In this document: one piece after another, positions 1 to 64,000 of the stretch
Numbering within the stretch: the stretch's first letter is position 1
How the letters are laid out: each line of letters opens with the position of its first letter
DNA from: Flavobacterium chryseum
GTDB taxonomy: Bacteria; Bacteroidota; Bacteroidia; Flavobacteriales; Flavobacteriaceae
Assembly (NCBI RefSeq): GCF_004362015.1
Contig: NZ_SNWW01000004.1
Coordinates: forward strand, 1 to 64,000
Length of the DNA: 64,000 nucleotides
Direction: 5' to 3'
The notes under the pieces: generated by a model
The model's input: the letters and a program-made list of their open reading frames with translations, nothing else
What the model was told of the DNA's origin: nothing
Databases searched by the model: none
Translations under genes and position numbers: made by a program

Positions 1-49
1 GCCTGCGCAGATGGTACTGCAGTTATGTGGGAGAGTATGTCGTCGCCTT
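1..49 (+). rRNA. rrf: 5S ribosomal RNA, 3' part only
   Basis: The first bases match the 3' end of a Bacteroidota 5S rRNA: the GATGGTACTGC loop E/helix segment, then GTGGGAGAGTATGTCG and a closing GTCGCC-type helix end, directly followed by a strong terminator. The 5' part lies outside the window, so an rRNA operon ends here. The exact 3' end is uncertain by a few bases. Confidence 0.85.
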
Positions 50-56
50 TCTTTTT

Positions 57-90
57 AAAAACCCTTCATCATAAGATGAAGGGTTTTTTC
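57..90 (+). terminator. Rho-independent terminator of the rRNA operon
   Basis: A hairpin with arms AACCCTTCATC and GATGAAGGGTT around an ATAA loop is followed by a T run. It sits about 10 bases after the 5S end and 34 bases before the stop of the convergent pectinesterase gene. The A run before the stem could let it also serve the opposite strand. Confidence 0.9.
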
Positions 91-123
91 GTTTACAATG
101 GGTTTGAGATTATGTATTTCTGA

Positions 124-1230
124 TTAATGGAATCCTTTTTCAAAAACTAAATCGGCATTTTTAGCTTTCTTCGCTGGTAATATAGAATTGCATTTGTCTT
201 TATCAATTATTGGATTCCAATCTACATCAAGAATGTTTGCCGTTGTAGAATTAGCTGCAAATATTTTTTCTTTAGTATATTCCGAAGCTTCTGTTTTATT
301 TAATTGATGTGACCAAGGTATGCGAGCATTTGGTTTAAAAACTGGGCCGTAACAATTATATTCGGCATAAAAAGTGGTTTTCCAATTATTGTAAGCTTTA
401 TGTTCTGGCTCTTTTGACCATACAGACCAGCCATCAGGAATAATATGTGACTCTTCAAAACAATGAATAAAAACTACATTTGCTCCAGCTCCCCATGGTC
501 TTCCTAAAGATACATTTGGAGCAGCTCCTTTGGGATATTCCATCACAACACAATCTTTAAAGACAAAACCGTATTTGTTCTTTCCGAGATCCTGATTGCT
601 TGCGGTAATATATGAACCTCCCTTACTTTGAATAAAGCAATTTTCAAATAAAGCGATACCAGAACCGAAAATAAAATCTGTAGTGCCATCAATAATGCAA
701 TCTTTTATATAGGTTCTCTTATTTGCTTTAAGATAAAAAGTATCCTGAAAGCCACTTATTTTGCAGTTATGAAATATTGATCTATCACCATTAATCATTA
801 AAGCTACAGCCTGTCCTCCTTTCTTATATTGTGGCAAATAGCTATCAATTGTATTTTTAAACGTAATATTTTCTGCAGAAAAACCATCAGCTTCAATTAA
901 AGTGCTAAATGATTTACTGGTTCCTCCAGCAATTTCTGCATAATCATCATAAGTAAGAATCGTATTTTTATAAGACTCACCAATTAGGGTTACATTTTTC
1001 TTGCTTGATATGAGCTTTAATTTTTCTTTATATGTGCCAGCTTTAACAAAAATGATAGTACGTTTCAAACTATTATCAGGAACGGCATCAAATGCTTCCT
1101 GAACTTTAGTAAAATTCCCGCTTCCATCTATAGCCACCACAATGGCATAAATGCTTTTATTTTGTTGAGCAGATAATATATTGGCAAAGAAAAGTAGTAA
1201 TAAGTAAATTTTCTGAAGCGTATTTTTCAT
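124..1230 (-). CDS. Secreted pectinesterase (CE8)
   Basis: Removes methyl esters from homogalacturonan so that lyases and polygalacturonases can cut it. The 368-residue protein begins with a signal peptide (hydrophobic stretch at 8-19, cleavage likely near Ala21). All CE8 landmarks are visible: AGTYKE at 64-69, GGQAVAL with Gln140, QDTFY with the catalytic Asp163, DFIFG with the nucleophile Asp185, and LGRPW with Arg244. Length is normal for a single-domain bacterial CE8. It lies last on the minus strand, separated from the permease gene by a terminator-like hairpin, so it is probably its own transcription unit. It is the only methylesterase in the window and complements the PL1 and GH28 enzymes on the other side of the locus. 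The family assignment is firm; the exact pectin type is inferred. Confidence 0.93.
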   Translation of the reverse strand: MKNTLQKIYLLLLFFANILSAQQNKSIYAIVVAIDGSGNFTKVQEAFDAVPDNSLKRTIIFVKAGTYKEKLKLISSKKNVTLIGESYKNTILTYDDYAEIAGGTSKSFSTLIEADGFSAENITFKNTIDSYLPQYKKGGQAVALMINGDRSIFHNCKISGFQDTFYLKANKRTYIKDCIIDGTTDFIFGSGIALFENCFIQSKGGSYITASNQDLGKNKYGFVFKDCVVMEYPKGAAPNVSLGRPWGAGANVVFIHCFEESHIIPDGWSVWSKEPEHKAYNNWKTTFYAEYNCYGPVFKPNARIPWSHQLNKTEASEYTKEKIFAANSTTANILDVDWNPIIDKDKCNSILPAKKAKNADLVFEKGFH

Positions 1231-1253
1231 TTTAAAATGGAATCTTTGTAATT

Positions 1254-1301
1254 TATTTAAAAAAAATCCAAGGCGTATTCAATACAACAATAACACCTTG
1301 G
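1254..1301 (-). terminator. Probable terminator after the permease gene
   Basis: Read on the minus strand, CCAAGG and CCTTGG arms (1296-1301 and 1268-1273) with extra A/T and G-T pairs inside close a long loop and are followed by a run of T. It lies just after the stop of the permease gene and upstream of the pectinesterase gene. Confidence 0.6.
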
Positions 1302-1328
1302 AAGATTTATATAAAATTAAAAAATTAA

Positions 1329-2636
1329 TTAAGATGAAACACTATTCTTTACTTTGTGCCCAAACACACCAAAAGAAAGAATGATAATAAAACATGCTAA
1401 AGGAATAATATAGCCCGATTGAATATCATCATGATTAATGTCAATTAAAGTTCCCATTCCGTAAGGTAAGATTGCACCACCTACAATTGACATTACTAAC
1501 CATGAAGAACCCGTTTCAGTATTTGATTTTAATCCAACCAAGCCTAATGAAAAAATAGTTGGAAACATAATCGACATAAAAAATCCGATTCCACCAAGCG
1601 CATAAATCACATAAATTCCTGTTCCGTAAATTGCTACTAGACAAAGTAGAATACTAATTATGCAATAGATTGAAAGCAAAACATAATCTTTTACAAACTT
1701 CAAAAAGAAAGTTCCGATAAAGCGTCCGGCCATAAAAAGAAAACCATAGATTCCAAGATAATATCCCGCTGTTTTTTCATCTAATCCAGCTCCTTGTTGT
1801 GCAATTCTAATGAAAAAACTGGTAATACAAACCTGCGCTCCAACATAAAAAAATTGTGCGACTACGGCCCAGCTTAAATGAGAAAACTTTAAAACAGAGA
1901 AAAATCCTGGTTTAGCTTCAACTTCTGTATGTTGTGGTTTCATAGAAGGTAAATGCATAAAATAAAATAATATGGCAACTAAAACCAGCACACTTCCAAG
2001 AATGATATAAGGTAATTTTACAGATGAAGCTTCTTCTAATAAATAAGCGGCTTTTGTTGCATCTGGCATGGCAGCCATTTGTTCTGGTGTATGGGTTTTT
2101 CCTGAAAGAATAAATAATGATCCTACAATTGGAGCAACCATTGCTGCTAAACCATTAAAAGATGCTGCTAAATTTAATCTTTTTGAAGATGATTCCGGTG
2201 GACCTAAAATAGCTGCATAAGGATTTGCACTAGTTTCCAGAATGGTTAAGCCACATCCAATTACAAATAAAGCAAACAAAAATAATTCATAAGTTCGTGT
2301 GTTTGCTGCAGGCACAAACAGAAAAGCTCCGGTAGCGAAAACTAATAAACCTGTTATGATACTATTTTTGTAGCCAAATCGTTTAATCAGCATTCCGGCA
2401 GGAATTGCCATAATGAAATAAGCAAAAAATACGGAAGTATCAATTAATGTTGATTGACGATTATTTAATTCACAGGCTTTTTTTAAGTGTGGAATTAAAA
2501 TAGAATCCAGATTATGAGCCATTCCCCAAAGGAAAAATAAGCTTGTTATTAAAATGAAAGGCAAAAGATATTTTGTTCCTTTTCCTGTTTCTGTTGCGGC
2601 TTCATGTTGATCGCCAATTTGGTTGGTTATTTGCAT
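1329..2636 (-). CDS. FucP-type sugar permease (MFS)
   Basis: Proton-coupled inner-membrane sugar uptake. The protein (about 435 residues from the chosen start) has roughly twelve hydrophobic segments and the FucP-subfamily signatures: FFLWGMAHNLDSILIP in the first helix, LETSANPYAAILGP in the middle and RLNLAASFNG after it. The ATG at 2636 is chosen because the 13 residues encoded further upstream come from a repeat-like intergenic stretch and have no counterpart in the family. It is the last gene of the minus-strand operon that begins at 9014. Known members take up L-fucose, and others take up related hexoses. The facing 6-deoxysugar genes make L-fucose, L-rhamnose or a derivative a likely substrate, but specificity cannot be read from sequence. 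Confidence 0.87.
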   Translation of the reverse strand: MQITNQIGDQHEAATETGKGTKYLLPFILITSLFFLWGMAHNLDSILIPHLKKACELNNRQSTLIDTSVFFAYFIMAIPAGMLIKRFGYKNSIITGLLVFATGAFLFVPAANTRTYELFLFALFVIGCGLTILETSANPYAAILGPPESSSKRLNLAASFNGLAAMVAPIVGSLFILSGKTHTPEQMAAMPDATKAAYLLEEASSVKLPYIILGSVLVLVAILFYFMHLPSMKPQHTEVEAKPGFFSVLKFSHLSWAVVAQFFYVGAQVCITSFFIRIAQQGAGLDEKTAGYYLGIYGFLFMAGRFIGTFFLKFVKDYVLLSIYCIISILLCLVAIYGTGIYVIYALGGIGFFMSIMFPTIFSLGLVGLKSNTETGSSWLVMSIVGGAILPYGMGTLIDINHDDIQSGYIIPLACFIIILSFGVFGHKVKNSVSS

Positions 2637-2689
2637 AGTTAGTTTTTTTAAAGGTTCGGAGGGACAAAGATTCAAGAGACAAAGATTTA

Positions 2690-2745
2690 TACGTTCAGAT
2701 TAAAAACCTCTGTACCTTTGCAACTTTGCTGCTTTGTACCTTCTA
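2690..2745. repeat. Short degenerate intergenic repeat
   Basis: The segment contains GTACCTTTGCAACTTTGC and GCTTTGTACC blocks, which look like one arm of the low-complexity palindromic repeats common between Flavobacterium genes. The matching ACAAAGATT blocks stand just before it. No gene is seen. Confidence 0.45.
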
Positions 2746-3189
2746 TTAAAGATTCTTTTTTACTAATAATAAATGATCGCAAACGAGAACGACTTCACCT
2801 TTTTGATTGATAATTTCAACATGTTCGGTAACTGTTCCCATATCTGGTTTTTTAGCTTCTCCTTTTTCTGAAATGGTGATTTCTGAATGAATGGTATCAC
2901 CAATATGAACCGGTTTTACAAATCGCATACGATCATATCCTTTAGAAAAAGCTTCCGGATTAATTTCAGATGCTGTTAAACCAATACCAATACTAAAAAC
3001 CATAGTTCCATGAGCGATGCGTTGACCGAAAGGTTGAGTTTTACACCATTCCTCATCCATATGATGTGGAAAAAAGTCTCCTGTATGTCCTGCGTGAACC
3101 ACAAAATCAGTTTCTGTAATGGTTCTGCCTAATGTAACTCTTTTATCATTAAGCTGATAATCTTCAAAAAAGGTGGATTTGAAATACAT
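2746..3189 (-). CDS. MaoC-fold hydratase/dehydratase
   Basis: Single hot-dog domain protein of 147 residues, no signal peptide, so cytosolic. MaoC-like enzymes usually add or remove water on enoyl-/3-hydroxyacyl-CoA thioesters. The family core [13 protein letters not shown] is present and gives the catalytic pair Asp38 and His43 (numbered from the ATG at 3189), followed by IAHGTM. The Asn normally two residues after the Asp is replaced by Phe, so substrate handling may differ. The in-frame ATG at 3249 would add 20 residues coded by a repeat-like AATTGTGAATTGTAAATTGTGA stretch, so the start at 3189 (MYFKSTFF) is preferred. It shares an operon with two CoA-transferases, which suggests it acts on a CoA thioester that they make. 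That link is inference. Confidence 0.82.
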
Positions 3190-3295
3190 ATATTTTAATT
3201 GTGAATTGTAAATTGTGAGATTTATTTTAAAAGTCAGTTGGTTTTGCATTCAATTTTTAAAAACTATTAAACTTCTGACTTATAACATTTAACAT

Positions 3296-4357
3296 CTAAC
3301 TTAATAAAATGCCTCCGTTTTCATTGCTGATGTAACAGGCTTCAACTACTTTCATGGTATCTAAAACGTCTTGCACACTCGCTAATAATTTTTGATCTGA
3401 ACCTTCTTTATAGGGCATTAGGTTAGACATTGTTCCGATAAAAGCTTCCGGAAACCATGAGCCTTCGAGTTTTATTTCTTTCCATTCATATTTGCCTTCT
3501 TCATTCTCAACTGCGTATTCAAAAATGTCAGGCAAACCGTCAGGATAATTCATTAATAATCCCATCTTAGCTTTAATGGCGCCTTTTGTTCCTTCCCATT
3601 TAATGTAACTTTCTTCATGTTTCGGCCCAAAATGATGATCATGATTGGTATTTATAACGACGTGTTTGGTTTCTCCATAATCTAAAATAATAGTCGATCG
3701 GCTGGAGGATAACTTTTTTAGTGGATGTTTTGCTGTTTTTGCCATCACACTTTTTGGATTTCCCAGAAATGAACGTATGCAATCGATATAGTGAACACTA
3801 TGAAAAAGAATTTCTAATCTTGGGTGTTCCTTAATAAGAGGAAATAATTCCCACGGTGTATTAACAGTGACTTTAAATTCTAAATCATATAATTCGCCAA
3901 TGATTCCTTCATTAATTAAATATCTTGCTGAGCTCACGAAAGAGGCAAAACGCAATTGAAAATTAATAGCAGCGACCAAATTTTTTCTCTCACAAACAGC
4001 AACAATTTCAAGAGCTTGAGCTAAATCATTTCCCATTGGTTTTTGAATTAGCACTGCAGCACCATCAGGAAGCTGTTCTAAAATCTCAATATATTGATCA
4101 GGAAGAACAGTAATATCATATACAGCATTTGATGGAGCATTTTTTACTGCATCGGTAACAGATTCAAAAACATGTGCTATTTTAAATTGCTTAGCCAAAT
4201 CATGTGCCTTGGAAATAGTTCTGTTTGTAATACCGAAGACAGTAAATCCAGCCATTTCATAAGCAGGTAAGTGGGCATCTTTTACAATACCACTCGCACC
4301 AATAATAATGATGGGCTGATTTGTTTCCGGTAATAATGGTTTATATGGAATATTCAT
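3296..4357 (-). CDS. Gfo/Idh/MocA family oxidoreductase
   Basis: Cytosolic NAD(P)-dependent oxidoreductase of 353 residues, normal for the family, which oxidises or reduces hydroxyls of sugars, inositols and sugar acids. The N-terminal Rossmann fold shows IIIIGASGIVKDAHLPAY (the usual GxGxxG is altered to GASGIV), followed by the QKPMGNDL motif that replaces the common EKP and supplies the conserved Lys. The C-terminal half is the alpha/beta substrate domain. Its ATG is one base away from the stop of the upstream solute-binding gene, so the two are co-translated or tightly coupled. Substrate is unknown. In this operon a sugar acid or its derivative is a reasonable guess. Confidence 0.85.
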   Translation of the reverse strand: MNIPYKPLLPETNQPIIIIGASGIVKDAHLPAYEMAGFTVFGITNRTISKAHDLAKQFKIAHVFESVTDAVKNAPSNAVYDITVLPDQYIEILEQLPDGAAVLIQKPMGNDLAQALEIVAVCERKNLVAAINFQLRFASFVSSARYLINEGIIGELYDLEFKVTVNTPWELFPLIKEHPRLEILFHSVHYIDCIRSFLGNPKSVMAKTAKHPLKKLSSSRSTIILDYGETKHVVINTNHDHHFGPKHEESYIKWEGTKGAIKAKMGLLMNYPDGLPDIFEYAVENEEGKYEWKEIKLEGSWFPEAFIGTMSNLMPYKEGSDQKLLASVQDVLDTMKVVEACYISNENGGILLS

Positions 4358-4358
4358 C

Positions 4359-5582
4359 TTAAATAATTTTTTGAATCGTATTTTGAGTTTCCTCTAATAA
4401 ATTTTTAGACTGAATGTCGCTTTCTATCGCTTTCAAAACCATTTCATCTATCAACGCTGCAACTTTTGGCCAAACCGGAGTTTGTGGTAAGGTTAAAGCA
4501 TTTTCGTGAAGCATTTCAAGTTTATGATAAAACGGAATAGTTTTGTTTATTTCCACATCATTCCAGGTTGATTTTCTGCAGCCAATTCCTCCTTCATTCG
4601 TTAGTAATTTATCGCTTTTTGCTGTGGTTGCAAATCTTAAAAAATCGTAGGCAAGTTCTTTGTGCTTGCTGCCAATGCCAATTGTATACAGCCAATAAAC
4701 ATTCAAAGAAGCCGTTTTATGGTTTTTATCAAACGGAAGTTCCGTGATATCTACTTTGCCTTTTACTTTCGATTCTTCGATTATTTCACACATCGATGCA
4801 AATCCAAACCAATTAATTGCCATTGCCGCTTCTCCTTCGGCGAAAGCCATTCCAGCTTCAACAGAACCAAATTTTTTAGATTTCGGATGAACAGCTTTTT
4901 CATTATTTACAATTGTTCTGTAAAAATCTAAAGCTTCAATTGCTGCACTTTGATTAATATTAATCTGATTTTGGACATCTACTAATGATCCTCCACGTGT
5001 CCATAATTGAAGGCAAAAATCAAAAACCATATTATGTCCGTCCGGATAATTTGCAAAAACACAACCGTAAAGATTCTGATCAGGTCTATTAAAAAACTCG
5101 GCTATTTGAGCAAATTGTTCCCAGGTTTTCGGGGGATTTAATTCATAACCAAACTGATTTTTAAAATTTTCTTTTTCGGCTAAATCTTCAAATAAATCTT
5201 TTCTAAAAATTAAGCATTCAGGGCCATCGTGAAATGGCAGTCCGTAAGTGCTGTTTTTTATTTGTTGTAAATGCAATAATGATTGGTGCCAGCCTTCAGG
5301 ATAATCCTGAGGTGGATTTTGATTAATAAATGATGTTAAATCAAGCACCGCTTTTTCGTTGGCGGCATCAAATATCCAATCGGTATTAATATGTGCAATA
5401 TCCCAGGTTCCGTTTTTCAAACCTTTTTTCGTAATCGTTTCTTCATAAAGATTATGCAATTCTAAAGGAACCATTTCAACCTCAATAGAAACATTATTTT
5501 TAAGGCAAAACAAATCCCAAAGCTTTTGAAGCGTACTTTCAAAAGGATCAAACTTTCTAACAGCTATTCGTAATTTTCCCAT
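4359..5582 (-). CDS. Solute-binding-protein fold, no signal peptide (type 1)
   Basis: The 407-residue protein has the layout of a MalE-type periplasmic binding protein: two alternating domains with TYGLPFHDGPECLIFRKDLF near 115-135, PKTWEQFAQIAEFF near 155, and a late WPKVAALIDEMV helix. Unlike every transport binding protein, it begins directly with the first domain strand (MGKLRIAVRKFDPFE) and has no signal peptide or lipobox. No ABC permease or ATPase gene is found anywhere in the window. Its start codon overlaps the stop of the CoA-transferase gene at 5582 by one base (TAATG), a sign of translational coupling. A cytosolic binding partner or sensor for a CoA-transferase substrate is one reading. 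An undetected upstream start is excluded because the CoA-transferase frame occupies that region. Confidence 0.8.
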   Translation of the reverse strand: MGKLRIAVRKFDPFESTLQKLWDLFCLKNNVSIEVEMVPLELHNLYEETITKKGLKNGTWDIAHINTDWIFDAANEKAVLDLTSFINQNPPQDYPEGWHQSLLHLQQIKNSTYGLPFHDGPECLIFRKDLFEDLAEKENFKNQFGYELNPPKTWEQFAQIAEFFNRPDQNLYGCVFANYPDGHNMVFDFCLQLWTRGGSLVDVQNQININQSAAIEALDFYRTIVNNEKAVHPKSKKFGSVEAGMAFAEGEAAMAINWFGFASMCEIIEESKVKGKVDITELPFDKNHKTASLNVYWLYTIGIGSKHKELAYDFLRFATTAKSDKLLTNEGGIGCRKSTWNDVEINKTIPFYHKLEMLHENALTLPQTPVWPKVAALIDEMVLKAIESDIQSKNLLEETQNTIQKII

Positions 5583-6721
5583 TATATAGCTATAAATTCT
5601 TTAATGATTTTCTCGTTGTCTTGTCCTAATTTTGGAGAGCCTTTACCAGAAGTTAGATATTCTCCATCTATTTTAATCGGGCATCTTGTTGTTTGATAGG
5701 AATAGCCATCTAACATTTGAACTTCTTGTGTAAAATCTAAAATTTTAAATCCTTCTTCAGCAAAAAGCTCTTGATAGTTTAAAACTCCGGCGCACCAAAT
5801 GTCAGCAGGTTCTAAAATACTCAACCAAAAATCTGTATTTTGAGTTTGTAAATGTGTGGCTAAAATATTTTTAATTTCATCTCTTAAATGGAATTTGTTC
5901 TCCGGAAATTGCAATAAAGCGTCACATTTTAAAAGCGAAGCCAAAACAGGAATCGAGCCCATTGCCAAAGCTAAAAAGCCATTGTTGGTTTTATAAATTC
6001 CGTAAGGCGCACCCAAATAAGCGTGAGCATTATTAGTTTTGGTTCGAACAGGCAATTCTCCTCCGTCATTAAAAAAAGTAGTGATGGTTTCAAACTGAAA
6101 ATCGAAAGCAGATTCTAACATACTTACCTGAACAGAAGCTCCAATATTATGTATGGCTTTTCGATATAAAGCCGCTAAAATTCCCTGAGCCAAATGCGCT
6201 CCGGCCAACATATCAACAATTGACAAGCCCATGGGTACCGGGCCATCGTCCTGATTGCCACTTAACCAGGTTAAAGCTGTTAAGGATTGCAACAATAAAT
6301 CTTGTCCCGGTAAATCTTTTAAATCAGGGTGATTTCCAAAACCCGAAATCGAAGCATAAACAATAGTTGGATTAATTACTGCAACATCTTCATAACTTAA
6401 ACCTATTCGTTCCATAACTCCTGGTCTGAAATTATGCATGACTACATCGGCCTTTGCTAATAATTTTTTTAATTTCTCGAGTTCTTCGGCTTGCTTAAAA
6501 TCTATGGCAAAAGATTCTTTATTTCTGTTAATGGTATGAAAAACAGAAGATTCTCCATTCATAATCAAGTCAGAAGTATATAAAGTTCTGCAAATATCTC
6601 CAGTTCCCGGTTTTTCAATTTTTATAACGCGCGCGCCCAAATCAGCCAATCGTAAACTTGCTGAAGGACCTGAAAGAAACTGACTAAAATCTACTATTAA
6701 ATAATCTTCTAATGGTTTCAT
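5582..6721 (-). CDS. CaiB/BaiF family CoA-transferase (copy 1)
   Basis: Class III CoA-transferase of 379 residues that should move CoA from one acyl-CoA to a free carboxylic acid in the cytosol. It shows the family N terminus (DFSQFLSGPSASLRLADLGA then RVIKIEKP), the HNFRPGVMERIGL motif at 96-108 and the catalytic Asp170 in SIVDMLAG. Length is close to the family norm of about 400. It is a clear paralogue of the next gene, sharing the first residues MKPLE, FHTINRNKESFA, PGQDLLLQSL and the same Asp position, so the two arose by duplication and may form a heteromer. It is flanked by 1-base and 2-base junctions to its neighbours. The acid substrate is unknown. The context of sugar-acid enzymes suggests a sugar-derived acid rather than carnitine. 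Confidence 0.9.
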   Translation of the reverse strand: MKPLEDYLIVDFSQFLSGPSASLRLADLGARVIKIEKPGTGDICRTLYTSDLIMNGESSVFHTINRNKESFAIDFKQAEELEKLKKLLAKADVVMHNFRPGVMERIGLSYEDVAVINPTIVYASISGFGNHPDLKDLPGQDLLLQSLTALTWLSGNQDDGPVPMGLSIVDMLAGAHLAQGILAALYRKAIHNIGASVQVSMLESAFDFQFETITTFFNDGGELPVRTKTNNAHAYLGAPYGIYKTNNGFLALAMGSIPVLASLLKCDALLQFPENKFHLRDEIKNILATHLQTQNTDFWLSILEPADIWCAGVLNYQELFAEEGFKILDFTQEVQMLDGYSYQTTRCPIKIDGEYLTSGKGSPKLGQDNEKIIKEFIAI

Positions 6722-6723
6722 TC

Positions 6724-7869
6724 CTATTCGTTTAAAAATTGTTCATGTATTTTCACATTATCTTCCCCAACTTTTGGAGCTGCTTTTATGCTTGTTAAAA
6801 TTTTCCCGTCAAGCTGAATTGGACTTCTGGTTGTTATTATTTTTTTTCCAGCAGAATTCTGAACAGTTTGTTTCAATTCCAATTCATTCACAAAAGATTG
6901 ATTGTCTAATTCTTCATAATTGAGAACTTTTCCAGACCAAATTCCTTCTTTTTGAAGTAAACTCAACCAATAATCAGATTTTTGAGTTGACAATTGTTCA
7001 CTTAATAGTACTCTGATTTCATCTCTTTTTTCAAACCAAAGCTGCTTGTCAGCATACTTTTGTAAAGCAACGCCCAGCGTATTTCCAATAAAAAGTAAAT
7101 CTCCCATGGCCAGAGAAATATAACCGTCTTCAGTTTTGTATATTCCGTATGGAGCGCTAAGAAAAGCGTGCGCACTTCCTTTAACATCGCCTCTTTCCGG
7201 CAACTGTCCGCCATCATTTAAGAAAGAAGTAATTGCTTCAAATTGTACATCTAAAACAGATTCTAACAAACTTACTTCGACCAAAACTCCTTTTCCGGTT
7301 TTGGCTCTTTTCAGTAAAGCCGCTAAAATTCCCTGTACAAAATGATTTCCGCACATTAAATCGGCTACAGCCAGACCAAACGGAATCGGACCCTGACTTT
7401 TTCTGCCGCTTAACCAACTCAATCCTGAAAGCGATTGCAATAATAAATCTTGTCCTGGTTTTTTTGCCCACGGACCAATAGTTCCGTAACCAGTAATCGT
7501 TCCGTATATTATTTTTGGATTAATAGATAGCGTTTCACTGAAATCTAAACCTATTTTTTCCATTACGCCAGGTCTGAAATTATGTGTCATAATATCTGCC
7601 TTGGCAATTAATTTTTTTATTAAAATTAAATCATCTGGGTTTTTAAGATCAGCCGCAAATGATTCTTTATTTCTGTTAATAGTGTGAAACAGCAAACTGC
7701 TCTCATCAACAAAAAGATCTTTTATACTAAGTTGCCTGCAAGCTTCGCCTTTTACGGGGCGTTCAATTTTAATGACTCGCGCGCCTAAATCAGCTAATTT
7801 TAGCCCGGCAGAAGGTCCCGCCAAAAACTGGCAGAATTCTAAAACAACTAATCCTTCTAATGGTTTCAT
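6724..7869 (-). CDS. CaiB/BaiF family CoA-transferase (copy 2)
   Basis: Second class III CoA-transferase (381 residues) with EFCQFLAGPSAGLKLADLGA, RVIKIERP, HNFRPGVMEKIGL and the catalytic Asp170 in LAVADLMCG. Both copies keep all visible active-site elements, so neither looks degenerate. It ends 2 bases before copy 1 and begins inside the stop of the following binding-protein gene by a 4-base ATGA overlap. The order binding protein - transferase - transferase - binding protein suggests duplication of a transferase/binding-protein module with rearrangement of one pair. The role is presumably activation of a carboxylic acid as its CoA thioester for the MaoC-fold enzyme downstream. Donor and acceptor are unknown. 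Confidence 0.9.
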   Translation of the reverse strand: MKPLEGLVVLEFCQFLAGPSAGLKLADLGARVIKIERPVKGEACRQLSIKDLFVDESSLLFHTINRNKESFAADLKNPDDLILIKKLIAKADIMTHNFRPGVMEKIGLDFSETLSINPKIIYGTITGYGTIGPWAKKPGQDLLLQSLSGLSWLSGRKSQGPIPFGLAVADLMCGNHFVQGILAALLKRAKTGKGVLVEVSLLESVLDVQFEAITSFLNDGGQLPERGDVKGSAHAFLSAPYGIYKTEDGYISLAMGDLLFIGNTLGVALQKYADKQLWFEKRDEIRVLLSEQLSTQKSDYWLSLLQKEGIWSGKVLNYEELDNQSFVNELELKQTVQNSAGKKIITTRSPIQLDGKILTSIKAAPKVGEDNVKIHEQFLNE

Positions 7870-9014
7870 GTGGTTTGCAAGTTTAAAGACTTCGTATAAA
7901 GTGAGTTCATTTCTTCTAAAACTAATTCTTCGTTTCCGCCCTTCATCAAATAATCACGAACAACATCGCCGGCATGATCCTGAAAATACATATGTCCGGA
8001 ATATCTTGGGCGTAAAAATGCTCTTTCTAAAGTGGGTAAAGTATTTTTGAAATAGTCATTGGTTAAAGCATTAATTCGGTTACTTTTCCATGCCTGTAAG
8101 TGACCCGGTTGTCCGCCATTATCAGCGAATATATTTTGCTGAACCTGAGATGATCCCGTAAATTCAGCATATTTTATAGCTTCGGGAATGTTTTTATTAA
8201 AAGAAGAAACAGCCAATCCGGTTCCGCCCAAAGAGCTAATCATCGGATTATTGTTTAAACGAACCAAATCATAAAAATGAAGCAAATTTTTACTGTAACC
8301 TGTTCTTGAATAATTAGAATATCCGTAAGCAAAAGGGCAATAAGCAATTTCGTCAGAATTTACCATCGCTTCATAAACCTGAATTGGGTTCCGGTTAAAA
8401 TTAGCTGGATTTATTAGTTGAGCCAATTCTCTAAACATCTGCAAAGCCTTTTTTCCAGTTTCAGCAGAAATCACTTTTTCGTCAGATTGAAAAGGAGCTT
8501 CGCCAAGGCTGCAGCAAAACATATAAAGACTCATTAAAACATCAACAGGAATTCCGGCAAAAGCCACTAATCCTTTTTTAGCCAAAGCCAATAAATCATC
8601 ATAAGTTTCAGGAACTTTCAATCCTTGTTTTTCCAGAATATCCAAACGTGCCGAGGCAACCGGAGTAGCAGCGTCAATTGGTAACGCCCATAATTTATTA
8701 TGAAAAACATAACTTCCGTAAGAGCGGCCAACTGTATTTATTTCCTGGTCCTTTATATATGCTGTCGATAAATAATCAGATAGAGGAAGGATTGCATTTG
8801 TTTGCGCTCCAAAGCCTGTCCACGGATGATCAATTACCAAAAGATCAAATCGTTTTGCTAAATCTTCGATAGAAGCATCGGCAAATTCCTGTAAACTTCT
8901 TTTCTCCCAGGTAATCTCAATATCTGGATTAAGTTCTGTAAACCGCTGTGCTGTAGCAACCATTGGCAACAAACCTCTTGTGTGATTCCAGGTAATCCCT
9001 TTTAGTAGCTTCAT
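7866..9014 (-). CDS. Solute-binding-protein fold, no signal peptide (type 2)
   Basis: First gene of the minus-strand operon. The 382-residue product resembles family 1 extracellular binding proteins (TAQRFTELNPDIEITWEKRS near 22-41, FDLLVIDHPWTG near 57-68, ALPIDAATPVASARLDIL near 114, a late YAEFTGSSQVQQNIFADNGG). It begins MKLLKGITWNHTRG, which is domain sequence, not a signal peptide. It is only distantly similar to the protein at 4359-5582. A 4-base overlap couples it to CoA-transferase copy 2. With two such proteins, two transferases and no ABC transporter genes, a transport role is unlikely. A substrate-delivery, sensing or enzymatic role in the cytosol is inferred. The promoter is recognisable 62-91 bases upstream. 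Confidence 0.8.
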   Translation of the reverse strand: MKLLKGITWNHTRGLLPMVATAQRFTELNPDIEITWEKRSLQEFADASIEDLAKRFDLLVIDHPWTGFGAQTNAILPLSDYLSTAYIKDQEINTVGRSYGSYVFHNKLWALPIDAATPVASARLDILEKQGLKVPETYDDLLALAKKGLVAFAGIPVDVLMSLYMFCCSLGEAPFQSDEKVISAETGKKALQMFRELAQLINPANFNRNPIQVYEAMVNSDEIAYCPFAYGYSNYSRTGYSKNLLHFYDLVRLNNNPMISSLGGTGLAVSSFNKNIPEAIKYAEFTGSSQVQQNIFADNGGQPGHLQAWKSNRINALTNDYFKNTLPTLERAFLRPRYSGHMYFQDHAGDVVRDYLMKGGNEELVLEEMNSLYTKSLNLQTT

Positions 9015-9075
9015 TCTTGAATAATTTATGGGTAATGATTTATTTGAAAATTAATAAATGTAAAAAACACAATTA

Positions 9076-9105
9076 CAAAAATAGAAATAAGATTGACTTG
9101 AACAA
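9076..9105 (-). promoter_or_regulatory. Promoter of the binding-protein/CoA-transferase operon
   Basis: On the minus strand a TTG (9105-9103) is followed after 19 bases by TATTTTTG (9083-9076), a full match to the Bacteroidota -33/-7 pattern TTG-N17-23-TAnnTTTG. The start of transcription would fall near 9069, about 55 bases before the first start codon. Confidence 0.7.
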
Positions 9106-9122
9106 TAAATGAAGCATTTATT
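9104..9122. promoter_or_regulatory. Palindromic operator candidate over the -33 region
   Basis: AATAAATG and CATTTATT form perfect 8-base arms around AAG. The site overlaps the -33 element of the minus-strand promoter, where a bound regulator would affect RNA polymerase. The same half-site recurs at 9053-9060 and 9283-9290. Confidence 0.5.
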
Positions 9123-9259
9123 AACAGTCATTTTTTAAAGTATATGAATCAGAACAGGATTTTTTTTACAAACCGCACAAAAAATGTTATAATTTATTAA
9201 AGTTTACTCATTTTAGAGTATTCATTTGAAAATATTTCTCAAATATTAATATTTAAAAT

Positions 9260-9267
9260 TACTTTTG
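9260..9267 (+). promoter_or_regulatory. -7 box of the 6-deoxysugar catabolic operon
   Basis: TACTTTTG fits TAnnTTTG and is the mirror copy of the box on the other strand. No clear TTG stands 17-23 bases upstream, so activation by a bound protein may be needed. It lies 70 bases before the SDR start codon. Confidence 0.6.
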
Positions 9268-9281
9268 TAATTGTGGTTTTT

Positions 9282-9296
9282 ACATTTATTAAATGT
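9282..9296. promoter_or_regulatory. Palindromic operator candidate downstream of the start site
   Basis: ACATTTATTAAATGT is a perfect 15-base palindrome placed about 15-30 bases after the -7 box, the position expected for a repressor that blocks elongation or clearance. Its left half is part of the mirror repeat. The mirrored copy on the minus strand keeps only the left half. Confidence 0.5.
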
Positions 9297-9336
9297 GAAT
9301 CAACAGAAAATACATAAATGACTAAATAAGAATAAA

Positions 9337-10101
9337 ATGTTTTCATTAAAAAATAAAAAAACAGTTGTTACCGGCGGAGGCAGCGGAATAGGAAGAGCAA
9401 TTGCTACTTTGTTTGCAAAACAAGGAGCAGAAGTGCATATTATAGATTTATCACTTGAAAGCGCACAAGAAACTTTAGACGAAATTAAAAAAGCTGGAGG
9501 AACTGCCTTTTCGTATGCCTGTAATGTAGCTGACCAGAAAGAAGTTGTTGCAACATTTGAAAAAATCGGCAACATTAATATTCTAATCAATAATGCAGGA
9601 ATTGCAAATGTTGGAAAAGTAGATACCACAGCAGAAGCTGATTTTGATCGTGTTATGGATGTAAATGTAAAAGGCGTATACAATTGTTTGTTTGCGGCGA
9701 TTCCACAATTTAGGCTCTCAAATGGTGGCGTAATTATCAATATGGCATCAATTGCGGCGTGGGTTGGTATTCCGGATCGTTTTGCTTATTCAACAGCAAA
9801 AGGAGCCGTTATGGCAATGACATTATCTGTTGCAAAAGATTACATAGGAGAAAATATTCGTTGCAATTCTATTTCTCCGGCAAGGGTTCACACTCCTTTT
9901 GTTGATGGTTTTATTTCGAAAAATTACGCTGGAAAAGAAGCCGAAATGTTCGAAAAATTATCACAATCACAACCTATTGGCAGAATGGGAAAACCAGATG
10001 AAATTGCAGCGTTAGCATTATATTTATGCAGCGACGAAGCAGGATTTATAACCGGCTGCGATTACCCAATCGACGGAGGATTTATCAAGTTAAATAACTA
10101 G
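9337..10101 (+). CDS. SDR, 2-keto-3-deoxy-L-fuconate/rhamnonate 4-dehydrogenase-like
   Basis: Classical short-chain dehydrogenase of 254 residues, cytosolic. The NAD site TGGGSGIG (12-19), NNAG, and the catalytic Tyr151-x3-Lys155 (AYSTAKGA) are present. The stretch SPARVHTPFVDGFISKNY and the tail CSDEAGFITGCDYPIDGG are typical of the dehydrogenases that oxidise C4 of 2-keto-3-deoxy-6-deoxyhexonates in the non-phosphorylating L-fucose and L-rhamnose routes. That assignment is supported by the next gene, which encodes the matching diketo-acid hydrolase. It is the first gene of the plus-strand operon. NAD versus NADP use and fucose versus rhamnose stereochemistry cannot be decided here. Confidence 0.85.
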   Translation: MFSLKNKKTVVTGGGSGIGRAIATLFAKQGAEVHIIDLSLESAQETLDEIKKAGGTAFSYACNVADQKEVVATFEKIGNINILINNAGIANVGKVDTTAEADFDRVMDVNVKGVYNCLFAAIPQFRLSNGGVIINMASIAAWVGIPDRFAYSTAKGAVMAMTLSVAKDYIGENIRCNSISPARVHTPFVDGFISKNYAGKEAEMFEKLSQSQPIGRMGKPDEIAALALYLCSDEAGFITGCDYPIDGGFIKLNN

Positions 10102-10266
10102 AAAAGGTACTAAGGTTCTGAGGTGCTAAGATGCTACGGTTTTTATACTTAAAGTCTTAGTTACAATGGAACTGGCAACTTAAAAAATGAATAAAAAAGG
10201 AGCTAAGGTTCTAAGATACTAAGAGTAAAAAAACTTAGAACCTCAGGACCTTAGCAACTTAGAACC
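10102..10266. repeat. Intergenic palindromic repeat (AAGGTTCTAAG type)
   Basis: Blocks such as ACTAAGGTTCTGAGGTGCTA and GGAGCTAAGGTTCTAAG are followed by the inverse form CTTAGAACCTCAGGACCTTA. The 179-base gap before the FAH-family gene is almost filled by this low-complexity family. No gene is seen. Confidence 0.7.
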
Positions 10267-10280
10267 TTAAAAAATAAAAT

Positions 10281-11135
10281 ATGAAATTAATACGTTTTGG
10301 AGAAATCGGAAAAGAAAAACCAGGAGTTTTAATTGGTGAAAAAAGATATGATGTTTCATCAATCGTTTCAGACTTTAACGAAAGTTTTTTTGAAGAAGAC
10401 GGTTTAGAGAAATTACAAAAAGCATTAGAAAGTAATCCCACTTTGCCAGAAGTCGATTCAAGTGTACGTTTGGGATCTCCTGTTGCGAGACCTTCGAAAA
10501 TAATATGTATCGGTTTAAATTATGTAGATCATTGCAAAGAAACCGGAGCGCCAATTCCGACAGAACCAATCATCTTTTTTAAATCAACAACTTCATTATG
10601 CGGGCCTGACGATGATGTAATTATACCTAAGAATAGTGTAAAAACAGATTGGGAAGTGGAACTGGCATTTGTAGTAGGTAAAAAAGCGAGTTATGTAGAT
10701 GAAGCAGAAGCTTTAGATTATGTTGCGGGTTACGCTTTATTGAATGATTACAGCGAAAGAGAATTTCAAATCGAGCGCGGCGGACAATGGGCAAAAGGTA
10801 AAGGATGCGACACATTTGCTCCTCTTGGACCCTTTTTGGCGACTAAAGATGAAGTAAAAGATGTTGATAATTTATCGATGTGGTTAACAGTTAATGGTAA
10901 AAAATATCAGGACAGTAATACGCTGAATTTAGTTTTCAAAATTCCATATTTATTACATTATTTAAGCCAGTTTATGACGTTGCTTCCTGGCGATATTATC
11001 AGTACAGGAACGCCTCCGGGAGTTGGACTTGGTATAAAACCAGATCCGATTTACCTAAAAGCCGGCGATGTTGTAGAACTTGGAATTGAAGGTTTGGGTA
11101 CAAGCAAACAAACTGCAGTAGCATACAAAAAGTAA
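10281..11135 (+). CDS. FAH-family hydrolase, 2,4-diketo-3-deoxy-L-fuconate/rhamnonate hydrolase-like
   Basis: Metal-dependent hydrolase of the fumarylacetoacetase fold, 284 residues, cytosolic. In the non-phosphorylating 6-deoxysugar pathways it splits the 2,4-diketo acid into pyruvate and L-lactate. The metal ligands are visible as Glu125 and Glu127 in DWEVELAF and Asp156 in LNDYSERE. The CIGLNYVDHCKETG segment at 76-89 and GDIISTGTPPGVG near 245 are also typical. Members are often mislabelled ureidoglycolate lyase. The placement between the keto-deoxy acid dehydrogenase and a zinc dehydrogenase gene supports the sugar-acid role. Confidence 0.86.
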   Translation: MKLIRFGEIGKEKPGVLIGEKRYDVSSIVSDFNESFFEEDGLEKLQKALESNPTLPEVDSSVRLGSPVARPSKIICIGLNYVDHCKETGAPIPTEPIIFFKSTTSLCGPDDDVIIPKNSVKTDWEVELAFVVGKKASYVDEAEALDYVAGYALLNDYSEREFQIERGGQWAKGKGCDTFAPLGPFLATKDEVKDVDNLSMWLTVNGKKYQDSNTLNLVFKIPYLLHYLSQFMTLLPGDIISTGTPPGVGLGIKPDPIYLKAGDVVELGIEGLGTSKQTAVAYKK

Positions 11136-11154
11136 TTAAAAAGAAAATTCTAAG

Positions 11155-12168
11155 ATGAAATTTATTGTATGCGAAAAACCGCAGGAATTTAAATTAAAAG
11201 AAAAACCAATACCCGAACCAAAAGAAGGTGAGGTATTGTTAAAGATAAAAAGAATAGGAATTTGCGGAACTGACATTCACGCTTTTGGCGGAACTCAGCC
11301 GTATTTTGAATACCCAAGAATTTTAGGTCACGAACTTGCTGCAGAATATGTAAAAGGAAATGTAAAAGGTTTTGAACCAGACGATAAAGTAACTTTTATT
11401 CCGTATTTTAATTGCGGAAAATGTGTCGCTTGTAGAAACGGACTCACCAATTGCTGCGTAAATATAAAAGTTTTCGGAGTTCATATTGATGGTGGAATGG
11501 CCGAATATGTTACGATTCCGGAGCAATATTTATTGCACGGTCAAGGTCTTGATTACGATCAATTGGCATTAGTTGAGCCTTTGGCAATTGCGGCGCACGG
11601 AGTACGAAGAGCTGCGGTTACTGCAAATGATACTGTTTTGGTAATGGGTGCCGGACCAATTGGTATCGGATTGATTCAGTTTGCAAAAATTGCCGGAGCA
11701 AAAGTTATAGTAATGGATATTAACGATTACAGATTAAACTTTTGCAAAAACGAATTGAATGCTGATGCAACCATAAATCCGTTAAACGAAGATGTAGCAC
11801 AAAGATTAGCAGAAATTACCAATGGCGACATGGCAAATGTTGTGATTGATGCAACCGGAAACCAAAAGGTAATGAATAGTGCTTTTAATTATATTTCGCA
11901 TGGCGGAAGATTTGTTTTGGTTGGACTTCAAAAAGGAGAATTGAGTTTTAGTCATCCCGATTTTCACAAAAGAGAATCGACTTTAATGAGCAGCAGAAAT
12001 GCAACAATTCAGGATTTTGAATATGTAATGGAATGCCTGAAAAACGGAAAAATAGATCCTAAAAAATACATTACGCACAGAACCAGTTTTTCAGAAATGA
12101 TTACCGATTTTGGACAATTAATTGATCCGAAAAATAATGTAATTAAAGCATTAATAGAATTAGAGTAA
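11155..12168 (+). CDS. Zinc-dependent alcohol dehydrogenase, sugar-acid type
   Basis: Medium-chain dehydrogenase of 337 residues. Catalytic zinc ligands Cys37 (GICGTD), His59 and Glu60 (GHE), and four structural-zinc cysteines at 87, 90, 93 and 101 are all present. The nucleotide fold starts at VLVMGAGPIGIG. It resembles the threonine/L-galactonate/sorbitol dehydrogenase group. It is encoded 19 bases after the FAH gene, so it is co-transcribed. Two SDRs already cover the two oxidations of the fucose/rhamnose route, so this enzyme may handle an additional pectin sugar or acid, or lactate/lactaldehyde-type products. Substrate is not readable. Confidence 0.85.
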   Translation: MKFIVCEKPQEFKLKEKPIPEPKEGEVLLKIKRIGICGTDIHAFGGTQPYFEYPRILGHELAAEYVKGNVKGFEPDDKVTFIPYFNCGKCVACRNGLTNCCVNIKVFGVHIDGGMAEYVTIPEQYLLHGQGLDYDQLALVEPLAIAAHGVRRAAVTANDTVLVMGAGPIGIGLIQFAKIAGAKVIVMDINDYRLNFCKNELNADATINPLNEDVAQRLAEITNGDMANVVIDATGNQKVMNSAFNYISHGGRFVLVGLQKGELSFSHPDFHKRESTLMSSRNATIQDFEYVMECLKNGKIDPKKYITHRTSFSEMITDFGQLIDPKNNVIKALIELE

Positions 12169-12186
12169 CGCTTTGCGTATTGTTAT

Positions 12187-12340
12187 TTTAAACACATAGA
12201 AACATAGATTTTAAAATAAGCAATGAAGATGATTTTTAGAAAATCAAGATTTTTTCACATAGTAAAACTATGAGATTTATTTGAAGTGAAACGACTTTTT
12301 TTAAGCTATGAAAACTATGTTTCTATGTGTTAAAAAATAT
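12187..12340. repeat. Long imperfect palindrome (ACACATAGAAACATAG)
   Basis: AACACATAGAAACATAG at 12191-12207 is repeated in inverse at 12315-12331, with further weak pairing inside (CATAGTAAAACTATG near 12256). This fills the 208-base gap between the dehydrogenase genes. Probably a palindromic intergenic repeat rather than a regulator site. It could fold in the transcript and lower expression of the genes after it. Confidence 0.7.
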
Positions 12341-12376
12341 TTACAGCTATTGATAAATCTCAAATAACCACAACAA

Positions 12377-13174
12377 ATGGATTTAAATTTAAAAAATAAA
12401 ATTTTTGTCGTGTCGGGTTCGGCAGGAAAACAAGGCAGTATTGGAGAAACCATTATTAACCGAATTGCAGATGAAGGTGCGATTCCGGTTTTAGTTGACA
12501 GAAACAGCAGAGGAGCAGATTATGCAACAGCATTTCAAAAAAGAGGAATCGATTCTTTATTTGTAGAAACAGATGTGACTGATCCAATCGAAATTGAAAA
12601 TGCAGTTAAAAAAATCGTTGAAAAATACGGAAGAATTGATGCCGTAATTAACAATGTTGGAGTAAATGACGGTGCAGGTTTAGATTCAAGTTATGAAGAG
12701 TTCATGAATTCTTTGAAACTAAATGTAGTGAGCTATTTTTTAATGGTTAAATATGCACTTCCATATCTAAAAGAATCAAAAGGAAATATTCTAAATATTG
12801 GTTCAAAAGTGGCTTTAACCGGGCAAGGCGGAACTTCAGGATATGCGGCTGCGAAAGGCGGAGTTTTAGGACTAACCAGAGAATGGGCGGTAGATTTAAT
12901 TCAATACGGAATTCGTTCGAATGCGATTATTATTGCAGAAAGTTATACTCCGGCATACGAAGACTGGATTGAAACATTACCCGACGGCGAAGCGGTTTTA
13001 AAAAAAATCAATAAAAGTATTCCGTTTGAGGGAAGAATGACCAAAACAGAGGAAATTGCAGACACAGTACTTTTCATAATTTCAGATCGTTCATCGCACA
13101 CAACAGGGCAATTTGTTTTTGTTGATGGCGGATACGTGCATTTAGATCGCGCTTTAATCAACGATGTAAATTAA
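12377..13174 (+). CDS. SDR, L-fucose/6-deoxysugar dehydrogenase-like
   Basis: Short-chain dehydrogenase of 265 residues with an altered nucleotide loop (SGSAGKQGSIGE at 14-25 instead of TGGxxGIG), NNVGVNDG in place of NNAG, and the catalytic Tyr156-x3-Lys160 (GYAAAKGG). It likely oxidises C1 of a free 6-deoxyhexose to the lactone, because the next gene, 6 bases on, encodes the matching lactonase. Alternative substrates are other pectin sugars such as L-galactose or L-arabinose. The reaction type is well supported by the gene pair, the sugar is inferred. Confidence 0.8.
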   Translation: MDLNLKNKIFVVSGSAGKQGSIGETIINRIADEGAIPVLVDRNSRGADYATAFQKRGIDSLFVETDVTDPIEIENAVKKIVEKYGRIDAVINNVGVNDGAGLDSSYEEFMNSLKLNVVSYFLMVKYALPYLKESKGNILNIGSKVALTGQGGTSGYAAAKGGVLGLTREWAVDLIQYGIRSNAIIIAESYTPAYEDWIETLPDGEAVLKKINKSIPFEGRMTKTEEIADTVLFIISDRSSHTTGQFVFVDGGYVHLDRALINDVN

Positions 13175-13180
13175 AAAATC

Positions 13181-14008
13181 ATGAACCGAATTGATGCACA
13201 TCAACATTTCTGGAAATTTGATCCAATAAGAGATAGTTTGATTGATGATTCAATGCAGAAAATTCAAAGAGATTTTTTGCCCAAAGATCTTTTTCCATTA
13301 CTTCAACAAAATCAATTTTCAGGTTGTGTTGCCGTTCAGGCCAGTCAATCAGAAGAAGAAACGAATTTTTTAGTTGATTTGGCTGCCAAAAATGAATTTA
13401 TAAAAGGAATTGTGGGTTGGGTAGATTTGCGAAATCAAAATATTGAAGAGCGTTTGATTTACTTTTCAAATCACAAAAAAATAAAAGGTTTCAGGCACGT
13501 TGTTCAAGGTGAACCCGATGATTTTATGTTGCGAAAAGATTTTCAAAACGGAATCGCTGCTTTAAAACAATTTAATTACACCTACGATATTCTTATTTTT
13601 CATCATCAATTACCGGCGGCAATACATTTGGTAAACCAGTTTCCTGATCAGTCTTTTGTGGTTGATCATATTGCAAAACCGGATATAAAATCAGGCGATA
13701 TTTTATCCTGGAAAAAAGGTATTTCAACAATTGCAAAAGCTGAAAATGTAATGTGCAAAATCTCCGGAATGGTAACAGAAGCCAATTGGCAATCCTGGAA
13801 ACCGAATGATTTAAAACCTTACTTAGATGTTGTTTTCGAAAATTTTTCTGTTGATAACTTAATGTTCGGATCAGATTGGCCCGTGTGTAATGTAGCTTCA
13901 GATTACACAGAAGTCGTAAAGACTTTAGAAGATTATATTGCTCAATTCTCCGTTCAGGATCAAAATAAAATTTGGTATGAAAATGCCCAATCATTTTATA
14001 AGCTTTGA
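13181..14008 (+). CDS. Amidohydrolase-family sugar lactonase
   Basis: Single TIM-barrel protein of 275 residues (COG3618 type), cytosolic. It opens L-fucono- or L-rhamnonolactone to the acid. It begins MNRIDAHQHFW, with the His-x-His metal/substrate motif at 7 and 9; VVDHIAKP near 165 and FGSDWPVC with Asp232 complete the active site. It is coupled to the SDR gene (6 bases apart) and is the last gene before a terminator. Plain continuation of the route from its product would need a sugar-acid dehydratase, which is not encoded in the window. Confidence 0.86.
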   Translation: MNRIDAHQHFWKFDPIRDSLIDDSMQKIQRDFLPKDLFPLLQQNQFSGCVAVQASQSEEETNFLVDLAAKNEFIKGIVGWVDLRNQNIEERLIYFSNHKKIKGFRHVVQGEPDDFMLRKDFQNGIAALKQFNYTYDILIFHHQLPAAIHLVNQFPDQSFVVDHIAKPDIKSGDILSWKKGISTIAKAENVMCKISGMVTEANWQSWKPNDLKPYLDVVFENFSVDNLMFGSDWPVCNVASDYTEVVKTLEDYIAQFSVQDQNKIWYENAQSFYKL

Positions 14009-14039
14009 GTTTTTAATATTGATTAAAACTTAAATTAAA

Positions 14040-14094
14040 GAAAAATGCTTCCCGAATAAATCAATTTTGTTGATGAAATCCGGAAGCATTTTTT
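14040..14094 (+). terminator. Terminator of the 6-deoxysugar operon
   Basis: AAAAATGCTTCC at 14041-14052 pairs with GGAAGCATTTTT from 14082, ending in a T run. The long loop can form an inner AATCAA/TTGATG-like stem. The following 340 bases are AT-rich and hold no gene, only the direct-repeat operator and promoter of the aldolase. Confidence 0.8.
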
Positions 14095-14351
14095 ATTTCA
14101 GGAACTAAATTCTGAAGAAAAAAAATAGCTTTTAAATTACATTTTTAGAATTCCATAAGTAAAGTAGAATTTAAATTTGCGTCAATTCAATTTTTATTTT
14201 ACTTCACTTTCGCATCCTCAATTTAATAGCTTCCGCCTAATTTTCATGTAATTACAAGAATTTTAATTCTCTTTCTCAATTATTATTTTGTTTTACAGTC
14301 AATTATACATGTTAATATTTAGTTATCAATACGATACGACCTTTTTTGTAA

Positions 14352-14396
14352 AGGATAGTACAGGATAGTTATGTTTTTTACATTCTCTTATTTTAC
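14352..14396 (+). promoter_or_regulatory. Direct-repeat operator and promoter of the aldolase gene
   Basis: AGGATAGTAC and AGGATAGTTA stand head to tail with a 10-base step (14352-14371). After 17 bases comes TATTTTAC (14389-14396), a weak match to TAnnTTTG. The same arrangement precedes three other genes in the window, which suggests an activator touching one face of the DNA next to a poor -7 box. Confidence 0.7.
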
Positions 14397-14435
14397 AAAA
14401 CAATATTATAAACAACCAAATATATAATATCAAAA

Positions 14436-16577
14436 ATGTTGAATAAAAATACTATAGATATGAATTTTAAGCACGTAAGCTATCTTTGGGAGGAGTCTAA
14501 GGCGGCAGCATTGGCAGGCGATGAAGTTGGGCTTTTCATTTATCGTTCTAATTTACTTGGAGCCGATTTGCGATTAACCAATTACGGAGGCGGAAACACT
14601 TCTGTAAAAATCACTGATAAAGATCCTTTAACCGGAGCAAGCTCAGAGGTAATGTGGATCAAAGGTTCGGGAGGAGATATCGGAACGCTTACCAAATCGG
14701 GCTGTGCGGCATTGTATTTAGAAAGACTTCGTAATCTTGAAAACGTTTACAAAGGCATCGAATTCGAAGATGAAATGGTAGAATTATTCAATCATTGTAT
14801 TTTTGATTTAGCTTCAAAAGCGCCGTCAATCGACACACCGTTACACGGATTTTTACCCTTCAAACATATTGATCACCTTCATCCTGATGCGGCAATTGCA
14901 ATTGCAGCAGCCAAAGACGGAGCAAAAATCACCGAAGAATTATTCGACGGCGAAATTGGCTGGGTAGGCTGGCAGCGTCCGGGTTTTGATTTGGGACTTC
15001 AACTAAGAAGCTGTCTCGAAGAAGCAGAGAAAAAAGGCAAAAAATTAAGAGGAATAATGTTAGGCTCTCACGGTTTATTCACCTGGGGCGATACATCATA
15101 CGAAAGTTATATCAACACGCTTGAAGTAATCGAGAAATGCGCGACTTATCTTGAAAATAATTACGGAAAAAAACGTCCTGTTTTTGGAGGACAAAAAATA
15201 GAAAGCCTGCCAGAAGAAGCAAGAAAACTAAAAGCAGCGAAAGTTGCTCCGATTTTAAGAGGATTCTGCTCCTCAGAACGCCAAATGATTGGACATTATA
15301 CTGATGATCAAAGAGTTTTGGAATTCATCAATTCTAATGATTTGAAAAAACTGGCTCCACTTGGAACCTCTTGTCCGGACCACTTTTTAAGAACCAAAAT
15401 CAGCCCGCTTGTTTTGGAATTGGATCCAAATGAAGATTTATCAGATGTAAATGCCATCAAAGCCAAATTAACACCTGATTTTGAGGGGTACAGAGCCATG
15501 TATAAAGAATATTACAACGCTTGTAAAAAATCAAATTCACCGGCAATGCGTGACCCAAATCCTGTGGTAATCTTATATCCGGGAGTTGGAATGTTCACTT
15601 TTGCCAAGGATAAAACCATGGCAAGATTGGCATCAGAATATTATGTGAATGCCGTGAATGTAATGAAAGGCGCAGAAGCGGTTTCAGAATATACTTCATT
15701 GCCGCATCAGGAAGCTTTCGATATCGAATATTGGTTACTCGAAGAAGCCAAATTGCAAAGAATGCCAAAACCAAAAGCCTTGTCTGGAAGAATAGCTGTT
15801 ATAACAGGTTCAGCCGGAGGAATTGGAAAAGCAATTGCCAAGAAATTTGCTCAGGAAGGCGCTTGTGTCGTAATCAACGATATCAACGAAGAGCGACTAC
15901 AGGAAGCAACAGCAGATTTTATCAAAACCTTCGGGAAAGATGCCATTGCAAGTACATTACTAAATGTAACCGATGAAAAAAGTACTGAAAAAGCGTTAGA
16001 CCAGGCTTGTTTAGCTTTTGGAGGCGCTGATATTATTGTGAACAATGCCGGAATCAGCATCTCAAAATCAATAGCGGAACACACCCTTGAAGAATGGGAC
16101 AGATTGTACGATATTCTGGTAAAAGGACAATTTATAGTTTCCAAAGCCGGAATCGAAGTCATGCGCAAACAAGGATTTGGAGGTGATATTGTAAACATCG
16201 TATCGAAAAACGCGGTTGTTGCAGGACCAAACAATCCGGGTTACGGCTCAGCGAAAGCAGCGCAGGCACATTTAACACGCCTTATGGCAGCGGAACTCGG
16301 ACCGGATAAAATCCGTGTAAACACGGTAAATCCTGATGCCGTAATCTCAGATTCAAACATTTGGTCTGGAGGCTGGGCAGAAGGAAGAGCCAAAGCATAT
16401 GGCATTACGGTAGCAGAATTACCGGGATATTATGCCAAACGCACCTTACTCAACGAAATCATATTGCCTGATGATATTGCCAATGCCTGTTTTGCATTTG
16501 TTGGCGGCTTCCTGAATAAATCTACAGGAAACGCACTGAATGTAGACGGCGGTGTAGCGATGGGCTTTTATAGATAA
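14436..16577 (+). CDS. rhaD: Bifunctional rhamnulose-1-phosphate aldolase / lactaldehyde dehydrogenase-like
   Basis: Fusion of a class II aldolase (about 20-430) and a short-chain dehydrogenase (about 447-713), 713 residues. The aldolase half has NYGGGNTS, IKGSGGDIGTL, the His pairs in PLHGFLPFKHIDHLHPDA and GSHGLFTWG, which bind zinc in this family. The SDR half has TGSAGGIG, NNAG and Tyr603-x3-Lys607. Relatives split L-rhamnulose-1-phosphate to DHAP and L-lactaldehyde and oxidise the aldehyde. The ATG at 14436 has the A-rich leader usual here. The ATG at 14460 (MNFKHVSYLW) fits the family N terminus as well. It is a single-gene unit with operator upstream and terminator downstream. Rhamnose isomerase and rhamnulokinase are not in the window, so they must lie elsewhere or the substrate differs. 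Confidence 0.88.
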   Translation: MLNKNTIDMNFKHVSYLWEESKAAALAGDEVGLFIYRSNLLGADLRLTNYGGGNTSVKITDKDPLTGASSEVMWIKGSGGDIGTLTKSGCAALYLERLRNLENVYKGIEFEDEMVELFNHCIFDLASKAPSIDTPLHGFLPFKHIDHLHPDAAIAIAAAKDGAKITEELFDGEIGWVGWQRPGFDLGLQLRSCLEEAEKKGKKLRGIMLGSHGLFTWGDTSYESYINTLEVIEKCATYLENNYGKKRPVFGGQKIESLPEEARKLKAAKVAPILRGFCSSERQMIGHYTDDQRVLEFINSNDLKKLAPLGTSCPDHFLRTKISPLVLELDPNEDLSDVNAIKAKLTPDFEGYRAMYKEYYNACKKSNSPAMRDPNPVVILYPGVGMFTFAKDKTMARLASEYYVNAVNVMKGAEAVSEYTSLPHQEAFDIEYWLLEEAKLQRMPKPKALSGRIAVITGSAGGIGKAIAKKFAQEGACVVINDINEERLQEATADFIKTFGKDAIASTLLNVTDEKSTEKALDQACLAFGGADIIVNNAGISISKSIAEHTLEEWDRLYDILVKGQFIVSKAGIEVMRKQGFGGDIVNIVSKNAVVAGPNNPGYGSAKAAQAHLTRLMAAELGPDKIRVNTVNPDAVISDSNIWSGGWAEGRAKAYGITVAELPGYYAKRTLLNEIILPDDIANACFAFVGGFLNKSTGNALNVDGGVAMGFYR

Positions 16578-16625
16578 AGACAGTTTTTTTAAGTTTGTTT
16601 AAGCAAAAGTGGTTTTTTGTGATCT

Positions 16626-16657
16626 AGCGTCCGGCATTGTCGGACGTTATTTTTTTA
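16626..16657 (+). terminator. Terminator of the aldolase gene
   Basis: AGCGTCCG at 16626-16633 pairs with CGGACGTT at 16641-16648 (one G-T pair) around GCATTGT, followed by a T run. It lies 49 bases after the stop codon. Confidence 0.85.
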
Positions 16658-16673
16658 TAAAATACATGCTAAT

Positions 16674-16832
16674 TACTTTTACCGCAAAGAACGCTAAGTT
16701 TTTTACTCTTAGCTTTTATGAAAATACAAAGTTCGCAAAGCTTTGTATTGACTTAGCTTTGCGAACTTTGTGTTTTAGAAGTCATTCCTAGATAAAAATC
16801 TTTGCGTTCTTTGCGATAAAAACCATATAATG
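16674..16832. repeat. Nested palindromic repeat (CGCAAAGAACGC type)
   Basis: ACCGCAAAGAACGC at the left end is matched by GCGTTCTTTGCGAT at the right end, and the core contains AAGTTCGCAAAGCTTTGT... against GCTTTGCGAACTTTGTG. This intergenic family fills half of the 405-base gap. A 60-codon open frame inside it is not considered a gene. Confidence 0.75.
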
Positions 16833-16862
16833 TGTAAAATACACACTTATTTAACATGTTTC

Positions 16863-16906
16863 AGGAAGGTACAGGATACTTATGTTTTCTGGTTCATTTA
16901 AATTGG
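16863..16906 (+). promoter_or_regulatory. Direct-repeat operator and promoter of the beta-helix gene
   Basis: AGGAAGGTAC and AGGATACTTA at 16863-16882 form the 10-base-step repeat. TAAATTGG at 16899-16906, 16 bases on, is the likely -7 box (TAnnTTTG with one change). The start codon follows 76 bases later. Confidence 0.65.
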
Positions 16907-16982
16907 TGCCAAATAATTATATAAAGTGCTAAATTTGAGAATATAAATTCGAATTTTAAGCATTATAAAATTAAAAAACAAA

Positions 16983-19499
16983 ATGCGTCTACCTATTCTC
17001 TATAAAATATTTATAGCTTTTTTGATCACCTGTTCCGTATTTTCAGCAACTGCGGGAGAAATTTGGGTTTCACCGAATGGGAATGATAAAAATTCGGGAA
17101 CAAAATCAAGTCCTTTAGCAACCGTACAAATGGCAGTAAGAAAAGCCAGAGAATTGCGACGTCTAAAAGATCCTTCCATAAAAGATGGTATTCATATAAT
17201 TGTAGCAAACGGAACCTATTATTTAAACGAGCCATTATTCATAAGACCCGAAGATTCAGGTACTCCAGAAAGTCCGACAACTATTGAAGCCGATATAAAT
17301 GCAAAACCAATTTTAAGCGGCGGATTAGAAATAAAAAACTGGAAAAAAGCAACATCAATAAATGGTCTAAAAAAAGCAAATGTCTGGGTTGCCGATGCCC
17401 CTCAAAAAGCAGGTGAAATTATCAATTACAGACAATTATGGGTCAACGGAAAAAAAGCTGTTAGAGCCAAAAGCACTGCCGGAAATCAAATGGACCGAAT
17501 TCTTTCCTGGGATGCAGCAACTGAAACGTGTTGGATTCCTTTTAAAGATAAATCCATAAAGTACGAACCCGGAATGGAAATGTTCATCATACAATGGTGG
17601 TCGACTGCAAATCTTCGAATTAAAAATATTGAAGTTCAAAAAGACAGGGCGAGACTTTCTTTTGAACAGCCCGAAAGCCGCATTCAAAGCGAACATCCTT
17701 GGCCGGCGCCATGGATTTCAAAGAATAACGGAAATTCTGCATTCTTTCTAAACAACGGAATCTCCATGCTGAATGAACCCGGCGAATGGTTTTTAGATAA
17801 AAAAAATGCCAAAATCTATTACATTCCAAGAGAAGGAGAAGATTTAAATTCGGCAAAAGTAACAGTTCCTGTTCTCGAAAATTTAGTCGAGATAAAAGGA
17901 ACAATTGATTCTCCGGTTCATCATTTTAATTTTAAAGGAATCTCATTTCAATACAGCAATTGGCTTCGTCCTTCGCAACAAGGTCACGTTCCGTTGCAGG
18001 CCGGAATGTATTTATTAGATGCTTATAAACTAGCAATTCCCGGAACTCCAAATCAGGCGAATCTGGAAAACCAAGGTTGGGTGGGGAGACCACGCGCAGC
18101 TGTTGAAGTCAATTATTCAAATAATATTCAGTTAGAATGGTGTCGTTTCGAACATTTATCTTCAACAGGTTTAGATTTAAATAAAGGAACAAATCACAAT
18201 ACAATCAAAGGAAACTTATTTAAGGACATTGGCGGAAATGCCATTAGTGTTGGTGTTTTCTCTGAAGAAGCTTTTGAAGCTCATTTGCCATTAGTGATTA
18301 AAGACGAAAGAGAAATTTGTTCAGATGAAGTAATTGCAGACAATTTAATTACCAATGTTGCCAATGAAGATTGGGGATGCTTAGGAATTGCCGTTGGTTT
18401 TGTAAAAAATCTTACGATCGAACATAATGAAATTTCGGATGTTGCGTACAGCGGAATCTCGATGGGCTGGGGCTGGACACATACCAAAAACGTGATGGAA
18501 AACAATAAAATAGTGGCGAATAAAATTCACCATTACGCAAAGCATCTTAATGATGTTTCCGGAATTTACACACTTTCATCACAACCAAATAGCCGAATAG
18601 AAGAAAATTATATTGATAAAGTGTATAACAGTCCGTACGCACACGATCCGTTTTTGTGGTTGTATTTGTACACCGATGAAGGAAGTCAGGGTTTTACAAT
18701 CAAAAACAACTGGATTGCGACTGAGAAAATCTTAAAAAACAACAACGGTCCGGAAGGGAATATTTGGGAGGATAATAATCCGTATGTAAGCACAAAAATT
18801 AAAGATGCTGCCGGAATCAGAGAGCCTTACACCGACTTAACAAAAGAAGTTGTAATTGACAAAAACTGGGGTTTACAAGAATTACCAAAATCGGTTGCAA
18901 TAGAATTGATCGGTTCAAATTTTGATATCGAAAAAATTAAATCGACTATAAAAGGTTTTAGAATTGTAGGCGAATCATTGCACCAATGGAAAAATCATTT
19001 AGTGATTTACGGAAAAATGAATCAGCCGGAAAGAACAAAAAAGAAATTGGCTTTGGCTTATCCATCGGCACAAATAAAAATTTACGAAAATCCAATTTAT
19101 GATTTCCAAAATTTTGAAAGATGTAAAGATTCAAAACCGGCATCAGACTGGGAAAATGTTGTTTTGACAGCCAATTTAGTTGACGATCCGAAACTGCAAA
19201 AAGAATATGTAGATTATCACACGACACAATTTGAAAAATGGCCTGAAATCGCAAAAGGATTCTGCAATGCCGATTTTCAGCAATTGCAGGTTTTCAAAAA
19301 TGAAAAACAATTAATGTTGATTATCAGCATTCCAAAAGGAGAAAATCTGGATAAACTAAATCCAAAAACAACCGAAAACAATCCGCGCGTAGACGATTGG
19401 AATGCCTTAATGAAAAAATATCAAACCGGAATCGAAGGCTCAAAACCAGACGAAACCTGGATTTTCCTTAATAAAGTGAATGTAGAAGAGAAGAAATAG
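16983..19499 (+). CDS. Secreted right-handed beta-helix glycosidase, GH141-like
   Basis: 838 residues with a signal peptide (about 1-24, cleavage after TAG or nearby). The mature start EIWVSPNGNDKNSGTKSSPLATVQMAVRKA is the typical first coil of a pectin-lyase-like beta-helix; further coils with NNIQLEWCRFEHLSSTGLDL, NTIKGNLFKDIGGNAIS and NLTIEHNEISDVAYSGISMG follow to about residue 560. A separate C-terminal domain of about 230 residues is unassigned. Family GH141 holds alpha-L-fucosidases acting on rhamnogalacturonan-II and some xylan enzymes. That family fit is by overall layout only. It starts a transcription unit with the shared operator and is followed by an oxidoreductase and a sodium symporter, so the released sugar may be taken up by that transporter. 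Confidence 0.7.
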   Translation: MRLPILYKIFIAFLITCSVFSATAGEIWVSPNGNDKNSGTKSSPLATVQMAVRKARELRRLKDPSIKDGIHIIVANGTYYLNEPLFIRPEDSGTPESPTTIEADINAKPILSGGLEIKNWKKATSINGLKKANVWVADAPQKAGEIINYRQLWVNGKKAVRAKSTAGNQMDRILSWDAATETCWIPFKDKSIKYEPGMEMFIIQWWSTANLRIKNIEVQKDRARLSFEQPESRIQSEHPWPAPWISKNNGNSAFFLNNGISMLNEPGEWFLDKKNAKIYYIPREGEDLNSAKVTVPVLENLVEIKGTIDSPVHHFNFKGISFQYSNWLRPSQQGHVPLQAGMYLLDAYKLAIPGTPNQANLENQGWVGRPRAAVEVNYSNNIQLEWCRFEHLSSTGLDLNKGTNHNTIKGNLFKDIGGNAISVGVFSEEAFEAHLPLVIKDEREICSDEVIADNLITNVANEDWGCLGIAVGFVKNLTIEHNEISDVAYSGISMGWGWTHTKNVMENNKIVANKIHHYAKHLNDVSGIYTLSSQPNSRIEENYIDKVYNSPYAHDPFLWLYLYTDEGSQGFTIKNNWIATEKILKNNNGPEGNIWEDNNPYVSTKIKDAAGIREPYTDLTKEVVIDKNWGLQELPKSVAIELIGSNFDIEKIKSTIKGFRIVGESLHQWKNHLVIYGKMNQPERTKKKLALAYPSAQIKIYENPIYDFQNFERCKDSKPASDWENVVLTANLVDDPKLQKEYVDYHTTQFEKWPEIAKGFCNADFQQLQVFKNEKQLMLIISIPKGENLDKLNPKTTENNPRVDDWNALMKKYQTGIEGSKPDETWIFLNKVNVEEKK

Positions 19500-19539
19500 A
19501 AAAAAAGAGTCAAGAAGAAAGAATGTACAGGAGAATCAA

Positions 19540-19590
19540 GAAGAAGGAAAATCTCCCCGATCTGCTTAATCTGCGTGAAAAAACAAAACT
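19540..19590. repeat. Half copy of the AATCTGCGTGAAA repeat
   Basis: Contains GATCTGCTTAATCTGCGTGAAA, one arm of a palindromic family seen at least seven more times in this window. No inverse arm is found here. Confidence 0.6.
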
Positions 19591-19654
19591 AACCTCAAAG
19601 AAGATTTTAGAAATAATCTAAAATCTAAACTCAAAAATCTAAAATAATATACTC

Positions 19655-20719
19655 ATGTTAAAAATCGCCATTTTAGGACTCGGAGAAGGAAGAAGCACGA
19701 TGTCGGCAGCTTTAAAAAGTTCGAAATTAGAACTCGTAAAAGTATGCGACAGAAATGAGGAATTGTGTAAACAAAGAGCAAAAGAATTTGATTTCCATTT
19801 GTATACAACAAACTACGCTGACTTATTAAATGATGAGGCAATAGATATCATAGCCATTTACACACCAGATCATCTGCATGCTGATCATGTTAAACAAGCT
19901 TTGTTGCATGGCAAACATGTCGTTTGTACAAAACCATTTATCGATAATCTTTCGGATGCAAAGGAATTATTAGCCTTGAGCGAGAAAACCGGAAAGAAAG
20001 TTTTTATAGGTCAGAGTTCAAGATTTTTTGAGCCCGCAAAAAGACAACGTACCGATTTTGAAGCAGGTTTAATAGGTGATTTAATTACAATCGAAGCACA
20101 TTATCACGCCGATCACAGATGGTTTTTAGAAAAAGAATGGTCATTACTGCAATCTTTTAAATGGCTTTACGGAGGTTTAAGCCACCCTGTAGATTTTATC
20201 AGATGGTATTTGCCGAATATTCAGGAAGTAATGGGTTACGGAATGATCAGCAGCAACGGAAGCGTCGCCGGATTAAAAAACGAAGATACGATGCACTTTA
20301 TATTCAAAGCAACCGACGGAAGAATTGCCAGAGTTAGCGGCGTTTATACTTCGCCAACACAACCAGCACAACGTGATAGCGGAATGAGTACGATTTTGAG
20401 AGCGACTGAAGGCGCAAGCCAGGCCGATTATCATGAATTGCGATACGCTGTTACAGACAAAACGGGAGAAGAAAAAGTAATAACCTGGGGAGATTCAACC
20501 TTAAAACATTATTTCCGTTTCGAAGGACAAAGTCATCACGCAGGCGAATATCAAAATTATCTGGAATATTTCGTAGACAGTATAGAACAGAATTTTGTTG
20601 CTTATCCTGACATGAAAGAAGGCATTGGAACCGTAGCATTATTACAAGCGATGGATAAATCTTTACAAATCGGAATGCCAGTAAAAATAGCTGATGTTCT
20701 TAACGAATACGGATTATGA
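19655..20719 (+). CDS. Gfo/Idh/MocA family oxidoreductase
   Basis: Cytosolic NAD(P)-dependent sugar oxidoreductase of 354 residues. The Rossmann start IAILGLGEGRSTMSAALKSS keeps GxGxxxS; the CTKPFIDNL motif near 87-95 supplies the conserved Lys; YGGLSHPVDFIRWYLP near 175 carries the His-x3-Asp pair typical of the active site. It is only remotely similar to the Gfo/Idh protein on the other side of the locus. Its stop overlaps the start of the sodium symporter gene by four bases (ATGA), so uptake and oxidation of the same sugar are probably linked. Substrate unknown. Confidence 0.87.
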   Translation: MLKIAILGLGEGRSTMSAALKSSKLELVKVCDRNEELCKQRAKEFDFHLYTTNYADLLNDEAIDIIAIYTPDHLHADHVKQALLHGKHVVCTKPFIDNLSDAKELLALSEKTGKKVFIGQSSRFFEPAKRQRTDFEAGLIGDLITIEAHYHADHRWFLEKEWSLLQSFKWLYGGLSHPVDFIRWYLPNIQEVMGYGMISSNGSVAGLKNEDTMHFIFKATDGRIARVSGVYTSPTQPAQRDSGMSTILRATEGASQADYHELRYAVTDKTGEEKVITWGDSTLKHYFRFEGQSHHAGEYQNYLEYFVDSIEQNFVAYPDMKEGIGTVALLQAMDKSLQIGMPVKIADVLNEYGL

Positions 20720-22296
20720 ACAGCATTTACGATAAGTTAACGACCTTAGATTTTATAATTGTTGGGGTTTATTTGGCCGCTTTATTAATAATTGGCTATG
20801 TAGTAAGCGTAAAACAAAGCAAGAAAAACGAAACGCTTTTTCTGGCCGGAAACTCACTAAAATGGTATAGCATTGGTTTTAATATGTGGGGAACAAATGT
20901 TGGGCCTTCATCATTATTGGCCTTTGCGAGTATTGGTTACGCAACCGGAATTGTAGCCGGAAATTTCGAATGGTACGCTTTTGTATTTCTATTGCTTTTG
21001 GCAATGGTTTTTGCACCCAGATATATCGCCAGCAAAGTAAGCACAATGCCGGAATATATGGGAAAACGCTATGGCGACAGTACACAAAATATTTTAGCCT
21101 GGTACGCTTTGGTGAAAATTTTAGTAAGTTGGTTGTCATTAGGATTATTCAGTGGCGGAATTTTAGTACGTCAGATTTTAGGAATTCCGATGTGGCAAAG
21201 TGTTACCGTTTTAGTCATTTTTTCAGGAATATTTACTTTTGCCGGAGGATTGAAAGCCATTGCAAAAGTGAATGTTTTTCAAATGATTTTACTGATTGTG
21301 GTTTCACTAACATTATCTTATTTAGGATTAGAAAAAGTGGGTGGTATAAACGCATTAATTGCAAAAACGCCTGCAAATTTCTGGAATTTAGTTCAGCCTG
21401 CAAACGATGCACATTATCCGTGGCCGGCAATATTATTAGGATATCCTGTGGCGGCCGTTGCTTTTTTCTGTACAGATCAATCGATGGTTCAGAGTGTTTT
21501 GGGAGCAAAAAATCTGGAGCAGGGACAACTTGGAGTTAATTTTATCGGTTGGCTAAAAGTTTTGGCTTTACCCTTGTTTATTTTACCGGGAATTCTATGT
21601 TACGTTTTATATCCCGAATTAGGCAAAAATTCTGATTTAGCTTACATGACAATGGTAACCAATTTATTTCCAAGCGGAATGAACGGATTGGTAATCTGTG
21701 TTATGATTGCCGTTTTGGTCGGGACTATTGGTTCATCATTAAATGCATTAAGTACCGTTTTTACCAATGATATTTATGTCAAAAAAATAAATCCTTCGGC
21801 ATCTATCAAGGAACAAATTAAAATTGGCCGAATTACAATTGCCGTCGGATGTTTGTTCGCCATTCTTATTGCCGTTGCGATTGATAATATAAAAGGGCAA
21901 AATTTATTCAATATTTTTCAGGCCGTTTTAGGTTTTTTGGCGCCATCTTTATCTGTAGTTTTTCTGTTGAGTATTTTCTGGAAACGTACTACGAAGAAAG
22001 CAGTAAATGCCACTTTATCATGGGGTTCTGCCTTTAGCTTATTTGTTGGAGTTTTATATCTATGGATTTTCCCTGCAGATAAATATCCCGTTTGGCCACA
22101 CTTTTTATTAATCTCATTTTACATTTTTGCGACTTTATTAGTGTCAGCGATTGTTATTTCATTGGCAGATAAAAATCCGGAAACTACTTTTGTTAGTGAG
22201 ACTAATGTTCCCTCAACAAGCAAGCGAGTTAAAATTCTATTTGGGTTATTAGGAATCACGATCGCAATTCTATATCTGATATTTAATTTTAATTAA
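20716..22296 (+). CDS. Sodium:solute symporter (SSS family)
   Basis: Inner-membrane sodium-coupled permease of 526 residues with about 14 hydrophobic helices, normal for SGLT-like bacterial sugar carriers. Visible features: LDFIIVGVYLAALLIIGYVVS as first helix region, NMWGTNVGPSSLLAFASIGYATG (sodium-site helix), TDQSMVQSVLGAKN, and GTIGSSLNALSTVFTNDIY, which carries the conserved Ser pair of the sodium site. It is translationally coupled to the upstream oxidoreductase. A monosaccharide or uronic acid from pectin is the likely cargo. SSS carriers in such loci differ widely in substrate. Confidence 0.9.
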   Translation: MNSIYDKLTTLDFIIVGVYLAALLIIGYVVSVKQSKKNETLFLAGNSLKWYSIGFNMWGTNVGPSSLLAFASIGYATGIVAGNFEWYAFVFLLLLAMVFAPRYIASKVSTMPEYMGKRYGDSTQNILAWYALVKILVSWLSLGLFSGGILVRQILGIPMWQSVTVLVIFSGIFTFAGGLKAIAKVNVFQMILLIVVSLTLSYLGLEKVGGINALIAKTPANFWNLVQPANDAHYPWPAILLGYPVAAVAFFCTDQSMVQSVLGAKNLEQGQLGVNFIGWLKVLALPLFILPGILCYVLYPELGKNSDLAYMTMVTNLFPSGMNGLVICVMIAVLVGTIGSSLNALSTVFTNDIYVKKINPSASIKEQIKIGRITIAVGCLFAILIAVAIDNIKGQNLFNIFQAVLGFLAPSLSVVFLLSIFWKRTTKKAVNATLSWGSAFSLFVGVLYLWIFPADKYPVWPHFLLISFYIFATLLVSAIVISLADKNPETTFVSETNVPSTSKRVKILFGLLGITIAILYLIFNFN

Positions 22297-22340
22297 AAAC
22301 ACCGAATTAAATTTTTGTAAGATATAATCTATTAGAATAT

Positions 22341-22370
22341 TTCATTTTCGTAGAATATATCTTATATTTG
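22341..22370 (+). promoter_or_regulatory. Promoter candidate of the orphan gene
   Basis: TATATTTG at 22363-22370 is a full TAnnTTTG match, 43 bases before the start codon; a TTTTCG/TTC stretch about 20 bases upstream is only a weak -33. The AGGATAG repeat is absent, so this gene is probably regulated apart from its neighbours. Confidence 0.5.
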
Positions 22371-22412
22371 TAATACTATTCATTCATATATTACAACTAT
22401 AAAAATTTAATT

Positions 22413-23348
22413 ATGTCAAAAAGTTTACTATTAGTTTTTGTACTTCTTCTTTTATTTAAAGTAGATAAAGCTGTTTCGCAGAACCAGGAAATATATGTTA
22501 CCAAAGTTAAAAATCAGGACAACAGCGTAGATTTTAATTATATAAAAAATGCGGTTGGCAGCTATTTCCTTAAAGTTGAGTTAGAAAATGTAGAAAATGT
22601 AGAGGGAAGTGCCTCACTAAGCGCAATTCATAATTTTAATTTAACGGCCGATTCAGGAACACTGTTTAAATTATTTCCCGCTGATAATCGAACAGAAATT
22701 TTTTGTTCCTATAACTATAGTTATCAAAAAGGAACAATACAGCCCAAAGTCGATGAGGCCATAACGTATGTTCTTCCATTCAAAAAAGATAAAAAAGTAA
22801 CAATTTACGAATCAGGACGTTTTAATATAAAAACTGATATCTGGAAAAATTATCTTGCTTATTCAAAGACAAAAGATACCATCTATGGCATGCGAAAAGT
22901 AACTGTAGTAGACATTGTAAAATTTGCAGCTAACACTACAGATCAAACAGCAACAACAGTGTATAGAACAAAAATTATAGTAGAGCATGCTGACGGAACA
23001 AATGCTTCATATATTGGACTAGATCCCACTTTATTATTTGTAAAATTAAACCAAACTATTTATCCGCAATCCCCAATCGGAGTTATGGATGATGTAATTA
23101 ATTATGAAAAAAATCGTGATTTTAAATTCAATATTTTTTATTTCTCTAATGAAGAATTAACAGATTTAAAAGGAAAAAAATATAAGGTAATTGAAAAATC
23201 AGTTATGCCGAACTTCTTAACAAAAGAAGGAAAGCAAAAACTAATCACAGATCAGGATTATATAGCAACATGCAATGATGATGTAGTTTTTCAGGAAATG
23301 ACTAATGAAGAAAAACAAGTACATAATAATTCTAGTAATTTGAATTAA
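22413..23348 (+). CDS. Secreted protein of unknown function
   Basis: 311 residues with a signal peptide (hydrophobic 4-17, cleavage near AVSQ). The body shows the layout SYFLKVELENVENVE, a beta-rich first half, then AITYVLPFKKDKKVTIYESGRFN and mixed alpha/beta sequence. The first part recalls the N-terminal region found before the peptidase domain in flavobacterial secreted M23 proteins, but no HxxxD/HxH peptidase motif is present. It has its own promoter and terminator and no CAZyme signature, so it appears to be an insertion between two parts of the pectin locus. Function not recognised. Confidence 0.6.
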   Translation: MSKSLLLVFVLLLLFKVDKAVSQNQEIYVTKVKNQDNSVDFNYIKNAVGSYFLKVELENVENVEGSASLSAIHNFNLTADSGTLFKLFPADNRTEIFCSYNYSYQKGTIQPKVDEAITYVLPFKKDKKVTIYESGRFNIKTDIWKNYLAYSKTKDTIYGMRKVTVVDIVKFAANTTDQTATTVYRTKIIVEHADGTNASYIGLDPTLLFVKLNQTIYPQSPIGVMDDVINYEKNRDFKFNIFYFSNEELTDLKGKKYKVIEKSVMPNFLTKEGKQKLITDQDYIATCNDDVVFQEMTNEEKQVHNNSSNLN

Positions 23349-23365
23349 ATTTTTTTTGATTAAAT

Positions 23366-23400
23366 TTTAAAATGCCTCAAGATTCTTGAGGCATTTTTTT
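23366..23400 (+). terminator. Terminator of the orphan gene
   Basis: AAAATGCCTCAAGA and TCTTGAGGCATTTT form a perfect 14-base stem around one T, followed by more T. It isolates the orphan gene from the rhamnosidase unit. Confidence 0.9.
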
Positions 23401-23550
23401 GTTGTATAACTTTAAGATGAACTGAATGATTAATCTGACAGGCGATTGTATTTTTGAATAAAAATCAACTAAAATTTAATGAATAGTATAAAAAAAAGTG
23501 ATTAAAATTATCGTGACTATAAGTAAATAGTTAAATGATGTATGTTAAAC

Positions 23551-23594
23551 AGGACAGAACAGGTTGTGAAATGTAAAAATAACACTTATCTTTA
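23551..23594 (+). promoter_or_regulatory. Direct-repeat operator and promoter of the GH78 gene
   Basis: AGGACAGAAC and AGGTTGTGAA at 23551-23570 form a degenerate 10-base-step repeat. After 16 bases comes TATCTTTA (23587-23594), one change from TAnnTTTG. The ATG follows 19 bases later, leaving a very short leader. The second repeat is the weakest of the four sites in the window. Confidence 0.55.
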
Positions 23595-23613
23595 GTCCCA
23601 AAATAAACTAACT

Positions 23614-25800
23614 ATGCTAAACCGCTTTTCCATTTTTAAGATCTTCATTGTCTTTAGTGCTTTATTTTTTTCTGCTTTCCTATTTGCCCAAGAAAAAACG
23701 AAAGAAGCAACATGGATTTGGTATCCGGGAGATTTTGAAGTTTGGTTAAGCAATAAAATGCAGGTAAGACGTACAGAACGCGAAGCAGTATTTCCACCGC
23801 TTTGGCAATATTACAGTCCTTATGCCTTAGTAACTTTTCAAACAGAAGTAGATATTCCGGAACCAGACGAGTTAAAAATCTACTCGGAAGGATCTTTTCA
23901 ATTGCTTTTAGATGGTGTTCAAATTTACGGACAGCCAAAATCATTAAAAATTCCTGCTGGGAAACACAAAATTTCATTTAAAGTATATAATCAGGAAGTG
24001 TTGCCGGCTATTTATATTGATGGCAAGTATATAAAGTCTGATCCATCCTGGAAGGTAACCAATGAAGATAAACTTTGGATTGATGAAGCTGGAAAAGCAC
24101 AACAATCAGGCACACCATGGGTACCTGTTGGTTCGTGGAATTTTTATTCTCCAAAGAATAAGCCTTCTGAGTTTAAACTTACCACCAAACCTTTGAACGC
24201 AGCGAAATCAGAAAAAATTGGAGCTGGTGCGTTGGTAGATTTTGGTAAAGAAACTTTTGGTTATATTAAAATTCACGGTTTAAAAGGAAAAGGAAAACTA
24301 GCACTTTATTATGGTGAATCTCGTGAGGAAGCGCTCGATTCTGCCAGATGCGAAACACTAGACCATCTTTCTTTTGATGGAAACCAGCCTGAAACCTACA
24401 CACACGATGGATCCAAAGCATTTCGCTATGTTCAGGTACAAGCAGATGCATCTGTAAAATATGATTCTATTTCGATGCTTTATGAATATTTACCGTTAGA
24501 TTATCGTGGAGCATTCAAATCTTCAGACGAACAATTAAATAAAATATGGGATGTTTCGGCTTATACGATGCATTTAACATCCCGCGAATTTTTTATTGAC
24601 GGTATTAAACGCGATCGTTGGGTTTGGTCTGGCGACGCTTATCAAAGTTATTTAATGAATTATTATTTATTCTTTGATTCCGCTTCTGTAGAACGAACGC
24701 TCTTAGCGCTTCGCGGAAAAGAACCTGTGACAGCTCATATTAATATCATAATGGATTATTCGCTCTATTGGTTTGTGGGTGTTTACGATTACTATTTACA
24801 TACGGGCGATACGAAATTCATCAAAACTTTTTATCCACGAATGAAATCACTTATGGAATTCTGTTTAGAAAGAAGAAACAAAAACGGATTCCTGGAACCA
24901 TTAGAAGGCGATTGGGTTTTTATTGATTGGGCGAACGGATTACCAAAAACCGGCGAGGTTAGTTTTGAGCAAATGCTTTTAGCGAGAAGTTTAGAAGCCA
25001 TGGCAGTTAGTGCTGAAATTGCAGGTGAAAAGGATGACCAAAAACAGTATCAAAAATTAGCTGATGATTTAAAAACAAAATTATTTGATGTGTTTTGGGA
25101 TAAGAAAGAAAACGTGATGAAGCACCAGCGTATAGACGGTAAAATGCAGGATATTGTAACCAGATACGCTAATATGTTCGGTATTTTTTTCAATTATTTT
25201 AATGAAGAACAAAAACAAAGTATAAAAAAGAAGGTGCTGCTCAATGATAATATCCTTCAAATTACAACACCCTACATGCGTTTTTACGAGTTGGAAGCGT
25301 TGTGTGCGATGGGTGAACAAGATTATGTATTGAAAGAAATGAAAGAATATTGGGGCGGAATGTTAAAAGAAGGAGCAACATCATTTTGGGAAGAATACAA
25401 TCCAACCAAAAAAGGAACAGAGCATTTAGCGATGTACGGACGCCCTTATGGAAAAAGCCTGTGCCATGCTTGGGGTTCTAGTCCAATTTATTTATTAGGA
25501 AAATATTATTTGGGTGTAAAACCAACTGCTCCAGGTTATGCTGAATACGAAATCAAACCCAATTTAGGTGGATTACAATGGATGGAAGGAAAAGTTCCAA
25601 CTCCAAACGGCGAGGTTTCATTGTATTGCAGCACGAAAGAAATCAAAGTAAAAGCAGCTGAAGGCGAAGGAAAATTGGTTTTTGAAAGTTCAGGAAAACC
25701 AAAAACGAATTCAGGAACGATTACAGAATTGTCTAAAAATAAATATCAATTGATTATTAAGCCTAATGTGGAATATAAAGTAAGTTATAAAGCGATTTAA
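23614..25800 (+). CDS. Secreted alpha-L-rhamnosidase (GH78)
   Basis: Releases terminal L-rhamnose from pectin side chains. 728 residues with a signal peptide (about 1-25). A beta-sandwich N half (about 30-290) is followed by the (alpha/alpha)6 barrel with FFIDGIKRDRWVWSGDA at 326-342, SFWEEYNP with Glu593/Glu594 (general base region) and the CHAWGSSPIYLLGKYYLG motif at 617-634. The usual motif DCPQRDER is shortened here to DGIKRDRW, so the classical acid Glu after RD is missing and Asp341 or another residue must take over. This variant is common in part of the family. It starts a long run of plus-strand enzyme genes and has the shared operator. Confidence 0.88.
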   Translation: MLNRFSIFKIFIVFSALFFSAFLFAQEKTKEATWIWYPGDFEVWLSNKMQVRRTEREAVFPPLWQYYSPYALVTFQTEVDIPEPDELKIYSEGSFQLLLDGVQIYGQPKSLKIPAGKHKISFKVYNQEVLPAIYIDGKYIKSDPSWKVTNEDKLWIDEAGKAQQSGTPWVPVGSWNFYSPKNKPSEFKLTTKPLNAAKSEKIGAGALVDFGKETFGYIKIHGLKGKGKLALYYGESREEALDSARCETLDHLSFDGNQPETYTHDGSKAFRYVQVQADASVKYDSISMLYEYLPLDYRGAFKSSDEQLNKIWDVSAYTMHLTSREFFIDGIKRDRWVWSGDAYQSYLMNYYLFFDSASVERTLLALRGKEPVTAHINIIMDYSLYWFVGVYDYYLHTGDTKFIKTFYPRMKSLMEFCLERRNKNGFLEPLEGDWVFIDWANGLPKTGEVSFEQMLLARSLEAMAVSAEIAGEKDDQKQYQKLADDLKTKLFDVFWDKKENVMKHQRIDGKMQDIVTRYANMFGIFFNYFNEEQKQSIKKKVLLNDNILQITTPYMRFYELEALCAMGEQDYVLKEMKEYWGGMLKEGATSFWEEYNPTKKGTEHLAMYGRPYGKSLCHAWGSSPIYLLGKYYLGVKPTAPGYAEYEIKPNLGGLQWMEGKVPTPNGEVSLYCSTKEIKVKAAEGEGKLVFESSGKPKTNSGTITELSKNKYQLIIKPNVEYKVSYKAI

Positions 25801-26031
25801 TTTTAGTAATTAGTCCTTAGTTCCTAGTGATTAGTTTTTAGTGATTAACGCATAGTTTATAACGTCCAGTTTTGTCATTTCGAGGAACGAGAAATCACAC
25901 TCGTAACCGGAAAGATTGTAACGTAAGTTTTGTCATTTCGACCGAGGAGAAATCTTCGCAAGTAATTCTACATTGTCGATTATAGTTGCGGAATTTCTAG
26001 TGTGATTCCTCCTCCGTCGGAATGACAAAAA
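25801..26031. repeat. Compound intergenic repeat: TAGTCCTTAG block plus TTTGTCATTTCGA palindrome
   Basis: First a short block of TAGTCCTTAGTTCCTAGTGA type, then two TTTGTCATTTCGA starts (25870 and 25928) and a final inverse arm GTGTGATTCCTCC...GGAATGACAAA. The arms match those of the elements at 29009, 32505, 37815 and 55492. The 251-base gap between the rhamnosidase and propeller genes holds nothing else. Confidence 0.8.
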
Positions 26032-26051
26032 AACTCAAAAAATAAAAATCA

Positions 26052-27725
26052 ATGTTTTCAAAAAATAGAAAATACAACTTCAAATTAAAAACAGCCATTT
26101 TGTTTGTGCTGGCATGTTGCATTCAAGCAACAGCACAATCCACCGCATGGAAACCAGCATCATTTGAAGTTGTAAAATCAAATTACAAAACATTCAAAAC
26201 ATCGCAATACGCTCACGTGTTTTGTGGAAGCAAACACAATATTGTCAGGCTTGCTCCGGAATTGGAAGGACTAACAGGAATTGAACTTCCTTTAGAAAGT
26301 TATAAAAACGGTTCAAATACACCATTAAAATTAAAATTCAAAGAAAATGTTCAGGTATTAATTGGAATTTTCCAGGAAAATAATCCGGAGTATCTTCAAT
26401 CGAATACTATTCAAAATGCAAAATTAATTTTAGAAAACGGATTGACAATTACAGGTTTACCGCCAGTAAATGTTTATGCAGTTTCTTATTCAAAAGGAAC
26501 TCAATCTATAAATTTCGGAAAAGGATTATTTGCAATATTAGGAGTTGTAAAAAGCAGTCAAAAATTAGAATTCAGAAACGCAGCACTTCCAGATGGAAAA
26601 CTTTGGAATCCGACTTTTATCGTTGAAGGATTTTCAGATGAAAAACCACTTTTCGAAATTATTGGTGGAGAAAACAAAGCCGTTGTCGATGAAGGAATGC
26701 CTGGAACAGAAGGAATTCAGGGAGGTTTTGAAGGCGGTCGCGTAGTAAAAGTTGGCCATACCTATCATATGTTTCCAACCGAAAGAGCCGGAGAAAAAGG
26801 AGTTGATTATTATTACGACCGTGTAAAAACCAGAATTGGACATTGGACTAGTAAAGATGCGATTCACTGGAAAAGAGAATCAACTATTTATCAGGCCAGT
26901 GGAACGTACGCTATAACCGAAGACGATAACCCAATGAATGATCGCCGCGCCGCAATTTGGTCATATATGCCGGTTTTTAACGAAAAGGAAAACAAATGGT
27001 ACGGCTATTATTTGGCTTACACAGTCAGTAAAACAATAGAACCAAACCATTCTTTCGGAAGAATCTGGCGTTGCGAATCAACCGTCGATGGAATCGATGG
27101 AATTGGTGGTCCGTATAAAGATATGGGAATCATTATTGAACCGGGTTTAGATTCTGAACCGTGGGAAGGAAGACAAGGAGTTGCATCCTTTTTCCCATAT
27201 AAAGTTGGCGATAAATACTTTGGTTTTTACAGCGGAGCATATCCGTTTAATTCATGGGTAGATTATCCAAAGAAATCAGGAAAAGGCTGGTTCGTTGGCT
27301 TAGCCGAATCAAATAGTTTAGAAGGTCCGTGGTCAAGAATAAAAGATGGCAGCAATCCGATTAAAACAATGCATCCGTATTTTGTAGAAAACCCAATTGT
27401 GAGCCAGTTGCCAAACGGTTTATATATTGCCATTTTTGATGGAGGTCCGGACGGTTGGGGACATCATTTACCAAATATGATGGCATATTCATTATCAAAA
27501 GATGGTAAAAATTGGGGCGAAGCTAGATATCTTCCCATAGAAACAAAAGTCAATAAATGGTGGGACATTATGAGAACGCCGCTTTGTTTAATCCCCGAAG
27601 GAAATGACATTTACACAATTGTATATGCCGCCATCGACCTTAAAAAAAGATTTCACCCAATGGGAATTGTAAAAGTAAAATTAAACAAAGACGTAATGGA
27701 ATCGCGTTTAGAAGCTTTGAAATAA
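26052..27725 (+). CDS. Secreted five-bladed beta-propeller, putative glycosidase
   Basis: 557 residues with a signal peptide (about 1-29, AQS). An N-terminal domain of about 170 residues is followed by a propeller region rich in blade motifs: GGRVVKVGHTYHMFPTER, TRIGHWTSKDAIHWKRES, WSYMPVFNEKENKWYGYYLAY, FGFYSGAYPFNSW, YSLSKDGKNWGEARYLP. This resembles the GH43/GH32/GH117 superfamily, where substrate-binding acids lie on different blades. Candidate acids are Glu223/Glu227-type residues around EGIQGGFEGG. No known family can be assigned. The position between GH78 and a second propeller suggests action on a pectin side chain. Confidence 0.6.
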   Translation: MFSKNRKYNFKLKTAILFVLACCIQATAQSTAWKPASFEVVKSNYKTFKTSQYAHVFCGSKHNIVRLAPELEGLTGIELPLESYKNGSNTPLKLKFKENVQVLIGIFQENNPEYLQSNTIQNAKLILENGLTITGLPPVNVYAVSYSKGTQSINFGKGLFAILGVVKSSQKLEFRNAALPDGKLWNPTFIVEGFSDEKPLFEIIGGENKAVVDEGMPGTEGIQGGFEGGRVVKVGHTYHMFPTERAGEKGVDYYYDRVKTRIGHWTSKDAIHWKRESTIYQASGTYAITEDDNPMNDRRAAIWSYMPVFNEKENKWYGYYLAYTVSKTIEPNHSFGRIWRCESTVDGIDGIGGPYKDMGIIIEPGLDSEPWEGRQGVASFFPYKVGDKYFGFYSGAYPFNSWVDYPKKSGKGWFVGLAESNSLEGPWSRIKDGSNPIKTMHPYFVENPIVSQLPNGLYIAIFDGGPDGWGHHLPNMMAYSLSKDGKNWGEARYLPIETKVNKWWDIMRTPLCLIPEGNDIYTIVYAAIDLKKRFHPMGIVKVKLNKDVMESRLEALK

Positions 27726-27726
27726 A

Positions 27727-27833
27727 AGTTTCACGCAGATCTGGCAGATTAAAGCAGATTTTGGCGGATTATTAAATTGTAAAAATCTGCATCAATCTGC
27801 CTAAATCTTTTTAAATCTGCGTGAAAAATTAAA
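27727..27833. repeat. AATCTGCGTGAAA palindrome
   Basis: TTTCACGCAGATCTGGCAGA opens and AAATCTTTTTAAATCTGCGT closes the element; arms contain repeated (A)AATCTGC units. In a transcript this would fold to a long imperfect hairpin between two enzyme genes. Confidence 0.8.
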
Positions 27834-27863
27834 ATAATAGCCCCGCTATAATTATATAAGAAA

Positions 27864-28979
27864 ATGAAAATCAACTATCTAGTAATAGCTATCGCATCGC
27901 TTTTCATAACCAGCTGTGCAACTAAATACAAAAAAAGAGAAATCAACGAAACCGTAATGCAGGAAATTTACAACGAAGTAAAAACACCTTATAAATATGG
28001 TTTAGTCATGGTTCCCACAGACAACTCATACACAATGGATTGCCCGAGCGTATTTAGAAAAGACGGTAAATGGTTTATGACGTATTTAATTTATGGAGGA
28101 AGAGGCTACGAAACCTGGCTGGCAGAAAGTGACGATTTATTACATTGGAAACATTTAGGAAAAGTAATGTCTTTCTCAGAAAACGAACAACATTGGGATG
28201 TCAATCAAAAAGCAGGATATATTTCATTACAAGATCCAACGTGGGGAGGAAGCTACGAATGGGAAAAATACGATGACAAATATTGGATGAGTTATTTTGG
28301 CGGAGACAGCAAAGGTTACGAAGCCGGAGTTTTGTCAATCGGAATGGCTTATATAAAAGAATCTCCAACAAAAGCACACGAATTTGAACGTTTAGAAAAG
28401 CCAGTTCTCACTCCAAAGGATGCTGATGTAAGTTGGTGGGACAATAGCACAATGTACAAAAACACGGTTATCAGAGACACAGAAAAACAAACCGGGCACA
28501 ATTTTATCATGTATTACAACGCTCGCGGTGATAGCTTGAAACCTGCACGCGGCGCAGAAAGAATTGGAATGGCCGTTTCTGACGATATGAAAAACTGGAA
28601 ACGTTATGGTAAAAATCCGTTATTGAACAATCATAAAGGAATTACCGGTGATCCATATATTCAAAGAATTAATAACACCTGGGTAATGTTTTATTTTGGT
28701 GCTTTCTGGAAACCCGGAGCATTTAATCGATTTGCGGTTTCAAACGATTTAATTCACTGGACAGATTGGAAGGGCGAAGATTTAATCAAATCATCTGAAC
28801 ATTATGACGATTTGTTTGCGCATAAATCTTTCGTAGTAAAACACAATGGAGTAGTGTATCACTTTTATTGTGCAGTAAATAAAGCAGAACAAAGGGGAAT
28901 TGCAGTGGCAACCTCTAAAGATTTAGGCAAAAGCGAAACGAATTTTGTTGCGCCGCCCGAAAAGGTTAAGAAGAATTAA
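27864..28979 (+). CDS. Lipoprotein beta-propeller glycosidase-like (GH43/GH130 superfamily)
   Basis: 371 residues, with a lipoprotein signal peptide (IASLFITSC, lipid Cys at 18), so it is probably tethered to the outer or inner membrane. The propeller blades show DCPSVFRKDGKWFMTYLIY, ETWLAESDDLLHWKHLGK, DPTWGGSYEWEKYDDKYWMSYFGG, RIGMAVSDDMKNWKRYGKNP and GDPYIQRINNTWVMFYFGAF. The motif DxPxVFRKxGKWFM with an acid at each blade start is common to GH43, GH130 and GH117-like enzymes. No finer assignment is possible. The lipid anchor separates it from its neighbours, which have ordinary signal peptides. Confidence 0.65.
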   Translation: MKINYLVIAIASLFITSCATKYKKREINETVMQEIYNEVKTPYKYGLVMVPTDNSYTMDCPSVFRKDGKWFMTYLIYGGRGYETWLAESDDLLHWKHLGKVMSFSENEQHWDVNQKAGYISLQDPTWGGSYEWEKYDDKYWMSYFGGDSKGYEAGVLSIGMAYIKESPTKAHEFERLEKPVLTPKDADVSWWDNSTMYKNTVIRDTEKQTGHNFIMYYNARGDSLKPARGAERIGMAVSDDMKNWKRYGKNPLLNNHKGITGDPYIQRINNTWVMFYFGAFWKPGAFNRFAVSNDLIHWTDWKGEDLIKSSEHYDDLFAHKSFVVKHNGVVYHFYCAVNKAEQRGIAVATSKDLGKSETNFVAPPEKVKKN

Positions 28980-29008
28980 GTATATAGAATTAAGATAATA
29001 AGACAAAG

Positions 29009-29112
29009 TTTGTCATTTCGAGGAACGAGAAATCACACTCGTAGCCACAAAGATTGTCGATTACAGTTACGGAATTTCTAGTGTGATTCCTCCTTCGTCG
29101 GAATGACAAAAA
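29009..29112. repeat. TTTGTCATTTCGA palindrome
   Basis: Opens TTTGTCATTTCGAGGAACGA and closes with GTGTGATTCCTCCTTCGTCG plus GAATGACAAA. It is about 80% the same as the second half of the element before 26052, and both include the inner GATTGTCGATTA. Confidence 0.8.
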
Positions 29113-29125
29113 ACTAAAAAATTAA

Positions 29126-32467
<3,342 letters not shown>

Positions 32468-32504
32468 TATTATTGGTTTACGCAGAAAAACTAAAAGTTA
32501 TGAT

Positions 32505-32595
32505 TTTGTCATCTCGACGAAGGAGAGATCACATCCAGAGAGCGACGTACTGTGTGTTAGTTTCTAGTGTGATTTCTCGTTCCTCGAAATGACAA
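32505..32595. repeat. TTTGTCATTTCGA palindrome, variant
   Basis: Opens TTTGTCATCTCGACGAAGGA and closes with GTGATTTCTCGTTCCTCGAA then ATGACA. The two arms carry opposite variants of the family (CGACGAAGG and TTCCTCG), so the element is a mosaic. Confidence 0.75.
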
Positions 32596-32654
32596 TGCAA
32601 ATGAATAAAATAAGGCGTGTCAGGTTTAACGCCAATCAATAAAAAACAAAAATA

Positions 32655-35600
32655 ATGTTTCAAAAAAAACAATTTTTTCTTTTTAGAATTGACTTTCGAC
32701 TTTCGGCTTTCCGACTTTCGACTGTATTGCTACTCTTTGTGGGATTCCTTTCCGCACAGGAAAGCCATGAAAAAGAAAAAACAACTTTTCAACCCACAAT
32801 CGAATCCTCAAGACCTTGGGTATATTGGTATTGGATGCAAAGTGCGTATTCTAAAGAAGGCATCACAGCCGATTTAGAAGTAATGAAACAAGCAGGAATT
32901 GGAGGCGCCTATTTAATGACCATAAAAGGTCCGGCAAATCCTCCATTAATGAATCCTCCGGTTTTGCAATTGAGTCCGGAATTCTGGAGTTTAGTAAAAT
33001 GGGCTTTGACAGAAGCAGATCGTTTAGGTGTGAAAATCGCATTTCATCCCGCCGATGGTTTTGCCGTTGCAGGCGGGCCTTGGATAACGCCGGAAATGTC
33101 AATGCAAAAAGTAGTTTGGGCAGATATTTCGGTAAACGGAAACAGATTCAAGAATGTGCAATTGCCAACGCCAAATCATTACAAAGAGTATTATAAAGAT
33201 ATTGCAACTTTCGCCATTCCGGTAAAGGAAATATATACAACATCAAATCAAAATCGTCCAAAAATTACTTCGACAATTGCTGATTTTGATGCTTCATTTT
33301 TGAGTGATACAAAGAAAGACGATCAATTTAGATTAAAAGAAAAAGGCTGGGTTCAATACGAGTTTGATCAGCCGTTTTTATGCAAATCCATTCAAATAGA
33401 AACCAAAGGAAATAACTTTCAGGCGCATCGCTTAATTGTTGAGGTAAGCGATGATGGTAAAAACTTTAAAAATCTGGGTCGGTTAACAACGCCAAGACTC
33501 GGTTGGCAGGATACAGATGCTTTTTATACACACAGTATTATCCCGACAAAAGCCAAATATTTCAGATTTGTTTACGATCCTGAAGGAACAGAACCAGGAG
33601 CAGAAGATCTGGATCCCGCAAAATGGAATCAGGGATTAAAAGTCTCAAAAATACTTTTATCAAACGAACCTTTAATAGATAATTATCAGGGAAAATCAGG
33701 AGCAATTTGGCGTTTGAGTCCGCAAACTTCTGTCGAACAAATAAGTAAAGCCGATTGTATTGATCCATCAAAAATGATTAATATTTCGAAGTTTGTAGAT
33801 GAAAAAGGAATTCTGAACTGGAAAGCATCTTCAAAAGGAAACTGGAGAATCATTCGTTTCGGTTATACTTCTACAGGTCACGAAAACGCAACCGCAGGAG
33901 CAGGAAGAGGATTAGAAGTGGATAAGTTTAATCCTGAGGCAATTCGTTTTCAACTCGATCATTGGTTTGGAGAAATGCTCAGAACTGCAGGGGAACTGGC
34001 TTCAAAAGTGGTCAAAATATTGCACATTGATAGTTGGGAATGTGGCAGCCAAAACTGGTCGCCTGTTTTTAGAAATGAGTTTAAAACCCGAAGAGGTTAT
34101 GATGTTATTGATTATCTGCCAGTCATGGCGGGAATTCCTGTGAAGGACATTGAAACCTCAGAAAAGGTTCTTTATGATATAAGAACAACAATCGCAGAAT
34201 TAGTTTCTGATAACTTTTTTGCTACAATGGCAGATGAAGCTAAGAAAGCAGGAGTTAAATTTAGTTCCGAAAATGTCGCGCCAACCATGATGAGCGATGG
34301 GCTTTTACATTTCAAACATGTCGATTATCCAAGTGGTGAATTTTGGTTAAAAAGTCCAACACATGATAAACCAAATGATATGTTAGATGCGATTTCAGGC
34401 GGACATATTTACGGAAAAGATATTATTCAGGCGGAAGCTTTTACCGAGTTGAAAATGGATTGGAATGAACATCCGGGAAATCTAAAAACTTTAGCAGACA
34501 GAAATTATGCTCTCGGGATTAACCGATTTTTCTATCACGTTTTTGTACATAATCCGTGGACGGACAGAAAACCCGGAATGACATTAGATGGCGTTGGATC
34601 TTATTTTCAAAAAGATCAAACTTGGTGGAAACCCGGAAAAGCCTGGGTAGATTATTGCCAGAGAGTTCAGTTTCAATTGCAAAAAGGAAAATCGGTAATT
34701 GATTTGGCCGTTTTTATTGGTGAAGATTTACCATCGCGTTCAATGCTTCCGGATCGCTTGGTGCCTTTTATTCCAAATGTTTTCGGAAAGGAGCGTTTAG
34801 AAAGTGAAGCGATTCGGTTGAAAAATGAAGGTCAGCCTTCAATAAAAATTCCGAAAGAAGTTTCTTCAACTAAAAACTCTACCGATTTATCGCAATGGAT
34901 AAACGCTATGAACGGTTATCAATACGATTCTTTCAATGCTGATGTTTTATTAAATAATGCTAAAGTAGAATATGGGAAAGTGATTTTCAGTAATAGCATC
35001 AAATACAGTGCTTTATTATTTCCCGGAAGTCATAAAATGGCACCAAATAAAATGATTTCTTTGGGTGTAGCCGAAAAAATAGTACAATTAATAAAAGAAG
35101 GCGCAACCGTTTTTATTAATGAAAAACCGGACTTACAACCCGGAATTCAATCAGAAGCAGATCATAAAAAATGGCAGAATGTTCTGAATGAAATTTGGAA
35201 CAATAATTCAAATTCATCTTCATGGAATATTGGAAAAGGAACGGTGATCCAACTTCCATATCTAGGAAATGATTTTGCTTCAATTGGAATCGAACAAGAT
35301 GTTTATTTCCCAAAATTAAACAGAGCTGATTCACAAACTTTAGCATGGACACATCGCAAGTCTGAGACAGAAGATATTTATTTTATATCCAATCAAAATT
35401 CAGCAAAAAGACAATTTGAAGCATCGTTTAGAATTGCCGGAAAAATTCCGGTTTGGTACAATCCGGTTACAGATAAAACCACAGCTTTAGCAAATTGGAA
35501 AATAGAAAACCGAAGAACAATTGTTTCTATAATTCTAGATGCAAATGAATCTGGTTTTGTAATTTTTAAAGAAGAAACAAAAGAGGTTTTGGGAAAAGGA

Positions 35601-36104
35601 TTTCAAAAAGGTTCTGAATTTGAAACCGTTCAAACTTTAGATGAAAATTGGAATTTACAATTTGATCCTGAATTTCGCGGACCAAAAGAAGTGGTAAAAA
35701 CAACTAAACTTTTTGATTGGAGTACATCAGAAAATGATCAGATAAAATATTATTCAGGAACAACTATTTATAAAAAAGAGTTGAACTGGAACGGAAAATC
35801 AACAGATAAAATCTGGCTTGATTTAGGAACAATTGCAAATATCGCTGAAGTAAGTATTAATGGAAAAGATTGCGGAACACTTTGGACATTTCCATATAAA
35901 GTTGATATTTCGGAAGCACTCAAAAAAGGAAAAAATACATTAGAAATAAAAATAACCAATACCTGGGCAAACCGATTAATTGGCGATCAAAAATTACCAA
36001 AAGAAGAACGATTAATCTGGACAACAGCACCTTTTAGATTGGAAGGAGAACCGTTATTGAAAGCCGGATTGTTGGGGCCGGTTACGATTGTAAAAGAAAA
36101 ATAA
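32655..36104 (+). CDS. Secreted alpha-L-rhamnosidase (GH106)
   Basis: 1149 residues. The mature start RPWVYWYWMQSAYSKEGI and ADLEVMKQAGIGGAYLMTIK are the signature of GH106, followed by FHPADGFAVAGGPWITPEMS, a DSWECGSQNWSP motif, the ADRNYALGINRFFYHVFVHNP segment and a C-terminal jelly roll (WLDLGTIANIAEVSINGKDCG, FPYKVDISEALKKGKNTLEI). Catalysis is thought to use Glu residues of the central barrel. GH106 enzymes remove L-rhamnose from rhamnogalacturonan-I or -II chains. The signal peptide (MFQKKQFFLFRIDFRLSAFR then LLLFVGFLSAQ) is partly coded by a TTCGACTTTCG-type simple repeat, so its start may have been rebuilt from a repeat. Confidence 0.9.
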   Translation: MFQKKQFFLFRIDFRLSAFRLSTVLLLFVGFLSAQESHEKEKTTFQPTIESSRPWVYWYWMQSAYSKEGITADLEVMKQAGIGGAYLMTIKGPANPPLMNPPVLQLSPEFWSLVKWALTEADRLGVKIAFHPADGFAVAGGPWITPEMSMQKVVWADISVNGNRFKNVQLPTPNHYKEYYKDIATFAIPVKEIYTTSNQNRPKITSTIADFDASFLSDTKKDDQFRLKEKGWVQYEFDQPFLCKSIQIETKGNNFQAHRLIVEVSDDGKNFKNLGRLTTPRLGWQDTDAFYTHSIIPTKAKYFRFVYDPEGTEPGAEDLDPAKWNQGLKVSKILLSNEPLIDNYQGKSGAIWRLSPQTSVEQISKADCIDPSKMINISKFVDEKGILNWKASSKGNWRIIRFGYTSTGHENATAGAGRGLEVDKFNPEAIRFQLDHWFGEMLRTAGELASKVVKILHIDSWECGSQNWSPVFRNEFKTRRGYDVIDYLPVMAGIPVKDIETSEKVLYDIRTTIAELVSDNFFATMADEAKKAGVKFSSENVAPTMMSDGLLHFKHVDYPSGEFWLKSPTHDKPNDMLDAISGGHIYGKDIIQAEAFTELKMDWNEHPGNLKTLADRNYALGINRFFYHVFVHNPWTDRKPGMTLDGVGSYFQKDQTWWKPGKAWVDYCQRVQFQLQKGKSVIDLAVFIGEDLPSRSMLPDRLVPFIPNVFGKERLESEAIRLKNEGQPSIKIPKEVSSTKNSTDLSQWINAMNGYQYDSFNADVLLNNAKVEYGKVIFSNSIKYSALLFPGSHKMAPNKMISLGVAEKIVQLIKEGATVFINEKPDLQPGIQSEADHKKWQNVLNEIWNNNSNSSSWNIGKGTVIQLPYLGNDFASIGIEQDVYFPKLNRADSQTLAWTHRKSETEDIYFISNQNSAKRQFEASFRIAGKIPVWYNPVTDKTTALANWKIENRRTIVSIILDANESGFVIFKEETKEVLGKGFQKGSEFETVQTLDENWNLQFDPEFRGPKEVVKTTKLFDWSTSENDQIKYYSGTTIYKKELNWNGKSTDKIWLDLGTIANIAEVSINGKDCGTLWTFPYKVDISEALKKGKNTLEIKITNTWANRLIGDQKLPKEERLIWTTAPFRLEGEPLLKAGLLGPVTIVKEK

Positions 36105-36114
36105 TGTTTTTGCA

Positions 36115-36275
36115 ATTTAAGCTGGACTAAAGTCCAGCTCTACAATATGTTTCGAGCCTATGGCTCTAGTGTATGACGTAAAGTTCTGGAGGAACGATTT
36201 ATATTGTAGCGTCGGGTTTTAACCCGATGGACGATTAGTATTGTAGCGTCAGGTTTTAATCCGATGGATGATCAG
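36115..36275. repeat. Palindrome plus 37-base tandem repeat
   Basis: AGCTGGACTAAAGTCCAGCT at 36120-36139 is a perfect palindrome. TTGTAGCGTCGGGTTTTAAC at 36204 and TTGTAGCGTCAGGTTTTAAT at 36241 begin two copies, each with an inner CGGGTTTTAACCCG-like hairpin. The 222-base gap has no gene. Confidence 0.8.
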
Positions 36276-36326
36276 ATTGGAACAATGGGTTTTAAGGCGT
36301 TAAAAGATATATTAAAATAAAAAAAA

Positions 36327-37760
36327 ATGAAAAATTTAAAAGAATATATTATTGCAATTTTCCTGGTTTTGGCTAGTTCACAAATCAATGCAAAAATCAA
36401 ATTACCGGCTTTGTTTTCGGATAATATGATGTTGCAGCAAAAATCGAACGCACCAATTTGGGGTTGGGCAGAGAAGAATTCAAATGTTGTAATAAAAACT
36501 TCATGGGATTCTAAATCTTATAAAGTAAAAGCAGATAATTCCGGAAAATGGAAAACGCAATTACAAACCCCATCATTCGGCGGACCATTTACGATTGAAG
36601 TGACAGAAGGAACGGAAAAAGTAATCATTAAAAATATTTTGATTGGTGAAGTTTGGTTGTGTTCCGGACAATCGAATATGGAAATGCCTTTGAAAGGATT
36701 TCAGGGTCAACCCGTAAAAAACGGAAATGAAATAATCGTAAGATCAACCAATAAAAACATTCGATTAATTACCATTCCACGCGCGACAGTTTTAGAACCA
36801 TTAAATGATTTTGAAGGAAAATGGGAAGTTGCTTCACCAAAATCGACTTCAAATTTTAGTGCAACGGCCTGGTATTTTGGTTCGCTTTTGCAAGAAGTTT
36901 TAAATGTTCCGGTTGGGTTAATTCACGTTTCATACGGAGGTTCGAGCATGGAAGCCTGGATGAATCAGGAAATGCTGAAAGATTTTGCAAGTGCTAAAAT
37001 TCCAACTACAAAAGAAGAATTGGCAAAAGATCCAAATCGTGTTCCAACGACTTTATTTAACGGAATGCTTTCGCCTGTAATTGGTTACGGAATAAAAGGT
37101 TGCATTTGGTATCAGGGAGAATCAAATTATGAACGAGCTTCGGAATATACAGCATTGATGAAAAAGATGGTAAGCAGTTGGAGAACATTATGGAAACAAG
37201 GCGATTTTCCTTTTTATTTCGCTCAGATTGCTCCGTTTAATTATGCGTCATTTCATCCAAAAGATTATTTAGAAAAATACAATTCGGCTTATTTGAGAGA
37301 AGCACAATTGAAAGCTTCAAAGGAAATTCAGAATTCTGGAATGGCGGTTTTGATGGATGTTGGTGAAGAAAATAACATTCACCCAATGGATAAAGAAAAA
37401 GGAGGAAACCGATTGGCGTTTCAGGCTTTGGCAAAAACCTACGGAATTGAAGGTTTTGAATTCGAAAGTCCAAAATACAAATCGATGGAAATAAAAGACG
37501 GTTCGGTTACGGTTTCTTTTGATGATGTTGCCAATGGAATTACAGCTTATGATAAAGAAGTTGTAGGTTTTGAAATTGCAGGAGAAGATAAAGTTTTTTA
37601 TCCGGCGAAAACTGTAGTTCGAAGAAAGTCAGTTGTATTAACTTCTGATAAAGTGACAAAACCCGTTGCAGTTCGCTATTTATGGAAAGATTTTGCAAAA
37701 GCAGAACTTTTTAGTGCCGGAGGTTTGCCGGTTTCGTCTTTTAGAACTGATGAATGGTGA
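36327..37760 (+). CDS. Secreted SGNH esterase, sialate O-acetylesterase-like
   Basis: 477 residues with a signal peptide (about 1-22). The N-terminal beta domain (KLPALFSDNMMLQQ, GWAEKNSNVVIKTSW) is followed by the SGNH hydrolase core: EVWLCSGQSNMEMPL with nucleophile Ser116, GCIWYQGESN for the Gly/Asn blocks, and His352 in NNIHPMDKEKGGNRLA. This is the sialate O-acetylesterase group (SASA), whose members in pectin loci remove O-acetyl groups from sugars. The C domain (FDDVANGITAYDKEVVGFEI) is the usual extra beta domain. Substrate likely an acetylated pectin residue. Confidence 0.87.
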   Translation: MKNLKEYIIAIFLVLASSQINAKIKLPALFSDNMMLQQKSNAPIWGWAEKNSNVVIKTSWDSKSYKVKADNSGKWKTQLQTPSFGGPFTIEVTEGTEKVIIKNILIGEVWLCSGQSNMEMPLKGFQGQPVKNGNEIIVRSTNKNIRLITIPRATVLEPLNDFEGKWEVASPKSTSNFSATAWYFGSLLQEVLNVPVGLIHVSYGGSSMEAWMNQEMLKDFASAKIPTTKEELAKDPNRVPTTLFNGMLSPVIGYGIKGCIWYQGESNYERASEYTALMKKMVSSWRTLWKQGDFPFYFAQIAPFNYASFHPKDYLEKYNSAYLREAQLKASKEIQNSGMAVLMDVGEENNIHPMDKEKGGNRLAFQALAKTYGIEGFEFESPKYKSMEIKDGSVTVSFDDVANGITAYDKEVVGFEIAGEDKVFYPAKTVVRRKSVVLTSDKVTKPVAVRYLWKDFAKAELFSAGGLPVSSFRTDEW

Positions 37761-37766
37761 TTTATA

Positions 37767-37915
37767 ATTGTTAATTATGAATTATAAATTATAAATTATG
37801 AGTTTGATGCTTAGTTTGTCATTTCGGCGAAGGAGAAATCACACACGAAACTCCGTTCCTAAAAGTGCCAATCTTTGTGGAATTACTAGTTAATCTGCGA
37901 GAGAAAATATAATAA
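37767..37915. repeat. Mosaic of short repeats
   Basis: AATTGTTAATTATGAATTAT and AATTATAAATTATGAG precede one arm of the TTTGTCATTTCGGCGAAGGA family, whose other arm is broken (GTGGAATTACTAG joined to AATCTGCGAGAGAAA). It looks like a junction of damaged elements. No gene. Confidence 0.6.
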
Positions 37916-37962
37916 AAATATATGCCTAAAAAGTTTTTTAAACCTTGCAGGAAACGTAAAAA

Positions 37963-40281
37963 ATGAAAAACATAATACTAATACTTTTTCTCCTCACAAC
38001 GCTTTGCATCAAAGCGCAAATTCCTGTGCTTAAAAATTACAACCAAATCTGGAATACGCAAAGCAACAATGCATCAGAATCAATGCCTTTGGGCGGTGGC
38101 GATATTGGCATGAATGTGTGGGTAGAAAAAGGAGATTTGTATTTCTATTTTTCGCGCAGCGGAACTTTCGATGAACATAATACTTTGCTGAAATTAGGCC
38201 GCGTAAAAGTTACTTTAACCCCAAATCCGTTTAAGGATAATGATGGTTTTCATCAGGAATTGGTTTTAAAAGACGGTTACGTTTTGATAACTCAGAATAA
38301 TGCCAAGATTAAACTTTGGGTTGATGTTTTTAAACCGATAATTCATTTGGATTTAGAAAGTAAAAATCCATTAAAAATGACGGCTTCTTATGAAAGCTGG
38401 CGTTATAAAAACAGAGATTCAAAAGGAAAAGCAAACAACGCCAATTCTTATAAGTGGGCGCCTCAGGGAGAAATTATTACCTATAAAGATTCGATTTCCT
38501 TTGAAAATAACGGCATAAAATTTTATCATAGAAATAGAGAAAATACCGTTTTTGATGTTGCTGTAAAACAACAGAAAATGGAATCTGTAAAAGATCAAAT
38601 GCTGAATCCGTTGAAGGATTTAACTTTTGGCGGATTTATGACGGGAAGTAACCTAAAGCCAGACGGAACTTCTTTGGGAAATTATCAAAATACAGATTTT
38701 AAAGGTTTTAATCTTTCAAGTATAAAACCTTCCAAGAAACATTCGTTAGAAATATATTTAAATACGAGTCAATCTGATTTAGATACTTGGAATAACGGAT
38801 TGAAAAATCAAATTTCATCAAATAAAAATACTTCAAAACAATCAGAAAAAAACACGATAAAATGGTGGAATGATTTCTGGAGCCGCAGTTTTATTTTTAC
38901 TCAAAAAAATCAATCGATTGAGAAAGATTCAGTGTATCAAATCGGTCAAAATTATCAGTTGTTCCGATATATGTTAGGCTGTAATGCTTACGGAAAATAT
39001 CCAACAAAATTTAACGGTGGACTTTTTACGGTTGATCCGGTTTTTACAAATCCCGATTTAAATTTCACACCAGATTTCAGGAATTGGGGTGGCGGAACTA
39101 TGACAGCGCAAAACCAGCGATTGGTTTATTTTCCGATGGTAAAAAGCGGTGATTTTGATATGATGAAATCGCAATTGGATTATTATTTGAGCCTACAAAA
39201 AAATGCAGAATTAAGAAGTAAGGTTTATTGGAATCACAATGGTGCCTCATTTACGGAACAACTAGAAAATTTCGGATTACCAAATCCTGCTGAATACGAA
39301 TGGAAACGTCCATCGGATTATGATCCAGGAATGGAATATAATGCTTGGTTGGAATATGAATGGGACACCGTTTTTGAGTTTTGCCAAATGATGCTACAAC
39401 AGAAAGAATATGCTGGCGAAGACATTCAGAAATACAATTCATTCATTATAAGTTGTCTTCGTTTTTTTGATGAACATTATCAATATCTCGCGAAACAACG
39501 AGGCAGAAAAGCATTAGACGGAAAGGGACATTTAATTCTCTTTCCGGGTTCAGGCGCTGAGACTTATAAAATGGCCAACAATTCTAACAGCACAATTTCG
39601 GCTTTGATGGTTGTTTCAAAAACGCTTTTAAACCTTTCTTCTGCAAAATTGTCAAAAGAAGAAGTCGATTATTTAAAAGGTTTTCAAACGAGAATTCCAC
39701 CTTTAAATTTTAGCGAAATAGACAATCATAAAATATTGGTTCCTGCAAAATCGTGGGAACGAATTAATAATTCTGAAGTGCCGCAATTATATTCCGTTTT
39801 TCCGTGGGGAATTTACGGAGTTGGAAAACCTGATTTACAAACAGCTTTAAATACCTGGAAATACGATACAGATGCGATTAAATTCAGAAGTCATATTGGT
39901 TGGAAACAAGATAACATTTTTGCCGCAAGATTAGGTTTAACAGTAGAAGCCGCAAAATATACCTTATTAAAAATGAGTAATTCCGAAAGACGGTTCCCGG
40001 CATTTTGGGGTCCTGGGTTCGATTGGGTTCCCGATCATAACTGGGGAGGATCCGGAATGATTGGCATGCAGGAAATGCTTTTGCAGGAAGCAAATGGCAA
40101 AATCTACATTTTTCCGGCATGGCCAAAAGACTGGAATGTGCATTTTAAATTGTATGCTGCCCAAAATACAACCGTTGAGGTAGAACTTAAAAATGGGATA
40201 ACAAATATTATAAAAGTAGTTCCGCAGGAAAGACAAAAAGACATTATAAATCTCATAGAAACAACAACAGAACAAAAATAA
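37963..40281 (+). CDS. Secreted DUF5703/GH95-like glycoside hydrolase
   Basis: 772 residues, signal peptide about 1-18 (IKAQ). N-terminal domain MPLGGGDIGMNVWVEKGDLY, FYFSRSGTFDEHNTLLKLGR is the DUF5703 signature. The rest looks like an (alpha/alpha)6 barrel with SLQKNAELRSKVYWNHNGAS, EYEWDTVFEFCQMML, LILFPGSGAETY and a final WNWGGSG-type turn (FDWVPDHNWGGSGMIGMQEM) plus a small beta domain. This is close in layout to GH95 and GH65. The related family GH139 (2-O-methyl-L-fucosidase) is a candidate but I cannot assign it from sequence alone. Catalytic residues are not certain; Asp/Glu in the EQLENFGLP and SGAETY regions are candidates. Confidence 0.68.
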   Translation: MKNIILILFLLTTLCIKAQIPVLKNYNQIWNTQSNNASESMPLGGGDIGMNVWVEKGDLYFYFSRSGTFDEHNTLLKLGRVKVTLTPNPFKDNDGFHQELVLKDGYVLITQNNAKIKLWVDVFKPIIHLDLESKNPLKMTASYESWRYKNRDSKGKANNANSYKWAPQGEIITYKDSISFENNGIKFYHRNRENTVFDVAVKQQKMESVKDQMLNPLKDLTFGGFMTGSNLKPDGTSLGNYQNTDFKGFNLSSIKPSKKHSLEIYLNTSQSDLDTWNNGLKNQISSNKNTSKQSEKNTIKWWNDFWSRSFIFTQKNQSIEKDSVYQIGQNYQLFRYMLGCNAYGKYPTKFNGGLFTVDPVFTNPDLNFTPDFRNWGGGTMTAQNQRLVYFPMVKSGDFDMMKSQLDYYLSLQKNAELRSKVYWNHNGASFTEQLENFGLPNPAEYEWKRPSDYDPGMEYNAWLEYEWDTVFEFCQMMLQQKEYAGEDIQKYNSFIISCLRFFDEHYQYLAKQRGRKALDGKGHLILFPGSGAETYKMANNSNSTISALMVVSKTLLNLSSAKLSKEEVDYLKGFQTRIPPLNFSEIDNHKILVPAKSWERINNSEVPQLYSVFPWGIYGVGKPDLQTALNTWKYDTDAIKFRSHIGWKQDNIFAARLGLTVEAAKYTLLKMSNSERRFPAFWGPGFDWVPDHNWGGSGMIGMQEMLLQEANGKIYIFPAWPKDWNVHFKLYAAQNTTVEVELKNGITNIIKVVPQERQKDIINLIETTTEQK

Positions 40282-40305
40282 AATTGAATTAATATCTAAA
40301 CTAAG

Positions 40306-42753
40306 ATGATAACAAAAACATTTAGCTTTTTAGCTATGTCATTACTTTTAGCTGCAAGTGTTCAGGCACAAACAGTTGAAAAACAAATTGTAAAAGTTGA
40401 TTTTGATTTTTCTCAACGAAGAGTCGAAGAAGTAAGCGATCCTAATTACAGTTCGTGGCCAATCAGCGAACAAACTGAATCAGAGAAATCGTTTAATGGT
40501 GTGACTTTTAAATTAAAAGGAAATTTCTCTTCTAAATGGTATAAAGTTGGAATGAGTGCGCCATTTTATAGCCGTTTAGCAAGCGATGGATTATTTACAG
40601 ATAAAAATCTGGAACTAACCATAAGCGGATTAAAAGAAGGACAACATTCGTTACTAACTTTCCATAACACTTTTGATAAAGTAGATGGAAAAGCATTTGC
40701 TCCGGTAAAAATCTTTGTGAATGATAAACTGGCAGAAACCGTAACGCCAACCAATCGTGCAAACGCCACTATTGATGCAGCGACTTCGTACATAGTATTT
40801 AATGCACAAGCTGGAAAAAATGTCATTATTCGTTTTGAATTAGATCCAAAATCTGCTGATTTAATTCAGCAAATGATAATCAACGGATTTGAAATTGATA
40901 CACCAAATCTTAAAAAACAATCGCATACTCCAAAACCTGAAAATGCAGATGAGCATGTAGTTGTCGACAAAAGTTTAATATTGAATTGGGAAGCATCAAA
41001 AGATGCCGTTGCCCATAATTTATACTTCGGAACAAATAAAAATGCGATTACAAACGCAACAGTAAAATCAGCTGAATTTAAAGGAAAACACACCAAGACT
41101 AAATTTACTGTAAGTGATTTATACAGCATGACAACTTATTACTGGAGAGTTGATGAAATTGATAGTAAAGGAGACATAACTTTAGGAGAAGTTTGGTCAT
41201 TCAAACCTGCACAATTGGCTTTTCCGGGAGCTGAAGGTTACGGTCGTTTTGCTGTAGGTGGAAGAGGCGGAAAAGTTGTTGAGGTTGATAATTTGAACGA
41301 TAGTGGTCCGGGAAGTTTTCGCGCGGCTGTAAATGAGGGTTTTGGTCCTAAAACAATTGTATTTAATGTTTCAGGAAATATAAAGCTAGAAGATCGTTTG
41401 GTAGTAAACAATCCGTATATCACAATTGCCGGACAAACAGCTCCGGGAGAAGGAATTACGATTAGCAAAGCTCCGGTTGGATTAACAGGAAATGATGGCG
41501 TTATCCGATTTTTGAAAGTGAGAATTGGAAGCGGAAAAACGTATGACGGGATGGGACTTACGGGTGCTAATCATAGTATTATAGACCATTGTTCTATTAG
41601 CTGGACAATTGATGAGTCTTTTAGTTCACGTAGTGCACACAATATTACTTTGCAGCGCACTTTAATTTCTGAAGCTTTAAATGTCGCCGGACATGATAAA
41701 TACGAAGTTGGAAAAATGCACGGATTTGCAGCTACAATTGGCGGAGACGTTGGTAGTTTTCATCACAATTTATTGGCTCACAATTACGGTCGTAACTGGA
41801 GTATCGGTGGTGGTTTAAACGGAGACGGCTATTACACAGGAAGATTAGATATTAGAAATAATGTGGTTTACAATTGGGGACAGAGAACTACAGACGGTGG
41901 AGCAAACGAAGTGAACTTTGTAAATAATTACTATAAACCAGGCGCTGCAACTAAATATTTTTATGCTTTAAATGCACAACATGAAGGTGTTGGAAAAGGA
42001 ATGCAACGTTATTATTTTAATGGTAATATTATGGAAGGCCATTTTGATGAAAAAAATCAGGATAAAGGCAGAACGTCTACAATTTCACATAATGAAATTG
42101 TGAAGTATGAAACATTTGTTAATAAACCATTTTTTGAATCTTTCGTAAAAACAGAAAGTGCAAAAGCGGCTTATAAAAATGTACTTTCGGATGTGGGAGC
42201 AAGTGAACCATTTTTTGATAAACACGATAACCGAATTATTAATGAAACTTTAAAAGGAACTTTTAGTTTTAAAGGAAGTAAAAGCGGTTTAGGAGGAATG
42301 ATAGATTCTGAAAAAGATTTAGGAGATTTAGGTGAATATGCTTCGGAAAAACGCCCTTCAGATTGGGACACCGATCATGATGGATTGCCAAACTGGTGGG
42401 AAGCGGCACATAGTTTAAATGAAAATTCTAAAGCCGGAGATTTTTCAGATACCAATTTAGATGCTGATAAAGATGGTTATACACAATTAGATGAATATCT
42501 GGATTGGATGTCTAAACCTCATTATTTTATAAATTCCGGTGAAAAGAAAGAACTTTCTGCGGTTGATTATTTTAAAGGATATGAAAACAAACCCGTTTAT
42601 ACTTTTTCAGATGTTAAAAACGGAAAAGTCATTGTAAAAGGAAACGCAATCGAATTTAATACAGTTGCAAAAGGATTGGCTTCTTTCGTAATCACAGTTA
42701 AAGATGCTGACGGAGATTCAATGAGTCGTACGATAAATTTCTTCATTAAATAA
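40306..42753 (+). CDS. Secreted multidomain pectate lyase (PL1)
   Basis: 815 residues, signal peptide about 1-21 (VQAQ). Layout: N-terminal jelly-roll domain (about 25-200), a fibronectin-III-like domain (LILNWEASKDAVAHNLYFGT to about 305), the PL1 beta-helix (LAFPGAEGYGRFAVGGRGGK, VFNVSGNI, YITIAGQTAPGEGITI, IRFLKVRIG, IIDHCSISWTIDESFS, NNYYKPG) and a C-terminal calcium-binding type-3 repeat (DTDHDGLPNWWEA, NLDADKDGYTQLDEYLDW). It cleaves homogalacturonan by beta-elimination. Compared with the two PL1 copies at 51064 and 53709 it is longer by two N-terminal domains and its active-site Arg motif reads IRFLKVRIG. It ends with a putative Ig-like tail. No T9SS-type C domain is evident. Confidence 0.87.
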   Translation: MITKTFSFLAMSLLLAASVQAQTVEKQIVKVDFDFSQRRVEEVSDPNYSSWPISEQTESEKSFNGVTFKLKGNFSSKWYKVGMSAPFYSRLASDGLFTDKNLELTISGLKEGQHSLLTFHNTFDKVDGKAFAPVKIFVNDKLAETVTPTNRANATIDAATSYIVFNAQAGKNVIIRFELDPKSADLIQQMIINGFEIDTPNLKKQSHTPKPENADEHVVVDKSLILNWEASKDAVAHNLYFGTNKNAITNATVKSAEFKGKHTKTKFTVSDLYSMTTYYWRVDEIDSKGDITLGEVWSFKPAQLAFPGAEGYGRFAVGGRGGKVVEVDNLNDSGPGSFRAAVNEGFGPKTIVFNVSGNIKLEDRLVVNNPYITIAGQTAPGEGITISKAPVGLTGNDGVIRFLKVRIGSGKTYDGMGLTGANHSIIDHCSISWTIDESFSSRSAHNITLQRTLISEALNVAGHDKYEVGKMHGFAATIGGDVGSFHHNLLAHNYGRNWSIGGGLNGDGYYTGRLDIRNNVVYNWGQRTTDGGANEVNFVNNYYKPGAATKYFYALNAQHEGVGKGMQRYYFNGNIMEGHFDEKNQDKGRTSTISHNEIVKYETFVNKPFFESFVKTESAKAAYKNVLSDVGASEPFFDKHDNRIINETLKGTFSFKGSKSGLGGMIDSEKDLGDLGEYASEKRPSDWDTDHDGLPNWWEAAHSLNENSKAGDFSDTNLDADKDGYTQLDEYLDWMSKPHYFINSGEKKELSAVDYFKGYENKPVYTFSDVKNGKVIVKGNAIEFNTVAKGLASFVITVKDADGDSMSRTINFFIK

Positions 42754-42760
42754 AAAAGAG

Positions 42761-42915
42761 TTTCACGCAGATTTTGCAGATTTGGGCAGATCAGCGCAGA
42801 TTTTAATTTAATAAGAAAGCAAATAGAAAAAATCTGCTTAAATCTGTAAAATCTGCGTGAAAAATTAAAGCACGCAGATTTTGCAGATTAAGCAGATAAA
42901 AAATCCGCTTTAATC
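42761..42915. repeat. AATCTGCGTGAAA palindromes, double copy
   Basis: One full element (GTTTCACGCAGATTTTGCAG to AAATCTGCGTGAAAAATTAA) is followed at once by a second, shorter copy GCACGCAGATTTTGCAG to AATCCGTGTTTTGC. Both arms are in a 229-base gap before the GH127 gene. Confidence 0.8.
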
Positions 42916-42982
42916 CGTGTTTTGCTTTAGCAATCCTTTTTATCAGCGTTACAAATCATCACAATACTAAGACACATTTAAA

Positions 42983-45004
42983 ATGAAAAAGCAAATCATT
43001 CTATTATCGACTATACTTTTTTCAACTGCTTTTGTTGCTCAAAATAAAGGATTGGTAGCCAATGCTCAGAGTCCTTATTCTAAATTACAAAGTGTTGGTT
43101 TGGAAGATGTAAAATGGACAAACGGTTTTTGGAAAGAACAATTTGATGTAGAAACCAAAAATACACTGCCTTATATGTGGGATTTGTATCATAATGATTC
43201 TATTTCTCATGCTTACAAAAATTTTGAAATTGCAGCCGGAGTAAGTAAAGGAACTTTTAAAGGACCTTCATTTCACGATGGTGATTTTTATAAGATTTTT
43301 GAAGGAATGGCAGCAACTTATGCCGTAACAAAAGATAAGAAGTTAGATGCAGAAATGGATGAAGCCATTGCGCTGTTTGCAAAGGTTCAACGAAAAGACG
43401 GCTATATTCACACTCCGGTTTTAATCGATGAACGTTGGGGAACTTTGGGACCAGAAGAAGTTAAGAAACAATTGGGTTTCGAGAAATACAATATGGGACA
43501 TTTAATGACGGCAGCATGCGTACACTATCGTGCTACCGGAAAAACTAATTTTTTGGAAATAGCCAAAGGTGTTGCTGATTATTTATATGATTTCTATAAA
43601 AAAGCTTCACCGGAATTAGCCAGAAATGCCATTTGTCCATCACATTATATGGGAATTGTCGAAATGTATCGCACCACCAGAAATCCGAAGTATTTAGAAT
43701 TGGCCAATAACTTAATCGATATTAGAGGAACTACAAATGACGGAACCGATGATAATCAGGATAGAATTCCGTTTAGACAGCAAACAACCGCAATGGGTCA
43801 CGCGGTAAGAGCCAATTATCTATATGCCGGCGTTGCCGATTTATATGCAGAAACGGGTGAAAAGAAATTACTGGATAATCTGGAATCAATTTGGGATGAT
43901 GTAACCTATCGTAAAATGTACATTACCGGAGCCTGTGGTGCTTTGTACGATGGCGTTTCTCCAGACGGAACATCCTATAATCCAACCGATGTTCAGAAAA
44001 TTCATCAGGCTTACGGACGACCATTTCAATTGCCAAATGCAACCGCTCATACAGAAACATGCGCTAATATTGGAAATGTTTTGTGGAATTGGAGAATGCT
44101 GCAAATTACAGCCGATGCAAAATATGCAGATATTGTAGAGTTGGCTTTATATAATAGTGTATTGTCTGGAATTAGTTTAGAAGGAACAAAATTTTGTTAC
44201 AATAATCCATTGAATGTTTCTAAAGATTTACCTTTTAAACAACGATGGAGCAAAGAACGCGAAGGTTATATTGCGCTTTCTAATTGTTGCGCACCAAACG
44301 TTACGAGAACTATTGCCGAAGTTGGTAATTATGCCTACAGTTTTTCTAAAGAAGGTTTGTATGTGAATTTATACGGAAGCAATACGCTGAAAACAACCAT
44401 GCCTGACGGTCAGAAAATAGAAATCGAACAACAAACTAATTATCCGTGGGATGGAAAAATTGTCCTGAAAATTATAAAAGCACCAAAAGAAGCTCAGGAT
44501 TTTTTCTTAAGAATCCCGGGATGGAGTCAGGGAACAACTATTACCTTAAACAATAATAAACTTAATGATGAGGTTATTTCAGGAACCTATTTCAAAATCA
44601 ATCAAAAGTGGAAAAAAGGAGATATTATCGAATTGAATATTCCGATGCCAGTTGAATTAATGCAGGCAAATCCATTGGTTGAGGAAATTAAAAATCAAAT
44701 TGCTGTAAAAAGAGGGCCGGTTGTTTATTGTTTAGAATCAGATCAGCTTCCGGAAAACATAAGTATTAACGATGTTGTTTTAAATGCTAATTCTCAATTT
44801 ACTACAAATTTTATTGAATTGAATAATAGAAAATTACTGACCATAAACGCAAGTTCAAGAAATAGTCAGGACTATTCGTGGGACAAAAAATTATATCAGC
44901 CTCTTTCTGCTAAAGTCGCAAAAGAATATAATTTCAATTTAATTCCATATTTCGCTTGGGGAAATAAAGGCAAAGGAGAAATGACAGTTTGGATGGCTCA
45001 CTAA
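42983..45004 (+). CDS. Secreted GH127 beta-L-arabinofuranosidase-like
   Basis: 673 residues, signal peptide about 1-18. The start LEDVKWTNGFWKEQFDVETK and HDGDFYKIFEGMAATYAV are typical of GH127. The zinc/nucleophile set of the family is complete: Glu358 and Cys360 in HTETCANIGN and Cys435-Cys436 in SNCCAPNVTR, the latter pair holding the nucleophile. The (alpha/alpha)6 barrel is followed by two beta domains. Known GH127 members release beta-L-arabinofuranose, and one acts on aceric acid of rhamnogalacturonan-II. Which one applies here cannot be decided by reading. It ends the plus-strand run before a 558-base gap with the SusC promoter. Confidence 0.9.
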   Translation: MKKQIILLSTILFSTAFVAQNKGLVANAQSPYSKLQSVGLEDVKWTNGFWKEQFDVETKNTLPYMWDLYHNDSISHAYKNFEIAAGVSKGTFKGPSFHDGDFYKIFEGMAATYAVTKDKKLDAEMDEAIALFAKVQRKDGYIHTPVLIDERWGTLGPEEVKKQLGFEKYNMGHLMTAACVHYRATGKTNFLEIAKGVADYLYDFYKKASPELARNAICPSHYMGIVEMYRTTRNPKYLELANNLIDIRGTTNDGTDDNQDRIPFRQQTTAMGHAVRANYLYAGVADLYAETGEKKLLDNLESIWDDVTYRKMYITGACGALYDGVSPDGTSYNPTDVQKIHQAYGRPFQLPNATAHTETCANIGNVLWNWRMLQITADAKYADIVELALYNSVLSGISLEGTKFCYNNPLNVSKDLPFKQRWSKEREGYIALSNCCAPNVTRTIAEVGNYAYSFSKEGLYVNLYGSNTLKTTMPDGQKIEIEQQTNYPWDGKIVLKIIKAPKEAQDFFLRIPGWSQGTTITLNNNKLNDEVISGTYFKINQKWKKGDIIELNIPMPVELMQANPLVEEIKNQIAVKRGPVVYCLESDQLPENISINDVVLNANSQFTTNFIELNNRKLLTINASSRNSQDYSWDKKLYQPLSAKVAKEYNFNLIPYFAWGNKGKGEMTVWMAH

Positions 45005-45271
45005 TTTCTTTTGAATCCATTCGTAAGATTTTACTTTTAAAAGTTATTTTTTCTTGTGATTTTTAGATAAAATTAACAGATTCTCTTAAAATTAAATTTA
45101 TTAGTTTCTGTAAGTTTTTTATTCAGATTAGTAGTCTCTTTTTAATAGTAAATGCGCAAATTTTTCAAAAAAGAATCTTTAAACACTTCAAATTCAGTCT
45201 TAAGAAGAATTTTATTTTACGAATAAAATAGCATATTTTTTATTTTACTGCATATTTTACTGTTTTTCAAT

Positions 45272-45318
45272 TAAAAAGGGTTTGGATATTTAATTATGTT
45301 CAAACCTTTTCCTTGTTT
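45272..45318 (+). terminator. Possible terminator in the gap before SusC
   Basis: AAAAGGGTTTG and CAAACCTTTT (45274-45284 and 45301-45310) pair around GATATTTAATTATGTT with one bulge, then a T-rich stretch. It lies 268 bases after the GH127 stop. The first part of this gap (45005-45260) is AT-rich with small inverted stretches (TTTTATTTTACGAATAAAAT) and shows no gene. Confidence 0.5.
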
Positions 45319-45402
45319 TTTACTTAACGTTCATTTTTTCTTTCTTATTTTTATTAATATTGTTTTTTTAAGTCGTAATTTTTCAGATAATACCATTCGT
45401 AC

Positions 45403-45446
45403 AGGATAGAGCAGGATAGTTGTAATACGCAATCGTTATATTTTTG
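45403..45446 (+). promoter_or_regulatory. Direct-repeat operator and promoter of the susCD operon
   Basis: AGGATAGAGC and AGGATAGTTG at 45403-45422 form the clearest 10-base-step repeat; 16 bases on comes TATTTTTG (45439-45446), a full TAnnTTTG. The leader from there to the ATG is about 110 bases and includes ATTAATAAATGTA, identical to a half-site between the divergent operons at 9050-9062. Confidence 0.75.
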
Positions 45447-45562
45447 GAACACAATTAATAAATGTATTTTTAACATTTAATATTGTTAAACAATTTTAAG
45501 AAAATTATATTTTTTATTTCAAATCTAACTAAACTAATAACCTAACCAAAAACAAAACATTT

Positions 45563-48500
45563 ATGAAACAAGCACTTATTAAAAGATGTAGTTTTCTTTT
45601 GTTTACGCTGATGAGTATTGTGAGTTATGCTCAAACGACAACACACACTATTGTAACTGTGACAGGAACTGTTACAGATAATTCAGGAGGTTTAATACCT
45701 GGTGTAAACGTAACTGAAAAATCGACGAAGAATACTGTTACCACAGATTATAGTGGAAAGTATTCAATTAAAGTAAAGACAGGAGGAACTTTGGTTTTTT
45801 CTTTCATAGGAATGAGAAAAGTAGAACTCCCTTTAGACGGGCGTACTATTGTTAATGCGAAATTAGCAGAAGATTCTAATCAACTAGAAAATATTGTTGT
45901 TGTTGGTTACGGTACTCAAAGAAAAAAGGAACTTACAGGAGCTATTGCAACTATTAAACCAGATGATTTGATGGATTTGCCAGTAACTAACTTATCTGAT
46001 GCCTTAAAAGGATTGGTTCCCGGACTTGCCGTTACTGGAGGTTCTGGACGACCAGGAGAGGCTGCAAGTATTCAAATTCGTCAGTCTGTTGGTTTCTCAA
46101 AAGATGGTGATTCATCAATACCTCTAGTAATTATTGATGATATGATTCAGGTAGATCCAACGAATGGTAAACCTACATTAGAACAATTTAACAGATTGGA
46201 TCCTTCTGAAATTGAAAGTATAACTATTTTAAAAGATGGTTCTGCTGCAATCTATGGTTCTCGTGCTTCACAAGGGGCAATAGTAGTAAAAACCAAGAGA
46301 GGAAAAGTAGGTAAGGCAAAGTTTAGTTATAACAGCCAGTTTGCGATTAATGATGCTGTTAGCCATACTAAAACAATGAACGCTTACGAATTTGGGGTTT
46401 TCAGCAATAGATATTTCAATTCGCAAACAGCTCCTGGCGCTGTGACTGATCCGGTAAAATTGTATTCTGCAGGAGAATTAGAGCAGATGAAAAGTTTGGA
46501 TTATGATTGGTTAAAAGAAGCATGGAAACCGGCTACTCAACAAAAACACACTTTCAATGTAAGTGGAGGTAGTGATGATATTACTTATTTTGCTGGAGCA
46601 ACTTTATTTACTCAAGATGCTAACCTGGGATATCAAAAATATGATAAATGGAATTATCGTTTAGGAATTAACGCAAAAATAGCAAAAGGTTTAGATTTTT
46701 CTGCATCTGTATCCGGAACTTCAGGAACAGTTGATAAGTCTTTTACAAAAGCTTCGGCAAATATCAGTGACGGTAGTTATGGTTCTGCTGCAGGAGGAGA
46801 ACAGGCTGATTATGGGTATTTGGTGCATATGCCAAAACATGTTCCATGGGAGACAGTTGTTGATGGTAAACAATATTATATGTCACCATTTCCTAATTCA
46901 AATAAAAATTTTGGAAGTGCAAATGCAAATAATAATATCGCAGGATGGAACTATTTTGCTAACTTAAATAATGGTTCTCATCAGATAAGTGAAGATAATT
47001 CGGCTACTATTAATGCTTCTTTAAATTATAAAATAGCTGCTGTTAAAGGCTTATCTTTTAAAGGAACTTTTTCCAGAACTCAAAGTTCTAGTTATACAGA
47101 ACAAATTCAATTACCATATGATTTGGCAAGAATTAGAAATTACGAAACACTGGGTAATCACCTAGCAAGTGCAGCTGATCCTACTGTTTTCAATAATGCT
47201 ACTAATCCAAATGGGGATTATATTATAGAAACAAATGTTAGAAATTCAAGAGTTTATTATAATAATAGTGATAGTAAGAATACTCAGGGTGACTTTTTAA
47301 TTAATTACGACAGAACTTTTGGAGATCACCAAATTGGTGCGATGATTGGAGGAGAAGCATCTGAGACTTACAATACATTTACACGTCTAGCCTATGAAAA
47401 TACAGGAAAAGACTATTTAGGAAATTTTGCAACAGCCGGGACATTAATCCAGGCTAATAGCCAGGCAACTAAAGTCGAAGGTGGAACCCTTTCATATTTT
47501 GGACGTATCAACTATAATTATAAGCAAAAGTATTTGGCACAATTTCTTTTCCGTAGCGACGCTTCGACAAAATTTGCTCCGGAACACTATTGGGGATATT
47601 TTCCATCACTTCAATTGGGTTGGGTAGTGTCTAAAGAAGATTGGTTTGAAAAAAATGTGCCTTGGGTTGATTTCTTAAAGGTTCGTTATTCAATTGGTAA
47701 AACAGGAAAAGATAATCTTCAGGCCTGGCGATGGGTTCAATATTATGATGTTATTGTTGACAAAGGTTTTCAATTTGGCTCTAATGGAGGTAATAATGCA
47801 GCAGGTTTGACTCCTAGAGTAAATCCGAACAGAGATGCAACATGGGATACTACAATAAAAAACAATGTTGGTATAGATTTGAATGTTTTGAAAAACAGAT
47901 TGAATATTACTTATGATTTCTATTATGATAAAACGACAAACATGCTAACAGATATGGCAAGTGCTACAGGTGTGCCATTTTCAGTAGGAGGAGGATATGC
48001 AGAGCAAAATTACGGTGCTGCTAATACATGGGGATCTGAGTTTAGTATTAACTGGAGTGATAAAATAAAAGGAGCTGTTAGTTATGATGTTGGTATCAAT
48101 TTTAGCTATGCAAATAATGAAGTAATAAAATATCCAGACCAAGGTAACTTGCCTGAAGCTAATAATGTAAGAAGAGAAGGCAGATCAGAAGGATTTAATC
48201 CTGTTTGGGGATTTGCAGTATGGAAGGGAACATCTACAGGAGATGGTATTTTACGTACCGATGCAGATATAGCAAATTACTGGGCATACTTAACTGATCA
48301 TGCAACTGCAGTTGGCGGAACTCCAAAATATTTTGATATTACTTCGGCTGCCGCGTTAAGAAAAGGTTCATTAGCTTATCAGGATACTGGAGGACAACTT
48401 AATCCCGACGGAACTATAAGCGCACCTGATGGACAGATTATATCGGATAGTAAAGAATTAGATTATGTTAAATTAGCTAAAAGCAACAGAAAATACGGAT

Positions 48501-48964
48501 TTAATACTAATTTGGGCTTCAAAGTTAGTGGGTTTTATTTAAAAACTCAAATTGCCACTTCTTGGGGAGGAGCTACTTTTGTAGATTTAGTAAACCAAGG
48601 TTCTTCATCTGCTTCTAATATGTGGGCACGTGAAACGTTTTGGAATGATATGTACTCTGCTGAGGATAATCCAAACGGAAAATATCCTAACGTGGCACAA
48701 TGGACTTATATGTCAAGTCCTTCTGATTTTTGGCAAGTGAATACTTTCCGTTGTTTTATTAGAAACTTAAGTGTTGGTTATGATATTCCTAAAAAAGTAT
48801 TTGCAGATACAAAAATCTCAAGTATAACATTAGGTATAACAGGTAATAATCTTTGGGATCTTTATAACCCATATCCTGATAAGTACCGTAACATGTATGA
48901 CAATTCTTCTGTAGGTTATCCTACACTTAGAACATGGGCGCTTAATTTTAACGTATCATTCTAA
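45563..48964 (+). CDS. SusC-like TonB-dependent outer-membrane receptor
   Basis: 1133 residues, signal peptide about 1-23. The first domain (VTVTGTVTDNSGGLIPGVNV to about 110) is the carboxypeptidase-D-like regulatory domain usual in SusC. The TonB-box/plug follows (ENIVVVGYGTQRKKELTGAI, LKGLVPGLAV, DPSEIESITILKDGSAAIYG, GAIVVKTKRGK) and then the 22-strand barrel ending in F. It imports oligosaccharides together with SusD encoded next, powered by TonB/ExbBD elsewhere. It has the strongest copy of the shared operator, and the genes around it define the substrate as pectin, probably homogalacturonan or rhamnogalacturonan oligomers. No HTCS or sigma/anti-sigma pair is adjacent. Confidence 0.97.
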   Translation: MKQALIKRCSFLLFTLMSIVSYAQTTTHTIVTVTGTVTDNSGGLIPGVNVTEKSTKNTVTTDYSGKYSIKVKTGGTLVFSFIGMRKVELPLDGRTIVNAKLAEDSNQLENIVVVGYGTQRKKELTGAIATIKPDDLMDLPVTNLSDALKGLVPGLAVTGGSGRPGEAASIQIRQSVGFSKDGDSSIPLVIIDDMIQVDPTNGKPTLEQFNRLDPSEIESITILKDGSAAIYGSRASQGAIVVKTKRGKVGKAKFSYNSQFAINDAVSHTKTMNAYEFGVFSNRYFNSQTAPGAVTDPVKLYSAGELEQMKSLDYDWLKEAWKPATQQKHTFNVSGGSDDITYFAGATLFTQDANLGYQKYDKWNYRLGINAKIAKGLDFSASVSGTSGTVDKSFTKASANISDGSYGSAAGGEQADYGYLVHMPKHVPWETVVDGKQYYMSPFPNSNKNFGSANANNNIAGWNYFANLNNGSHQISEDNSATINASLNYKIAAVKGLSFKGTFSRTQSSSYTEQIQLPYDLARIRNYETLGNHLASAADPTVFNNATNPNGDYIIETNVRNSRVYYNNSDSKNTQGDFLINYDRTFGDHQIGAMIGGEASETYNTFTRLAYENTGKDYLGNFATAGTLIQANSQATKVEGGTLSYFGRINYNYKQKYLAQFLFRSDASTKFAPEHYWGYFPSLQLGWVVSKEDWFEKNVPWVDFLKVRYSIGKTGKDNLQAWRWVQYYDVIVDKGFQFGSNGGNNAAGLTPRVNPNRDATWDTTIKNNVGIDLNVLKNRLNITYDFYYDKTTNMLTDMASATGVPFSVGGGYAEQNYGAANTWGSEFSINWSDKIKGAVSYDVGINFSYANNEVIKYPDQGNLPEANNVRREGRSEGFNPVWGFAVWKGTSTGDGILRTDADIANYWAYLTDHATAVGGTPKYFDITSAAALRKGSLAYQDTGGQLNPDGTISAPDGQIISDSKELDYVKLAKSNRKYGFNTNLGFKVSGFYLKTQIATSWGGATFVDLVNQGSSSASNMWARETFWNDMYSAEDNPNGKYPNVAQWTYMSSPSDFWQVNTFRCFIRNLSVGYDIPKKVFADTKISSITLGITGNNLWDLYNPYPDKYRNMYDNSSVGYPTLRTWALNFNVSF

Positions 48965-48983
48965 TTTAAATTAAAAAGAAATT

Positions 48984-50960
48984 ATGAAAACAAAATTTAA
49001 TTTATATATATCTTTAACACTACTGGTTGTTTTGGGTACATCTTGTAGTCAGGACTTTTTGGAAGAAAAGAAAAATTATGGTTCTTACGATGATACTTTC
49101 TTTCAAACTCAGGAACGTGTACAGGCGTATGTTGATAATCAATATTATGATTTTTACAACGCATACAAATCACCAGTATCTACTGTAGTAGGTTTGTTTA
49201 CTGACACAAATTCCAGATTAACAGAAGAGCTTGGAGGAACGCAGGATTTTATTAATCCAAATAAAACGCTTTTAACCGCAGGAGAAGCTGGTAATTACTA
49301 TGGACTTAAACTTGGTTCAGGTGTTAATAATACCGCTTATAATAGAATAAGAGAATGTAACATTCTGTTAGAAGATATTGATGTAAAAGGTGCAAATTTG
49401 GATAAAACATTCCGAGATCAGGCAAAAGGGCAAATGTACTACATGCGTGCCATGCAGTATTTTGATTTAATGCGTACTTATGGGGGAGTTCCTATCGTAA
49501 CGACTGTTCAGACAGCTGCTTCAGATGATCCAACAATACAGCTTCCTAGAGCAAAAGTTTCTGAAGTGGTAGCCCAAATAGTTACAGATTTAGACATGGC
49601 AGCAAGTCTATTGCCTGGAAAATGGATAGATGCAAGTTACGGGCGTTTTACAAAAGGAGCGGCTTTAGCACAAAAAGCAAGAGTACTGTTAACATACGCA
49701 AGTCCTTTATTCAACAAAAATTGGGATGGATCTAACGAGCGTTGGCAGGCAGCTTTGGATGCCGGATTGGCCGCTGAAACTCGATTAACACAGGATGGGT
49801 ACGGATTATTTGGAAGCTCAATTAAAGATTGGGAAGCAATGTTCCTGAAAGACAATGTTTTTTGTCCGGAAGCGATAACGGTTCAACTTTGTGGAACTGG
49901 TACAACAGGTACAGCAATAAACAATTCTTGGGAAAAAGCGATTCGTTTGGTTAGTTTAGGTGGATCTGCGGGTGGTACTCCCGCTCCTAAAGAAATGATT
50001 GATTTATTTCCACTGGCTGATGGTTCAAGACCTACTGCAGCGAATGGATATAATGATTTTACATTCTTCCTTAATAGAGACCCTAGATTTTACAGAACAT
50101 TTTCTTTTTCTGGTGCTAAATGGGGAAACAAAGAAACACCAAACGCCGTTATTTGGGCTTATCGCTGGGTAGACGCTTCTAATAAAGCAGGTTTCTCTGA
50201 TGCAAATACTGCTATATCAAGCCCTGCATTTGTTCGAAAAATGAGTAATACTGCTGCAAGTAAAGAAACTAATTTCCAATATTCAGGAACAGATATTTTT
50301 GAATACCGTTATGCTGAATTATTACTAAATATTGCAGAATGTTATGCAGCGCTAGGGCAAACTAATAATACTTTGGCATATTTAGGAAGAATTAGAAATC
50401 GCGTAGGGATTCCTTCTGCAAATAACTACGGAATAGGAACATTAGCTAGTAAATATGCTGCTATAGAAGCTGTTTTATATGAGCGTAGAATTGAATTAGC
50501 TTACGAAGGAAAACGTTTTTGGGATGTGCAAAGATGGATGCTTTATAGTAATGAATCACTTCCTGGTATTGCTGGTGGTACAGTTAGTAAATTAGGTTTG
50601 TCTCCAATCAACGGAACAAAAAGAACTGGAAATTACTTACAATACAAAAACACCGCTGCATCGTCAACAACAGATCCTTTAACAGCTGCTCGTGCAAGCA
50701 TTGTAGTAGATTTTGATTCTCCTAATTTCCAGACTCAATTGGCAACTTTAGCGACTTTTTATAATGCTAATTTTACTCGTACTGAACTAATTACAGCTAT
50801 GGATAATTTTGGAGGTGCTCCGGTCAATATTAAATTTAATCCAAACTATTACATAAGTGGACTTAATACTGCTGTTTTGACACAAAACCCTTGGTTATTG
50901 CAAACAGTAGGTTGGAATGACAATTTTGGAGGCGCTGGAACCTTCAATTACCAAGAATAA
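48984..50960 (+). CDS. SusD/RagB-like glycan-binding lipoprotein
   Basis: 658 residues, lipoprotein signal (VVLGTSCSQDFL, lipid Cys near 21), so anchored on the outer face of the outer membrane above SusC. The RagB/SusD fold shows NILLEDIDVKG, the TPR region QAKGQMYYMRAMQYFDLMRT and YGGVPIVT, and the C-terminal FEYRYAELLLNIAECYAALG and YERRIELAYEGKRFWDVQRW. It is longer than the common 500-550 because of inserts around 170-300 and 555-620, likely in the binding loops. The ATG is 19 bases from the SusC stop, so the pair is one transcript. A hairpin follows it. Confidence 0.97.
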   Translation: MKTKFNLYISLTLLVVLGTSCSQDFLEEKKNYGSYDDTFFQTQERVQAYVDNQYYDFYNAYKSPVSTVVGLFTDTNSRLTEELGGTQDFINPNKTLLTAGEAGNYYGLKLGSGVNNTAYNRIRECNILLEDIDVKGANLDKTFRDQAKGQMYYMRAMQYFDLMRTYGGVPIVTTVQTAASDDPTIQLPRAKVSEVVAQIVTDLDMAASLLPGKWIDASYGRFTKGAALAQKARVLLTYASPLFNKNWDGSNERWQAALDAGLAAETRLTQDGYGLFGSSIKDWEAMFLKDNVFCPEAITVQLCGTGTTGTAINNSWEKAIRLVSLGGSAGGTPAPKEMIDLFPLADGSRPTAANGYNDFTFFLNRDPRFYRTFSFSGAKWGNKETPNAVIWAYRWVDASNKAGFSDANTAISSPAFVRKMSNTAASKETNFQYSGTDIFEYRYAELLLNIAECYAALGQTNNTLAYLGRIRNRVGIPSANNYGIGTLASKYAAIEAVLYERRIELAYEGKRFWDVQRWMLYSNESLPGIAGGTVSKLGLSPINGTKRTGNYLQYKNTAASSTTDPLTAARASIVVDFDSPNFQTQLATLATFYNANFTRTELITAMDNFGGAPVNIKFNPNYYISGLNTAVLTQNPWLLQTVGWNDNFGGAGTFNYQE

Positions 50961-50996
50961 AATTTTAAGATTAAATGAATTAGTATATTAAACTTT

Positions 50997-51025
50997 CACC
51001 TGTATTTCTAAAAAAAATACAGGTG
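50997..51025 (+). terminator. Hairpin between susD and the lyase genes
   Basis: CACCTGTATTT and AAATACAGGTG form a perfect 11-base stem around CTAAAAA, followed by ATTTGTTT. It can act as a leaky terminator or protect the 3' end of the susCD mRNA, giving more SusCD than enzymes. It also shows that a TTG at 51028 is not the lyase start. Confidence 0.75.
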
Positions 51026-51063
51026 ATTTGTTTAAAAAAAGATTACCCAAATTAAAAATTAGT

Positions 51064-52767
51064 ATGAAAAATTTCACTTTATCGGCACTTTTCCTATTGT
51101 TTTTAGGAAATTTTCAATGTTTTGCACAGTATCCTAAACTAAGCCCTGAAGTTCAGGCACAAGAAAAAGCAATTAAAGACGAAGCTGCCAAACTTTCTGA
51201 TGAAGCTTGGGAAAAAGCCCTTGTCATTATCGAAGAAGAAGCCAAGCACAGCAAACCGTATATTCCATGGGCATCAAGACCAAATGATTTACCGCAAGCA
51301 GATATTCCCGCATTTCCTGGAGCAGAAGGTGGAGGAATGTTTACTTTTGGAGGTCGTGGCGGAAATGTTTACACGGTTACAAGTTTAGAAGACCGCGGTC
51401 CGGGAACTTTACGTGAAGCTTGCGAACAAGGTGGAGCCAGAATCGTAGTTTTTAATGTTTCGGGAATTATCAAAATCAAAAGTCCGTTAATTATTCGTGC
51501 ACCTTATATTACTATTGCAGGGCAAACTGCTCCTGGCGATGGTATTTGTGTGGCAGGAGAATCTGTTTGGATTGATACTCATGATGTTCTTATCAGACAT
51601 ATGCGTTTCCGCAGAGGAGAAACTTTCGTTGGGCGTAGAGACGATGCAATTGGAGGAAATCCTGTTGGTAACATTATGATCGACCACGTTTCTGCAACTT
51701 GGGGATTAGACGAAAACATGTCTATGTACAGACATATGTACAGTCCGGGCGCAGGTTACCCTGACGAAAAGAAACCAACTGTAAATATCACGATTCAGAA
51801 TAGTTTATTCGGAGAAGCGTTAGATACCTATAACCATGCTTTCGGAAGTACATTAGGTGGAGAAAATTGCGCTTTTGTTAGAAATATGTGGGCAAGTAAT
51901 GCTGGAAGAAACCCATCAATTGGATGGAACGGAATTTTCAACTTCGTAAACAATGTAATTTTCAACTGGTACAACAGATCTACAGACGGTGGAGATTATA
52001 CTGCCAATTACAATATCATCAATAACTTTTATAAACCAGGTCCCGTTACAGATTTAACGCAGCCTATTAGTTATAGAATTTTAAAACCGGAATCAGGAAG
52101 AAGCAAATTATCTTACATGGTTTTTGGTAGAGCTTATGTAAACGGAAACGTTATAAATAATAACGAAAAAGTAACAAAAGACAATTGGGATGGCGGCGTT
52201 CAAATCGAAAATAAAAAGGGTGAGTTAATGAATTATGAAGAAGCCAAAGTTTATTTCGATAAAATGAAAAGCGACAAACCTTTCCCAATGCCATGGTTTA
52301 ACAAAATCATGACGGCTCAGGATTCTTACGAATTTGTACTTAAAAACGTTGGAGCAACTTTACCAATCAGAGATAAAGTCGATGAAAGAATCGTAAGAAC
52401 AGTTAAAACCGGAGTTCCTGAATATGCAAAAGGATTAGAGAAAAAAGAATTCTATCAATTTGAGCACAGACGTCTTCCGATGGATTCTTATAAACAAGGA
52501 ATCATCACAGATATTTCTCAAGTAGGAGGATATCCGGAATACAAAGGAAAACCATATGTAGATACAGACAAAGATGGTATTCCTGATAAATGGGAGAAAA
52601 AAAACGGCTTAAATTCAAACGATGCATCTGATGCAAAAATAGATTCAGATAATGATGGCTATGCCAATATCGAAGAATATTTAAACGGCACAGATCCAAA
52701 CCAAAAAACAGACTGGAAAGATTTAAGCAACAATCACGAGACTTTAACGAAGTCTTTGCAAGAGTAG
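51064..52767 (+). CDS. Secreted pectate lyase (PL1), copy A
   Basis: About 567 residues from the ATG at 51064, which gives a proper signal peptide (MKNFTLSALFLLFLGNFQCF). The PL1 beta-helix shows ADIPAFPGAEGGGMFTFGGR, ITIAGQTAPGDGI, VLIRHMRFRRGE, MIDHVSATWGLDENMSMYRH, and GENCAFVRNMWASNAGRNPS; the RHMRFRRG motif holds the conserved Arg. A C-terminal calcium-binding repeat (DTDKDGIPDKWEKKNGLN, DSDNDGYANIEEYLNGTDPN) ends the protein. It is a close paralogue of the lyase at 53709, with the DUF3826 gene in between. It cleaves de-esterified homogalacturonan. The product is probably kept in the periplasm or on the cell surface; no T9SS tail is seen. Confidence 0.92.
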   Translation: MKNFTLSALFLLFLGNFQCFAQYPKLSPEVQAQEKAIKDEAAKLSDEAWEKALVIIEEEAKHSKPYIPWASRPNDLPQADIPAFPGAEGGGMFTFGGRGGNVYTVTSLEDRGPGTLREACEQGGARIVVFNVSGIIKIKSPLIIRAPYITIAGQTAPGDGICVAGESVWIDTHDVLIRHMRFRRGETFVGRRDDAIGGNPVGNIMIDHVSATWGLDENMSMYRHMYSPGAGYPDEKKPTVNITIQNSLFGEALDTYNHAFGSTLGGENCAFVRNMWASNAGRNPSIGWNGIFNFVNNVIFNWYNRSTDGGDYTANYNIINNFYKPGPVTDLTQPISYRILKPESGRSKLSYMVFGRAYVNGNVINNNEKVTKDNWDGGVQIENKKGELMNYEEAKVYFDKMKSDKPFPMPWFNKIMTAQDSYEFVLKNVGATLPIRDKVDERIVRTVKTGVPEYAKGLEKKEFYQFEHRRLPMDSYKQGIITDISQVGGYPEYKGKPYVDTDKDGIPDKWEKKNGLNSNDASDAKIDSDNDGYANIEEYLNGTDPNQKTDWKDLSNNHETLTKSLQE

Positions 52768-52794
52768 TTTTAAGATTTAAAGTTAAAGGCAAAC

Positions 52795-52872
52795 GTTTTC
52801 AATTAAAAAAATATCTGCCAAATCTGCGTGAAAAAATAACGGCATGCAAATTAGCGGACTAGGCAAATTTTC
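52795..52872. repeat. AATCTGCGTGAAA repeat, incomplete
   Basis: AAATCTGCGTGAAAAAATAA is followed by GCATGCAAATTAGCGGACTA, a degenerate second arm. It fills most of the 136-base gap. Confidence 0.6.
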
Positions 52873-52903
52873 AAAATCATTCTAATTAATAACTTTTATT
52901 AAA

Positions 52904-53575
52904 ATGAAGTCAATTAAAAAAACAGGTATGTTGATGATGTTATTAGTATTCTTCAATAGCATTGCACAACAGCATTTAGATCCGGTATATATCAATATTA
53001 CTAATGAAAGAGCTGCTAAAATTGTAGCTAAATTAGAATTGGCAAATCCCGCAAAAGAAAAAGCAGTTACAGATATTATTGCACAGCAGTTTAGAGATTT
53101 AAGTCAGATTCAGGATGGAAGAGATGCTGAAATTAAAAAAATAAAAGCAGACAGCAGTTTAGTAAAGGAAAAACGAAACGAGAAAATTGATAAATTAAAA
53201 GCAACAGCAGATGAATCAATTGGAAAACTGCACAAGGAATATTTAAAAAAATTAGGAACTCAATTATCACAGGATAAAATAGTTGCAGTAAAGGACGGAA
53301 TGACTTACGGCGTTGTAGAAATAACCTACGCCGGATATCAGGATATGTTGCCTGCCTTAACCAAAGAACAAAAAGAATATATCTACACCAATTTAGTAGA
53401 AGCCAGAGAATTTGCAATGGATGGAGGAACATCCAAAGAAAAACATGCTTGGTTTGGTAAATATAAAGGAAGAATCAATAACTATTTATCTAAAGAAGGT
53501 TACGACCTAAACAAAGAAAGTGCAGATTGGCATAAACGTGTAGAAGAAAGAGAAAAAGCCAAATCAGGTCAATAG
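52904..53575 (+). CDS. DUF3826 secreted protein
   Basis: 223 residues, signal peptide about 1-21. The body is largely helical with a long charged region (RDLSQIQDGRDAEIKKIKAD, KEKRNEKIDKLKATADESIG) and a second part with VEITYAGYQDMLPALTKEQK and HAWFGKYKGRINNYLSKEGY. This matches the DUF3826 family, whose genes recur beside pectate lyases in Bacteroidota. Function is unknown. Its place between two PL1 paralogues suggests a helper of lyase action, product binding or surface organisation. The charged middle part could form a coiled coil. Confidence 0.8.
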   Translation: MKSIKKTGMLMMLLVFFNSIAQQHLDPVYINITNERAAKIVAKLELANPAKEKAVTDIIAQQFRDLSQIQDGRDAEIKKIKADSSLVKEKRNEKIDKLKATADESIGKLHKEYLKKLGTQLSQDKIVAVKDGMTYGVVEITYAGYQDMLPALTKEQKEYIYTNLVEAREFAMDGGTSKEKHAWFGKYKGRINNYLSKEGYDLNKESADWHKRVEEREKAKSGQ

Positions 53576-53576
53576 T

Positions 53577-53703
53577 TAGCCAGTCATTTTTTAGTCCCTG
53601 GTAATTAGTACTTAGTCATTAGCTTTTTAAATGACTGAAATAATGTACTAATAAAAACTAAGTACTAACGGACTATTTACTAGGGACTAATCACTAAGAA
53701 CGA
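53577..53703. repeat. Palindromic TAGTACTTAGTCATTAG repeat
   Basis: TTAGTCCCTGGTAATTAGTA is mirrored by TACTAGGGACTAATCACTAA at the other end, with CTTAGTCATTAG/ACTAAGTACTAA inside. The 133-base gap before the second lyase holds nothing else. Confidence 0.75.
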
Positions 53704-53708
53704 AACAA

Positions 53709-55418
53709 ATGCAAAATATTTCCCCAAATACCACTCTGAAACGAACGATGATGATCATTTCATTTTGTTCCTTCTTTACTTCTGCATATGCACAATATCC
53801 CGAGATTCCAAAAGCAATTCAGGACAAAGCAGATCAGGTTTTAGCCGATGAAGAAAAACGCTTAAGCGAAATTTGGACAGCAAATTATAACGTTATTCAG
53901 GCCGAAGCAAAATTAGGGAGACCTTATTTACCTTGGGCTTCTTATCCAAAAGATTTTGTTCAGGCAGACATTCCTGCATTTCCGGGTGCCGAAGGTGGAG
54001 GAGCTTTCACTCAAGGTGGAAGAGGCGGAAAAATATTTGTAGTGACCAGTTTAGAAGACAGTGGAAAAGGAACTTTTCGTGAAGCTTGTGAAGCTGTAGG
54101 AGCAAGAACAATTGTTTTTAATGTTTCCGGAATTATTCAGTTAAAAAAAAGAATCAGCATGCGTGCGCCTTACGTTACCATCGCAGGACAAACAGCACCA
54201 GGCGACGGAATTTGCATTGCAGGCGAAACTTTAGAAATCGATACGCACGACGTGATCATCAGGCACATGCGTTTTCGCAGAGGAGCAACCGATGTCGCCC
54301 GCAGAGATGATGCACTTGGCGGAAACCCAATTGGAAATATTATTATAGATCATTGCTCAGTAAGTTGGGGATTAGACGAAAATATTTCTTTGTACAGACA
54401 CCAGTTTAGAGCCAATGAAAAATCGACATTAGACAAACTTCCGGCTTGTAATATTACCATTCAAAACACCATTTCATCTGAAGGTTTAGATACTTACAAT
54501 CACGCTTTCGGAAGCACAATCGGCGGATTAAACAGTACATTCATGAGAAATTTATGGGCAGATAATATTTCAAGAAATGCCTCAATCGGAATGTACGGCG
54601 ATTTTAATTTTGTAAACAACGTAATTTTCAATTGGTGGAATCGTTCTCTTGACGGAGGAGATTATCGTTCGATGTTTAATATCGTAAATAATTATTTTAA
54701 ACCGGGACCAATAACGCCAACAGATAAACCAATCCGTTACAGAATTCTAAAACCGGAATCAGATTATATGAAACCTAAAACCTACGGAAGAGCTTATGTC
54801 TCTGGCAATTATATTGATGGAGCTCCTGAAGTTACTGCCGATAACTGGAACGGCGGAGTACAATTAGAAGATCTTTCAGACGAAGAAACCAAAGGATTTT
54901 TAGAATTAATCAAACAAAATAAACCATTCACAATGCCACACATTACCATAATGAAGGCAGAAGAAGCATATGAATTTGTATTGAATAATGTTGGAGCAAC
55001 TTTACCAAAAAGAGATGCAGTAGACGAAAGAATTATCAAACAAGTTCGCACCGGAAAAATCGAAGTTAAAGACGGTTTAGAAAATGCAATTGGTGCAGCA
55101 TATATTAAAAGAAGATTGCCTGCAGATTCGTATAAAAAAGGAATTATAACACATCCTGACCAAGTTGGAGGTTATCCTGAATACAAAGGAAAAGCCTATA
55201 AAGATGCTGATAATGATGGAATTCCGGACAATTGGGAAAAGAAAAATGGGCTGAATCCAAACGATGCTTCAGATGCCAATAAAGATTCAAACGGAGACGG
55301 TTATACCAATATCGAAAAGTATTTTAACGGAATTGATCCAAAATCTAAAACAGACTGGACCAAAAACGAAAATAATACCGATACATTGGCAAAATTATCA
55401 AAAGGATTATTGCAATAA
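53709..55418 (+). CDS. Secreted pectate lyase (PL1), copy B
   Basis: 569 residues, signal peptide to about AYAQ at 29 (an ATG at codon 14 or 15 is also possible). It shares with copy A the sequence VQADIPAFPGAEGGGAFTQG, ITIAGQTAPGDGICIAGETL, VIIRHMRFRRGATDVARRDD, IIDHCSVSWGLDENISLYRH and the C-terminal calcium repeat (DADNDGIPDNWEKKNGLNPN). Differences from copy A are concentrated in the loops near 245-255 and 395-415, where the substrate groove lies, so the two may prefer different chain lengths or methylation. Probable tandem duplication followed by insertion of the DUF3826 gene, or the reverse. Confidence 0.92.
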   Translation: MQNISPNTTLKRTMMIISFCSFFTSAYAQYPEIPKAIQDKADQVLADEEKRLSEIWTANYNVIQAEAKLGRPYLPWASYPKDFVQADIPAFPGAEGGGAFTQGGRGGKIFVVTSLEDSGKGTFREACEAVGARTIVFNVSGIIQLKKRISMRAPYVTIAGQTAPGDGICIAGETLEIDTHDVIIRHMRFRRGATDVARRDDALGGNPIGNIIIDHCSVSWGLDENISLYRHQFRANEKSTLDKLPACNITIQNTISSEGLDTYNHAFGSTIGGLNSTFMRNLWADNISRNASIGMYGDFNFVNNVIFNWWNRSLDGGDYRSMFNIVNNYFKPGPITPTDKPIRYRILKPESDYMKPKTYGRAYVSGNYIDGAPEVTADNWNGGVQLEDLSDEETKGFLELIKQNKPFTMPHITIMKAEEAYEFVLNNVGATLPKRDAVDERIIKQVRTGKIEVKDGLENAIGAAYIKRRLPADSYKKGIITHPDQVGGYPEYKGKAYKDADNDGIPDNWEKKNGLNPNDASDANKDSNGDGYTNIEKYFNGIDPKSKTDWTKNENNTDTLAKLSKGLLQ

Positions 55419-55491
55419 AGTCTTAAATTTAGTCACAGCAATATTCTCAACGTAAACCTGTCAGGTTTAATCAAATAAAGAATCCCCAAAG

Positions 55492-55580
55492 TTTGTCATT
55501 TCGACGAAGGAGAAATCTCCGTTTGCTGAATCACGCTTTGTAGAGTTTCTTGCGAAGATTTCTCCTTCGTCGAAATGACA
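55492..55580. repeat. TTTGTCATTTCGA palindrome
   Basis: TTTGTCATTTCGACGAAGGA and TCCTTCGTCGAAATGACAAG form near-perfect 20-base arms with a second inverse pair GAGAAATC/GATTTCTC inside. It is the most complete member of this family in the window, in a 248-base gap. Confidence 0.85.
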
Positions 55581-55666
55581 AGATTATGGAAATTAGGAAT
55601 GTAAATTATAAGTCTGAAAAGTATAGAACTTATTTGTTTTAATTTTAAAGTCTAAAAAGGAATAAA

Positions 55667-58600
55667 GTGAATTTTACTCAACTAAAAAATATAATTTCTC
55701 TTCAAAAAGATAAAATAATTTTGTCTGTTTTTGCTTTGCTTTTTTGCATTAGCAATAGCGTCGCACAAAATAGTTTCCCGGATATTATCAAAACGAAAGA
55801 AGGAAAACTTTCTTTCACAACCGATAATTTAGGCAACCAAATTCCTGATTTTTCGTATGCAGGATATATGGCTTCAGAAAAAGCAATTCCCAATCTTGAC
55901 AACAAAATTTTTGTTCCGAAACAAGAAGAAGATGCCACACAAAAAATACAAGCAGCGATTGATTATGTAAGTACTCTAAAACCAGACAAATCAGGTTTTC
56001 GCGGAGCAGTACTTTTAGACAAAGGAACTTTTAAAGTTAGCGGAACTTTATACATCAAAAAATCAGGCGTAGTTTTAAGAGGAAGCGGAAACAACGAAAA
56101 CGGAACCATTCTTTTAGGAACCGGATTAGAAAGAGAAGCGTTAATTCGTGTTTTAGGAATAAACGATAAAGTGTACAAAGATTCATTTGAATTCAATACG
56201 GCCTACACACCGTTAGGAACTCAAAAAATTCAACTAAAAAATACTGCAAAATTAAAAGTTTCTGATGAAATAGAAATCAGTAAACCTTTAACGGATAATT
56301 TCATTAAAGAAGTAAAAATGCAGGATTTTGGAGGTGAAACCTCTTGGATTGGCTGGAAAAAAGGAGATTGGGATATGACCTGGAACAGAGTTGTAACCAA
56401 AATAAACGGAAATGAAATTACCTTAAACGCTCCGTTAACAATGTCATTAGATGATGTTTTTGGAATTTCAAAAGTCACGGTTTACTCTTGGCAAGGAAGA
56501 ATCGAACATATCGGAATCGAAAATATTTTAATAAAATCAACTTACAATCCTTCTAATTTAAAAGACGAAGAACATCGCTGGCAGGCAATTAGTATAGAAA
56601 ACACCAGAAATGCCTGGGTAAAGCAAGTCAATTTTAAACATTTTGCAGGTGGAGCAGTTTCAGTTTTAAAAACATCACAACAAATTACCGTTGAAGATTG
56701 TATCGCAACAGAACCAGTTTCTGAAATCGCTTCTTTTAGAAGACATACTTTTTATACCGAAGGACAGCAAACGTTGTTTCAGCGTTGTTATTCAGAATTC
56801 GGATATCATGATTTTGCTGTGGGAGGTTTTGGAATAACAGGACCAAATGTATTTTTACAATGCGAATCTCATTTACCATTTCAAAACAGCGGAGCAATAG
56901 GAAGCTGGGCAACCGGAGTTTTATTCGATATTGCCAACATCGACGGAAAAGCATTAAGCTATAATAATAGAGAACAAAACGGAAGAGGAGCAGGATGGAC
57001 AGCTGCAAATTCTGTAATCTGGGAATCATCAGCTTCAAAAATAGAATGTTACAGTCCGCCAACTGCGCAAAACTGGGCATTTGGAGTTTGGGGACAATTT
57101 GCCGGAAACGGACATTGGAAAGATGTAAACGGTCATATCACTCCAAGAAGTTTGTTCTACGCACAATTAGAAACAAGATTAGGAAAACTTCCTGTTCAGC
57201 CTTTTATTTATGATTTAGGTTCAGAAGCATCATCAAGTCCAAGTATTGAAGTGGCTGCAGAATTAATCAAAAATTCCGTTACAACCGCAATAAGTTTACC
57301 GCAATGGATTGCCGAAGCATCAAAATCAAATCCGATCAATATTAATAATTCAGGTTTAAAAAATGCCAATGATTTAAAAATAAATGATCAAAATAAAGTT
57401 GCTAAAAACACCTCAAAAGTAAAAATCGAAAACGGCTTATTAACTTTTGATGGAAAACTAATTGCCGGAAAAGAAACCAATGTGGCTTGGTGGCGCGGAA
57501 GTCTTTTAGATAATGACATAAAAAAATCTTCACCACATCTTACGAGATTTGTTCCGGGAAGAACCGGAAACGGACTTACAGATAAAGTCGAAGAAACTGT
57601 AGATTATTTGACTTCGAATAATATAATTGCCCTTGAACATAATTATGGTTTATGGTACGACCGAAGAATGGACGATCACGAACGCGTTCGCCGCATCGAC
57701 GACGATGTTTGGCCTCCGTTTTACGAGCAGCCTTTCGCCAGAAGCGGACAAGATTTAGCCTGGGATCATCTAAGCAAATACGACTTAACAAAATACAACG
57801 ATTGGTATTGGAATCGTCTTGCCCGTTTTGCAGAATTGGCAGAACCAAACGGACAATTATTAATCAATCAGCAATATTTTCAGCATAATATCCTCGAAGC
57901 CGGAGCGCATTGGTCAAGTTCACCTTGGCGTTCGGCAAATAATATAAACAGTACACGTTTTCCTGAGCCGCCGCCTTACGCAGGAGACAAACGTATTTTT
58001 ATGGCAGAACAGTTTTATGATATTACAAATGCTGATAGAAGAAAATTACATCAGGGTTTTATCAGAAAATCTCTTGAGAATTTTCAGGAAAACAGCAATG
58101 TAATTCAATTAACAAGTGCCGAATATACAGGCCCGCTTCATTTTATGGAATTTTGGTTAGACGAAGTTCAAAAATGGAAAGATGAAACCCATAAAAACGG
58201 AATAATTGGTTTAAGCGCCACAAAAGATGTTCAGGATGCTATTTTAAATGACGCCAAAAGAATTAAAACAGTCGACTTAATAGATATTCGTTATTGGTAT
58301 TACAAAGAAGACGGATCTGCTTATGCCCCACAAGGCGGCGTAAATTTAGCCCCAAGACAACACGCCAGAAAACTAAAAACAGGAAAAGAAACAGACAATC
58401 AGGTATATCGTGCCATTAGAGAATACCGTGAAAAATACCCTGAAAAAGTAATTTTATATTCAACAGATGGTTCTTCAAGATTTGGATGGCCGGCTTTAAT
58501 GGCGGGAGCATCTTTACCAAATATTCCAAAAATTGAACTTCCTTCATTTTATTCCGCTTTAAGCGAAATGAAACTGATTGAAGGAAATACGTTTTCAGAT

Positions 58601-58828
58601 AATCTTTGGAAACTGGAAAACAAAGGAAAAAGCTATCTTTTTTACACGAAAAATACGCAGGAAATTTCAATCAATTTGTCTGATTATAAAGGCACTTTCG
58701 AAGTATATGAAATTAATGCTTCAACAGGAACTTTTATTAAAAAAGCAAATATCAGTGGAGGAAAACAAGTAACAATTCCACAAGTTGAAATTAAAGAAAA
58801 AGTGCTTTTTGTAGTGAGAAAGAATTAA
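55667..58828 (+). CDS. Large secreted beta-helix plus DUF6298-like protein
   Basis: 1053 residues. The start codon is GTG: only this start gives the signal peptide (to SNSVAQ at about 34) and it follows an AAGGAATAAA ribosome-binding-like run. N half (about 80-560): pectin-lyase-like beta-helix with FVPKQEEDATQKIQAAIDYV, GTLYIKKSGVVLRGSG and HIGIENILIKSTYNPSN. C half (about 610-1050): an alpha/beta domain with VAWWRGSLL, EHNYGLWYDRRMDDHERVRR, RYWYYKEDGSAYAPQGGVNL and EVYEINASTGTFIK at the end, fitting the family called DUF6298. Such proteins are seen in pectin loci, but the reaction is not known. The N half could bind or cut polygalacturonan and the C half could be a second enzyme. Confidence 0.72.
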   Translation: MNFTQLKNIISLQKDKIILSVFALLFCISNSVAQNSFPDIIKTKEGKLSFTTDNLGNQIPDFSYAGYMASEKAIPNLDNKIFVPKQEEDATQKIQAAIDYVSTLKPDKSGFRGAVLLDKGTFKVSGTLYIKKSGVVLRGSGNNENGTILLGTGLEREALIRVLGINDKVYKDSFEFNTAYTPLGTQKIQLKNTAKLKVSDEIEISKPLTDNFIKEVKMQDFGGETSWIGWKKGDWDMTWNRVVTKINGNEITLNAPLTMSLDDVFGISKVTVYSWQGRIEHIGIENILIKSTYNPSNLKDEEHRWQAISIENTRNAWVKQVNFKHFAGGAVSVLKTSQQITVEDCIATEPVSEIASFRRHTFYTEGQQTLFQRCYSEFGYHDFAVGGFGITGPNVFLQCESHLPFQNSGAIGSWATGVLFDIANIDGKALSYNNREQNGRGAGWTAANSVIWESSASKIECYSPPTAQNWAFGVWGQFAGNGHWKDVNGHITPRSLFYAQLETRLGKLPVQPFIYDLGSEASSSPSIEVAAELIKNSVTTAISLPQWIAEASKSNPININNSGLKNANDLKINDQNKVAKNTSKVKIENGLLTFDGKLIAGKETNVAWWRGSLLDNDIKKSSPHLTRFVPGRTGNGLTDKVEETVDYLTSNNIIALEHNYGLWYDRRMDDHERVRRIDDDVWPPFYEQPFARSGQDLAWDHLSKYDLTKYNDWYWNRLARFAELAEPNGQLLINQQYFQHNILEAGAHWSSSPWRSANNINSTRFPEPPPYAGDKRIFMAEQFYDITNADRRKLHQGFIRKSLENFQENSNVIQLTSAEYTGPLHFMEFWLDEVQKWKDETHKNGIIGLSATKDVQDAILNDAKRIKTVDLIDIRYWYYKEDGSAYAPQGGVNLAPRQHARKLKTGKETDNQVYRAIREYREKYPEKVILYSTDGSSRFGWPALMAGASLPNIPKIELPSFYSALSEMKLIEGNTFSDNLWKLENKGKSYLFYTKNTQEISINLSDYKGTFEVYEINASTGTFIKKANISGGKQVTIPQVEIKEKVLFVVRKN

Positions 58829-58829
58829 A

Positions 58830-58866
58830 AATTAAATCTGCCAGATCTGCCAAATCTGCGTGAAAC
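58830..58866. repeat. Single arm of the AATCTGCGTGAAA repeat
   Basis: AAATCTGCCAGATCTGCCAA followed by ATCTGCGTGAAACAAA. No inverse arm is found. Confidence 0.6.
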
Positions 58867-58951
58867 AAAAACACAAACAAAGTAAAAATTCGAGAAATTA
58901 TTGCAATTCGTGGCAAACAAAACAAAAAACACAATATCAAAATAAACCAAA

Positions 58952-60349
58952 ATGAATCTGAAAATTAAATATTTATACGCCCTTTGTATAAGCTTTTTGT
59001 TTACAGCACAAAGCGGATTTTCGCAATCTGCAAAAGGAAACCTGCCCCAAATTAAAGTTTCAAAAAACCAGCATTATTTTGTGACCGAAAGCGAAAAACC
59101 ATTTTTCTGGTTAGGCGACACAGGTTGGTTAACGTTTAGTAAATTAGACAGAGCAGGAGTAGATCAATATTTTCAGGACAGAAAACAAAAAGGATTCAAT
59201 GTAGTTCAGATTATGGTTTTGCACAATCTGAATGCAGTAAACGTTTACGGCGATGCGGCATTGATAAACGAAGATGCGGCACAACCTTTAACAACACCAG
59301 GCAGCAATTTTGATAATCCGGCTGAATACGATTATTGGGATCACGTAGATTACACTTTGGATGTTGCTCAGAAAAATGGAATCTACGTAGCCATGGTGCC
59401 AGTTTGGGGAACAAATGTTTCAAAAGGAAATAAAGTGAGTAAAGAACAAGCTCAAAAATATGCTAAATTTTTAGCCGATAGATATAAAAACAGAACCAAC
59501 ATTATCTGGTTAAACGGAGGCGATACACACGGAAACGAATTTACCGATATCTGGAACTCCATCGGAAATACACTAAAAACCAATAATTCAAAGCAATTGG
59601 TCACATTTCATCCTTTCGGAAGAACAGATTCATCAGAAAATTATCATAACGCAACTTGGTTAGATTTTAATATGTTTCAATCAGGTCACAGAAGATACGA
59701 TCAGGATACGCTGCCAAATTCTTTCAAAGAAGACAATTACAAATTCGTTCAAAGAGATTTAACTTTAAAACCAACCAAACCAACACTTGACGGAGAGCCA
59801 TCTTACGAAGGAATTCCACACGGTTTACACGACACATTACAACCAAAATGGACCGCCAATGATGTAAGACGTTATGGATATTGGTCGGTTTTTGCCGGAG
59901 CAGCAGGTTATACTTACGGACATAATGCCGTAATGCAAATGTTTAGAAAAGGCGATAAACCAGCCTACGGAAACAAAGAATTATGGACATCAGCGATAAA
60001 TGCGCCGGGTGCCGGACAAATGGTTTACATTAAAAAATTGATGTTAGATTTTCCCTATTTAGAAAGAATTCCGGATCAATCGTTAATCGCCAATCAAGGT
60101 GAAAAATACGATTATCAAATTGCAACAAGAGGAAAAAAATATGCTTTAATTTATACCTACACAGGCAGAAAAATAACTGTAAATATGGGTAAAATTTCAG
60201 GAACAAAAGTAACCGCAAGTTGGTACAACCCAAGAAACGGAGAAAAAACAAAAATTGGAATTGTAGACAATAAAGGAACCAAAGAATTTAAGCCATCAGG
60301 AAAAAAAGAAGATGGCAATGATTGGGTTTTGATTTTAAGTTCTAAGTAA
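58952..60349 (+). CDS. Secreted GH140 apiosidase-like
   Basis: 465 residues, signal peptide about 1-25. The catalytic TIM barrel (DUF4038) begins KPFFWLGDTGWLTFSKLDRA and carries Asp191 in WLNGGDTHGNE and Glu282 in TLDGEPSYEGIP, positions that fit the acid/base and nucleophile of endo-apiosidases acting on the apiosyl-galacturonan bond of rhamnogalacturonan-II. A small beta domain (KYALIYTYTGRKITVNMGKI) ends the protein, as usual. This is the best single marker in the window for rhamnogalacturonan-II use; other DUF4038 members act elsewhere, so the substrate is still inferred. Confidence 0.86.
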   Translation: MNLKIKYLYALCISFLFTAQSGFSQSAKGNLPQIKVSKNQHYFVTESEKPFFWLGDTGWLTFSKLDRAGVDQYFQDRKQKGFNVVQIMVLHNLNAVNVYGDAALINEDAAQPLTTPGSNFDNPAEYDYWDHVDYTLDVAQKNGIYVAMVPVWGTNVSKGNKVSKEQAQKYAKFLADRYKNRTNIIWLNGGDTHGNEFTDIWNSIGNTLKTNNSKQLVTFHPFGRTDSSENYHNATWLDFNMFQSGHRRYDQDTLPNSFKEDNYKFVQRDLTLKPTKPTLDGEPSYEGIPHGLHDTLQPKWTANDVRRYGYWSVFAGAAGYTYGHNAVMQMFRKGDKPAYGNKELWTSAINAPGAGQMVYIKKLMLDFPYLERIPDQSLIANQGEKYDYQIATRGKKYALIYTYTGRKITVNMGKISGTKVTASWYNPRNGEKTKIGIVDNKGTKEFKPSGKKEDGNDWVLILSSK

Positions 60350-60360
60350 AAGACAAAGTA

Positions 60361-60585
60361 CGTCATTGCGAGGAACGAAGCAACCTCACTAACAATAAAC
60401 CATAAAGTTGATTTTGCAAATGTGGTTGCTTCGTTCCTCTCAATGACAAAAAATGAGAATAAAAGAGCGCGCTGAATTTTTCACGCAGATCTTGAAGATT
60501 TAAGCAAATGAGCTCAGATTTATAATTTAAAATTATCTGCTTAAATCTGCTTAAATCTTTTTAAATCTGCGTGAAACCAAAAGAC
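60361..60585. repeat. Two adjacent palindromic repeats
   Basis: First GTCATTGCGAGGAACGAAGC against GCTTCGTTCCTCTCAATGAC, a cousin of the TTTGTCATTTCGA family (60362-60447). Then TTTCACGCAGATCTTGAAGA against AAATCTGCGTGAAA (60478-60578) of the other family. Together they fill the 243-base gap. Confidence 0.85.
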
Positions 60586-60592
60586 AAAAACA

Positions 60593-62161
60593 ATGAAAAA
60601 TCTACTAATCATACTCTTCTTCATTACTGGACTTAACACAGCTTTCGCAAACGACGGCTGGTTAAACATCCTAAACGAAGGAGGAAATAATAAAGGAATA
60701 AAATGTACCGAAGCCATCCAGAATGCAATCGAAAAAGCATCTAAAAATGGAGGCGGAACAATTTTTTTCCCTGCCGGGGAATATTTAACGGGTGCTCTAA
60801 AACTAAAAAGTAATATTACAATTCATTTAGATTCAGGCGCACTTTTAAAATTTTCAGACAATTTTGATGACTATTTGCCGTATGTAGAAATGCGTTACGA
60901 AGGATTAGTAATGAAATCTTTTTCACCTTTATTTTATGCCAAAGATGCCGAAAACATTACCATAAAAGGAAGAGGCGTAATTGACGGACAAGGAAAAGCC
61001 TGGTGGAATGAAGTATATAGAATCGAAACCACAAAAGGCCCAATTGAGCTAACGAAATACCAAAAAATGTGGGACGAACAAAATCAGGGAATTGTATATT
61101 CTGATTATTACAAAAGAACGATCGACAAAAAGTTTTTCAGACCTTCTTTCTTTCAGGCTTATGGATGCAAAAATATTTTAATTGAAGGCGTTACGTTTCA
61201 AAACTCACCTTTCTGGACGATAAATCCTGAATTTTGTGACAACGTAACTGTTACGGGAGTTACGATTTTCAATCCGCATTCGCCAAATACCGATGGAATA
61301 AATCCTTCTTCCTGCAAAAATGTTCATATTTCAAATTGTCATATCAGCGTTGGAGACGATTGCATCACAATAAAATCAGGTCGTGACGAAGACGGCCGTA
61401 AATATGCAAGACCAACAGAAAATGTTACCATTACCAATTGTACCATGTTAAGCGGTCACGGTGGCGTGGTAATCGGCAGTGAAATGTCTGGCGGAATTAA
61501 AAAAGTAACCATTTCAAATTGTGTTTTTGACGGAACAGATCGCGGAATCCGAATCAAGGCAGCACGCGGAAGAGGCGGAGTTGTAGAAGATATTCGAGTA
61601 GATAATATTGTAATGAAAAATATAAAAGAAGAAGCAATTGTATTGAGTCTTTTTTATGATAAAAATACCAAAGTAGAGCCCGTGACTGAAAAAACCCCGA
61701 TTTTCAGAAACATTCACATGAGTAATATTACGGCTTCAAACGTGAATAAGGCGGGCACTATTTTAGGAATTACCGAAATGCCAATTCAAAACATTTCTTT
61801 CTCTAATATTAATATGGACGGAAAAGAAGGTTTTACAGTAAGTACCGCAACAGATGTCGAATTTCATGATGTAAAAGTGAATGCCTCAATAGGTTCTTCT
61901 TTCAAAATATCCGATTCAAAAAATATCATTTTAGATAATGTAGGATCATCGACACCAATTAAAGGCGTTCCGGTTATTAAATTAGAGAATGTTTCGAATA
62001 TCATGATCAATAATAATTTTCCATTTAATGCAACCGATATTTTTATCGAAGCCGATGGAAAAGAAACCAAGAATGTTTTCCTGAAAAACAATGTTTTTAA
62101 CAACGTAACAACGATAGTTAAAAAAGGAAAAGAGCTGGACAAAAAAGCAATTACAGAATAG
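60593..62161 (+). CDS. Secreted polygalacturonase (GH28)
   Basis: 522 residues, signal peptide about 1-20 (AFAN). GH28 motifs are all present: NTDG with Asp234, GDDC with Asp255 and Asp256, GHGG with His289 and RGIRIK with Arg320/Lys322. The N-terminal part (GGGTIFFPAGEYLTGALKLK, HLDSGALLKFSDNFDDY) is the classic first coil. An insert of about 60 residues near 140-190 (with TKGPIELTKYQKMWDEQNQG) may shape an exo-acting site. Substrate could be polygalacturonan or rhamnogalacturonan. It follows GH140 and precedes GH43 in the same direction, so it is part of the susCD-linked run. Confidence 0.93.
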   Translation: MKNLLIILFFITGLNTAFANDGWLNILNEGGNNKGIKCTEAIQNAIEKASKNGGGTIFFPAGEYLTGALKLKSNITIHLDSGALLKFSDNFDDYLPYVEMRYEGLVMKSFSPLFYAKDAENITIKGRGVIDGQGKAWWNEVYRIETTKGPIELTKYQKMWDEQNQGIVYSDYYKRTIDKKFFRPSFFQAYGCKNILIEGVTFQNSPFWTINPEFCDNVTVTGVTIFNPHSPNTDGINPSSCKNVHISNCHISVGDDCITIKSGRDEDGRKYARPTENVTITNCTMLSGHGGVVIGSEMSGGIKKVTISNCVFDGTDRGIRIKAARGRGGVVEDIRVDNIVMKNIKEEAIVLSLFYDKNTKVEPVTEKTPIFRNIHMSNITASNVNKAGTILGITEMPIQNISFSNINMDGKEGFTVSTATDVEFHDVKVNASIGSSFKISDSKNIILDNVGSSTPIKGVPVIKLENVSNIMINNNFPFNATDIFIEADGKETKNVFLKNNVFNNVTTIVKKGKELDKKAITE

Positions 62162-62175
62162 ACAATTCAAAATAA

Positions 62176-62236
62176 TATGACACAGATTTCACGGATTTAC
62201 CCAATTTTAATTCGTGCTAATTAGTGAAATCCGTGT
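62176..62236. repeat. Palindrome GATTTCACGGATT type
   Basis: ACACAGATTTCACGGATTTA is mirrored by AATTAGTGAAATCCGTGTTT. It is a variant of the AATCTGCGTGAAA family. Confidence 0.7.
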
Positions 62237-62249
62237 TTAATTGGACAAC

Positions 62250-63170
62250 ATGAAAAAAGTATTCATCATAGTAACATTTTGTCTTTTTGCGATTTCTTAT
62301 TCGCAGAAAAAGAAAGACTTATATCTTTTTACGTCGTTCCGCGAACCGGCAACAGAAGGTTTGTATCTGGCATACAGCGAAGACGGTTACAACTGGAAAG
62401 GTCTTGAAGGATCATTTTTAAAACCAGAAATTGGCGCAAGCAAAATCATGCGTGATCCATCCATCACAAAAGGTGCAGACGGAACGTATCATTTGGTCTG
62501 GACAACAGACTGGAAAGGCGGAAATGGTTTTGGATACGCCAGTTCTAAGGATTTAATTAATTGGTCGAAACAAGAATATATTCCCGTAATGAAAAATGAG
62601 CCCGAAGTTGTAAATGTTTGGGCACCGGAGATTTTTTATGATGATGTCAAAAAAGAATACATAATTATTTGGGCATCAACAATTCCGTTTCGATTTGAAA
62701 AAGGACAGGAAGAAGAGAAAAATAATCATAGAATGTATTACGTAACAACCAAAGATTTTAAAACATTCTCGGATACAAAATTATATTACGAACCAGGTTT
62801 TAGCGTGATCGATTGTGTAATTGTAAAAAAAGCAAAGAAAAATTATGTTTTGGTTTTGAAAGACAACACAAGACCAATGCGCAACATAAAAGTAGCTTTC
62901 GGAAAATCGCCTTTAGGACCATTCGGGAAAAGTTCAGAACCTTTTACATCCCATTTATCAGAAGGCCCAACAGTCGTAAAAGTCGATAAAAAATGGCTGA
63001 TTTATTATGATAATTACGGCGAGAAAAATTATAAAGCTTCAAGTACATCAGATTTTGTTCATTTTGAAGATGTTTCTTCAAAAATAAGTCTTCCCGAAGG
63101 TCATAAACACGGAACGATTACAACAATTTCAGAAGACGTTTTAAAAGGTTTAATAGAAAGAAATAAATAA
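62250..63170 (+). CDS. Secreted GH43 family glycosidase
   Basis: 306 residues from the ATG at 62250 (a TTG at 62241 adds only three residues). Signal peptide about 1-19 (SYSQ). Single five-bladed propeller: general base Asp69 in MRDPSI, Asp188 in SVIDCVIV as modulator and acid Glu238 in SEGPTVVKV are visible, as well as WAPEIFYD with Glu127. GH43 enzymes release L-arabinose, D-xylose or galactose from side chains. It lacks the extra C-terminal beta domain of many GH43 arabinanases. Subfamily not assigned. Confidence 0.87.
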   Translation: MKKVFIIVTFCLFAISYSQKKKDLYLFTSFREPATEGLYLAYSEDGYNWKGLEGSFLKPEIGASKIMRDPSITKGADGTYHLVWTTDWKGGNGFGYASSKDLINWSKQEYIPVMKNEPEVVNVWAPEIFYDDVKKEYIIIWASTIPFRFEKGQEEEKNNHRMYYVTTKDFKTFSDTKLYYEPGFSVIDCVIVKKAKKNYVLVLKDNTRPMRNIKVAFGKSPLGPFGKSSEPFTSHLSEGPTVVKVDKKWLIYYDNYGEKNYKASSTSDFVHFEDVSSKISLPEGHKHGTITTISEDVLKGLIERNK

Positions 63171-63352
63171 AAAATCTGCTAGATCTGCTAAATCTGCGAG
63201 AGTAATTTTTCACGCAGATTTAAAAAGATTAAAGCAGATCAGGCAGATTTTTAATTTTAGTCTGCGTAAATCAAATAAAAGCAGATTGGTAATAATTAAA
63301 ATTATACCAGCGGAAATCAGCTAAAATCAGCCAAAATCTGCGTGAAACAAAA
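63171..63352. repeat. AATCTGCGTGAAA repeats, multiple copies
   Basis: At least five GCAGAT/ATCTGC units in both directions, with TTTCACGCAGATTTAAAAAG in the middle and AAAATCTGCGTGAAACAAA at the end. Probably two or three elements inserted into each other. No gene. Confidence 0.8.
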
Positions 63353-63362
63353 AACATAAAAA

Positions 63363-64000
63363 ATGATTACTTTCCAAAACATAAAAACCAAAATCTTAAC
63401 TACAACCGCAATTCTTTTGGCTTGCACAGCTGTAAATGCACAGAATGACACAGTTCGTTATGTTGGCAAAACACTTTCAAACGTCGATTATCATCACGGA
63501 CAATTAAGTCCTGCGATTGGCGTTCACGCTACACAAATCATGCGTGCGAGCCGTGAACATCCGGGAAAAGCCGATGGTTTTGGGTGGACATACAATCACC
63601 AACCCATGTTGGCGTATTGGAATAATACGTTCTTTCTACATTATTTGAGCGACCCAACCGGAGAACATATCCCGCCGGGACAAACTTTCCTAATGACTTC
63701 AAAAGATGGTTCGACATGGACAAAACCTGAAGTAATTTTCCCGATTTACAGAATTCCTGATGGATTTAAAAAAGAAGGAGTAGAAGGCGTTGCAAAAAAT
63801 CTGGATGCCGTAATGCACCAACGCATGGGCTTTTATGTTACCTCAGATAAACGCTTATTGGCGATTGGTTATTACGGAATCGCAATGGACGAAAAAGACG
63901 ATCCAAATGACGGAAAAGGAATTGGTCGTGTGGTACGAGAAATTTACAAAGACGGAACTTTTGGACCAATTTACTTTGTTCGTTTTAATAAAAGTTTTAA
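63363..64000 (+). CDS. Secreted beta-propeller/sialidase-like protein, cut by the window end
   Basis: The open frame starts with ATG at 63363 and runs to the last base (212 codons). Signal peptide MITFQNIKTKILTTTAILLA to VNAQ. The mature part contains HHGQLSPAIGVHATQIMRAS, HQPMLAYWNNTFFLHYLSDP and an Asp-box-like SKDGSTWTKPEVIFP, followed by QRMGFYVTSDKRLLAIGYYG. This pattern fits a sialidase-fold propeller with HxxQ-type first strands. Family and catalytic residues cannot be fixed on a partial sequence. It continues the run of pectin genes beyond the window. Confidence 0.6.
   Translation, partial: MITFQNIKTKILTTTAILLACTAVNAQNDTVRYVGKTLSNVDYHHGQLSPAIGVHATQIMRASREHPGKADGFGWTYNHQPMLAYWNNTFFLHYLSDPTGEHIPPGQTFLMTSKDGSTWTKPEVIFPIYRIPDGFKKEGVEGVAKNLDAVMHQRMGFYVTSDKRLLAIGYYGIAMDEKDDPNDGKGIGRVVREIYKDGTFGPIYFVRFNKSF

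Follow-up and report, generated by a model that had tools for sequence, protein, structure and literature searches.

A stretch of 64,000 nucleotides from Flavobacterium chryseum (the window) carries an operon in which two binding proteins, SBPa and SBPb, are encoded together with two class III CoA-transferases, CoAT1 and CoAT2. Sequence evidence supports a cytosolic location for both binding proteins and a partnership with the CoA-transferases. We tentatively favour the explanation, to which we give somewhat less than an even chance, that SBPa and SBPb are sugar-acid-binding proteins that have departed from ABC transport and serve a class III CoA-transferase in the cytosol. This reading is drawn from the missing export signal, the binding-protein fold, the lack of any importer of their own that we could find, the conserved operon, the co-occurrence of SBPa with CoAT and the retained catalytic Asp. 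The chemistry of the route, set out further below, is one that we infer.

Operon organisation

A first-pass annotation of this DNA had described the order binding protein, CoA-transferase, CoA-transferase, binding protein with 1-, 2- and 4-base junctions, and all four open reading frames were located as described on the minus strand. SBPa and CoAT1 overlap by 4 bases, CoAT1 and CoAT2 are 2 bases apart, and CoAT2 and SBPb overlap by 1 base. The unit proved larger than these four genes, as it also includes a Gfo/Idh/MocA gene (1 base beyond SBPb), a MaoC gene and an L-fucose symporter gene:

9076..9105, minus strand: promoter-like TTG-N19-TAttTTTG upstream of SBPa, a single match
7866..9014, minus strand: SBPa (382 aa), the operon's first gene; SBP_bac_1 fold, no signal peptide
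6724..7869, minus strand: CoAT1, class III CoA-transferase, 381 aa; Asp170 at the nucleophile position kept
5582..6721, minus strand: CoAT2, class III CoA-transferase, 379 aa; Asp170 kept
4359..5582, minus strand: SBPb (407 aa), in a clade distinct from SBPa; SBP_bac_1 fold, no signal peptide
3296..4357, minus strand: Gfo/Idh/MocA family oxidoreductase, 353 aa; past the range of the earlier annotation
2746..3249, minus strand: MaoC-like hydratase, ORF of 167 aa; Pfam MaoC_dehydratas
1329..2675, minus strand: L-fucose:H+ symporter FucP (TIGR00885, 360.5 bits, cut-off 280.4); start probably near 2636

The promoter-like sequence is presumably a Bacteroidota-type motif. Pfam SBP_bac_1 matched SBPa (E 2.6e-11) and SBPb (E 5.3e-25), both above its cut-off, and CoA_transf_3 covered the whole chain of both transferases (E 3.6e-88 and 3.9e-85). 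The MaoC gene perhaps starts near 3189, as many homologues are ~146-149 aa long; the top NCBIfam match of its product was the C-terminal part of PaaZ, well under the cut-off.

Across the 5.0-Mb genome, SBPa and SBPb were the only two matches to SBP_bac_1 and CoAT1 and CoAT2 the only two to CoA_transf_3, and the only match to MaoC_dehydratas sits in the same operon. Because these sole matches share one operon and the gene order is repeated across several genera, their grouping goes beyond chance.

Fold and location of the binding proteins

The absence of signal peptides claimed for both binding proteins was borne out. The open frames hold 394 (SBPa) and 413 (SBPb) residues against proteins of 382 and 407, and the SBPb start falls within the CoAT2 stop codon, so a signal peptide has no room. 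In 122 of 124 SBPa sequences (a 125th, with a broken start, was left out of this count), the last Met lies 2-10 residues before the first core motif. Median N-terminal hydropathy peaks, measured on a crude scale rather than by a dedicated signal predictor, were 1.11 for SBPa (125 sequences) and 0.90 for SBPb (99 sequences), compared with 2.36 for 12 other binding proteins. By start position and crude hydropathy, no export signal peptide or lipobox was present in the SBPa or SBPb sequences examined.

Structure prediction gave a two-lobe binding-protein fold in each case. The AlphaFold model of SBPa (mean pLDDT 93.6) matched MalE3 (6dtq) with Z 38.7 and rmsd 2.6 over 367 aligned residues, and that of SBPb (mean pLDDT 84.7) matched 5iai with Z 44.3 and rmsd 2.3 over 387. 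As modelled, both are ordinary sugar-binding proteins; they form separate clades.

Such a fold and family are also what importer binding proteins would have, and SBPa and SBPb might be ordinary proteins of this kind, exported to the periplasm in some unrecognised way and partnered with a permease encoded elsewhere. In Croceibacterium, SBPb even overlaps an ABC permease gene, an observation that counts against our preferred explanation. We nevertheless find this alternative hardly credible: the sequences examined lack a signal, a PF00528 search of all contigs found no sugar-type ABC permease in this genome, the operon has its own symporter, and 11 of 18 non-Bacteroidota SBPa stretches contain a complete ABC importer, its own binding protein included. 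The PF00528 search returned two permease matches, neither on the window's contig, which fits the earlier statement that the window holds no ABC transport genes; nor did it find a permease just outside the window, which the first-pass annotation had named as evidence against its reading. One match, MetNIQ-like, adjoins a MetN-type ATPase that bears a NIL domain. The other is weak (29.3 bits; unlisted by Pfam at E 1e-5) and adjoins an ORF that ends, by eye, in an OmpA-like domain.

CoA-transferases

By profile and catalytic Asp, CoAT1 and CoAT2 belong to the class III CoA-transferases. Asp170 was kept in 226/226 CoAT sequences, and five solved chains from four proteins have an Asp at the aligned position; PMC3720670 reports that an Asp nucleophile has been demonstrated for YfdE/UctC. 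A loop His was replaced by Asn in 36 of the 226 sequences, which weighs against our explanation. Both proteins matched the BbsEF chains (9fn0) by sequence. Identity with CaiB L-carnitine CoA-transferase was rejected (NF002914, 68.1 and 78.3 bits, cut-off 413), as were the succinate-glutarate, oxalate and mesaconate equivalogs, the best NCBIfam scores being 216.8 bits (cut-off 750) and 182.5 bits (cut-off 522).

Linkage in Bacteroidota

SBPa (E 1e-100 or better) was found in 19 of 345 Bacteroidota genomes, and those 19 were also the ones with CoAT (E 1e-90 or better), each holding two copies. SBPb was present in 13 of these and missing from 6. In a survey of 108 Bacteroidota loci with 104 distinct SBPa, CoAT1 came directly after SBPa in 103, with a gap of at most 5 bases in 95 of them; CoAT2 and SBPb were as close in 93 of 94 cases, and the Gfo/Idh/MocA and MaoC genes in 0 of 91. 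The gene order is thus kept in other genomes, a check that had been suggested on first reading. A Gfo/Idh/MocA gene comes after SBPb in 93 related loci, and an amidohydrolase comes after CoAT2 in 5 loci where SBPb is missing.

Several observations speak against a coupling of SBPa to CoAT. No fusion of the two occurred among 171 loci, and SBPa stood without CoAT in the stretches examined from L030, L031 and Microvirga. Distance correlations over 21 loci were weaker for SBPa with CoAT1 (0.69) and CoAT2 (0.66) than for CoAT1 with CoAT2 (0.93) or SBPb (0.89), and locus L028 combines a divergent SBPa with Flavobacterium-like partners.

A mobile catabolic operon could also be inherited as a block, with SBP and CoAT functionally uncoupled. 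SBPa is patchy within Flavobacterium, the window's own genus, and 144 plasmid records matched it at E 1e-30 or better. However, the pairing persists across phyla with differing importers and hydratases, and in genome G428, the one unlinked case, where SBPa lies ~60 kb away from CoAT1-CoAT2-SBPb-Gfo/Idh/MocA-MaoC. We regard mere co-inheritance as very improbable.

Wider distribution

The gene next to signal-less SBPa encoded a CoA-transferase in 16 of 18 examined proteobacterial and Streptomyces loci; one of the remaining two had a CoAT within 3 kb and the other had none. MaoC or enoyl-CoA hydratase (ECH) genes were present in 16 of the 18 stretches. An AMP-binding ligase adjoins SBPa in Methylobacterium and SBPb in Halostagnicola, and SBPb has a haloarchaeal relative. 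Martelella and Croceibacterium each have one CoAT-ECH cluster without SBPa between, so SBPa is not strictly needed by CoAT; the two plasmids that hold these clusters each carry an SBPa beside another CoAT.

Relatives of SBPa are encoded in no fewer than 584 stretches of one genome collection, and S. meliloti 1021, a standard laboratory strain, carries such a locus. The annotated relatives examined are labelled extracellular solute-binding protein or (carbohydrate) ABC transporter substrate-binding protein; they have no signal and mostly adjoin a CoA-transferase. Signal-less binding proteins beside CoA-transferases in such distant groups, among bacteria that live on plant sugars such as fucose and rhamnose, suggest that sugar breakdown includes a step not yet recognised.

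One or both binding proteins might instead be enzymes, the cleft having become the active site of an isomerase, lactonase, dehydratase or thioesterase within this route that is co-transcribed with the CoA-transferases but not bound to them. Folds of this kind do occur in enzymes (MqnA, THI5, HisG), and invariant polar and aromatic residues across 31 diverse SBPa include W9, R13, D57, D62, D114, Y232, Y235, Q292, Q302 and R335. The loci without a nearby CoAT in L030 and Microvirga place SBPa with ECH or sugar-acid enzymes, and the amidohydrolase in place of SBPb would also fit. On the other side, both models retain the complete sugar-binding-protein architecture, SBPa-CoAT1 and CoAT2-SBPb are the tightest junctions measured, and SBPa is found in the same genomes as the CoAT pair. 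We consider an enzymatic role doubtful, though a serious competitor.

IclR or LacI regulators occur in 7 of the 18 non-Bacteroidota stretches, plus others, and IclR in 7 of 10 tested unlabelled Bacteroidota ORFs nearby (picked partly by size), in L062 and in Persicobacter. Since IclR regulators are common near these operons, a sensing role has room: SBPa and SBPb might be sensors, buffers or chaperones that leave CoAT alone and instead keep a sugar lactone or acid, reactive or toxic in the cytosol, bound there, or signal its presence to a regulator. SBPa appears swappable independently of its neighbours in L028, and a weak SBPa relative, L067, adjoins a histidine kinase and a response regulator. 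Yet IclR proteins contain an effector domain of their own, none of 16 window proteins scanned with Pfam was a regulator, and CoAT is the constant close neighbour; we judge such a role unlikely.

Sugar pathway context

Divergent from the operon, pathway genes span 9337..14008 on the plus strand:

9337-10101, plus strand: SDR
10281-11135, plus strand: FAH-family protein, 2,4-didehydro-3-deoxy-L-rhamnonate hydrolase-like (379.2 of 500 bits, under the curated cut-off)
11155-12168, plus strand: Zn-dependent alcohol dehydrogenase
12377-13174, plus strand: second SDR
13181-14008, plus strand: L-fucono-1,5-lactonase-like amidohydrolase (257.7 of 400 bits, under the curated cut-off)

Other members of the group have RhaT-type symporters, or alpha-L-fucosidase genes nearby. 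With FucP above its curated cut-off, these neighbours make an acid derived from a 6-deoxyhexose (L-fucose or L-rhamnose) the probable substrate, rather than the pectin-derived acids in general that had been suggested as ligands.

No aldonate dehydratase is encoded among the divergent genes, and searches of the genome for enolase-superfamily, IlvD/EDD and UxaA types found no fitting L-fuconate/L-rhamnonate dehydratase. The enolase-superfamily matches best fit racemase/dipeptide-epimerase and MenC models, IlvD exceeds the dihydroxy-acid dehydratase cut-off, and the UxaA-family gene is grouped with UxaC and a mannitol-dehydrogenase-family gene. A CoA cycle may substitute for this dehydratase here. 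It cannot do so as such in alphaproteobacterial clusters, because enolase-type enzymes are encoded close to CoAT-SBPa-MaoC there, one of them annotated as L-fuconate dehydratase.

Proposed mechanism

The first-pass annotation had suggested that a carboxylic acid is presented for CoA activation. This is also our leading reading, with the partnership backed by sequence and the acid narrowed to one derived from a 6-deoxyhexose. SBPa would close around a 6-deoxyaldonate of the L-fuconate or L-rhamnonate type and either dock on the CoA-transferase or pass the acid to it. The transferase would load CoA onto the acid, MaoC (ECH in other clusters) would remove or add water at C2-C3 of the thioester, and the transferase would then move CoA to the next acid molecule, so that CoA is only borrowed. 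Priming would fall to the AMP-forming ligase seen in two distant clusters. In F. chryseum, this cycle may substitute for the dehydratase step that our searches did not find between lactonase and 2,4-diketo-3-deoxy-acid hydrolase, and Gfo/Idh/MocA would act as an oxidoreductase within this sugar-acid route.

A bolder version, about which we are more sceptical, is that these proteins form a new multi-component class of CoA-transferase acting on very polar sugar acids. SBPa, a former importer protein, would be its substrate-recognition subunit, and SBPb an additional or alternative module. Together with MaoC or ECH, this transferase would dehydrate aldonates as CoA thioesters, the choice of hydratase tracking the C3 configuration (R- versus S-specific hydratases), and genomes that have no aldonate dehydratases would rely on the cycle instead.

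If the cytosolic, transferase-serving reading is true, a metabolic enzyme has taken over a transport-protein fold as its subunit or helper, a CoA-dependent branch of sugar catabolism has gone unrecognised, and many proteins annotated as transporter parts are misnamed.

Comparison with known systems

Searches of open-access papers gave no description of an SBP/CoA-transferase system, in agreement with the earlier view that this composition is undescribed. SBPa and SBPb share the full two-lobe fold of SBP_bac_1 proteins of ABC importers (MalE3 6dtq, trehalose/maltose 1eu8, SmoF 7yzs); among the matches listed, Z was 35.8-44.3 over nearly the whole chain and identity to the solved chains 12-22%. 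Unlike those proteins, they lack a signal peptide, have CoA-transferases as operon partners, and have no fitting permease that we could find in this genome. The orphan binding proteins Bug/TctC, whose genes also lie near CaiB-type genes, are periplasmic and of a different family, whereas SBPa and SBPb are signal-less SBP_bac_1 proteins.

As in BbsEF (benzylsuccinate; 9fn0), two different class III subunits are encoded together, but here the Asp is present in CoAT1 as well as in CoAT2, and we know of no binding protein that accompanies BbsEF. The non-phosphorylative L-fucose/L-rhamnose pathway resembles this region in its lactonase-like, SDR and 2,4-diketo-3-deoxy-acid hydrolase-like genes and FucP; the aldonate dehydratase was not found here, and the pathway as described is not known to include CoA-transferase, MaoC or binding proteins.

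There is a parallel in logic with the carnitine-crotonobetaine cycle of E. coli, in which a class III CoA-transferase and a hydratase acting on acyl-CoA are likewise encoded together. CaiB is reported to be required for CoA cycling with CaiD, and CoA derivatives to be made by CaiC (PMC2131755). By analogy, the AMP-forming ligase of some SBPa and SBPb clusters would correspond to CaiC, and CoA would cycle between substrate and product. Unlike cai, the operon adds a binding-protein component, its hydratase is MaoC-type (ECH-type elsewhere), Bacteroidota have two paralogous transferases, the neighbourhood is one of sugar acids, and both CoATs score far under the carnitine CoA-transferase cut-off. 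We suggest that the SBPa/CoAT route may work like the CaiB/CaiD/CaiC cycle, and claim no membership in the cai system for it.

Operon and neighbourhood

The window opens a 443-kb contig of a 5.0-Mb Bacteroidota genome that is 99.96% complete. Among the matches listed, the nearest named relatives of SBPa came from Flavobacterium and from a Flavobacteriaceae bacterium, at 94% identity. The first-pass annotation had described an operon of two signal-less solute-binding-fold proteins and two class III CoA-transferases, and all four genes were present as it stated, within the following arrangement.

Minus strand, in operon order:
SBPa, SBP_bac_1-fold protein
CoAT1, class III CoA-transferase
CoAT2, class III CoA-transferase
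SBPb, SBP_bac_1-fold protein
GFO, Gfo/Idh/MocA oxidoreductase
MaoC, MaoC-like hydratase
FucP, L-fucose:H+ symporter
followed by a pectinesterase
Divergent genes:
SDR
FAH-family hydrolase
Zn-dependent alcohol dehydrogenase
second SDR
fuconolactonase-like amidohydrolase
Further along the divergent side:
bifunctional aldolase/dehydrogenase
16983-19499, GH141 protein

The sugar handled by this operon is probably L-fucose or L-rhamnose: FucP passed its curated cut-off (360.5 versus 280.4 bits), while the lactonase (257.7 of 400 bits) and the divergent-operon FAH-family hydrolase (379.2 of 500 bits) matched their models under theirs. The 838-residue GH141 protein begins with a signal-like stretch and ends in an L-rhamnose mutarotase domain (PF05336); it is predicted to be a secreted enzyme that joins a glycosidase to a mutarotase. 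Elsewhere in the window, two near-alike secreted proteins, pectate-lyase-like by eye (51028-52767 and 53709-55418), are separated by one small gene and represent a probable duplication.

Export signals and importer genes

The N-terminal sequences support the view that neither SBPa nor SBPb is exported. Over the first 40 residues, median hydropathy peaks on a crude scale were 1.11 for SBPa (n=125) and 0.90 for SBPb (n=99), compared with 2.36 for comparison binding proteins (n=12), of which the lowest (L165 and L171, at 0.99 and 1.32) have apparently truncated gene starts. Five SBPa rows exceeded 1.8; four were open reading frames extended upstream of the conserved methionine, and the fifth was L082. 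A mis-called start masking a signal peptide was ruled out, as the open frames in the window are too short and the last methionine lies 2-10 residues ahead of the first core motif in 122/124 SBPa rows (row L118, with a broken start, was left out of this count and of the tree).

Within the reach of genome-wide profile searches, the only matches to SBP_bac_1 (two), CoA_transf_3 (two) and MaoC_dehydratas (one) were those in the window operon. PF00528 had two matches, both on other contigs; one neighbours a lipoprotein-like open reading frame and an ATPase carrying a NIL domain, and the other was weak, an ABC permease-like frame (L003) beside one that ends, by eye, in an OmpA-like domain. Inspection of their neighbours revealed no hidden sugar importer in this genome.

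Structure and descent of the binding proteins

The SBPa model (pLDDT 93.6, pTM 0.90) most closely resembled solved maltose/trehalose binding proteins (Z 38.7, rmsd 2.6, 367 residues aligned); SBPb (pLDDT 84.7) had a top match at Z 44.3, rmsd 2.3 and 387 residues aligned. Importer binding proteins alone filled the top rows of the fold search, although the absence of enzymes there does not exclude a family of them with this fold. In a 61-row tree, SBPa formed one group (100/99) and SBPb another (100/97), each separate from the 12 comparison rows, of which several are long-branched. Two separate recruitments are the simplest reading of these sequences, but not proof, because the tree is unrooted.

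CoA-transferases

The covalent site of YfdE is Asp173, as demonstrated through the UctC D177A variant, and each active site combines an aspartate and a histidine contributed by different subunits (PMC3720670). All 226 CoA-transferase rows carry aspartate at the nucleophile position, aligned with an aspartate in five solved chains (four proteins), while the loop histidine is present in 187/226 and replaced by asparagine in 36 and by glutamine or alanine in three. No model for a known class III equivalog scored the window transferases over its cut-off.

Conservation in Bacteroidota

One sample of 345 Bacteroidota genomes was searched with SBPa, CoAT and SBPb at unequal cut-offs (SBPa at 1e-3, then cut by eye at 1e-100; CoAT at 1e-90; SBPb at 1e-30). 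SBPa matched 27/345 genomes, 19 strongly (E <=1e-100) and eight weakly; CoAT occurred in the identical 19, at two places in each, and SBPb in 13, every one among the 19, although relatedness and linkage make these counts non-independent. The weak matches (E 1e-6 to 9e-4, families f16 and f34) had been excluded beforehand as probable ordinary relatives. Of the two examined, L068 precedes a pair of ABC permeases, and the SBP_bac_1-like L067 (8144-12500, f16) has a histidine kinase and a response regulator of sigma-54 type as neighbours, which suggests a binding-protein-fed sensor. Both served as comparison rows for hydropathy and the tree, and "importer control" is the wrong label for L067, since it adjoins a sensor kinase rather than an importer.

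Gene order was assessed in 108 Bacteroidota loci holding 104 distinct SBPa (four places were counted twice), which are not independent because many are from Flavobacterium and Pedobacter. CoAT1 directly follows SBPa in 103 of them. Gaps of <=5 bases were found at 95/103 SBPa-CoAT1 and 93/94 CoAT2-SBPb junctions, and at 49/101 for CoAT1-CoAT2, 55/93 for SBPb-GFO and 0/91 for GFO-MaoC. In the family sample, BLAST to the window transferases at 1e-8 found a CoAT in the stretch examined at 11/13 loci and none in L030 or L031. In genome G428 (L062, L172), CoAT1-CoAT2-SBPb-GFO-MaoC form an operon without SBPa, which is detached and lies ~60 kb off near an aldolase/dehydrogenase gene. At three further loci (L020, L024, L025), SBPa-CoAT1-CoAT2 lies beside an enoyl-CoA hydratase and an AldA-like aldehyde dehydrogenase, in place of MaoC and GFO; these assignments were tested in L020 and L024, and L025 has a RhaT-like symporter. 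Such clusters probably serve a related route for another sugar.

Other phyla

SBPa matched 144 plasmid records at E 1e-30 and 148 at 1e-5, mainly from Sinorhizobium but also from Ensifer, Azospirillum, Rhizobium, Roseibium, Labrenzia, Shinella, Streptomyces and others. We compared 18 non-Bacteroidota loci, a non-random set chosen from the listed rows mostly for having annotation (L177 entered through a CoAT row, and the L168 and L169 clusters are near-identical). CoAT was the next gene in 16/18 and lay within 3 kb in Streptomyces ITFR-6; the opened Microvirga stretch had none. MaoC or an enoyl-CoA hydratase was present in 16/18, the exceptions being Microvirga and S. meliloti, where one occurs only farther along. 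The order in Methylobacterium nodulans is MaoC-CoAT-SBPa-AMP-binding protein. Complete ABC importers, each having its own binding protein, were encoded in 11/18 stretches, and part of one fell within 3/18; three stretches had none (two Streptomyces, one Methylobacterium), and in S. meliloti an importer lies farther along pSymB, outside the stretch. Among 46 plasmid records of the CoAT associated with enoyl-CoA hydratase (ECH), tallied by eye from coordinates, SBPa adjoined the CoAT in 28, lay within 3 kb in one, was non-adjacent in two and had no listed position in 15. Relatives of SBPb came from Croceibacterium and from the haloarchaeon Halostagnicola larsenii. On a plasmid of the latter (L162), the gene is flanked by an AMP-binding protein and MaoC within a cluster of fucose type, near a CoA-transferase, Gfo/Idh/MocA, L-rhamnose mutarotase and alpha-L-fucosidase.

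Relation of the binding proteins to the transferases

Several observations count against our leading explanation, set out below. Alphaproteobacterial CoAT-SBPa-MaoC clusters also hold enolase-type enzymes, one annotated as L-fuconate dehydratase; Martelella and Croceibacterium each have a CoAT-ECH pair with no SBPa between; and the Croceibacterium SBPb overlaps a permease gene. A further reading, in which SBPa is the substrate-recognition subunit of a multi-component CoA-transferase, we consider unlikely though worth weighing. A mirror-tree comparison was not supportive of direct SBPa-CoAT contact, as SBPa distances track CoAT less than CoAT1 and CoAT2 track each other. No SBPa-CoAT fusion occurred among 171 loci, the long frames in that check matching one protein kind only and being over-extended frames in GC-rich loci. 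In L028 (8992-14730), a divergent SBPa (44% identical to that of the window) stands with Flavobacterium-like CoAT1, CoAT2, SBPb and GFO (74-82%), as though the first gene alone had been replaced.

The binding proteins might instead be ligand sensors, buffers or chaperones that do not act on CoAT. Near proteobacterial SBPa clusters, genes for IclR or LacI regulators occur often, and in Bacteroidota IclR accounted for 7/10 nearby frames tested (picked partly by size), in addition to L062 and Persicobacter. In the window, none of 16 Pfam-scanned proteins is a regulator. The frequency of IclR near Bacteroidota operons makes this role slightly likelier, and the two in which CoAT is served slightly less so, but we regard it as improbable.

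Proposed chemistry and comparison with known systems

Our leading explanation, held tentatively, is that the cytosolic binding proteins serve CoAT in a CoA-borrowing sugar-acid cycle. The thioester of a 2,3-dihydroxy acid would be dehydrated to the enol of a 2-keto-3-deoxy acyl-CoA, which would amount to the aldonate dehydratase reaction by a different route, and the sugar-type cleft of SBPa may lend a specificity missing from the transferase. The enzymes before and after the dehydratase step appear present in this genome, in which searches for enolase, IlvD/EDD and UxaA types identified no L-fuconate or L-rhamnonate dehydratase. Two enolase-superfamily matches passed the cut-off, with racemase/dipeptide-epimerase and MenC as best models, each under the model cut-off; IlvD passed the dihydroxy-acid dehydratase cut-off; and the UxaA-family gene, grouped with a mannitol-dehydrogenase-family gene and UxaC, looks like part of a galacturonate route. 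Thus no fitting dehydratase was found for the divergent-operon lactonase and hydrolase.

A cytosolic solute-binding protein acting with a CoA-transferase was undescribed in the open-access papers searched. The transferases, MaoC and the fold are of known kinds; the pairing matches nothing in which we could place it. The chemistry may be a variant of a known cycle. In carnitine metabolism, as outlined in PMC2131755, CaiB serves the hydratase CaiD by shuttling CoA between products and substrates, and the CoA derivatives are formed by CaiC. Like that cycle, the present system combines a CoA-transferase with a hydratase, and an AMP-forming ligase joins them in two distant clusters.
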